From a virus, in IMG/VR virus record IMGVR_UViG_3300025133_000343, positions 1 through 35,405 of that record: 35,405 nucleotides of DNA; one strand, given 5' to 3'. Made by a program: the position numbers and the translations under genes. The stretch's first letter is position 1, and each line of letters begins with the position of its first letter. Shown piece by piece: positions 1 through 35,405 of the stretch. Under the pieces are notes generated by a model. The model was given only the letters and a program-made list of their open reading frames with translations, was not told the origin of the DNA and searched no databases.

Positions 1-201
1 GATCTTACATGTTCATACCTAGTAGGCCGAAGAGATGGAGAACCAAAGAGGGAAAGCTACTACTTCAGTCGGTACCTCGGAGAGGTTGACCGGCTTCGCG
101 GCCTATATACCTTCTCTGGCTTTCAGAATCCCGCTTTTGGGGACGGTTTCGGTACTGGTGCGAGTGACGAGGGTCGCAATTACGAAGTCAAAGAAGGGTA
201 G
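1..201 (+). CDS. C-terminal end of an unknown virion protein (truncated by window start)
   Basis: An open frame enters from the left edge and ends at a TAG at 199-201, giving the last 66 residues of a protein ending in YEVKEG. The end is polar and glycine-rich (around FGDGFGTGASDEGR) with no motif I recognise. It stops 2 bases before the GTG of the tail hub candidate, so it belongs to the same late operon. By position it could be a tail adaptor or head-completion protein, but that is only a guess from gene order. Confidence 0.7.
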   Translation, partial: DLTCSYLVGRRDGEPKRESYYFSRYLGEVDRLRGLYTFSGFQNPAFGDGFGTGASDEGRNYEVKEG

Positions 202-203
202 TC

Positions 204-2342
204 GTGTTTAAAGATTACGCTGCAAAGGCTATCACTGCAAAAGTCATGACCGAGACCACCATCTCGGATGGCAAGCAGGCGCACAAGATCATCAACTTCG
301 ACGTTGATGGCCAGGGTTTTCTTAATTTCAATTTCAGGATTATGCCGCTTATACCTGACGAATGGAACGAAGACCTACAACCAACAGCATTCTCAGGAGT
401 AATTGGTTTTGCACAAGGGATGTTTGATGGTGGAGTTCGTCCTGAGTTGCTGTTTCTTACTACTAGTGGTGTGTTTCGCTATGCTCCTTGGCTGCGCAGC
501 ACTGGTGCTTCGGGTAACAACGGCATTGAAGAACAATTCACTCATGTGATCCGTACAACATGGACATCTGCAAGCGTTAAACCACAAGAGTACCAAAGAT
601 TTCCAGCACAGAGCCTCCAATTAGGCGACAGAATATACTTCAACTTTGGAGATGGTGGAACTACTTGGGTATGGAACGGGTGGAAATTGCGTCCGTTCGG
701 TTTCACAACAGCACCGTCTTCCCCTGCCGCATTTGGTCCGGGTGGAGATGCCATCCACGTTGACTCTACTGGCTTTTCTGTGCAAGGAAGAATCGGTACG
801 CTAACTTCAAATCAGCTTTTAAATGAAGCTACTCCGGTTGGTTCTCACGGAGTAAAAGAAGGCGAGTGGAAGTACTCTGTTATATTTGAAAACGAAGATG
901 GTGCGTACTCTCAAAGCTCTCCACTCAGCAACAGCGTTACTCTGGCCGCAGCAACAACATCAAAGACTGCTGACTCTGAGGTCTACCGACGCGCTTTCTG
1001 GATAAAGGATATCCCGGTAGGTCCACTAGGAACTGTCGCTAGAATCCTTATTAGAACGCCCGATCTTCGGAATGCTACCATTGCTAATGGCGACCACAGA
1101 CCACGTTTCCTTCACCGCATACCCAATAACTTCTCTGATGAATGGATTGATAACACTCCGGATGGAGAACTTGGCTCACCTTGGGACGATAGGGACGGTG
1201 CCCCTATTGGAACATACTTAATGCAATCCTTCGCAGGTTCCCTCTTCTTAATGCGAACAAACAGTCATCCGTATAGACTCTGGTGGTCGGAACAGACATC
1301 CTTATTCGGTTCAACACCAGAAAGTTTCATGAGAAACCATTACCTTGATATAGACCCATCAACAGGTGGTATCACAGGAAGTCATGCCGTATTATCTAGC
1401 GGAGGAGATACTGCATCTCCAACACTTCTAGTGTTTAAGGAGGCAGCAACACACTTCATAGCAGGGTCTTACCCTGACTTTAAGACGGGGGCGCTGCATA
1501 AACAGGCTGGACTATCCGGTCCATCTCTCGTTCAGTCTGCTCCAGACGGATCAGTTATTTGGTTTGGAAATGGCTCTTTTTGGGGCTTCCTTCCTGAGAA
1601 GGGACAGGTAGTAGACCTCGGAAAGCCAATTAGAAAGCGCCTTTCTCGCGTTAATATGGCTGTGGCAAAGAGAGGAGTCTCTTGGGTAGACCCAAACGCA
1701 GGAGAACTTGTATTTGCACTACCAATGGACGACTCTACAGTCCCCAATATGCAATTCGTCTGGGATCATAGGTTTACCGGCTGGAGAGTTAAGGAAGATT
1801 TAACGGTAGTGGCAGCTTTGCCCCTTGCGAACTCGGATATCGTACTAATAAGCGGAAACTATACGGCTCCAGGTGGAAAGGCACTTGGTCAGAGTGTTTA
1901 TGCTTACGGCAACTCGTATATAGGTTACCCTGTAACAAGCCCCACAGCCGTATTCCAAAGCGGCTGGACCTCTATGGGAGAGATAGGACCTACAATGCAC
2001 ACACTATCAAACGTAAATGACCTTGTGGTCATTCTTAAAGAGTCCTTTTCTGGGACAGCGACCGTTTCTAGTTACCAAGACTGGGATACTGATAACAGTA
2101 TTGAATCCGGGACTCTAACTACGGCGCATCCAGAGAACGACAACATTCCATATTATGATGCAGCTCAATACGATACCGATGTGTACCGCAGTCTCCGGAC
2201 ATATTCTGACCGCGTGGCTCTTAGCATAGCATCTGCCTCCGTTTTCCAAGTAAAGATCGAGTCTAGCAATCCGATATCCCTGCTGACCTTAGATGTCTAC
2301 GGGCCGATGGTTGCATTCCCCGGCGGGAGGACTCCTCAGTAA
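204..2342 (+). CDS. Tail hub/nozzle-like (beta-propeller type) structural protein candidate
   Basis: This 712-aa protein starts with GTG at 204, directly after the preceding stop. It has many short beta-strand and turn segments rich in G, W, F and D, for example GDRIYFNFGDGGTTWVW near 137-153. A segment with ENEDGAYSQSSPLSN resembles the fibronectin-like insertion of tail tubular/nozzle proteins. Further on, SHPYRLWWSEQ and GNGSFWGFLP resemble propeller blades. Short-tailed phage hub proteins such as T7 gp12 and P22 gp10 share this architecture and sit before the ejection-protein genes, as here. The assignment is from composition and synteny; a fibre-anchoring protein is an alternative. The stop TAA overlaps the next ATG by one base. 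Confidence 0.55.
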   Translation: MFKDYAAKAITAKVMTETTISDGKQAHKIINFDVDGQGFLNFNFRIMPLIPDEWNEDLQPTAFSGVIGFAQGMFDGGVRPELLFLTTSGVFRYAPWLRSTGASGNNGIEEQFTHVIRTTWTSASVKPQEYQRFPAQSLQLGDRIYFNFGDGGTTWVWNGWKLRPFGFTTAPSSPAAFGPGGDAIHVDSTGFSVQGRIGTLTSNQLLNEATPVGSHGVKEGEWKYSVIFENEDGAYSQSSPLSNSVTLAAATTSKTADSEVYRRAFWIKDIPVGPLGTVARILIRTPDLRNATIANGDHRPRFLHRIPNNFSDEWIDNTPDGELGSPWDDRDGAPIGTYLMQSFAGSLFLMRTNSHPYRLWWSEQTSLFGSTPESFMRNHYLDIDPSTGGITGSHAVLSSGGDTASPTLLVFKEAATHFIAGSYPDFKTGALHKQAGLSGPSLVQSAPDGSVIWFGNGSFWGFLPEKGQVVDLGKPIRKRLSRVNMAVAKRGVSWVDPNAGELVFALPMDDSTVPNMQFVWDHRFTGWRVKEDLTVVAALPLANSDIVLISGNYTAPGGKALGQSVYAYGNSYIGYPVTSPTAVFQSGWTSMGEIGPTMHTLSNVNDLVVILKESFSGTATVSSYQDWDTDNSIESGTLTTAHPENDNIPYYDAAQYDTDVYRSLRTYSDRVALSIASASVFQVKIESSNPISLLTLDVYGPMVAFPGGRTPQ

Positions 2343-3136
2343 TGTCTACCTACCTACCGAAAGGACTAAAGTCTGGCGAAGTAATAGATCCCGACGAACT
2401 TGGAGATGAGTTTATTCGAGCATCTAAGGTTGCTTCTAGCACCACTCAATACCAGTGGGCAGGCGCAGCGTTCCAAAATAGCAGCAACTCCAATATTGAC
2501 TTACTAAAGGCTGGCACTGGGGTTATTGCAACTGAAGTAAGTCAGTCGGCTCTTCTTAGAACCGGTGGCTCACCCGGCTGGGGTGGCGATCCCGGACAAG
2601 CCCCAGATCTCACGGTATCATCTGGCTCTTCTGAGCTTTTCCATATTCCTTATAACCGTGGATTTTCAAAGATTACAGGTACACAGGATATGGAAATAAA
2701 TTGGACTACCGAATATCCTGAGATGATTTTAGTCGCTTTTTCTTACCAAGGGATAAGAAAAATCTACACTGCTTTTGATGTCTACAGCACCGGCGCAGAC
2801 TATGTTTACCCTCAGACGCAAGTCAGAATATCTCTTAACGGAGGGACTGTTATTGGTACGGGCGCTCATGACCACAGACACGATGGGAAAATTCGTGGAC
2901 AAGGGATGATGAATAAATCTGTTCGGACTACAACATTGGGAATGACGCTTGTCCCGCCCGGTTCCCACTCTGTCTCTGCTGAAGCGGCACAATCGCAGGC
3001 TTACGGGACCGCCCACGGTGACAAGGTGACGGGATCTGTCACCGCTTTTGATAACCCGCCGGATGAAGGGGTCTGCATAGGCCATCGTAGTCTCATACTT
3101 TTACGGTTCCCTAAGGGAACGCTTATCGGAGGATAG
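2342..3136 (+). CDS. Beta-rich virion protein, possible tail appendage (first of three)
   Basis: A 264-aa protein whose ATG overlaps the previous stop (TAATG), with GGGAGG just upstream. It has no signal peptide or membrane segment. The C-terminal half alternates strands and turns, with LVPPGSHSVSAEA near 203-215 and a hydrophobic last strand HRSLILLRFPKG. I do not recognise a family. It is the first of three consecutive genes coding similar-sized (264, 242, 241 aa) beta-rich proteins between the hub and the ejection-type proteins, where short-tailed phages keep fibre, spike or needle components. A structural role is inferred from position. Confidence 0.6.
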   Translation: MSTYLPKGLKSGEVIDPDELGDEFIRASKVASSTTQYQWAGAAFQNSSNSNIDLLKAGTGVIATEVSQSALLRTGGSPGWGGDPGQAPDLTVSSGSSELFHIPYNRGFSKITGTQDMEINWTTEYPEMILVAFSYQGIRKIYTAFDVYSTGADYVYPQTQVRISLNGGTVIGTGAHDHRHDGKIRGQGMMNKSVRTTTLGMTLVPPGSHSVSAEAAQSQAYGTAHGDKVTGSVTAFDNPPDEGVCIGHRSLILLRFPKGTLIGG

Positions 3137-3865
3137 ATGGCTGTATCAAAACCGACTTCTGGGTCTACGATTACACCAACTAGTGTGACAGATATGTATG
3201 ACTCTGTAAAGGATGTAGTAAACGCTGTGCCTGCCAGTTCTGTTGGAGAATCTGCATTTGGGCCACACACTCTACCCTCTTGTGTTCCAAACCTAGTAGG
3301 GACAACGACATCTGGTGCGGTTAGCTCCGCTCTTACAGTAGCCGATGCCGTCACTATCACAAAGGCTTCTCATAACGTAATGCTGGCAGAGACAGAGGCA
3401 GATGTTGTAACGTCTGACCCGTGGGCCACAATAGTTGAAATAACTAAAAGTGGAGGGTACACCCTCCCGCCATGTAAAGTGCTAGTAATGTTTGACGCGA
3501 CGGTAAGTACTATCGTTAAGGATACAGCCGACACTGTGCATGGACAGGCATGGTTTTCGGTTTACTACACCGTAAACTATGGTGGCTCTGACGTTACCCA
3601 GTGGGAGTTAAGGAATATGGGCCTAATACACACGACCCAAAACATGACATCTTCCACCAGCACATTGGCCGCCAACGTTCTCAATAAACAGGTTTCGGTT
3701 TGGTTTCTTATAGATAAGACTCATCTTGCTTCGGATTGGAAAATCGTAAACATTAAAGCTGTTGGTGCCGTAGGCACAGGTAGCCAGGCTCTTAGCAGGC
3801 GACCAACAAGTGTGACATTTCAAAACGCAAACCTCTCATTTGTTGCTCTCCATAAGGATTCGTAA
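3137..3865 (+). CDS. Beta-rich virion protein, possible tail appendage (second of three)
   Basis: A 242-aa protein whose ATG follows the preceding TAG directly, with GGAGGATAG as ribosome binding site. It is rich in T, S and V with few charges in the first 100 residues, and then has alternating strands such as VHGQAWFSVYYTVNYGG. It ends with a hydrophobic strand, NLSFVALHKDS. No catalytic motif is visible. It shares size, position and C-terminal pattern with its two neighbours, which suggests related appendage subunits. The stop TAA overlaps the next ATG by one base. Confidence 0.6.
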   Translation: MAVSKPTSGSTITPTSVTDMYDSVKDVVNAVPASSVGESAFGPHTLPSCVPNLVGTTTSGAVSSALTVADAVTITKASHNVMLAETEADVVTSDPWATIVEITKSGGYTLPPCKVLVMFDATVSTIVKDTADTVHGQAWFSVYYTVNYGGSDVTQWELRNMGLIHTTQNMTSSTSTLAANVLNKQVSVWFLIDKTHLASDWKIVNIKAVGAVGTGSQALSRRPTSVTFQNANLSFVALHKDS

Positions 3866-4590
3866 TGCCAACTATTCCCAGTCTAGCAATCTTCTCTGGC
3901 AGTGATGTTTCCTTAGACACCATCTATGACTTTGGATTGTTTAATCCAGAGACGACCCCTGACACACTGGAGATATTAAACGGGGGTTTAGATACCGCAA
4001 ACTATGGTCCTGGTGACGGGTCTATTACTCCTCAGATGTGTCAATTTGGCTCCTTTGCGATGGGATATTTTTCTGGATTTACTAGAACAAATAAAATTTT
4101 TGCGCGTCAGTTATCTACGGATCTCTCTGGTAACGAAAAGCAAAAGCATATCCATACAGAACTCTCTGCTTCTATCTACTTGCCGTGGGCACCATCAGCA
4201 CTGATCTTTGGCTACCAAGGCTGGTTTCAGCAAGACGCTACTGTATGGAATATAGACGACGCGAGCAACCTAGACATTGAAGACTGGACGCTACGCCTTC
4301 GTCGCAGAGATTCTAATGGGACAGATGGTGAAGCGTCAGGAACAAGGGCGCATTTACCGTGGGGCAGGGTCAGTATTGATACAGCCATCGAAACGCCATC
4401 GGACTATCCCCCAGGTGTGATGCACCCGTCAGCGTGGCGCTACATCAGTAAGCATAGAACAATTACAACTGCTGCCGCAGGGTTTCATGAGTTTGAGTTA
4501 GAGGTGTTTTCGGGTGTAAAAAACCCTGATAAGGCTATCGCTAAGCTTAAAACTATCATCGGTGGTTTTTTCGTGTTAGCTATACGCTAG
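3865..4590 (+). CDS. Beta-rich virion protein, possible tail appendage (third of three)
   Basis: A 241-aa protein starting in a TAATG overlap. The middle is rich in W, D and R, with LPWAPSALIFGYQGWF and IEDWTLRLRRRD. The C-terminal quarter has AAAGFHEFELEVF, an Ala/Lys helix, then a last strand GGFFVLAIR. The P/A-x-G-x-H turn followed by a terminal hydrophobic strand recalls the 264-aa protein two genes upstream. No family is recognised. A structural role is inferred from operon position. Confidence 0.6.
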   Translation: MPTIPSLAIFSGSDVSLDTIYDFGLFNPETTPDTLEILNGGLDTANYGPGDGSITPQMCQFGSFAMGYFSGFTRTNKIFARQLSTDLSGNEKQKHIHTELSASIYLPWAPSALIFGYQGWFQQDATVWNIDDASNLDIEDWTLRLRRRDSNGTDGEASGTRAHLPWGRVSIDTAIETPSDYPPGVMHPSAWRYISKHRTITTAAAGFHEFELEVFSGVKNPDKAIAKLKTIIGGFFVLAIR

Positions 4591-4599
4591 GAGTTCATT

Positions 4600-5166
4600 A
4601 TGAGTTGGTCTGGAGCAATGTCGGGTGCCATAACAGGGGCACAAATAGGAGCACAAGGCGGCTTTTGGGGAATAGCCGCCGGTGCTGCTCTAGGTGGCGC
4701 TGCTGGCGGTCTATCTACGCTAAAATCTGATGAAGAGAAATCAATTGAGGCTTTCTATAAGCAACTATCTCAAGGTGTTTCCCGACAGGAAGCGGCGCAA
4801 AGGATATCTATTGCAGAAAGCAAGGCCGAGGCCGCAGCAGCAGAGGAACGCGCCACACAAGTTAAGCGTGGAGGTGTGTCTAGTGCCGCTGGCGGGACCA
4901 GCGGTGTCGCTATGACTCAAGCACTACAGGCTGGAGCACTGGCACGACGCGCCCGTTCAGAAGCCTTGGGTAAAGAGCAGAAGAGTCTAGGGGAACAGGA
5001 CATCCAAATGAAGATTGCTGGTATGCAAGGGATGGCTGCTATCGAGCAGCAAAAGAAGCTAGATCAAGAGAAGGCAATGAACCTATTGATCACTTCTGAT
5101 ATCGGCGCAGACACTCTCAAGAAGACTGGTGCAGGACTGAAAAATATCTTCGGGGAGAAAAAATAA
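4600..5166 (+). CDS. Small internal virion/ejection protein candidate with glycine zipper
   Basis: A 188-aa protein with AGGAG upstream. Residues about 5-42 are an almost uninterrupted Gly/Ala stretch with G-x-x-x-G spacing, including GAQIGAQGGFWGIAAGAAL. This looks like a membrane-inserting glycine zipper. The rest is Ala/Glu/Gln/Lys-rich helix, probably coiled coil, with a short Gly/Ser hinge near 93-102. Small ejection proteins such as T7 gp14 and P22 gp7 have this size and membrane-active layout and precede two larger ejected proteins, as seen here. The role, membrane insertion during DNA delivery, is inferred. The stop overlaps the next ATG (TAATG). Confidence 0.55.
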   Translation: MSWSGAMSGAITGAQIGAQGGFWGIAAGAALGGAAGGLSTLKSDEEKSIEAFYKQLSQGVSRQEAAQRISIAESKAEAAAAEERATQVKRGGVSSAAGGTSGVAMTQALQAGALARRARSEALGKEQKSLGEQDIQMKIAGMQGMAAIEQQKKLDQEKAMNLLITSDIGADTLKKTGAGLKNIFGEKK

Positions 5167-7448
5167 TGCCTCAAGATCAACTAGGATTCGGCTCAGGCTT
5201 ATTTGGCAATAAGAAAACTGCTACAAGCCAACCAGGAACTTACCCGTTGGGTGTTGGTGGTGGCATTGCCCAGATGATAGCGTCTCGTCGTGAAGGCGTA
5301 TATGCCTTTATGTCTCCCGCACAGCAAGCTGATTTACGTGCTAAACTAGAGGCTCAACTAGCAGACCTTTCAAAGCAAGAGTACGAATGGCGAAAAGGTC
5401 TCGTTAAAGACAAGACTGTACACGCGGATCAGCTACTTAAACTCTACGAACTCAAGACCGGAATAGGTGCGACCGGAGCAAAGATCCAGTTAGGTAAGCA
5501 AGACATACTTGCTGGCGTTTACGCTGAAATGGGCGTTACAATGTTTGAACATGGAATTACCGAAGCTGATCCTACCCAGATCCCCGGTCTAACTGGCCCA
5601 CAAGGGCTTACCGGCGAAGTGAGTGTGGCTGCTGCTGGTCTAGAATTGACAGAATCAGCTTTTACCGAATTTAATGGTCAGGGATCAATCGCACAGAAAG
5701 CAGCGTACCTTAGTAAGGAAGTTGGGAAACCAATCGAAGCAATCATCAACAAGACAGAGAATTACGGTGCCCGTATGGGGGTTGGCGCTGGCCACGGGAA
5801 GCTGATGACTACAAGAATGGCTCAGTCGGTTGCGGCTGACCAGGCGTATGCCCATCTCGGTACCTTCATGAAGGGAGCAGGGACTTCCGGCGCTGATCAA
5901 AAAGAGATCATGGCTCTTTTTGGCGATATGCACATTGCTCGCGGTGACGCTACCTTTGGTGTAACTAACAGCACCGACGCACTTGCTGACGCTTCGGCTT
6001 TAAAGAAAGAAGTTGGACGGAAAGTAACAACATCTAAGTATATTACAGACTCCCTACAGAAAGGAGTTGGTTTTGACCGAGAGACTGAATTAGCTGACTA
6101 TCTCTTTGGTTACTACAAAAATATGGAAGAGGGGAAAGATCCAACCGATGCGTATCAGGACTTACCGCCGCCACAGTGGTTAGGCGACAAGGAGTCTATG
6201 CTTAGGGCGCAACTTCAGCGAGTAGATCGCAGTGATCCTTATGCAGATCAAGTTATCCGTGTTGCTGGGCTTCAAGGCTTTGACGAGTATAAGGCTGCTC
6301 TAGGAATAAAGGGAAATGGCTACGAGGCGAACCGCAAGGCTGCTATGATTATGGCTAAAGATCCGAAAGCGGCCAGTGCTGCTTTTAAGTTCTTTACTGA
6401 AGGAAAGCGGAGTGGAGTACCTGACGCTAAACTAGACGTAATGTATCGCCAATACCTCGCTCAGGGCGGTGCCCCCGAAGGTGGGTTGTTTGGCAAGAAA
6501 TTCGATTCAGAGAGTGTTCGTCGTGCTTCGTATGCAGGAATGACCGCAGTTGATATTGCAGGAATGGGCCAGACAATCGGCAACTACATTCAAACTGGTG
6601 AGTTTAAATATATCCAAGCCCCAACAGAGGCTAGATATAAAGAGTTTAGGGATCAATGGATAGCAGAAAATGCCCCAGAGGGTGCGTTTGTGGGTGAAGA
6701 CGGGAGCTTTACGTTTGTAAGCGAACTACTCAAGGGCCAGTTCTCTAACGCTGCTGCAAGTTGGATGGAAAAGCAAAAAGTTCTCGACCGGAACCCTGAT
6801 TCTAAAACCTTTGGTGCTCTTGTGCCAGAAGAAATGGGCGCTGCAACCTATGATCTCATGGCAAAAGATGCTGCTTATCTTAAAGAAAAGGCTACCGCAT
6901 TGACTATGGCTAGAGACAATATCGACACTGCTGATAAAACACTTGATTTTGGTGCCCCAGATACCTCAACCGCAAGAAGGGAGGGTGATATTGAACTGGG
7001 TGGTGGCGCTGAACAGGTTGGCACTGAAAAAGAAAAGGCTATGGCCCTCTTTGAGGAGATGGCTAAGATTTATAAGAGTGAAGATGAGCGTCAGTTCCGT
7101 CGTGACATCTACCAAAAAGCATTACGTGAAGATGCTTCCTACGACGAAGCTTTGTCTAAGGCTAAAAAGGCTGTGTTCTCCGAGAAGGTACAGCCCTTCA
7201 CAGAAGAGCAACGCCTGACTATGGAGGCTTTAGAGTCCGGTGACAAGGACAGGTCTGTAATCCAAGAAGTTGGAATGGAGCCTGTAACTGCTGAAAGCAG
7301 TACTCCGGTAAATAAGCCTAAACCTAAGAAAAAGACAGTAGTAGACTCACTAGAGGCTCAAATTATGGGAACTGCGTCTTCAGAAGACGATGAAGACTTA
7401 GAGGCGTTAATTATGGGAACCACCAAACCCAAAACAATTGTTTTATAG
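5166..7448 (+). CDS. Large internal virion/ejection protein candidate (760 aa)
   Basis: A mostly helical 760-aa protein with an N-terminal Gly/Ser-rich segment, a Gln/Glu/Lys helix at about 45-100 and a highly charged C-terminal third. No lysozyme or transglycosylase motif is visible. The extreme C-terminus carries an acidic linker between two copies of one octapeptide, LEAQIMGT (about 729-736) and LEALIMGT (about 745-752). By order (after the glycine-zipper protein, before the giant protein) it matches the middle ejection protein of short-tailed phages, such as T7 gp15 or P22 gp20. It has no recognisable sequence identity, so this rests on synteny. Confidence 0.5.
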   Translation: MPQDQLGFGSGLFGNKKTATSQPGTYPLGVGGGIAQMIASRREGVYAFMSPAQQADLRAKLEAQLADLSKQEYEWRKGLVKDKTVHADQLLKLYELKTGIGATGAKIQLGKQDILAGVYAEMGVTMFEHGITEADPTQIPGLTGPQGLTGEVSVAAAGLELTESAFTEFNGQGSIAQKAAYLSKEVGKPIEAIINKTENYGARMGVGAGHGKLMTTRMAQSVAADQAYAHLGTFMKGAGTSGADQKEIMALFGDMHIARGDATFGVTNSTDALADASALKKEVGRKVTTSKYITDSLQKGVGFDRETELADYLFGYYKNMEEGKDPTDAYQDLPPPQWLGDKESMLRAQLQRVDRSDPYADQVIRVAGLQGFDEYKAALGIKGNGYEANRKAAMIMAKDPKAASAAFKFFTEGKRSGVPDAKLDVMYRQYLAQGGAPEGGLFGKKFDSESVRRASYAGMTAVDIAGMGQTIGNYIQTGEFKYIQAPTEARYKEFRDQWIAENAPEGAFVGEDGSFTFVSELLKGQFSNAAASWMEKQKVLDRNPDSKTFGALVPEEMGAATYDLMAKDAAYLKEKATALTMARDNIDTADKTLDFGAPDTSTARREGDIELGGGAEQVGTEKEKAMALFEEMAKIYKSEDERQFRRDIYQKALREDASYDEALSKAKKAVFSEKVQPFTEEQRLTMEALESGDKDRSVIQEVGMEPVTAESSTPVNKPKPKKKTVVDSLEAQIMGTASSEDDEDLEALIMGTTKPKTIVL

Positions 7449-7457
7449 GAGAACGAA

Positions 7458-8147
7458 ATGGCAAGAGAAATTACGTATAACGGGCACATTTTAGTTCTAG
7501 ATGATGCGACCGGTACTGTCACAATGGCAAATGGAAAGACGATGAGTACTGGTGCCAGCGAGAAGATTTTTGCTGCACACCCTGCACCGGGACCCGAAGA
7601 AAGGCAGCAGACCCTCGCAGAAGGTCTCAGTGCTATGATAGAATCATCTAAAAGACCTGTCATTTCGTTTCAAAAACTATACTCAATGGGCAGCAACAGA
7701 GGTGACGCATGGGACGGGCGACACCCCCTATACAACACTGGCGTTGCAGATATGTCCACAGACCCGGACTTTGCTAAGTACCATGATGAGATTAAGAACG
7801 CGGCCAGTATGCCGGTTGGGTTTGCTCTTTTCGACAAAATAGCATCCGACAAAACAATACCATATCAGAAACAGCAAGCAGCACGTAACGTTTACAACTA
7901 CCTGCTGGCCGATGCTCAGCATACAGTTAATGTTAACGCTAAACATAACTTAAATAAAAATATGGTAGAAGTGGTGCGCCCTTGGTCGCCTCTTGACTGG
8001 AACCGTGAAGGCGAAATGAAAGTAAAATCAGTTTACAAACCAGCCAAAGACACACCGCAATATTCTGGTGGTAAAGCAGAAAAACTGACTCGTGACAAAG
8101 AGCGCCTGGAATCAGCGCAGAAGTTATCCGAATCTTTAAACAGATAA
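7458..8147 (+). CDS. Unknown protein between two ejection-type genes
   Basis: A 229-aa soluble protein with AGGAG about 6 bases before ATG. The N-terminus, ITYNGHILVLDDATGTVTMA, looks like a short beta domain. The middle is helical and the last 30 residues are strongly charged (KAEKLTRDKERLESAQKL), suggesting a coiled-coil tail. I recognise no family. It lies 9 bases after the 760-aa gene and 9 bases before the giant gene, so it is probably co-produced with them as an internal virion component or assembly factor. Confidence 0.55.
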   Translation: MAREITYNGHILVLDDATGTVTMANGKTMSTGASEKIFAAHPAPGPEERQQTLAEGLSAMIESSKRPVISFQKLYSMGSNRGDAWDGRHPLYNTGVADMSTDPDFAKYHDEIKNAASMPVGFALFDKIASDKTIPYQKQQAARNVYNYLLADAQHTVNVNAKHNLNKNMVEVVRPWSPLDWNREGEMKVKSVYKPAKDTPQYSGGKAEKLTRDKERLESAQKLSESLNR

Positions 8148-8156
8148 GAGGAACTA

Positions 8157-11100
8157 ATGGCCGAGGAAGAAGGCGATAAACAAGCTGCTATCTCTTCAGA
8201 TGAAGGGATAAACCAAAAGCAGTGGATGCAGGATAGCGACCTAGGGGCACCAATGGCCCCCATCTTACTCTCAGATGCAGAGAAGTCCATGCTGACTGAC
8301 CCTAGGCGTGAGCGTGCCATACGTACCGGTCCATCTAAGAGCTTAAAAAGAACTGAACCGAAGTACCACCCTTCTAGTTGGAGGCAACTCGGTGGAGATC
8401 AGTTCTCACCCCCAGACCAAAGAGCCGAAGCCGAAAGAGCTATGGCGATGGCAAAGCTTTACCCCGAACACAGGGCACACTATACCTCGATTGCTGGTGC
8501 TCACGCTCTTGGTCAAAGAAACCTACTAACTTTTGAAGACATAGAGGCGGCAGAAGCCCCCTCTTTCTGGGAGAATATAGGAACATTACTCGAACCCTTC
8601 ACTACTCCGCAAAGAGCACTGTGGTACGGCGCTTTCAAATTAGGAGAGTTCCTACCAGATCCGGGAACCATGTTTGGCGATACCGTCCAAGACCTCGTAG
8701 GGATAGTTGGGGCACCGATGCTCGGCCTAACTACTGGCGTGTTACAGCTCCCAATAATGACATGGGAAGCTATCTTCGGAGAAGACAAGAGAGAAGATCA
8801 TTACTCAAGCGGGAAGATTCCAGCAGAGGAACTAACTATGTCCTTTACGGATATGGTAGAGAACCTTTATAGGGATGTCTCAACTGGCGAGCTAAGCAAA
8901 CAAGCAGAACTCCACATGCGCCCCTGGCTCTACGGTGACTGGAGTTCAATGCCGTCTCCGACTGGGGACATGATTATTGATTCAATGATCTCTCACGAGG
9001 CAGCAGAGCACCTTTCTCGCAATGGTAGCACTCGGCAACTGCGGAAGTTTGGCGACTGGATGAGTAGCGATACCGGTCGCTTATTATTCGGTGTCTCACT
9101 GGAGTTAATAGCAGACCCTCTGTGGTTTGCTGGCCCAGCAAAGGGTGCCAATATTATTGGTCATGGAGATGACGCATACCGCATAAGCGGTATGTTAACG
9201 AAGTCTTCAGGAAAATTAAAAAAACTACAAGTAGGTCCTACAAGCTACAGTAAAGTAGATTTCCAACACATGTTTATAGACCTCTATGGTGCCGGTAAAA
9301 ATAGTACCCCCGCAAAGATAGCAGATGCCGAAATTCTCTTAGGTCACCAAGCAGAGATAGCCACTGCCCAAGTAAAACTACTAAAGAGCGAATACGCTTT
9401 AGTAGAAAAGGCGCTAAAAACTGAACTTCCAGAGGATTTAAGAAGGGCAGTTCGTGCTATTGCAGATGCAAAGCTAGATACAGCCAAGGCTGAAGCAGCA
9501 AGCTTCCAGATAAAAGGGGCGCAGGGTGCTGCCGAAAAGAGCAAACTCTTCGCAAAGCACGAAAGTGAAAGGATTAGGCTTATCGCAGCCAATCCGGACA
9601 AGGCTAAAGCCTGGTTAAATCGCCAACTCAAAAACCTACCTAAAGAAACTAAAAACTTCCAGAAACTAGCAGATGACATTGGTAAGATGATTTCCGATGC
9701 GAGTACAATTAGGGCTAAGGGGCCAAAAGCAGTAGCAAAGCACGTTAAGCCTCACGGCGCATGGGCTGTCCATATCCCCTTTACAACCAAAGAAATGTAC
9801 TTGCTCGAAAAGTCACCTGTGAGGTCAGCAACCGAACTTATGCGGAAGGTTGGGCCTGTAGCCAACATGCTCGATAACTATAACTACGCTACTCTTTCAG
9901 ATGACTTTGCTAAGGCTCTACAAGTTAATCCTAATATCTCTGCGCTGGAAGCCTTTGGGCATAACCAAGCAAAACTTGCTGCATGGACTATGGGTGGCAC
10001 AGTCCAAGGCTTAGCGAATATCCCTCTGGCAGGTTGGGATATGTTTAGGCGTGCCTTTGGCACTAGATTCATGCAACCGATGATCCAGTCAATGCACCAC
10101 ACAGCAGCCCGTCAGACCGGCTTAGTCCCTGTAATTACTTTCGGTGGACAAACTCTGCAACGGATAAAGAGGGTACATCCTAAGATTTGGTCCGAATACC
10201 AAGATGGTCTAACCAAAATGATGGAAGGGTACACTGGTCTAGAAACCAACCTTCGGAACCGTATCCTTAGGATCTACGAGAAAGCAAATAGAACGCTTAG
10301 TGAGCGTAGAAAGAAGTCTGCCGAGGAAGTTAAGCGCCTTACGGCTTTGCGTAGCAAGGCAAGTGACCCACTAGTAATTGCAGACCTGAACTTCAGGATT
10401 GATAAAGCTAAGATGTGGGGGAACTCAAAGGAGTACTCTCTAAAGAATATTGTTGACGAGGCTGGCTCCGCTCTGGAGGAAGGTGCCGGTGGCCTTGAGA
10501 AGCTATCTGATGATGTCAGACTAGTCGGTGATGAGGCATTGGCCATTGTCAAGGAAATCGCTAATGACCCAACAATCGCGGCTGGTTACGCAGAGGTAAC
10601 CCAATCCCTTGTAGAGTTTGCTAGGCTTTCAAAGGGCAGCAACCTCGAAAAGGCAAATATTCTTGCAAATCTAAAACTCGTAGATGAAGCCTTATCCTCG
10701 ATAAATCTTACGGCAGAGAAGGCTACTAAAAAGATGCGTAGAGCGTATATTGAACGCTTAACAGAGCTACGCACCGCAAGAAGCATGATCGAATCTATTA
10801 ACCCAGAGGCTCTATCTGCGGCCATTATTGCGGCCACAAAGATTACAAACGAGACCTTTCCTGAGGATTTGTTCAAGCAATTTGTTTCTATATTCGGGAC
10901 AGAAGAAGCCGCTCGTTCAGTGCTTCGTGGCACAGCGATAGCAATGGGTACGGCTGATGGGCACACAGCCATGCGTATGTTTGCTGAAAAGATCACAGGA
11001 GATATACCTGCGTCCAAGTTTGGAGATCCTAAGGAGCTAAGAGAAGCAATCGGGTTTGGTATTAGAGATTACCTTTCTCAACTCAAGTCAGACTCTATAC

Positions 11101-14100
11101 GGATGCAAAATGCCTGGAAGCAGGGGGCTACTGATGTGAGAATCGGAGAACGTCAGTTCTTCCCCGGAATGAAGAGCGACGATTTTGATGCACTTGTGGA
11201 TTCGATTATCGAGAAAGAGACTCTTTCTTGGAAGGCGCTTATTCCTGCTAACGAGCGTGGCGCTTTCCAGACTTGGGCTGCAAAGGGAGACCGACCCGGA
11301 GAGAGCATGTTGCTCCGTTTAGCAGACGGCGCTCCAGAAGTTGCCGCAGGCAGTGAACACTGGAAAGCAGCTTACTCATTCTACCATAGATCTAGAGCAT
11401 TAGAGGAAGTAAAAGTTACCGCTAGAAAGTGGGCGGCTAGTGGCAAAAAAGGCACGAGGCAGAAGGTTATTCTTTCTCTTGAAAGCCAACGATCCAAAGA
11501 AGAGATGTATCGTATAGCAGAGGCAACTGAAGCAAGGGGTGGCGTTGTATCCGATAGGTATATGCGCCCCTCAAGGTGGCGCAGAAAGCGTAAGCCTACG
11601 CCAGAGCCAGAGCATGTTCCGGTTGAGCTTATACCAGACGAGGACTTGTATATCCCGACTCCTGATGAGTTAGCAACTGAGGCTGCTTGGGATGCCGAAA
11701 TACTAAAGATACGGGAAATAGTCCAAGGGAAGCGTATATTCCTTGATACAACGATAGATCTATCTGACCCGAAAGCCTTTCATAAACCTGTTAAAAACTC
11801 AGACGGGACAGTTAAGAAAAATAGAGAAGGCGAAGTCATTACGATGCTCGATAGGAAACTTCGGGCAAAGTTTGATCAAAGGATGTCAGTGATTGGTATT
11901 CCTGAAGCAGAATTTACAAAGCTGCTCAGGGACATGGCTAGTAAAACCGATCTTGCTAAAGCAGATAGAGCGAAAAAACAGTTTTTAGCGTATATAAACG
12001 ATATGTACCGAGCCGACGCTCCTATAGTACATCCCCCTGCTCAAAATACTAAAAAGGTAGATTTAGATATAGATCTAGGTACAGACTTGGGAGTAGCCCA
12101 AACTCTAGACAGGGTACTTAAAGAGGTAGATATTCAGGTGGGCCGCGCTCTTTTCAGAGACGCAGACTCCGTAATAATAGAGACCCGTGAGGTCCCTCGC
12201 GTGGCTCCGGGCAAGGCTAAAAAGAGAGTAAGAAAAAAGACTAGTGCAGCCCCAACAGGTGAAGAGTACCACCTTGTAAGTAACGAGCTACTTCGTAAAG
12301 AAGCCGAACTTGACCGACTAAACCGGACGGCAGCAGTCACTACTAATCCTGAGGAATTAGCCGCCTTGAATAGCGAGCACGTAGAGCTTATGCGTGAGAC
12401 TCGCGACCTACAGAGAAGGCAAAAAGAACTTGCTCCCGAACCGGTTCTAGATGCGGATGGTAACCTTGTCCCAGAAAAGGAATTAAAGGATGTTGACGAT
12501 AGAGTACCAGAGGTAGAGTACACCTATGCAGAGCCGCCTGACTTCACGCTTCACGGCGGCAAGTACGAACTTACAGGCAGAATTACCACCAGCAAAAGGT
12601 TTTGGCCGAAACTTAAAAGAGGGGAGACATACTACTACTACCCTAAACAACTCGGTCCTCCGAATTACACATACCTAGATGGTCAGTCTCACATTGTCGC
12701 TGGTAAAGCCGTTGATCTTGGCCTTAATGATGGTAGAGATTACTTTATCTTTAAGAAGAATCAGCGCCACACAACCAAAGAAGGAGCACTAAAGGAAGGC
12801 GAGGAAATAACTGGCCATCATGGTCAAGTAGATGAAAGCAGACAGGCAGATGTGCTGCGCGACAGTACACTCATGGAAAAAGTGAAAAAAGGAGAGCTGG
12901 AAAAAGACTTACAAAGAGGCGAGTCCGAGGCTATATTCGAGCGTATAGTGCATCGCGGCGAGGACCTAGAGAATCAGGTTGTTGTTCCTGTTGTGAATAA
13001 AGACGAAGTACTAAAGCCTGACTTCGGTGAAGACATTCACTACGTCCAAGTGCGTGCATCAAAAGCAAAGGATGCTGCAAAAGAAAAGGCCAAGAGGGTT
13101 GCAGATGCTAAAAAACTCTTTGAGGAAGGCCCTGACTTCGCAGAGTACCAGAAAGTCACAGCGGAATTAAAAGAAAAGAGAAAGTTCCTTAATACACACC
13201 TCACTCCGGCAGTAGACAAGATACATCGCCGCATCTCTAAGCTAGAGATTGAAATCAATAATGCAACAGGCTCTCCCAAAGAACTAAAAACGCTAAACAA
13301 ACGCCTTTCCGAAGCACGCGATCAGCTAAAACTACAGGAAGAACAGGTAACTAAGTATCGTACAGATAATATTGAGCCACTAATAGCAAGGCAAAAAAAA
13401 CTTGCTCCCCCACCTGTGGAAGGAAAGTTTGTAGATGTCGGCGGTGCACGCCGTGTCGTTGGGCACGACGTAGAGGTTCAATCTTTACTGGAGAAGGAGT
13501 TCTTTGCCTATAAGGATTCTGATAACTACTGGTACATTGTAGAGGTGGAGTCAGGTGCGAGAGTATCAAAGGGTCAAAGTGTTGAGAGCGCCCTTGAAAC
13601 AGTAGAGGCAAGAGTACTTGAAAAGGGTAAGCAGTATCACCTAGATATTCTTGCTAAGCAGCCATCCCTTTGGGGATTTGGAGAGAAGCAGGTACACAAA
13701 AGCTTCATCAAAAAAGAGGAATGGTTAGTTAAAGATGTCGCATCTGGAATTACTCGCGGGAAGGGTGCGACCAGAGAAGCCGCCATTGAAGCCGCCAAAA
13801 ACAAAGACTTTAGCTGGCAGATACCCGCAGCTCATGAGAAACCCGAATACGTACCAGTAGTTAAGCTGGCCGGTGCCGCTGATCATGTAGAAACACCGTG
13901 GCAAATCAAAATACACCGCCTAGGCAAGCCTAAAGGTGAGATCTTTGGTGGTACAGTATTACTAGCCAGAGCACCTAAGAGAGCCGGTAAGCCATTGATG
14001 CCTGCCACTAAAAGAAAGATAGAGGCTGCGAGAGATAACGGTGGCAAGTTTATAGTTGGAGATAGCGTTAAGTTAGACAAGGCGCTTATATCGTACTTAG

Positions 14101-17100
14101 ATGAGATTGGTGCGAACTACACCGTTTATGGCCCATCTTATACTCTGGGTGGCCCAAGGGTACTCGACAGGGTCCGAGAGGGTCGCTTACAGATCCCACT
14201 TCGCCCTCTCAGACTAGAAACAAGGGCAGCAATAGAAGAAACAGGGCGCAGGCATCGTAACTATGTAGTTCGCACAGATAAATTGTCTGGAGAACTTCCC
14301 CCCCCTAGGGTCTCTAGAGCAACTCCAGCGTCACCTTTTAATCCTATCTCTCGGACGGAGAGCCTTGACCTGAGAGTTAAGGGTAATTTAAAACACCAAA
14401 CTGACCGTGTTGTAAATGGGATTGATGATATCGGTGTCGCTATCCAAAAAGAGTTTATTACTTGGAAAGAAACGAATATCAAGAATATTAACCCTCGTGT
14501 TTACAGTGAGACTCATACCCCAGAGGGGTTACTCTTCTCCGTTAGTAAGGTCCTGGAGCGCCTTTCCGGTGCTAACCGCACGAACCCTTTCCCAGATGCG
14601 GGTAGTGTAGAGAACCTTGAGTTACTTCTTGAAGCCCTCCACTCCTATGCTTCAGGCTTAGGAAAGACATTCAAACCCAGCACAGCCCTACATAATAAGG
14701 CTATTGCCCTCTACGAGGGGCTAACCCGCGTAGGGAAGCCTATAGGTGGTAAAAAGTATGGACCTCTTGGTCCATTTCATGATCACTTTGTCCAGATCTT
14801 AAAAGGGCTTACGCTTGGCGGGGAAAACGGGTCTGCTACGATTAGGGCCGCACTTCGCAAGATCAAAAAGAAGTACGGAAAGGATATTGAACTGGCCCTA
14901 CCTCCGGTTGGAGACGCTGTACGTATGCCGCTTGGACCCAAGGGGATGGGATCTGTCTCTGAACTCCGAATACAAAGGATACGGGAACTTGGCGACGATG
15001 CTATAATGGATGCCTTAGGCGCTATGGTTGTAAAGGACGGGATCAACGATACGCATGTAAGAGCCATGCTAACGAATATATACAAGCGTTCTAACGCTAA
15101 AAAAACTATCTCAGAAACAACAGAAGCAACCCTAAAGGCAGATCTCACCAGCATTAAAGAGAGTATGCTTGATCTATCTAGGACTACCTTCGCTAAGGTA
15201 GACGGAAAGATGGCTAGAGGAGACATAGCCCGTGAAATCTTTGCTAGTGCTCGCAAAGAAGGGAAGATTATCACTAACAAGAAAGGAGAACTATCAAAGG
15301 AGTTCCTTGAAAAGAGAAAGGAGTTATCAGATCGTCTTCACAAGCACATCGAGCCAAAGGGTGTTGACCGGACTGTTGAGGGGTGGGAGCAGAAGATGTT
15401 CGCTGACTTCACGGCGCTGGCGCAGAAGCATGGCCTTAGCCGTCAGGATCAGTTGTTCGCCGCCTTCTCTGTTCTACGTGAGATGCCTCGCGGATTACCA
15501 CCAGCGATGATGAAGAACCTCACAAAGAAGTATCCTCAGGTTATCGGACGACGTTTTGGTGATGTAGAGGACGATCTAGTCCCAGTCATGGAAGAACTAG
15601 AGAGCCTTATTAAGTTCTACGAACTTGAGTACGCCGATAAGGTCTGGGATCTTGTCCGTAACCCAGAGGAGATGATGGAGCGATGGGGCGTTGTGGACTT
15701 TGTTCCCCATCCTTTCCATGCCGGAACAGATGAGATTGATATACAGCTAAGTATGGCAGGGAAGACTAACCTAGGGAGCGGCAGAGGTTTCCAGGAGATG
15801 TTCTTCCGTGATATTGACGCTGCGAAAGGCCGTAAGATCGCTGGCTCCATCAACGAGATCAATGCTTTTAACTCAGCAAAAGAGGGTGCTACTAACCTAA
15901 TTAGCCTTGACCCATCCTTGCTCTGGGGAAGGTATGCACAAGTAAACCATGCCATAACTAACGATACATTCGTACAAACACTGATATCAACACGAGTTAT
16001 CCGTGGTCTTAGGGTTGGCGACAAGAGCCTTGCTACCGACTTTGGGATTGAACTTAACCGCCTAGACGGAGTTCCTAAGACAGTTGAAGAGTTAGCAGTA
16101 GAACTAGATATGGTTCCCTTGTTTCAACGGGATGTCGCAACAGAAGAACTATCTAGGTTCCTTGAGTCTACACTAGATGAGCTTTTAGGCGCAAACGCAT
16201 CAGTAGAAGGCGCTGCCGGTAGAAAAGAAGTAGGCGATCTCCTAGAGAGTGTCGCCGCTGCGGTAGATAAAGCCCCAGAGAAGGGTTTCGCTACTTGGAT
16301 TAAGTCATCAAAGAATATAAATGCTCTTCGTAAGATCGAGCAAACAGCCCTCAGGCTTCGGGCAGCACAGGCAGCAAACGGACAGGAGTTGTTTAACGCA
16401 CGCAGAAGATACCAAGAATTATTATCTCCGGATCTCGCCAAGAAGATTGAAGACTGGGATAGTACGGAAGGCGCTAAGCTAATGAATGCGCTACCAGAAG
16501 AGCAGTTTAATGCGGCAAGAAAGAAGGCACTAAGAGAGATCGAAACCTCTGTGTCTCGTAAGGCTTGGGAGGATGTTTCCGAAGAGATGAACGCTTTACG
16601 TCACAGCCTTACACCCAACGCCCCTAAGACGACAGGTATGCACCTATCTGCATACTTTGATCCTGATGTTGGACTCTGGGAGATGTACATACCGAGAGCG
16701 GTGTACCAGAGTATGCACGAAGTCATAAACATGGACCCCAAAGCGCATGGATTAGTTGGAACAGCTTTAGAGAGATTCAATAACTGGTGGAAGACCCGTG
16801 TTACCGTCATCGCAATAGCATTCTCAACACGTAATGCGCTTGCCAATAACGTTACTATGGCGTTTGACTTAGGCCCAGGGGGAGTTCTTAGCCCTAGAAC
16901 ACAACTGAAAGGTCTCCAGTTAGCAAACGCCGCCCGTTGGCACGATGAGTTTGGTAGCATCGCTAAAGCATGGGAAGTTATATCAACTCCACTAGCTAAG
17001 GGTGCGACTGCGGCAGACAAAGCAAAGCGAGCGAACCGGCTTCTTGGATTCACTACTGGTAGATTAAAGAAACTACTTGACGAGGGGGTACAGGTAACTG

Positions 17101-18632
17101 ACGACCTTTGGATGCCGGTAGATGAGCTACTAGACAGATTAAATCGCACTGGAGTGATCAGCCCGGCCTATACTCAAGTGGTTGATATCAATGCTATGGA
17201 ACAGGCTATGGCTAAAATGTACCTACATGGGGGTGCATTGGCTGACGGGACAACAGCAGCCAGAGTCAAACAGTATATGTCAAACATAGAGGATGCCCTG
17301 CTCGTTACCGTCCCCACAATGATGACGGGTGGCGTACCTGTGGCTATGACGAAAAACGTAGGTGCACAGTTTGCCCGTGGTATTGAAAACCAAGCCCGTA
17401 TCTTCAATTTCCTAGCCAATATAAAGAAAACGAATAACTGGGACGATGCAGTCTCCCATGTAAATAAGTTCCTGTTTAACTATGGTGACCTTACTCAGGT
17501 TCAGAAGCGGTGGATGCGCTTGCTTCTTCCTTGGTTCACATGGAACCAGAAGAACTTTATGCTTCAGTTAGACTTAATGCAGAAGTCACCCGCCTTGTTC
17601 GCATCATTCCATCGTATGATGGTTGACGGCTTGCCACAGGCGATGGAAGCAAGTCAAGCGGAGTCTATAGGAGAACGTTTTGTTGATTACGATCCGCTAT
17701 CAAAGGAACGTCTGTCTCGTCGTGAGACACACTACATGCACACCATTCAGGTCCCACTCCCTTCCCTTGAAAACTTTGCTTTAGGAAACATCCCCGTACC
17801 AGCATTCAAGAGGGGCAAAAAGGGAACCGTACCTTGGCAAACCTTTGATATGCAATGGGGTAAACTAGGTAAGGACTACTTCCCTCGCATGAAGAACGCT
17901 CAAGTACAAGGGTTCGGGCTTCCGCAAGAGGCTTTCGTAAATAACCTATCGTTGCTAATGACAGCAGCAGACGTAAGGAACTGGCCGTGGATGCCTCTAC
18001 CAGGAGATCTAGGTAAACAACAACGAGCACGCTCGTTTAGTTCTCGTAGTCGGTGGATTCGTATGATGGGTGAGACCCATGCTCTACTTCGCCTTGCAGC
18101 AGAGATCGGCTCTAGCCAACATTCCTATTTCAATAAGCCAATCAATGAATTGACAGACGGCAGGCTGGTAGCTGAGACGCTTGATGGGATAAGAAAGGTT
18201 CCTTTCGTTGGCGATACAGTGGCAGACATTATGGCAGAGAGAACAGGGCTAAAAGGGTACACGGTCTACGATAAATGGAGTGGTGGCTGGAAAGAGTTCC
18301 TTCGTGTAGACGGTTCAGCAAATCACATACTAGGAACACTGCCTTGGGCACGTAGTCTTAGAGATGCAGCAGCCATGACAGACCAGTTCCTATTAAGTCG
18401 CTCTATTCCGTTCGAGCAATTGGCCGCAGAGGGTATCGTTGGTGAGTTTGGTGAAGTGGCCCCACTATACAGCGTAATAGATGCGCTCTCCGGTGTTAGA
18501 ATCAAACAAGTAGATCCTAAAATGATGACCTCTTATGGTAACCTTAGAACAGAAAAGCAGTTACAGAAGTATCTAGAAAGCAGGGGCCTTTTGAAGTCCT
18601 TTGAAAACTCTTACGTCCCTTACAAATACTAG
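8157..18632 (+). CDS. Giant polyvalent virion/ejection protein (3491 aa)
   Basis: A single uninterrupted frame of 10.5 kb with AGAGGAAC before the ATG. The N-terminal 380 residues hold hydrophobic helices (about 150-210, 300-325). Coiled-coil-like stretches lie near 400-560, 680-900, 1375-1435 and 1645-1750. Around 1930-2000 is a Rossmann-like segment with LLARAPKRAGKPL, GGKFIVGDSVKLD and ISYLDEIGANYTVYG, resembling SLOG-type nucleotide-binding folds. The C-terminal region carries WWKTRVTVIAIAFSTRNALA (near 2870) and FNYGDLTQ...LLPWFTWNQKN (near 3106-3133). These two signatures recur together in large polyvalent phage proteins. Delivery into the host with the DNA is inferred from operon order and size. 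I see no convincing RNA polymerase, protease or transglycosylase site. Confidence 0.6.
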   Translation: MAEEEGDKQAAISSDEGINQKQWMQDSDLGAPMAPILLSDAEKSMLTDPRRERAIRTGPSKSLKRTEPKYHPSSWRQLGGDQFSPPDQRAEAERAMAMAKLYPEHRAHYTSIAGAHALGQRNLLTFEDIEAAEAPSFWENIGTLLEPFTTPQRALWYGAFKLGEFLPDPGTMFGDTVQDLVGIVGAPMLGLTTGVLQLPIMTWEAIFGEDKREDHYSSGKIPAEELTMSFTDMVENLYRDVSTGELSKQAELHMRPWLYGDWSSMPSPTGDMIIDSMISHEAAEHLSRNGSTRQLRKFGDWMSSDTGRLLFGVSLELIADPLWFAGPAKGANIIGHGDDAYRISGMLTKSSGKLKKLQVGPTSYSKVDFQHMFIDLYGAGKNSTPAKIADAEILLGHQAEIATAQVKLLKSEYALVEKALKTELPEDLRRAVRAIADAKLDTAKAEAASFQIKGAQGAAEKSKLFAKHESERIRLIAANPDKAKAWLNRQLKNLPKETKNFQKLADDIGKMISDASTIRAKGPKAVAKHVKPHGAWAVHIPFTTKEMYLLEKSPVRSATELMRKVGPVANMLDNYNYATLSDDFAKALQVNPNISALEAFGHNQAKLAAWTMGGTVQGLANIPLAGWDMFRRAFGTRFMQPMIQSMHHTAARQTGLVPVITFGGQTLQRIKRVHPKIWSEYQDGLTKMMEGYTGLETNLRNRILRIYEKANRTLSERRKKSAEEVKRLTALRSKASDPLVIADLNFRIDKAKMWGNSKEYSLKNIVDEAGSALEEGAGGLEKLSDDVRLVGDEALAIVKEIANDPTIAAGYAEVTQSLVEFARLSKGSNLEKANILANLKLVDEALSSINLTAEKATKKMRRAYIERLTELRTARSMIESINPEALSAAIIAATKITNETFPEDLFKQFVSIFGTEEAARSVLRGTAIAMGTADGHTAMRMFAEKITGDIPASKFGDPKELREAIGFGIRDYLSQLKSDSIRMQNAWKQGATDVRIGERQFFPGMKSDDFDALVDSIIEKETLSWKALIPANERGAFQTWAAKGDRPGESMLLRLADGAPEVAAGSEHWKAAYSFYHRSRALEEVKVTARKWAASGKKGTRQKVILSLESQRSKEEMYRIAEATEARGGVVSDRYMRPSRWRRKRKPTPEPEHVPVELIPDEDLYIPTPDELATEAAWDAEILKIREIVQGKRIFLDTTIDLSDPKAFHKPVKNSDGTVKKNREGEVITMLDRKLRAKFDQRMSVIGIPEAEFTKLLRDMASKTDLAKADRAKKQFLAYINDMYRADAPIVHPPAQNTKKVDLDIDLGTDLGVAQTLDRVLKEVDIQVGRALFRDADSVIIETREVPRVAPGKAKKRVRKKTSAAPTGEEYHLVSNELLRKEAELDRLNRTAAVTTNPEELAALNSEHVELMRETRDLQRRQKELAPEPVLDADGNLVPEKELKDVDDRVPEVEYTYAEPPDFTLHGGKYELTGRITTSKRFWPKLKRGETYYYYPKQLGPPNYTYLDGQSHIVAGKAVDLGLNDGRDYFIFKKNQRHTTKEGALKEGEEITGHHGQVDESRQADVLRDSTLMEKVKKGELEKDLQRGESEAIFERIVHRGEDLENQVVVPVVNKDEVLKPDFGEDIHYVQVRASKAKDAAKEKAKRVADAKKLFEEGPDFAEYQKVTAELKEKRKFLNTHLTPAVDKIHRRISKLEIEINNATGSPKELKTLNKRLSEARDQLKLQEEQVTKYRTDNIEPLIARQKKLAPPPVEGKFVDVGGARRVVGHDVEVQSLLEKEFFAYKDSDNYWYIVEVESGARVSKGQSVESALETVEARVLEKGKQYHLDILAKQPSLWGFGEKQVHKSFIKKEEWLVKDVASGITRGKGATREAAIEAAKNKDFSWQIPAAHEKPEYVPVVKLAGAADHVETPWQIKIHRLGKPKGEIFGGTVLLARAPKRAGKPLMPATKRKIEAARDNGGKFIVGDSVKLDKALISYLDEIGANYTVYGPSYTLGGPRVLDRVREGRLQIPLRPLRLETRAAIEETGRRHRNYVVRTDKLSGELPPPRVSRATPASPFNPISRTESLDLRVKGNLKHQTDRVVNGIDDIGVAIQKEFITWKETNIKNINPRVYSETHTPEGLLFSVSKVLERLSGANRTNPFPDAGSVENLELLLEALHSYASGLGKTFKPSTALHNKAIALYEGLTRVGKPIGGKKYGPLGPFHDHFVQILKGLTLGGENGSATIRAALRKIKKKYGKDIELALPPVGDAVRMPLGPKGMGSVSELRIQRIRELGDDAIMDALGAMVVKDGINDTHVRAMLTNIYKRSNAKKTISETTEATLKADLTSIKESMLDLSRTTFAKVDGKMARGDIAREIFASARKEGKIITNKKGELSKEFLEKRKELSDRLHKHIEPKGVDRTVEGWEQKMFADFTALAQKHGLSRQDQLFAAFSVLREMPRGLPPAMMKNLTKKYPQVIGRRFGDVEDDLVPVMEELESLIKFYELEYADKVWDLVRNPEEMMERWGVVDFVPHPFHAGTDEIDIQLSMAGKTNLGSGRGFQEMFFRDIDAAKGRKIAGSINEINAFNSAKEGATNLISLDPSLLWGRYAQVNHAITNDTFVQTLISTRVIRGLRVGDKSLATDFGIELNRLDGVPKTVEELAVELDMVPLFQRDVATEELSRFLESTLDELLGANASVEGAAGRKEVGDLLESVAAAVDKAPEKGFATWIKSSKNINALRKIEQTALRLRAAQAANGQELFNARRRYQELLSPDLAKKIEDWDSTEGAKLMNALPEEQFNAARKKALREIETSVSRKAWEDVSEEMNALRHSLTPNAPKTTGMHLSAYFDPDVGLWEMYIPRAVYQSMHEVINMDPKAHGLVGTALERFNNWWKTRVTVIAIAFSTRNALANNVTMAFDLGPGGVLSPRTQLKGLQLANAARWHDEFGSIAKAWEVISTPLAKGATAADKAKRANRLLGFTTGRLKKLLDEGVQVTDDLWMPVDELLDRLNRTGVISPAYTQVVDINAMEQAMAKMYLHGGALADGTTAARVKQYMSNIEDALLVTVPTMMTGGVPVAMTKNVGAQFARGIENQARIFNFLANIKKTNNWDDAVSHVNKFLFNYGDLTQVQKRWMRLLLPWFTWNQKNFMLQLDLMQKSPALFASFHRMMVDGLPQAMEASQAESIGERFVDYDPLSKERLSRRETHYMHTIQVPLPSLENFALGNIPVPAFKRGKKGTVPWQTFDMQWGKLGKDYFPRMKNAQVQGFGLPQEAFVNNLSLLMTAADVRNWPWMPLPGDLGKQQRARSFSSRSRWIRMMGETHALLRLAAEIGSSQHSYFNKPINELTDGRLVAETLDGIRKVPFVGDTVADIMAERTGLKGYTVYDKWSGGWKEFLRVDGSANHILGTLPWARSLRDAAAMTDQFLLSRSIPFEQLAAEGIVGEFGEVAPLYSVIDALSGVRIKQVDPKMMTSYGNLRTEKQLQKYLESRGLLKSFENSYVPYKY

Positions 18633-18645
18633 GATCACAGCACTC

Positions 18646-18942
18646 ATGGAAGACTACGGAACGACGATAGCAATTAGCGCACAGGCTGTATCTTTGTTGA
18701 TGTTTGGCGTTCTGGGGTTCTTCTTACGAAGGCTTGTAGCACAGGTAGATATGATGGAACATAGAGCGAGTAAAATGACACTAAGGATTGATAAAGAAAT
18801 AGCTACTGTCCGTGAAGATGTTGTGCGCCTAGAGGCGAACAGCAATAACTTCGGTACTTCATTGACAGAAGTTAAAACAAAACTGGACGCTCTTAATGAG
18901 AACATCCAGTGGATTCGTGAGAAGCTGGCAGGAAAGTCCTAA
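18646..18942 (+). CDS. Small membrane-anchored coiled-coil protein (holin or spanin-like candidate)
   Basis: A 98-aa protein. I start it at ATG 18646, 13 bases after the giant gene's stop, because AGGA overlaps that stop; an in-frame TTG at 18601 would lie inside the giant gene. Residues about 7-28 form one membrane helix (AISAQAVSLLMFGVLGFFL) followed by RR. The rest is a heptad-like coiled coil ending in NENIQWIREKLAGKS. There is no lipobox. One N-terminal helix plus a coiled coil fits an inner-membrane spanin or a DUF2730-like accessory protein. No nested outer-membrane partner was found. The stop overlaps the convergent primase stop by 4 bases. Confidence 0.55.
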   Translation: MEDYGTTIAISAQAVSLLMFGVLGFFLRRLVAQVDMMEHRASKMTLRIDKEIATVREDVVRLEANSNNFGTSLTEVKTKLDALNENIQWIREKLAGKS

Positions 18943-20588
18943 CGGACAGCCAACCTTCTCTGTAGTTCTAGCCTTCTCTTTTGCATCTTCAATCGCTCAT
19001 CACCTATCTGTTTCGGTAGTTCCCGCCCCAGATGTCTCATCTCAATACGAGAAACGATTTTACCCAGACTCTTCTCCGGGTCTTCATGACCCATGCCCAT
19101 AGCGATACGGTGAAGTTTAGGTTGTAGTTCTTCTGCTGCCTTTCTAGCCACGGTGTAGGCTGGCTCACCAGAGAGTAGTTTCTCTATCGCCTCCCGCTCC
19201 TCTACTCCATCAATCCAATCTAGATTGATTAACTCCTTTGCCTTAGTAGCCATACCTTCGTTCTTCATTAGGATACCAGCTAACGCTAGTGCTAAGGGGT
19301 CATGTGACGACGCTACGGTATCAGACGGCTCTGACTGCGCTGGTTGCCCTACAAGTCGTTTAAGGGCCATATACGGGACGCTAAGGATATCAGAGACCTG
19401 TCGGAGAACAACGTCTCTTGCAATCAATGGATACGACCGGATGACCGGTATCGCTTCGTTAGCAGCAGCCTGTCTACCATGTGGCGTTTTGTCGTGGCTT
19501 CTGGATAAAGAACGTAACCATGTGGCAAGCAATGGCTCAGCCTCTTCTATTCTAGCGAGAAGATCTCCTAATGATTTGGACGTAGCGTAGTCAGCAGGGT
19601 CCATACCCTCTGGTAGATTAACCATAAGAGAATCAATATTGTTCTTTGCTAGGATCGGAAGGGCTTTAGACGCTGCCCGTCTACCAGCATCATCAGAATC
19701 AAACAGGCAAAGTGCCTTGTCCGTAAGTTTAGAGAACAGCTTTACGTGATCTTTCGTTAGTGCTGTACCACATGCCGCTACCGCCTCACTAACTTCAGCC
19801 TGGTGGAGAGCAATGACATCGAAGTAGCCTTCAACGAGTATCACTCTGTTCCAGTCACGGATTGAAGGGATAGCCTTGCTTAGACCAAATAGAATAGATG
19901 ACTTGTTGTATAGTGTGGTCTCCTTTCCATTGATGTACTTGGCCTTAGCGTTGCCTGAGATATCCCTCCCAGCAAAGGACACCAACTGACCTATCTTGTT
20001 GCGGATAGGGAATACGATTCGGTTAACGAACACGCAGGATGGTGAGCCGAAACTAACACGCAGTATCCCAGCGTTAACAGCAGCATCTATAAGGTTGTGG
20101 TCTCTTAGGGTTTGGACGATCCCATTAGATGATGATGAACAGTAACCAAGCTCCCATCTCTTGATAGTCTCCTTACTTACTTGCCTTTTCGCTAGGTATG
20201 CTGCCGCATCTGGATGAGATATAGCAGAAGAGAAGTAATGATGAGCAACATTAAGAGCCTTCTTCATCTCTTCTCTAGCAGCATGGGCATCGTCATCTAG
20301 GTCTGAATCAATCTCTAGATTGAATCTATCCGCAACGTACTGGACAGCATCAATGAATCCAAGTCCTTCAAGCTTCATTGGTATGGTAAAGATATCACCG
20401 CTTGCTCCACAGCCATGACAGTAGAACACGCCTCGGCTTGGTTCCACATGTAGGCTTGGGGTCTTTTCTGTATGAAAAGGACAGACGACAAAAACTTCAC
20501 CACTTTGTCTTTTTACTTTAGCGTAGTCGCTAAACAACTCCACGATATCCGAGGATTTACGTACACTTTCGATCACATAGTCATTCAT
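18939..20588 (-). CDS. dnaG-like: DnaG-type DNA primase
   Basis: A 549-aa primase that makes RNA primers at the fork with the DnaB-type helicase. The start is placed at 20588 because AGGAG sits 5 bases upstream of it; an in-frame ATG 33 bases earlier lacks a binding site. A CHC2 zinc finger is complete (C36, H39, C57, C60; CPFHTEKTPS, FYCHGCGASGDIF). A TOPRIM domain follows, with VILVEGYFDV near 250 and LFDSDDAGRR near 294. The C-terminal part is a helical linker as in helicase-interacting regions. The gene is last in the leftward replication operon, 39 bases after the resolvase gene. Confidence 0.95.
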   Translation of the reverse strand: MNDYVIESVRKSSDIVELFSDYAKVKRQSGEVFVVCPFHTEKTPSLHVEPSRGVFYCHGCGASGDIFTIPMKLEGLGFIDAVQYVADRFNLEIDSDLDDDAHAAREEMKKALNVAHHYFSSAISHPDAAAYLAKRQVSKETIKRWELGYCSSSSNGIVQTLRDHNLIDAAVNAGILRVSFGSPSCVFVNRIVFPIRNKIGQLVSFAGRDISGNAKAKYINGKETTLYNKSSILFGLSKAIPSIRDWNRVILVEGYFDVIALHQAEVSEAVAACGTALTKDHVKLFSKLTDKALCLFDSDDAGRRAASKALPILAKNNIDSLMVNLPEGMDPADYATSKSLGDLLARIEEAEPLLATWLRSLSRSHDKTPHGRQAAANEAIPVIRSYPLIARDVVLRQVSDILSVPYMALKRLVGQPAQSEPSDTVASSHDPLALALAGILMKNEGMATKAKELINLDWIDGVEEREAIEKLLSGEPAYTVARKAAEELQPKLHRIAMGMGHEDPEKSLGKIVSRIEMRHLGRELPKQIGDERLKMQKRRLELQRRLAVR

Positions 20589-20627
20589 ATTCACTCCTAA
20601 TTGAGAAAAGTTTTTGGGCACAGTATA

Positions 20628-21137
20628 TTAGAATAGTCCGGCGAGGTAGGCTGATGCCACCCAAAGTGCATCGGCTTCATTATCATCTCCTAATTGCCAG
20701 CCTTCTTCCTGCCATCTCGCCAAGGCAGAAGATATCATAAGTTCCTTACCCGCATTTCCTTTGCCGGTTGCGTGCTTCTTTATGGTCCCAACGGGTATGC
20801 TGACATACGGAACTGGCATGTCTCTATCATCTAAAACGGATTGTAATGTACCCATTAGGGCACCGTAGATATGAGCAGCAGTAACTCCCCTATGCCTCCT
20901 GACTTCTTCGTATGCCACATGGACACTGCCACCAACAGCAGAGTTCTGGTAGTTCCAAGTAGCCAGCAGTGCTCTAAGCTTCATTGCAAATCTAACGTAC
21001 CTCATACCTCCACCCTCATGTCTCTTAGCTTTGAGATCCCAAGTGCCTGAGTCTAAACGAGTTCCGTCTCTCTTCAGTACGGACCAGCCACACTTTGTGC
21101 CAAGGTCTAGTCCGATAGCATATTCTACTTCTTTCAT
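20628..21137 (-). CDS. RuvC-like Holliday junction resolvase
   Basis: A 169-aa RNase H-fold nuclease. The first strand IGLDLGTKCGWSV carries D11, HVAYEEVRRH gives E77/E78, and the last helix DDNEADALWVA gives D151/D152 and D156. This is the acidic set expected of RuvC-type resolvases, at the family's usual length. It probably resolves branched recombination or replication intermediates before packaging. The ATG overlaps the previous gene's stop by 4 bases (ATGA), showing translational coupling. The exact substrate cannot be read from sequence. Confidence 0.8.
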   Translation of the reverse strand: MKEVEYAIGLDLGTKCGWSVLKRDGTRLDSGTWDLKAKRHEGGGMRYVRFAMKLRALLATWNYQNSAVGGSVHVAYEEVRRHRGVTAAHIYGALMGTLQSVLDDRDMPVPYVSIPVGTIKKHATGKGNAGKELMISSALARWQEEGWQLGDDNEADALWVASAYLAGLF

Positions 21138-21505
21138 GTTACCTCCGGTTTATTCTCCCTAATTCTTGCCGGTGTCCACCACCAACTTTCTTGAAACTCA
21201 CCGATTTTTGATGGAACCAAATCGTCGAAGGAAGATATCCATTCGTTGATATGAAACCGTGCAGGGGGGAACATACCCTTCACCCTACCGTCTGGACATC
21301 GAACCCCAGACAACCAGTCATAGATGCAGCTAAGCTCCGTTCTATATCCAGTGTTCACATAGATACTATGTTGCATAGCAGATACACTAGCAAGGTGCTT
21401 CCTTATTTCTAAGAGACGCTTCCTCGCTAGTGTATTGCTTCGTACAAGACCTCTACTCAAGGTAGTTTTCGTCGGCAGCGTACCACCGAACGATACCCTC
21501 CTCAT
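21134..21505 (-). CDS. Unknown protein in the replication operon
   Basis: A protein of up to 123 aa. The C-terminal 75 residues are compact and aromatic (IYDWLSGVRCPDGR, RFHINEWISSFDDLVPS, QESWWWTPARI) and look like a conserved domain. The N-terminal 35 residues are basic. The start is uncertain. The ATG at 21505 overlaps the preceding gene by 53 bases and has no clear binding site; a TTG at 21460 is an alternative near the preceding stop. It is coupled to the resolvase by an ATGA overlap. I do not recognise it; a DNA transaction role is suggested only by neighbours. Confidence 0.65.
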   Translation of the reverse strand: MRRVSFGGTLPTKTTLSRGLVRSNTLARKRLLEIRKHLASVSAMQHSIYVNTGYRTELSCIYDWLSGVRCPDGRVKGMFPPARFHINEWISSFDDLVPSKIGEFQESWWWTPARIRENKPEVT

Positions 21506-21683
21506 CCACGAAGATGAAACCTTTTAGATCTCCACTTGAATCGTGAATCATTCGGGTAATATGGTCGTATTTTATAAGGTTGATGTTGTGCTTGATGATA
21601 TCTTTATCCCAAGGGATAGCCCGATAAGGGGCAATGGTATCATCCTCGCCTTCAAACCCTATAATGTCCTCATTTCCAGTCAT
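21453..21683 (-). CDS. Small acidic protein after SSB
   Basis: A 76-aa protein. The frame stays open further upstream inside the SSB gene, but that part reads as a low-complexity shadow. I place the start at ATG 21683, which overlaps the SSB end by 14 bases and fits translational coupling; no separate binding site is seen. The sequence runs from acidic (NEDIIGFEGEDDT) to a beta-like C-terminus (LKGFIFVDEEGIVRWYAAD). Family and function are unknown. Confidence 0.5.
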   Translation of the reverse strand: MTGNEDIIGFEGEDDTIAPYRAIPWDKDIIKHNINLIKYDHITRMIHDSSGDLKGFIFVDEEGIVRWYAADENYLE

Positions 21684-22137
21684 TAGTACTACTGTTCCCG
21701 TTATCGGTACTAGTAACACCGTTACTAATGGGCGCAGGGTTTCCAGTATCCACTGGCCCATGTCCCGAACCGGCTGGAGGACGAGTCCCACTACCAGATC
21801 CCATGCTTTCCTTTTGGAAGCTTTGTCCAATACCTTCTGCGCTAACCTTTTCCACGTTGAACGCAGTGAGCGATGAGTAGTATGCGGCTTGTCCATTCTT
21901 CTCTACCTTACGTGTAGTGTACTTACCCTGGCACATTACCAGTTGTCCATTCCGGCAGTTACGAGCGTTGTCTTTTGCTCGGTCTCCCCAAATTTGAACC
22001 GTGTGATATGCGTCGTAACGGGTTCCCCCACTGGTTTCCCATGTCTTAACCCTAAGGTTAAGCACACTCTTTTGACCGACCTGACGCTCTTCCGGGTCTG
22101 AAACTAGCTCGCCAATTATTAAACAGTTATTGATCAT
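21670..22137 (-). CDS. ssb: Single-stranded DNA-binding protein (OB fold)
   Basis: A 155-aa SSB. Residues 1-105 read as an OB fold in the SSB style: NCLIIGELVSDPEERQ, SVLNLRVKTWETSGG, TVQIWGDRAKDNAR and GQLVMCQGKYTTRKVEKNG. A Gly/Ser/Pro-rich linker of about 40 residues follows. The C-terminus is STNDWK, lacking the usual acidic DDIPF tip that recruits partner proteins. The gene starts 2 bases after the nuclease stop, with GGAGAG overlapping that stop. It protects single strands for replication and annealing. Confidence 0.85.
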   Translation of the reverse strand: MINNCLIIGELVSDPEERQVGQKSVLNLRVKTWETSGGTRYDAYHTVQIWGDRAKDNARNCRNGQLVMCQGKYTTRKVEKNGQAAYYSSLTAFNVEKVSAEGIGQSFQKESMGSGSGTRPPAGSGHGPVDTGNPAPISNGVTSTDNGNSSTNDWK

Positions 22138-22139
22138 CT

Positions 22140-23144
22140 TTACTCTCCTACGAATAGTTTTATCTTGGTGCTTTTTTGGTAAAAACCTGATGAGGAAGGT
22201 TCCTCATAGGCTGAAGGCCAACACGTTTTCCAATGTGAGCACCAATCACAAGGGAATCTGAGTTGTCCTTTTGTGGCTTTCGCCGTTGATGGTTTAAATG
22301 GTCTTGCTATCTCCTCTGGTGATTGTGATTCTATGACTTCTCTCAAACGTGTAACGATTCGGTCTTTAACGATGGGGTCGCCTTTAACCCAATGGCCTAC
22401 AATTGGACTCGCTTTAGCCCAAGAGCCATCTTCTCTAACGATACCATCCTTGACTGTAACATTCTTACCTAGTGCTAAGACGTAAGTCCAGTTGTATTCC
22501 TTACCAGTCATCTGCGTCTTAGCCATTTGATAGGCTTGTGTCTGGTAGTTGTACAGGTCTTCAGTACTCAATCCGTTCTGACGGAAACGCTTGAAGCCGT
22601 AGTCACTCATTGACTTGATTTCAAGTATAGCGTCTACCATAATGAACTCACCCATATCTCCACGATACAAAGGAAGATTCATCGTTCCATCCGGATGACC
22701 AGCAACCTTAGCAGTTCTGTCGTCACTAAGCGGGATCTCTAAGCATACTCTTTCTTGAGCTAGACCTGTGTTACTTATGTTGATAGTGTTGATGTGGTCT
22801 GTAGCATCATGCAATGCAGCAACCATAAGCATCTCAATGATATCTCCTACAGCGAATACGATAGGAGAACTCTCATCAGGAACAAAGCCATTAGGTTTGT
22901 AATGATGGTAGTCATAGGCTAATGCTCGTTGGCATTTGCCAGCAGAACTTAAACGCAATGAACCAGTGGGTCCGTTCCTTGGTTCTTCTAGTTGCCTGAC
23001 TAGTACCTTGCCTAGTTCCGCTGTATCATAGTTAGTTGTTATTGGTTTGCTCTGTCTTAGTCTCGCTAGAACTATAGCAGCCAAGTCTGGCATCCATATC
23101 CCATGCTCAACCTCAACCCATAGACCGTCTTCAATGACTTCCAT
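22140..23144 (-). CDS. Cas4/RecB-like PD-(D/E)XK exonuclease with probable Fe-S cluster
   Basis: A 334-aa nuclease. The active-site set is GHPDG (D152), ILEIKSMS (E175, K177) and YNYQTQAYQ (Q203, Y205). Four cysteines sit where Cas4/AddB-type enzymes hold an iron-sulfur cluster: C71 in AGKCQRALAY, then C299, C302 and C308 in PCDWCSHWKTCW. With the Rad52-like annealing protein it would form a resection-annealing pair like the phage Red systems. The start overlaps the OB-fold gene's end by 14 bases, with GGGGG upstream. Chemistry is well supported; polarity of digestion is not readable. Confidence 0.85.
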   Translation of the reverse strand: MEVIEDGLWVEVEHGIWMPDLAAIVLARLRQSKPITTNYDTAELGKVLVRQLEEPRNGPTGSLRLSSAGKCQRALAYDYHHYKPNGFVPDESSPIVFAVGDIIEMLMVAALHDATDHINTINISNTGLAQERVCLEIPLSDDRTAKVAGHPDGTMNLPLYRGDMGEFIMVDAILEIKSMSDYGFKRFRQNGLSTEDLYNYQTQAYQMAKTQMTGKEYNWTYVLALGKNVTVKDGIVREDGSWAKASPIVGHWVKGDPIVKDRIVTRLREVIESQSPEEIARPFKPSTAKATKGQLRFPCDWCSHWKTCWPSAYEEPSSSGFYQKSTKIKLFVGE

Positions 23145-23454
23145 CTGTACCCCCTAGTGGTTCTTCGTCTGTTAAGAAAACCTTGTCTGCAATAAGAACA
23201 GTGTTCCTACCCTCAGACCCCAGCCTTCCTGTTACATGTACTACTTCTCCTTGCCCCTCCTTTACAAGCATCACAGCGTTGTTGCCGAAGGCAAGCATCC
23301 TGACGTAAGTATCAAACTTACTCTTCTCTAGGCTGGGATTCTTGAGAACTACCCGAACCTTTTTGCCGCTAGACACAGAAGGACCGCAGTCATCAACGTC
23401 TGTTACAAGGCCGCAGAAGTTTACAGAATTTGGATATTGATTTTTAAAACCCAT
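23131..23454 (-). CDS. Small OB-fold protein, second SSB-like protein
   Basis: A 107-aa protein. The start is set at 23454 because AAGGAGG lies 5 bases upstream and merges with the previous TAA stop; an in-frame ATG 39 bases earlier falls inside the annealing-protein gene. The strand pattern SVNFCGLVTDVDDCG, KKVRVVLKN, FDTYVRMLAFGNNA and GEVVHVTGRLGSEGRN fits an OB fold like SSB or PriB, without an acidic tail. It lies between the Rad52-like protein and the nuclease, so it may be an accessory strand-binding or loading factor. The fold is an inference. Confidence 0.6.
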   Translation of the reverse strand: MGFKNQYPNSVNFCGLVTDVDDCGPSVSSGKKVRVVLKNPSLEKSKFDTYVRMLAFGNNAVMLVKEGQGEVVHVTGRLGSEGRNTVLIADKVFLTDEEPLGGTDGSH

Positions 23455-23464
23455 AATGTCCTCC

Positions 23465-24280
23465 TTAAAATGGTATGTCGCTGTTACCTGCATCGGTAAA
23501 GTACTGGTTTACTTTCTCCTTTATGACTCCATCTTTGTACCACTTCACGATAGTATGAGAACCTATCTCTATTTGTTTATCGGAAGCATCGTTAGGGTGA
23601 GCCGCACCTTTACCAGTGAACTTACCGTCTTTGAATGGAGCAGTAGCCGCTTCGACCACAGCCAGTATCTCTGATTGAAGATCCATCTTAGCAGCAACAA
23701 CCTTGAACCTAGCCAGACGACGCTGCCTTGGAACCTTTATGTGTCGTACTGAATCATCTATTGATAGGAGATGACCTTGTACTTCTCGTATAGATGGTGC
23801 AGCACAGTAGCCATTCTTAGTCCAGACTATTCTTTCTTCAGGCACACCACTTGGTTTGTTTGGACTTGGTTTTGCATACGTTCTACCGAGTTCGTAAAGG
23901 TGTCTACCCATTCCCCAGAGGACAGCAGATCGTTTGATTGCTCCTGAGATTCCTCCCTTCTCTGCTTCAACCTTAGTGTCTCCGGCTCCATCCCACTTCC
24001 AGACCCACTCTCCAGCGATCTTAATGCCGATGCCGCCGAGAGTCTTACTGCCCTCAACTCGTATTTGTATTTGCCAGTTGGCTGGTCCCACCACATCATC
24101 AAGTCTTTCCTGTATACATCTACTATCAAGATAAGCCAATAGTTGAGCACTGCCATTCTTAGTCATTGACTGCACTCTCCAGTAGACCTCTTCATCCACA
24201 AAAGGCCGTCTCAACCTGGACAATACTGATTCCATATTTCTGCCATCAATTTGTTGTGGCCACTTTTTACTTGCTGTCAT
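23465..24280 (-). CDS. Rad52-like single-strand annealing protein
   Basis: A 271-aa protein of the Rad52/22 annealing type. It shows LAYLDSRCIQERLDDVVGP (about 49-67), a beta-sheet with NWQIQIRVEG, and the helix GGISGAIKRSAVLWGMGRHL (about 108-127). It would anneal complementary single strands after resection by the neighbouring nuclease. The C-terminus is AGNSDIPF, matching the tip by which bacterial SSBs contact repair enzymes, which is unusual for an annealing protein. GAGGAG precedes the ATG. The stop TAA is part of the next gene's TAAGGAGG binding site. Confidence 0.8.
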   Translation of the reverse strand: MTASKKWPQQIDGRNMESVLSRLRRPFVDEEVYWRVQSMTKNGSAQLLAYLDSRCIQERLDDVVGPANWQIQIRVEGSKTLGGIGIKIAGEWVWKWDGAGDTKVEAEKGGISGAIKRSAVLWGMGRHLYELGRTYAKPSPNKPSGVPEERIVWTKNGYCAAPSIREVQGHLLSIDDSVRHIKVPRQRRLARFKVVAAKMDLQSEILAVVEAATAPFKDGKFTGKGAAHPNDASDKQIEIGSHTIVKWYKDGVIKEKVNQYFTDAGNSDIPF

Positions 24281-24317
24281 ACTTACTCCTCGGTGGTTAA
24301 CGCCACCATCGTGTTGT

Positions 24318-24340
24318 GGTGATAGCCGATGGCTGCCACC
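24318..24340 (+). promoter_or_regulatory. Hairpin in the leader of the embedded + strand gene
   Basis: GGTG-AT-AGCC-GAT-GGCT-GC-CACC forms a stem with one U-G pair, one A-C mismatch and a three-base loop. It ends 5 bases before the AAGGAG binding site (24346-24351) of the gene at 24361. A shorter repeat, GGTGG...CCACC, lies just upstream. No T-run follows, so a leader structure or operator is more likely than a terminator. Confidence 0.35.
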
Positions 24341-24360
24341 CTGTCAAGGAGAATCCGCGA

Positions 24361-24765
24361 ATGAGAGGCAAAACCAACCCACGGACCCGCTACTCCCGAC
24401 CCGGAAACCGAGCCGAGCGGTACCTCTATCGAGGCACCAACCGCTACACTCTGTTGAGTGAGTGGAAAAAAAGAACTGCTTGTAGAATAGGAAGGAAGAA
24501 GAGAAGCATCTTTGTTATAAAGGAAGCTATCTCTACCCTTGAGACTTGTGCTGAAGAACTGTCCGTTTCCTTTCAGGAGATTACTTCTGCTACACTGGAC
24601 ATATATTTCAGAAAGAGGATGAAGGGTAACTTCCCTATCTTCTTTGAGTATAAGAATGCTCTGCATTCTCTTGTTCAAGAGTGGTATCATGAGAACATGG
24701 AACTTGATATCCAAGTACAACCCAGTGAGATTGATGAGGATCTTCTTTCCCAACTTAGATCCTAA
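24361..24765 (+). CDS. Unknown basic protein encoded against the replication operon
   Basis: A 134-aa protein starting at ATG 24361, with AAGGAG 9 bases upstream. The N-terminal 35 residues are Arg-rich (NPRTRYSRPGNRAERYLYRG) and their codons are clearly more GC-rich than the rest. A segment RYTLLSEWKKRT resembles short DNA-binding segments seen near phage HNH proteins. The C-terminal half is helical and acidic at the end. It is the only + strand gene between the helicase and annealing-protein genes and shares a CTAA with the helicase stop. Function is unknown; DNA binding is a weak inference. A competing - strand frame exists (see rejected items). Confidence 0.55.
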   Translation: MRGKTNPRTRYSRPGNRAERYLYRGTNRYTLLSEWKKRTACRIGRKKRSIFVIKEAISTLETCAEELSVSFQEITSATLDIYFRKRMKGNFPIFFEYKNALHSLVQEWYHENMELDIQVQPSEIDEDLLSQLRS

Positions 24766-26162
24766 GTCCATGATGGTGGCCACGTTCCGTTCCACCAACT
24801 AGGAACAGGTTCTTCTACATCATAGACTCTTCCCCATGCAGTCTGGAGAACAAGGTTAATATCCTTTCTTGCTGCTTCTCTTGCCGCTAGGCTTATCAGT
24901 TGAATGGGCTGAAACATAGTGGATAGCTCATCGTCAGAGTAATGATCAGATGATGCAGCCTTCCTGGGTGGGGCATAGTAGAAAGGACGATAGATACCAA
25001 AGGCAAGACCAGCGTCTTGAAGAAACTTATCAGAGCCACGGAAGTCACTAGGATTAGGGACTCCCTTCTTACCATTCTCCATCCTAGTATCTAGAACACG
25101 ATTAAATTGTGCAAGGGCTACGATAGCAACACGCTCCTCCTTGGCTACCTGTCTCACTGCATCAGCAATAGAGTCTAATCTAGTACGCTCGTCTTGCTTT
25201 CTACCGTACCCAGTGAGCAGTTGGATATAGTCAATCCATATTACCTCACAGCCATGCACTCTCTTCATCTGTCTAATACTAGACGCTACCATATCAATGT
25301 TTCTAGAGACATCATCAACATGTATAGGAAGCCTGGACACTTCATTAAGCCCCCATCTAAACATGTCCTGGTATTCGATGTGACCGTGAAGAGCCTCACG
25401 TAAAGACATACCGCTGAAGTAAGAGGCCAGACGATAGGCTAGTTGTTTACTACCCATCTCTACAGAGATGATCCCTTGTGGGATACCGGCGATTGCACCT
25501 TTGGCAGCAGCAGCAAGCATGAACGCTGTCTTACCCATCTTAGTTCTACCACCTATATAGGTAGGTAAACCTCTAGGCCAACCAAGATAGTGCTTATCGA
25601 AACTTGGCATACCAGTAGGGACAAACTCACTGATAGCACTATCGCCTCTGCACATACCATCAAACGATTCAGCAGCATCATTGATTACTGTAGCCGCTGA
25701 CATGATAGCACCAACAGCCTTAGTACCGTTCTTCTCTAAGATCTCCTTCTCAGCGTATGCTCTGATCTCTTCTACTGATTCAGTACCACCTACTATCTTG
25801 TTCTTTATATCTTCAACTGAAGTCATCAGTCCCCTAAGGACTGAGCAGTCATAGATTACTTTAGCATAGGCTGGTAACTTAGAATCCATTACAGCACTGT
25901 CACCCAGTGAGTTCAGGTACGAAATAGATCCATACCTATCTTCACATTTTTGCTCTCCTTCTTTCTCTATGAGAACATGGAGACTCACTGGTTCATTAGA
26001 AGATACTTGGCGTTGTATCCATTCATATAGAAGGCCATGACCAGTAGATGAGAAGTCTTCTTTGGATAAGATCCCTTCTACTAGGTCTAGCCCTACTCCT
26101 TCTCCAAGTATAAGAGAGCCTAGTACGACTCTCTCTGTTTCACTAGGGTATAGTTGATTCAT
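24762..26162 (-). CDS. dnaB-like: DnaB-type replicative helicase
   Basis: A 466-aa hexameric-type helicase with the DnaB two-domain plan. The N-terminal helical domain (1-105) begins like the family (PSETERVVLGSLI). The RecA-like ATPase has Walker A GGRTKMGKT (204-212), SVEM (233-236), Walker B EVIWIDYIQLL (306-316) and VALAQFNR (348-355). It would unwind the fork and recruit the primase encoded at the end of the same operon. AAGGAG precedes the ATG. It is first in the leftward operon, just behind the control region with 43-bp repeats. Confidence 0.95.
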   Translation of the reverse strand: MNQLYPSETERVVLGSLILGEGVGLDLVEGILSKEDFSSTGHGLLYEWIQRQVSSNEPVSLHVLIEKEGEQKCEDRYGSISYLNSLGDSAVMDSKLPAYAKVIYDCSVLRGLMTSVEDIKNKIVGGTESVEEIRAYAEKEILEKNGTKAVGAIMSAATVINDAAESFDGMCRGDSAISEFVPTGMPSFDKHYLGWPRGLPTYIGGRTKMGKTAFMLAAAAKGAIAGIPQGIISVEMGSKQLAYRLASYFSGMSLREALHGHIEYQDMFRWGLNEVSRLPIHVDDVSRNIDMVASSIRQMKRVHGCEVIWIDYIQLLTGYGRKQDERTRLDSIADAVRQVAKEERVAIVALAQFNRVLDTRMENGKKGVPNPSDFRGSDKFLQDAGLAFGIYRPFYYAPPRKAASSDHYSDDELSTMFQPIQLISLAAREAARKDINLVLQTAWGRVYDVEEPVPSWWNGTWPPSWT

Positions 26163-26201
26163 TTATAGTTCTCCTTATTGAGATAATGGTTATAGTTACT
26201 A

Positions 26202-26287
26202 ACGTTTCAATAGTATATGTACTGTAGTATAAGGTACTGTTGCTACGTTTCAGTAGTACTGCTACTGAGGTAGAAGGTACAGTAGCA
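26202..26287. repeat. Two tandem imperfect 43-bp repeats in the divergent control region
   Basis: Unit A (26202-26244) and unit B (26245-26287) align without gaps at 32 of 43 positions. Shared blocks are ACGTTTCA, TAGTA, TACTG and AAGGTAC. A degenerate third start, ACGCTTCG, follows at 26288. Unit B also contains the hairpin TCAGTAG-TACTG-CTACTGA. GTTGCTAC and GTAGCAAC at the unit ends are inverted copies. The 43-bp period is close to four helical turns, which suits operator sites on one DNA face. Confidence 0.8.
26226..26253 (-). promoter_or_regulatory. Candidate leftward promoter for the replication operon
   Basis: On the - strand, CTGAAA (26253-26248), a 16-base spacer and TATACT (26231-26226) form a sigma70-like promoter inside the repeats, about 57 bases before the helicase ATG. 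On the + strand, TATAAG (26228-26233) overlaps the same -10, so a rightward promoter for the regulator gene may share it. Assigned by consensus only. Confidence 0.45.
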
Positions 26288-26357
26288 ACGCTTCGTTATG
26301 CAATCGTACTTGACGGCGACTAAGCCACCGGTTATCGGTCTGGGGAGGAGGTGTCAA

Positions 26358-26705
26358 ATGAAAAACGAAGAAAGCCGAAAAAGGCAGGTTGCACCGTTGC
26401 TTTTGGCCGGACAGATTTTGACCGCTTGGAGAGGCGGGGTGTCCGTGTCGCAGCGAGCAATGGCCAGACGACTGGGTGTGAAGCAACCGACATGGAGGAA
26501 CGTCGAACTAGGAGTTAAGCCACCGGGTAGAGTCCTCTTTATACGGATGATCCTATTGCTTAGGCTAAAGAAAAAACAGATCACTTCATTGGGAACTCTG
26601 TACCACTACTATGATCTAGGACTAGATGCTGGAGAGAAGGAGATAGTAGACATACTATGTGCCTTTGATCTAAGTCCTTCAGACTTAGGAGATCTTCTTC
26701 AGTGA
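26358..26705 (+). CDS. XRE-like helix-turn-helix transcriptional regulator
   Basis: A 115-aa protein. The start is placed at 26358, since GGAGGAGG lies 7 bases upstream; the frame is open from 26298 but that ATG has no binding site. Residues about 34-68 form a helix-turn-helix: VSQRAMARRLGVKQPTWRNV, followed by ELGVKPPGR, like the Cro/CI family. The C-terminal half is helical and acidic (DLSPSDLGDLLQ). It reads away from the 43-bp repeats and is the natural candidate to bind them, setting early/late or lysogeny-like control. That link is inferred from position. Confidence 0.7.
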   Translation: MKNEESRKRQVAPLLLAGQILTAWRGGVSVSQRAMARRLGVKQPTWRNVELGVKPPGRVLFIRMILLLRLKKKQITSLGTLYHYYDLGLDAGEKEIVDILCAFDLSPSDLGDLLQ

Positions 26706-27583
26706 AAGATACTATCCAAGCAACCAAAGCATTCTCTAAGGGTAACGTAAAGAGCAATGACTTTGGCTATTACATTGCAACCTACTCCTTTGTTAAGAAG
26801 GGTAGGTCACAGAAGAAGTATGTCATCAACCTAGGGACAGTGATGTTGGGGACACACTCTTACTTCCTTGGTGTCTGTAAGGGAGAGAGGTTTATCTTCC
26901 TTGGACTCAATGGTAAAGTATGGAGGATACCTGGGAAAGTCCTAAAGAATAATGTGGTTGTGCCGATAACGACTGATCTAGATGCACTACGAGTATGGGC
27001 AGACACTATCTCTCAACGGCTAGTAGATATCCTATCTCCCAAGTTAACCAATAGGATAACGAAAGAAACGAATCGTAGGTACAACTTGATGGTCAAGTCT
27101 CTCGTTGGCAAGGCGATAGAAGAGGCTGCGGTGCTTGGCTTTGATAGGAGTTACACCTACTATGCTGAGCATACAAACAGTAGGTGGGAGACTGTGGACT
27201 TGGTAAGCCCTAGGTTCCCCACATTAAAGCACGCGCTACATGTGTCCCTTATGCTTGCCCTGCCAGCGGAGACCGCCGGTACCCTAATAGAGATAGGCTC
27301 CCTTAGTGAGTTCCGGTGCCCACTAATAAGCAAGGACATAGCCATGTCTATCTATCAACAAGCAGTACAACTACTGTCCAGGCTGTGCCCTGAGTGGTGG
27401 AATAATGGTGCGCTTACTCAGTGGGAGTATCTAGGTAGCCTAGATGACCTATTGTATAGGCAGTACTCGAACATAGTGATTAACGCTTACACCCAACACA
27501 TTGACCTGCCGACAGCGGCAGGGGCAGTGAGGTCGGATATGCTGGCCTCGTATAATAGAAGAACCATAGCCTTCGAGGAATAG
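26702..27583 (+). CDS. Unknown 293-aa protein coupled to the regulator
   Basis: Starts with GTG at 26702, overlapping the regulator's stop (GTGA), so translation is coupled. The N-terminal 90 residues are beta-like and basic (YVINLGTVMLGTHSYFLGV, GKVWRIPGKVL). The rest is helical, with KLTNRITKETNRRYNLMVK and an aromatic stretch CPEWWNNGALTQWEYLGSL. No membrane segment or catalytic motif is visible. I do not recognise the family. It could be a partner of the regulator or another early function. Confidence 0.65.
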   Translation: MKDTIQATKAFSKGNVKSNDFGYYIATYSFVKKGRSQKKYVINLGTVMLGTHSYFLGVCKGERFIFLGLNGKVWRIPGKVLKNNVVVPITTDLDALRVWADTISQRLVDILSPKLTNRITKETNRRYNLMVKSLVGKAIEEAAVLGFDRSYTYYAEHTNSRWETVDLVSPRFPTLKHALHVSLMLALPAETAGTLIEIGSLSEFRCPLISKDIAMSIYQQAVQLLSRLCPEWWNNGALTQWEYLGSLDDLLYRQYSNIVINAYTQHIDLPTAAGAVRSDMLASYNRRTIAFEE

Positions 27584-27598
27584 AAGGAAGGAGAGAGT

Positions 27599-27895
27599 AT
27601 GTTCAAGAAGAAGAGACTAACCCCAGAAGAGTTCGTTACCACATGGCAACTAGCCGAAACCCTCGGTGCTTTCTGTGAGAGCACAGGTATGAATAGACGC
27701 GCTGCCTCAGTGCGTGCTACCTTCTACCGGAAGAGGGGAGTTAACTTAAAGAGATTCCCTCGTGGCCCTTTAGGGCGAAAGTGTTTGAATATAGAACTGC
27801 TGAACCAACTCATCTCTGCGGCTACTGAAGAAGTAGTTATCACTGATGAGTCTGGTCCAGCAGGAACTATCTGGTCTGAATCTCCGTTCTGTTAA
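27599..27895 (+). CDS. Small helix-turn-helix protein
   Basis: A 98-aa protein with GGAAGGAGAG before the ATG. Residues about 8-48 (EEFVTTWQLAETLGAFCEST, then MNRRAASVRATFYRKRGVNL) match the helix-turn-helix often seen in small phage DNA-binding proteins, in which a first helix is followed by a recognition helix and a K/R-rich turn. The C-terminal 40 residues look disordered or strand-like. It ends the rightward cluster and its TAA overlaps the holin candidate's stop by 4 bases. The target is unknown. Confidence 0.65.
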   Translation: MFKKKRLTPEEFVTTWQLAETLGAFCESTGMNRRAASVRATFYRKRGVNLKRFPRGPLGRKCLNIELLNQLISAATEEVVITDESGPAGTIWSESPFC

Positions 27896-28095
27896 GAATC
27901 GGAGGACAGTGCGGCTTGCCCGTCTGTGTACGCTTGCCCAAGAATGTAACTAACTATAACAGTAGTTGAGGCATAGATTGCCGTGGCTGGATCAATAGTT
28001 CCAGACATGGTTTCAAGGGCAATCGGCGCAAGGGCACCAACAACAGCCATCCAGAATTTACGACTAACTAATTTTGCTTTGATATCATCAAACAT
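27892..28095 (-). CDS. Holin candidate with two membrane helices
   Basis: A 67-aa protein. The start is set at 28095 (MFDDIKAKLVSRKFWMAVVG) because AGGAGG is correctly spaced; a longer frame to 28146 lacks this. An amphipathic basic N-terminus precedes two membrane helices, about 14-31 (WMAVVGALAPIALETMSG) and 36-54 (ATAIYASTTVIVSYILGQAY), then a short polar tail. This matches small two-helix holins that release the endolysin. The gene is alone on the - strand between + strand genes, about 700 bases from the amidase gene. Its binding site lies inside a 9-bp hairpin. Confidence 0.65.
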   Translation of the reverse strand: MFDDIKAKLVSRKFWMAVVGALAPIALETMSGTIDPATAIYASTTVIVSYILGQAYTDGQAALSSDS

Positions 28096-28096
28096 A

Positions 28097-28117
28097 TTCC
28101 CTCCTAATAGGAGAGAA
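28097..28117 (-). promoter_or_regulatory. Hairpin masking the holin ribosome binding site
   Basis: In the leftward mRNA, TTCTCTCCT pairs with AGGAGGGAA across a three-base ATT loop, giving 9 pairs including one U-G. The 3' arm is the whole Shine-Dalgarno sequence and ends one base before the ATG. On the opposite strand the U-G pair becomes a C-A mismatch, so the fold favours the holin mRNA. Confidence 0.6.
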
Positions 28118-28161
28118 CTCGATAACACGAGAAAATAATAAGACAAGTTGGAGCGACAATA

Positions 28162-28275
28162 ATGAGAAGCAACAAACCAGATACTTACGCATGGATTCTT
28201 GCCTGCACCATTGTGATGTACGTTGTATTTTACTTTGTAGGAGAGCCGTTTACACAGTATATAAATGTCCCATGA
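28162..28275 (+). CDS. 37-aa single-pass membrane microprotein
   Basis: A short frame with GGAG 9 bases before ATG 28162. After the polar start MRSNKPDTY comes a membrane helix (about 10-26, AWILACTIVMYVVFYFVG) and a short tail ending in NVP. It reads away from the holin candidate, with 66 bases between the two start codons. A lysis accessory, pinholin-like or superinfection-exclusion peptide are possibilities. The evidence is a binding site plus a clear membrane helix; length makes it tentative. Confidence 0.5.
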   Translation: MRSNKPDTYAWILACTIVMYVVFYFVGEPFTQYINVP

Positions 28276-28287
28276 CGGTTAGATTCT

Positions 28288-28503
28288 ATGCCCAAGATAG
28301 TTAGAACATTTACAGGTTGGCAGTTAATGGATATCCAAATGTCTTTACACATCGGCTTGCTGCCGAACAGACAGAAGCCTGTGCTGTACGCTATGGACGA
28401 GGACGAAAGGATAACTGCGCTGGCTGTCTTCTCTGATGAGGAGTCTGTTGCCCTGGCTCGTATGCTTCTAAACAAAATTGGAGAAGGAACTGATGCTAAA
28501 TAA
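28288..28503 (+). CDS. Small unknown protein
   Basis: A 71-aa protein starting at ATG 28288, 12 bases after the microprotein's stop; its binding site is weak. The sequence has a strand-like start (VRTFTGWQLMDIQMSLHIGL) and a helical, acidic end (SDEESVALARMLLNKIGEG). No family recognised. Its end overlaps the next gene's start by 11 bases, which supports a real coupled pair. Confidence 0.5.
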   Translation: MPKIVRTFTGWQLMDIQMSLHIGLLPNRQKPVLYAMDEDERITALAVFSDEESVALARMLLNKIGEGTDAK

Positions 28504-28810
28504 ATATAAAGCTGAACTTGTAGAGGTTGGAGTTGTTTCTTTAGAGGGCATACTACTGCTGCTAAGCGTTCTTAATCGAGGGCCTATCTCAGCAAAGAAG
28601 ACTCCAACAAGGCTTATATGTGGCGCGGGTGGGTCACCCCTAGCCGCTGGCAGGGCGGCACTAAGAGAGGCTTCAACTACTGTAGGGGGAGTAGATATCT
28701 CACAGGAAACTTACGACCGCATAGCGGTTCTATCTCCTGTTGAGTTTGTAGATCCTGAACTAATGAAGTATGTCTGCATCGTTATATGCCAGCCGATCAG
28801 TGACCAATAG
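28493..28810 (+). CDS. Small unknown protein, convergent with the amidase gene
   Basis: A 105-aa protein started at ATG 28493, preceded by GGAGAAGGAA; an in-frame TTG at 28478 is less likely. It has one hydrophobic stretch (VVSLEGILLLLSVLN, about 14-28), a Gly/Ala-rich turn (GAGGSPLAAGRAALREAS) and a C-terminal strand (VCIVICQPISDQ). A membrane or lipid contact is possible but unproven. The last 14 bases overlap the convergent amidase gene. Confidence 0.5.
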   Translation: MLNKYKAELVEVGVVSLEGILLLLSVLNRGPISAKKTPTRLICGAGGSPLAAGRAALREASTTVGGVDISQETYDRIAVLSPVEFVDPELMKYVCIVICQPISDQ

Positions 28811-29558
28811 TCTTGAGTAGTGCGGCCTCGGTAAAGCGGCCACGTATCCCGTCCACAACAAGCCCACCGTTCTTTCGTTGGAACATAGTCAGTGCGGTTC
28901 GGCTAAGCGTCCCCCATATACCATCAACAGGTATCCCGTAATCCAATTCGTTCAATGCCATCTGCCAATCCTCCACTGAAGATAGAGACTTCTTTGCTGG
29001 GAGAAGTGAAGTCATGTTGTCGGCTAACGCTGACAATAGATTGCCTGGACATTTAGTTGGACTAAAGTTGTGATGTCCCCACAAACTATTAACGGAACAG
29101 CCAAGCACATTATACAAAGACGTAGGTATATACTTGTGCATAGTCTCACCTGTGAGGTGGCTCCATAGTGTTAGCAGTGCGAGCAACTGCGCCATCGGTA
29201 ATCCCGTATTACCTTCACCCGCATAGTTACCAGAGCATACAATGGCTAAGAAATTCTTGTTGGGTTGTGTTTTTGGTATCGGGGTACTGTGACCGCCTTG
29301 TGAACTCGTTATACTCTCAAGGTCATTCGCCCAATATACAGTTCCACTCTTATCTATAAAGAAAGTATAGAGTAGGCCAGCGCAACCGTCCTTGCATACA
29401 TGGTTAGGTGACACATGATACTTGGCTACATTCTCAATGTAAGATTCTGAACCAGTATGGTGTATCACTCCACCTTTGATATCCTTTATCTCTCTTCGAT
29501 TAAACGTCTTAGTCTTATGAGTTGGTAAGGCATCTCTTGAATCTACAAACTTAAACAT
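28797..29558 (-). CDS. Endolysin: PGRP-type N-acetylmuramoyl-L-alanine amidase with peptidoglycan-binding domain
   Basis: A 253-aa zinc amidase that cuts the bond between muramic acid and the stem peptide. The start is set at 29558 (GGAG 5 bases upstream); an open extension to 29789 has no binding site and overlaps a promoter. Zinc ligands are H33/H34 (VIHHTGS), H162 (GHHNFSP) and C170 (TKCPG), with H-to-C spacing as in T7 lysozyme. Y64 matches the catalytic tyrosine. Residues about 196-252 (LDYGIPVDGIWG, GLVVDGIRGRFTEAAL) are a peptidoglycan-binding repeat domain. There is no signal peptide, so release depends on a holin. Confidence 0.92.
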   Translation of the reverse strand: MFKFVDSRDALPTHKTKTFNRREIKDIKGGVIHHTGSESYIENVAKYHVSPNHVCKDGCAGLLYTFFIDKSGTVYWANDLESITSSQGGHSTPIPKTQPNKNFLAIVCSGNYAGEGNTGLPMAQLLALLTLWSHLTGETMHKYIPTSLYNVLGCSVNSLWGHHNFSPTKCPGNLLSALADNMTSLLPAKKSLSSVEDWQMALNELDYGIPVDGIWGTLSRTALTMFQRKNGGLVVDGIRGRFTEAALLKTIGH

Positions 29559-29580
29559 ATAGTCTCCAATGATATATACA

Positions 29581-29609
29581 CGTATAGTATATACGCGGGG
29601 GCGGTGCAA
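29581..29609 (-). promoter_or_regulatory. Candidate endolysin promoter overlapping a 15-bp palindrome
   Basis: On the - strand, TTGCAC (29609-29604), a 17-base spacer and TATACG (29586-29581) precede the amidase ATG by about 22 bases. The -10 is one arm of the perfect inverted repeat CGTATA-GTA-TATACG (29581-29595), which could be an operator. The -35 is weak. Confidence 0.4.
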
Positions 29610-29676
29610 GTCGCATAACGCAAGGCGAACCGCGTGAGGCAAACCAGTGTGCGTCGGACTGATTTGCGGAATTTGC

Positions 29677-29705
29677 TTGACAGCCGTGGGCTGACCCGAT
29701 AGTAG
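29677..29705 (+). promoter_or_regulatory. Candidate rightward early promoter
   Basis: A perfect TTGACA (29677-29682), a 17-base spacer and TAGTAG (29700-29705) lie about 50 bases before the ATG at 29756. The -10 is poor (3 of 6), so an activator or different sigma preference may apply. An inverted repeat, GTCAC...GTGAC, follows at about 29712. Confidence 0.45.
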
Positions 29706-29755
29706 CCACCAGTCACGACGGTGTGACGCACCACGAATCTCAATTAGGAGAACAC

Positions 29756-30985
29756 ATGAACTCAGTAAATACAGAAGTGAGACAGTCACTTACCCTAGAC
29801 CCTAGAACTTTAGTCAACTACCGACTGGGTGCTAAGGGGGCAATCCTTAGTAGCAAGGGCTACTCTAAAAACTTAGACAGACCCTTGAAACTTAATCAAA
29901 TCAGAGCGATGGTTAAGTCTGTCGAAGATAGACAAGAAGCCAAAGACCTTCAGCGTGAAGGAAGAATGCTTCAACTATCTATCGAGAACGGTCGTGCTTA
30001 TGGCACAGTGTTCTACCGTGACCGAGTAGATGAGAAGATGCCATTCACTAAGACAGCGTTCCAACAACTACTTGGATATGTTGGTGGCGTTAACATGAAT
30101 GATATGAAAAACAACTGGGCGGTGAGTGACCGAGGAGACAAGATAACCTCAGCACTATACGCTCATTGTTCCATCGACATAGAAGAAATCTTTATGATTA
30201 GGACTATGCTACGACAAGGACAACGTGTCATTCGTTCTGTCCATAAAGCAGGACACAACAACTGCTACCAACCTTTCAGTCATCTTCAGTTAGTTGATGA
30301 TCTTATTGCTGGCGCACCAGAGTTTGCAGAGGCTCCAATCTTAGGCTTCCACTTAAATGATAATGGTGTACGACTAACCCTTGCTTCACCAGAGATAGAC
30401 AATGGGTACGTTGAACATCAGAGCATTGATGGAATCGAAACAAATAAACCAGTCAAGACATTCTCTCTAGGGAACTCAGAGACAGGACAAGGTTCGCTTC
30501 GCATTGATGGCGGCATTCATACTTGGACTTGTTCCAACGGAATGTACTCATACAACAAAGAGTTCTCTAAGGCTACACCTCATCGTGGTAAGAGTGAACG
30601 TCTAACTGGTTGGTTCACTGGAGCAATCGAAGATGTCCTTACTGCGCAGCATGGTGTCTTAGATAAGTATGAACAGGCTTTGGATACTTACATTGATGAT
30701 ATCCATAGTTTCACACAGGAGATGTTCAAGCAAGCAGCAACCAAGTCAAGGCATTCAATTGCAAACAACAAAGATATCCTTAATGATATTAAGACATACG
30801 GCTTGTACGACGAGACAACACCACAGAACAATAGTGTTGCCCAAGTTGCACAGGCTGTTGCTTTGATTGCACAGAAGCAAGACTTTGCAGGTGAGAGATT
30901 GCTTGAGGAGATTGCTATGGATATCTTATACAAGGGAACAAACATGGCTGTTGATGGACGAATCATCATGCCAGTTGAAGCCTAA
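29756..30985 (+). CDS. 409-aa protein, possibly DUF932-like
   Basis: The start is placed at 29756 because AGGAG lies 5 bases upstream; the 33-base in-frame extension lacks a site. The protein is soluble. It has a helical N-terminus (LKLNQIRAMVKSVEDRQEAK), a central alpha/beta part and the segment GGIHTWTCSNGMYSYNKEF near 255-273. An aromatic/C-x-N-G patch like this occurs in DUF932 phage and plasmid proteins of unknown role. The C-terminal 130 residues are helical. It is the first gene behind the candidate early promoter, so early expression is likely. The family call is tentative. Confidence 0.6.
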   Translation: MNSVNTEVRQSLTLDPRTLVNYRLGAKGAILSSKGYSKNLDRPLKLNQIRAMVKSVEDRQEAKDLQREGRMLQLSIENGRAYGTVFYRDRVDEKMPFTKTAFQQLLGYVGGVNMNDMKNNWAVSDRGDKITSALYAHCSIDIEEIFMIRTMLRQGQRVIRSVHKAGHNNCYQPFSHLQLVDDLIAGAPEFAEAPILGFHLNDNGVRLTLASPEIDNGYVEHQSIDGIETNKPVKTFSLGNSETGQGSLRIDGGIHTWTCSNGMYSYNKEFSKATPHRGKSERLTGWFTGAIEDVLTAQHGVLDKYEQALDTYIDDIHSFTQEMFKQAATKSRHSIANNKDILNDIKTYGLYDETTPQNNSVAQVAQAVALIAQKQDFAGERLLEEIAMDILYKGTNMAVDGRIIMPVEA

Positions 30986-31034
30986 TGAGTTGTGTCTAGG
31001 AGCGGGGTCGACCACAAAAACTAATACCCGTCGA

Positions 31035-31057
31035 GTCGGTGAGAGGCCGACACTTTT
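31035..31057 (+). terminator. Weak intrinsic terminator or attenuator
   Basis: GTCGGT-GAGAG-GCCGAC gives a 6-bp stem (one U-G pair) followed by ACTTTTAA. It lies 50 bases after the 409-aa gene. The short T-run suggests partial termination, reducing expression of the small-gene operon that follows. Confidence 0.4.
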
Positions 31058-31082
31058 AACAATCCAATTAAGGAGATGAATG

Positions 31083-31337
31083 ATGAGTGATGATATTAAT
31101 GAAACAAATAGTATATCTATTGTGTGGTGTGTCGATGACATTAGGCACTTAGGCTTTCAATGTACTGACGAAGAAGGCATGAGTGTTTTGCAAAGTGTCG
31201 AACAAGAACACGATGCGACGATGGGTGTTAACTGGGATACCCTAGATTTTTGGGCACATGAACACGGACTGACATGGGTTGACCCATTAGAAGATCCAGA
31301 ATTAGATGGTCTAAATAAAGACTTGGGGGGTGAGTGA
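31083..31337 (+). CDS. Small acidic protein
   Basis: An 84-aa acidic protein. Two in-frame ATG codons occur (31080 and 31083); the second is better spaced from AAGGAG. It contains SIVWCVDDIRHLGFQCTDEE and EHDATMGVNWDTLDFWA and has no known domain that I can name. It ends GGE at the repeated GGTGAGTGATG junction, so its stop and the next ATG share one base. First gene of the small-gene operon. Confidence 0.6.
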   Translation: MSDDINETNSISIVWCVDDIRHLGFQCTDEEGMSVLQSVEQEHDATMGVNWDTLDFWAHEHGLTWVDPLEDPELDGLNKDLGGE

Positions 31338-31660
31338 TGTTTAAGTGTAGGTTTTGTCATTGTAAATATGAAGATGACTTCTGTTCAGATGATGATGTAG
31401 GAGTGTGCCGTTGGTGTAGTGGTGAAGAAGAAAAAGAAACCGATAACCAGCCGATTAAGCATTGGGATATTCAATACATGATCAGTTGTACCTTTCTAGG
31501 AACAAAGGAAGAAGCCTTAATCAAAGCAAAAGAAGACGGCGATTGGTTGCTCGAGGAAACAGAACATCAAGGAATGATGCTTAAAGAATCTACGGTTTAT
31601 TTCAACGGTGAACCAGAGGAGTGGACGCTTAAGAATCATAAGGAGGTGAATGATGACTGA
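31337..31660 (+). CDS. Small zinc-ribbon-like acidic protein
   Basis: A 107-aa protein starting in a TGATG overlap. The first 30 residues hold paired cysteines, CRFCHC then C16 and CRWC (positions 4, 7, 9, 16, 24, 27), as in a small zinc-binding knuckle. The remainder is acidic, with WDIQYMISCTFLGTKEEAL in the middle. It could be a DNA, RNA or polymerase-binding factor, but this rests on the cysteine pattern alone. Confidence 0.55.
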   Translation: MFKCRFCHCKYEDDFCSDDDVGVCRWCSGEEEKETDNQPIKHWDIQYMISCTFLGTKEEALIKAKEDGDWLLEETEHQGMMLKESTVYFNGEPEEWTLKNHKEVNDD

Positions 31661-31865
31661 CATTATTGTACACCACATTGGCCACGATAACTCGTGGGCT
31701 TTCGTGGAAACTAAAGGGAAAAGATTTGAGGTAGGCTTAACTCATGACGAGGACGGCTTATCATCTGTGACTTTCTCACCAATAGAACTGACTGAGGAAG
31801 ACATGAATCAAATAGAGAATGAAGTAAATACAGAACCAGTAAAGGTGGAGGTGAGTGATGTTTAA
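31653..31865 (+). CDS. Small acidic protein
   Basis: A 70-aa protein with AAGGAGG upstream; of two adjacent ATG codons (31650, 31653) the second is better spaced. Its start overlaps the previous gene by 8 bases. The N-terminal half is beta-like (DIIVHHIGHDNSWAFVET) and the rest acidic, ending VEVSDV, which is the junction repeat read in a second frame. Function unknown. Confidence 0.55.
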   Translation: MTDIIVHHIGHDNSWAFVETKGKRFEVGLTHDEDGLSSVTFSPIELTEEDMNQIENEVNTEPVKVEVSDV

Positions 31866-32046
31866 TTATGATGGCGCATGGTGGCTAGTTGCCGCTGGAA
31901 GAATGAAGCGATGTAGTAATTTTGCTACGGCTAACGCATGGGCTAATTTGATTATTAGAGCAGCGCGTAAGCAGGGTTGGAGCGAGACAAGAATATTGAA
32001 CATGAACATGAGTCTTGTACATGACTCGTTGATGGGAGGTGAGTGA
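31858..32046 (+). CDS. Small basic protein
   Basis: A 62-aa protein starting at ATG 31858, overlapping the previous gene by 8 bases, with GGTGGAGG upstream. It is Trp- and Arg-rich (MFNYDGAWWLVAAGRMKR, IIRAARKQGWSETRI), unlike its acidic neighbours. It ends GGE at the next copy of the junction repeat. Function unknown; nucleic-acid binding is possible from charge. Confidence 0.5.
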   Translation: MFNYDGAWWLVAAGRMKRCSNFATANAWANLIIRAARKQGWSETRILNMNMSLVHDSLMGGE

Positions 32047-32450
32047 TGGATAGCAATGTAGCAACAAACTTACTTTATAAGTTAGCAGAGGAAGACAAGG
32101 CGTTTCTTGTAGGGGCTTACATCTCTGCATTAAATAAGGACGGATCTCTCGAAGATGAGATGTATAACGAACTTGAAATGAAGGGAGCGTGTGACAATGA
32201 ATACTACTTACGCATGAGTTGGCGTGAACTACTAGACAATACAGTCAAGGAGAGGAAAGAGATGGATAATATATTCTGGATAGATGCACTCTATGAGAAG
32301 TTAGGAATCTCAGTACGAGACAATCAATACTATGCAACAAGGAAAGATGGCACTAGACTTCGTGTCTATTGGCATGGCAGTGATGCGCCTAATGCTCAGA
32401 TTAAATTAGATATTGCAATAGAAGGAGGCTATCATGCCAGAACTAAATGA
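32046..32450 (+). CDS. Small unknown protein
   Basis: A 134-aa protein starting in a TGATG overlap with GGAGG upstream. The N-terminal 90 residues are helical and acidic (LLYKLAEEDKAFLVGAYISA). The C-terminus has strands with YYATRKDGTRLRVYWHG. No motif recognised. The next gene begins 17 bases before its stop. Confidence 0.55.
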   Translation: MDSNVATNLLYKLAEEDKAFLVGAYISALNKDGSLEDEMYNELEMKGACDNEYYLRMSWRELLDNTVKERKEMDNIFWIDALYEKLGISVRDNQYYATRKDGTRLRVYWHGSDAPNAQIKLDIAIEGGYHARTK

Positions 32451-32679
32451 GTATATCCTGCCGATGTACTGGGCTAGTTACATCATCAATGGTGATGCGA
32501 CTGGGCTACGAGATGGGGAACAAGAAGAGATAGATGAATACTTTAAAAAGATGGGCAACCCATACATTGTAAGCATTGGAGATGAGTATTGGTTTGCTGA
32601 TCGTAATGACGCAACGAAGTTGGGTGGAGATGTTTGCTCTTACTTTTCATTAAATGAATCGGAGGCAATAGATGTGTAA
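32434..32679 (+). CDS. Small acidic protein of a type common in phages
   Basis: An 81-aa protein with GAAGGAGG upstream, overlapping the previous gene by 17 bases. The segment MYWASYIINGDATGLRDGEQ, followed by EIDEYFKKMG and a C-terminal strand with Cys/Tyr, resembles small uncharacterised phage and plasmid proteins. I cannot name the family with confidence. It overlaps the next start by 8 bases. Confidence 0.55.
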   Translation: MPELNEYILPMYWASYIINGDATGLRDGEQEEIDEYFKKMGNPYIVSIGDEYWFADRNDATKLGGDVCSYFSLNESEAIDV

Positions 32680-32866
32680 TCCAAAACTAAAAGAGAAAAA
32701 ACTGCCAGCGTCTAGGTACATTGTGACAGGTGTGACACGGACAGGGAGTAGGTTCAGAGTTGAAACAGAAAGCCTAATGCACGCACTGGGGATTAACCTT
32801 TGGTGCGGTACGGTTTGGGGAGTGTACGACGGGAAAAGAAAGAAAATCAGAACAGTATCTAATTAA
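32672..32866 (+). CDS. Small basic protein
   Basis: A 64-aa protein with GGAGG 8 bases before ATG 32672. It has a beta-rich core, RYIVTGVTRTGSRFRVETES, and then MHALGINLWCGTVWGVYDG, ending in a basic KRKKIRTVSN. The pattern recalls a recurrent small phage family of unknown role. Confidence 0.55.
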   Translation: MCNPKLKEKKLPASRYIVTGVTRTGSRFRVETESLMHALGINLWCGTVWGVYDGKRKKIRTVSN

Positions 32867-32875
32867 GGAGAACGT

Positions 32876-32995
32876 ATGGACACAGTATCAATGGCAATAG
32901 TAGGGCTTGCTACGCTCGCATTAGTTTCAGCATTGGGAGTAGCAGGGTTACCAGCGGCAGCAATAATTTTAATAACATTTGTATACCTAGACTAG
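32876..32995 (+). CDS. 39-aa membrane microprotein
   Basis: A short frame with a strong AAGGAG and good spacing before ATG 32876. Nearly all of residues 5-37 are hydrophobic (AIVGLATLALVSALGVAGLP, then AAAIILITFVYLD), enough for one long or two short membrane helices around the GLP turn. It lies between two small soluble genes, with the next gene 9 bases on. An early membrane-acting peptide is plausible; no family recognised. Confidence 0.55.
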   Translation: MDTVSMAIVGLATLALVSALGVAGLPAAAIILITFVYLD

Positions 32996-33004
32996 GAGTC
33001 AATC

Positions 33005-33325
33005 ATGAGAACAACACAAGAGTTAATCGCAGTAACAATGACAGCACTGACAGCATTGAGCAATCATATCAAGGAGAACACTCACCTATATGAGGACTTT
33101 GATGTTGCTATGGATAACCAGAAGGAGGCTAACGAAGTTGAAGATGGACAGGTACTAGAAATAATGAAGGAACGTTTAGACAAACCAGAAGAAGGAAAGA
33201 TCTATAGTTTACTTGAACTTTCAAAGACTAAGAAGTGGAGCGAGTCCGAGGTTGTAGAGGAAGCACAGATACCAGATATCGAAATGACTGATGAAGATTT
33301 CGATGCCTTGTTTGAATCACTTTAA
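33005..33325 (+). CDS. Small acidic unknown protein
   Basis: A 106-aa protein with TAGGAG overlapping the previous stop. It is helical at the N-terminus (ELIAVTMTALTALSNHIKEN) and very acidic toward the end (IEMTDEDFDALFESL). Acidic early phage proteins often mimic DNA or bind host enzymes, but nothing specific is visible. It is followed by the long non-coding region. Confidence 0.55.
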   Translation: MRTTQELIAVTMTALTALSNHIKENTHLYEDFDVAMDNQKEANEVEDGQVLEIMKERLDKPEEGKIYSLLELSKTKKWSESEVVEEAQIPDIEMTDEDFDALFESL

Positions 33326-33551
33326 CCGCAAGCAGAATCGTCACCCTGTGCAACATAGATATAATCTATATCATATAGATTGAAGTTAATGTTTGCATGG
33401 GGTGACCCCTACCTAAACGATAGACAGGTAGGCGGTGGTGTTAGCCTGTAACATTCACGAAACAAATGTTGAAAGGTTGACAGGAAGGTTTGCTTGAGTG
33501 CGCTTACTTTACCGTAAGGGAGTAGTAATAATATCTGAAACTTTTTGCGTC

Positions 33552-33606
33552 GGGTAAGGGCGGCATAGAAATGTTTCCTAAAACTTTTAGGGTAAGGGCG
33601 GTATAG
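33552..33606. repeat. Direct repeat, 17 bp, 38-bp period
   Basis: GGGTAAGGGCGGYATAG occurs at 33552-33568 and 33590-33606, differing at one base. Each copy is preceded by an AACTTTT segment (immediately in the second copy, five bases further in the first). Copies are in the same orientation inside the non-coding region, so they may be binding sites. Confidence 0.7.
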
Positions 33607-33653
33607 GATTAGAAACGAAGGGATAGGGTCACTAAACAAAACCACAGTTAAGC

Positions 33654-33676
33654 CTTGGCTAAAGCCAAGCCTTTCT
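33654..33676 (+). terminator. Intrinsic terminator
   Basis: CTTGGC-TAAA-GCCAAG is a perfect 6-bp stem with a four-base loop, followed by CCTTTCTT. It would end a rightward transcript, either from the small-gene operon or from a small RNA made within the non-coding region. Confidence 0.55.
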
Positions 33677-33751
33677 TAGCAGCAGTAACCTCCACTCCGT
33701 TACGGTTCCCTTCTTTTTGTATCAATTCTGATACTTTAACTGGAGAAAAGA

Positions 33752-34060
33752 ATGGAACTAAGTAAACAATCAATCGCTCTCTGTGAGCCAAACCTCAACA
33801 TAAGTGATACGCCTGACCAAATGATATTATGGTCGTATTTTCTAAAGTCAGAGACAGAAAGTAATAGTATCAACTACGACAAGATGAAACAAGAAGCACG
33901 CCGCGCTGGTGTGTTTAATGAAGTACGCGAATCATACAAGTACTTCATGTCAACAGGCAGATCATCATCACTCGCAGCCTACCTTGCATTAGCAGAGTGG
34001 GACTTAGCAAGTATACCAAACCTAAACACAGGAGCAACCAAATGGATGTCACAAACCTAG
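33752..34060 (+). CDS. Small unknown protein
   Basis: A 102-aa helical protein with GGAG 8 bases before ATG 33752. It contains DQMILWSYFLKSETESNSIN and a Tyr-rich segment VRESYKYFMSTGRSSSLAAY. No family recognised. The next gene begins 19 bases before its stop, suggesting coupling. Confidence 0.55.
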   Translation: MELSKQSIALCEPNLNISDTPDQMILWSYFLKSETESNSINYDKMKQEARRAGVFNEVRESYKYFMSTGRSSSLAAYLALAEWDLASIPNLNTGATKWMSQT

Positions 34061-34545
34061 AGAAGTTTAAAAACGATTTCAACTTAAACATCTCTATTGA
34101 AAAAGAAGAGGAAGTCGAACTAAGTATAGAGGTAGAAGACCAGCACGTATACGTCAGTAAAGAGGTAGACGTAGAGGTATCAGAAGACTACGACTGGGAT
34201 GAGATGAAAGATCTCATTACTGCGGATGTTCGTATAAATGAATACCTGATCCTAACAGCAGCATTATCAGAATGGATAACTGAGTTGCAAACGACACACC
34301 ACATTGTGAAGTTTGAAGCAAGTGACCAAAAGATAATAAATCTTGAGGCTAGACTAAAGGAGCAGACGGCTTCTTTCACTAAGACTCAAGGACAACTACT
34401 AGATCTACGACAAGCAATCGTAGGTACAGCAGCCGCTGGCATAAGAACACACGAAGAAGTTCTAGAAGTTGCCAAACAGAATAGTGAATTTCTCGAAACA
34501 ACTATTGGAGTAAGACATGTCGGAACTAACAAAACAAATGCTTAA
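34042..34545 (+). CDS. Acidic coiled-coil protein
   Basis: A 167-aa protein started at ATG 34042, where AGGAGC lies 7 bases upstream; an open extension to 33997 lacks a site. The first 55 residues are highly acidic with alternating strands (EKEEEVELSIEVEDQHVYV). Residues about 97-125 look like a coiled coil (KIINLEARLKEQTASFTKTQ). The acidic start could mimic nucleic acid; function is unknown. Confidence 0.55.
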   Translation: MDVTNLEKFKNDFNLNISIEKEEEVELSIEVEDQHVYVSKEVDVEVSEDYDWDEMKDLITADVRINEYLILTAALSEWITELQTTHHIVKFEASDQKIINLEARLKEQTASFTKTQGQLLDLRQAIVGTAAAGIRTHEEVLEVAKQNSEFLETTIGVRHVGTNKTNA

Positions 34546-34660
34546 TCGTATCCCTCCTCTCATATACAGTTGCTACTGTGAACCTTGTAGGAAGGCAGAG
34601 AATATTAAGCATCAAGCAATAATCAAAAGAATTAAATTGGAGTTACCATGTGGGAACTAA
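34517..34660 (+). CDS. 47-aa cysteine-rich microprotein
   Basis: A short frame overlapping both neighbours (29 bases before, 13 after) with GGAG 6 bases before ATG 34517. It holds CYCEPC (C19, C21, C24) and C45, then a basic helix (KHQAIIKRIKLEL). Four cysteines suggest a small metal-binding protein. Coupled overlaps at both ends support it; size makes it tentative. Confidence 0.45.
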   Translation: MSELTKQMLNRIPPLIYSCYCEPCRKAENIKHQAIIKRIKLELPCGN

Positions 34661-34947
34661 ACGCGATAGACAGAAAAGCAATCTTTGACACAGCAGAAAA
34701 AGCAATTGATGCTGCCATCGAAGACTATAATGAACTCTACAAGCAGGTTAAAAACAATACCTACAACTCAGGGTTAACATCCTACCCAAGTTGGGACATC
34801 ACTTACGTACTTCGTAATAAACATTCCAAACTAATAAAACAATACTGCGACAGTTACAATGCAACCGCATGCTACCGCATAAGTTTGGATGTCAACCAAC
34901 TCAGAGAGGAACTTGGGATAACACAAGATCGACCTTCTGATTCATAA
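34648..34947 (+). CDS. Small unknown protein
   Basis: A 99-aa helical protein with GGAG 6 bases before ATG 34648. The sequence includes AIFDTAEKAIDAAIEDYNEL and VLRNKHSKLIKQYCDSYNAT. No family recognised. It is followed by two hairpins. Confidence 0.55.
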   Translation: MWELNAIDRKAIFDTAEKAIDAAIEDYNELYKQVKNNTYNSGLTSYPSWDITYVLRNKHSKLIKQYCDSYNATACYRISLDVNQLREELGITQDRPSDS

Positions 34948-34961
34948 GTTATCAGTGCCTT

Positions 34962-35011
34962 GGACATCGGCTACACAGTCGGTGTCCTTCGTTCTGCTAA
35001 TTTCAGCAGAG
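34962..35011 (+). promoter_or_regulatory. Tandem hairpins between two genes
   Basis: Hairpin 1 (34962-34987) pairs GGACATCG with CGGTGTCC across 10 bases, 8 pairs with one U-G. Hairpin 2 (34992-35011) pairs TTCTGCT with AGCAGAG across 6 bases, 7 pairs with one U-G. Neither has a strong T-run; they may be weak terminators, processing sites or a leader structure for the next gene. Confidence 0.5.
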
Positions 35012-35037
35012 AATAAAACACTATCAAGGAGATAGAA

Positions 35038-35405
35038 ATGTCAAACGTCATAACCGAAATAAATAACTACGTAACAATCCGTTCATTTGAAAACAAAGAC
35101 GGAGAGACAATCAAGTACATAGCAGGCTCAGACCTCAAGTCAGCGAAGCCTAACAACCTACTAAGGGCTATGGTAGAGACAGGAATCACAGCCAAAGAAC
35201 TTCTTCAAATGGTAGAGGCACCAAAGAAGACAACAACCAAAGGACGCAATGTTGGTAAGGCTCAAGGTGTCCAATCAATAGTAGATAAACTCAAGTCAAT
35301 AAACGAAGAAAAGAAGATCATACTTCTGGGTCGCTTAACCACAGACGTGGCACGACTTGTTGACCTTAACCTTAGAGGTAAGAAGGGAACAAACCGTGGC
35401 CAAAG
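35038..35405 (+). CDS. Unknown protein, truncated by window end
   Basis: An open frame from ATG 35038 with AAGGAG upstream runs off the right edge after 122 codons. The start is strand-like (NNYVTIRSFENKDGETIKYI), then helical with a basic patch (KKTTTKGRNVGKAQG) and a Leu-rich helix. No family recognised from this part. It opens the next transcription segment after the double hairpin. Confidence 0.65.
   Translation, partial: MSNVITEINNYVTIRSFENKDGETIKYIAGSDLKSAKPNNLLRAMVETGITAKELLQMVEAPKKTTTKGRNVGKAQGVQSIVDKLKSINEEKKIILLGRLTTDVARLVDLNLRGKKGTNRGQ

Follow-up and report, generated by a model that had tools for sequence, protein, structure and literature searches.

Giant ejection proteins with variable middles are an already known class of phage protein. 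In T7, gp12, gp13, gp14, gp15 and gp16 follow one another with products of 794, 138, 196, 747 and 1318 aa (sizes from coordinates). According to the available text of PMC10386132, the genes for internal virion proteins are usually found rightward of those for the tail tube. PMC8954989, PMC12633501 and PMC10925440 (available text) describe ejection proteins and polymerases that are ejected, with lengths of about 3,400-3,500 residues. Polyvalent proteins are defined by Iyer et al. 2017 (available text of PMC5512222) as having at least two domains of disparate, mostly enzymatic activities; a zincin-like metallopeptidase for processing is given there as a common, non-universal theme, and the main text of that paper contains no occurrence of the term SLOG. 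According to Iyer et al. 2022 (available text of PMC9503650), a viral SLOG domain usually stands alone and may counteract ADP-ribose signals. Here we describe a giant protein gene at the end of a virion gene block in a 35,405-base stretch of DNA from an uncultured phage known from environmental sequence only; the stretch, an entire IMG/VR virus record, is hereafter referred to as the window.

The giant gene and its surroundings

The genes relevant to the analysis lie on one strand in the following order:

204..2342, + strand: 712-aa protein in tail-nozzle position, named from position and size
2342-4590, + strand: three consecutive genes (264, 242 and 241 aa) between the 712-aa and 188-aa genes
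4600..5166, + strand: 188-aa protein in gp14-like position, weakly matching internal virion protein family phrog_6056 over residues 2-56 (E 0.0017)
5166..7448, + strand: 760-aa protein placed like T7 gp15 (747 aa), assigned by position and size only
7458..8147, + strand: 229-aa protein between the 760-aa and giant genes (ORF call)
8157..18632, + strand: giant protein gene with ATG start, 3491 aa and no internal stop; a 3399-aa orthologue is present in a relative

The original prediction that a single gene occupies about 30% of the window was borne out, the uninterrupted reading frame taking up 10,476 of 35,405 bases (29.6%). No family match was obtained for the 264-, 242- and 241-aa proteins or, in profile searches, for the 760-aa and 229-aa neighbours. 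A tail fibre gene was not recognised in the window, nor were tRNAs found in its 35,405 bases. At the 3′ side of the giant gene the coding strand switches and a replication block with primase, RuvC-like, Cas4-like exonuclease, Rad52-like and DnaB-like genes follows. Two reading frames, 21670-22137 (-) and 23131-23493 (-), by eye resemble single-stranded-DNA-binding (OB-fold) proteins; they flank the Cas4-like exonuclease gene and lie near the Rad52-like gene. A protein with Amidase_2 and PG_binding_1 domains, likely an endolysin, is encoded at 28797-29789 (-), distant from the virion genes.

IMG/VR scans with the whole giant protein, its middle or its C-terminal part returned either nothing or one relative alone, IMGVR_UViG_3300025168_000010, which was the sole match of the scan with the C-terminal part. 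The relative has the same gene order and encodes a 3399-aa orthologue that is 57% identical end to end. Since this orthologue is syntenic, the length of 3491 aa is no assembly accident. Comparison of the pair gave pS of 0.74, which is near saturation, versus pN of 0.26. The orthologue thereby shows that the giant gene encodes a genuine protein, kept under purifying selection. The contig of the relative also carries, upstream within this block, terminase, portal and major head protein genes. Its portal scored 25.5 bits with a P22-like portal model, just missing the cut-off of 26.1, and matched the portal family phrog_156 at E 6.2e-9; its major head protein matched phrog_9953 at E 1.1e-9. Head genes are missing from the window, presumably since the contig is a fragment. 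The 724-aa orthologue of the 712-aa protein in the relative matched the virion structural family phrog_3287 (E 1.5e-4), and the orthologue of the 188-aa protein gave no phrog_6056 match. Nothing similar to the giant gene was detected in named phage records by megablast of the gene or tblastn of two protein parts. A lax tblastn with the C-terminal motif region reached 87 records, and the 40 listed, at E of about 2-9, were mostly Acinetobacter phage RNA polymerases, which we attribute to chance.

The following features were mapped within the giant protein:

9099..9134, + strand: motif LELIADPLWFAG, residues 315-326, with a similar DP(L/W) motif in large proteins of contigs L011 and L054
11757..12596, + strand: fast-evolving linker region, residues 1201-1480, with many indels between both orthologues
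13059..13403, + strand: helical hairpin (coiled coil), residues 1635-1749, AlphaFold block pLDDT 76-98
13500..13802, + strand: two beta-beta-beta-alpha units, residues 1782-1834 and 1846-1882, with a repeated W-x-V...SG...G pattern, moderate confidence
13953..14129, + strand: Rossmann-like module half, residues 1933-1991, beta-alpha-beta-alpha-beta, block pLDDT 74-89
15477..18629, + strand: most conserved part, residues 2441-3491, dN 0.23 and 0.16
17475..17555, + strand: FNYGDLTQ...PWFTWNQKN motif, residues 3107-3133, common with the giant protein of contig L005

The sequence segments on which the original prediction was built were located where expected: FIVGDSVKLD at residue 1965, YLDEIGANYTVYG at 1980, WWKTRVTV at 2877, STRNALA at 2890, FNYGDLTQ at 3107 and PWFTWNQKN at 3125. 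The protein is mostly helical and rich in Ala, Lys and Glu. The hydrophobic helices that had been proposed were reduced to two stretches of the 3491 aa, starting at residues 177 and 3047. Because just these two exceed a 19-residue Kyte-Doolittle mean of 1.3, no strong transmembrane segment is predicted. Several coiled coils had likewise been proposed, and one, the long helical hairpin, was found in an AlphaFold model covering residues 1440-2080 (641 residues, mean pLDDT only 56.9). In a VIA search, the 641-residue model matched only helical structures, through its coiled coil, a result that does not bear on the other units. The second W-x-V unit has a weak DUF7387 match and, with dN of 0.24, is better conserved than its surroundings. 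The DP(L/W) pattern had no match in L005, L033, T7 gp16 or N4 gp50; its likeness to the L011 and L054 proteins is suggestive only, since the pattern was composed after the sequences were seen.

No enzyme domain was recognised in the 3,491 residues by searches of Pfam, NCBIfam, PHROGs and PDB sequences, and an HExxH or H[ED]xxH peptidase motif is absent from both orthologues. The enzymatic content of the middle had been described from the outset as unexplained; no enzyme was credibly recognised there or elsewhere in the giant protein. By the definition of Iyer et al. 2017, the claim that the protein is polyvalent is so far unsupported, because neither a domain of disparate enzymatic activity nor an HExxH motif was found. 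Matches to FabG-like reductases (PDB sequences, E 5e-4, residues 776-973) and to NCBIfam PhaB (E 0.0018; 17.9 bits, where the cut-off is 436) were rejected as chance similarities of a helical Ala-rich stretch, and no Rossmann fold is claimed there.

A phage alpha/beta module and its altered copy in the window

The segment near residues 1930-2000, which had been described as SLOG/Rossmann-like, is homologous to a module present in other phages. A copy in contig L005, reading GDMPGVDSQF, was found by two-sequence alignment of the segment. An IMG/VR scan for a GDMPGVD-type motif revealed 33 contigs, and on inspection the module was present around the motif in all 33. A loop-blind IMG/VR scan, based on EIGA-x-[FY]-T-x-Y, a pattern for the last helix and strand, yielded 26 stretches, 25 of them genuine and one (L052) not. 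Both scans together place the module in 46 IMG/VR contigs (the relative counted, the window not; some are near-duplicates). When prokaryotes were scanned with one genome per species (84,980 species), 26 stretches matched a pattern and one encodes the module. This is L054:3258-10001, where a 2247-aa protein opens with the module in a metagenome-assembled contig labelled Neisseriaceae, which appears to be phage sequence binned with a bacterium. Three tblastn queries against 50,697 named phage records did not find a copy, and no published description of the module was found in open-licence PMC main texts. The module family, unlike giant ejection proteins, appears not to have been known previously.

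The canonical module is about 125 aa long and consists of GKGTPxGDxKDxAMRxxADxxIxEL, a serine-rich link and then the half found in the window. Nine positions are invariant across 36 of 36 aligned members, the window and the relative among them. In L011:2899-4281 and L033:6319-7632 the intact module is encoded by a gene of 460 aa and 437 aa, respectively, between genes that a reading of the ORFs, without profiles, labels terminase-like and portal-like. Further along, both contigs encode a separate large protein, which in L011 lies downstream of the module gene and has about 1800 aa. Similar module ORFs of 408-481 aa were identified in L013, L020, L021, L024, L025, L027, L028 and L039. Among 10 contexts examined, DUF7831 was detected within 480 residues of the module in L044 (E 1.6e-35) and L016 (E 4e-5).

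AlphaFold predicted the canonical module (36 rows) with pLDDT of 93.8 and pTM of 0.88 as four helices alternating with four strands. This alternating alpha/beta order recalls the SLOG superfamily (YspA/cpYpsA, DprA-like), but none of the 36 module members matched a Pfam SLOG family. The module has no Pfam family and no entry in the protein-family libraries checked, and Foldseek with the canonical module matched neither PDB entries nor viral models at E ≤ 0.001. Of the 22 highest-ranking viral structure rows, five had SLOG-type names, at E 0.18-0.84; the best PDB rows were NagD-type HAD phosphatases (E 0.015, VIA Z 7.4). No SLOG chain was named among 50 VIA rows, an absence that excludes nothing. 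Membership in the NagD-type HAD phosphatases was rejected on E above 0.001, a Z of 7.4 below the caution level of 8 and alignment of these enzymes in part only. The term Rossmann-like is therefore kept and the SLOG assignment is not established, because a confident alpha/beta model is accompanied by weak and mixed fold matches.

A profile of 31 canonical copies, from which the window, the relative and L044 were left out, scored 56.2 bits in the window (residues 1933-1991) and 49.4 bits in the relative, compared to a maximum of 5.8 bits among 1,000 shuffled proteins. The module core MLARN...GxxxxxD...EIGAxYTxY is present in the window by this profile. The GDMxxVD loop was found in 23 of the 25 genuine loop-blind copies, the exceptions being the relative (GNTKHLD) and L044; the window has GDSVKLD in place of the GDMPGVD signature. 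The L044 copy (L044:5306-5755) has a third variant loop, GNSWID, and lies in another phage's giant protein. No N-terminal GKGTPxGD half aligned in the window, where residues 1884-1930 are predicted to be unstructured with low pLDDT. Since both the GDMxxVD loop and the N-terminal half are missing, the window copy is at most a derived member of the family. A MAFFT alignment paired GKGATREAAI of the window with the GKGTPxGDxKD of the module; homology was rejected because the stretch lies in the second W-x-V unit and residues 1884-1930 are predicted to be unstructured.

Between the orthologues dN is 0.37 in the module, compared to 0.70 in the flank before it and 0.59 in the flank after it, and LDEIGANYTVY is unchanged in the 57%-identical pair. 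The module dN below that of the flanks and the unchanged stretch suggest a domain that is retained but altered; coming from a single pair with saturated synonymous sites, this is not strong proof. The window copy is probably repurposed rather than decaying.

The L005 contig (IMGVR_UViG_3300007735_000451) encodes a 2365-aa giant protein that shares two collinear patches with the window giant, the module (BLASTP E 7e-10) and an FxYxDL...P(F/W)xxW motif (E 4e-5), both E-values being computed in a set of 14 proteins. The L005 giant follows a gene block whose first product, of 535 aa, matches the internal virion protein family phrog_511 (E 7.6e-13). Among 45 module loci, many with ORFs cut by the fetched stretch, the C-terminal motif was found 3′ of the module only in L017, which is the L005 contig, so the arrangement seen in the window is rare. 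Among protein families, phrog_19395 ('tail fiber protein; host specificity') fits the C-terminal motif best, matching residues 3074-3155 at E 1.4e-5.

A probable ejection protein and its alternatives

An ejection-type protein, as initially proposed, is supported by the position of the gene, by the weak internal-virion-protein match of a neighbour and by the C-terminal motif common with the L005 giant. The giant gene lies in a virion block beside an internal virion protein gene (the weak phrog_6056 match); synteny of the block is retained in the relative, and L005 with its phrog_511 protein offers a parallel. We conclude that the giant protein is a probable ejection protein by position and company and, judged by sequence comparisons, not a homologue of gp16 or of the N4 polymerase. 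Its presence in the virion and its ejection are what we infer from this placement, and it most likely enters the host cell together with viral DNA. On balance we find it probable that the giant is the largest podovirus-type ejection protein of this virus and that its altered module copy has most likely lost the ligand chemistry and has a binding or spacer role.

The giant would be the last member of a gene cluster resembling T7 genes 12-14-15-16 in order and, the giant excepted, in sizes. It would lie packed close to the portal within the head, exit the virion either before or together with the DNA and help form a channel across the host envelope. The structural work would fall to the first 350 residues, which are conserved, and to the C-terminal third. 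The middle (about 1180-2110) is a fast-evolving part made of linkers, the helical hairpin, the two beta-beta-beta-alpha units and the altered module copy. The location of the intact module in virion-cluster or giant proteins of other phages makes its delivery with the DNA probable, and it probably binds a small ligand or a host protein via the GDMPGVD loop. In the window and the relative this loop is replaced, with the fold core and single loop residues retained. The original ligand chemistry of the window copy is most likely gone, and the copy may serve as a binding or spacer domain.

The alternatives differ in what they make of the module and of the protein as a whole. That the module is a decaying, functionless relic inside an otherwise structural ejection protein is suggested by the replacement of the signature loop in both orthologues and by the lack of a confidently folded N-terminal half in the window. 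This is unlikely given the lower dN of the module than of its flanks, the identical LDEIGANYTVY and the nine positions invariant in 36 of 36 members. The giant could instead be a true polyvalent effector, with structural ends and one or more active enzymes, diverged beyond recognition, that act on the host as infection begins; the Rossmann-like module would be one such enzyme and handle a nucleotide, e.g. an ADP-ribose derivative. It resembles polyvalent proteins in its very large size, virion-cluster gene and modular middle; intact module copies occur in other virion-cluster or giant proteins, and viral SLOG domains have been proposed to counter ADP-ribose signals (Iyer et al. 2022, available text of PMC9503650). 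It differs from them in having neither recognised enzymatic domains in the Pfam, NCBIfam, PHROGs and PDB sequence searches nor an HExxH motif, and the SLOG identity of the module is unproven. While it is possible that the giant carries a putative effector into the cell, the sole insert that could be one, the module copy, has lost the signature loop of its family, and we regard the polyvalent effector as quite unlikely. We hold it improbable, too, that the module represents an undescribed virion-delivered family of nucleotide-binding counter-defence proteins, of which the window copy is a re-specialised member with a shifted ligand and a selected fold. If this were true, intact copies, in giant proteins and in genes between terminase and portal, would enter along with the DNA, to bind or cleave an immune nucleotide of the host ahead of any phage gene expression, and the window phage would have a re-specialised version of the module fused into its ejection machine.

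Two further explanations concern the virion role of the giant. The phrog_19395 label would fit an outer virion protein, e.g. a tail fibre or receptor-binding protein, but the Ala-, Lys- and Glu-rich, mostly helical composition with a helical hairpin and the location of the gene after the presumed internal virion genes make this very improbable. The label itself may be inherited, because the 80 residues matched are the motif common to the L005 giant. With 3491 aa versus 3500 aa, and adjoined by smaller virion proteins as is gp50 of N4 (Schitoviridae), the giant might also be a virion-encapsidated RNA polymerase of the N4 type. The T7-type polymerase motifs A, B and C were the motif patterns used in the polymerase test. 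No polymerase motif set is conserved in both orthologues, N4 gp50 was unmatched by profile or BLASTP, and there was no polymerase match in Pfam, NCBIfam or PDB sequences, so that an N4-type polymerase is scarcely credible.

With the giant read as an ejection protein, one element of such a variable middle is identified, namely an alpha/beta module found repeatedly in uncultured phages, within virion-associated or giant proteins. At 125 aa, with a confident model and a strongly conserved GDMPGVD loop, the intact module is small enough for a direct nucleotide-binding test, and the window copy, with its loop replaced and core conserved, is a natural variant for comparison in such a test.

The L005 giant, like the window giant, carries the module followed by the FxYxDL...P(F/W)xxW motif and stands behind virion genes; unlike in the window giant, the loop is the canonical GDMPGVD and the N-terminal half is complete, and the remainder of the two proteins does not align. 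T7 gp16 gave no homology by profile or BLASTP and no Pfam transglycosylase match was obtained; judged by sequence, the giant is not filed as a member of the T7 gp16 family. It is 2.6 times the size of gp16 (1318 aa) and has no recognised transglycosylase domain, whereas the locus as a whole resembles that of the T7 ejectosome in its order after the tail genes and in the partners of the giant, of 188 and 760 aa here versus 196 and 747 aa in T7.
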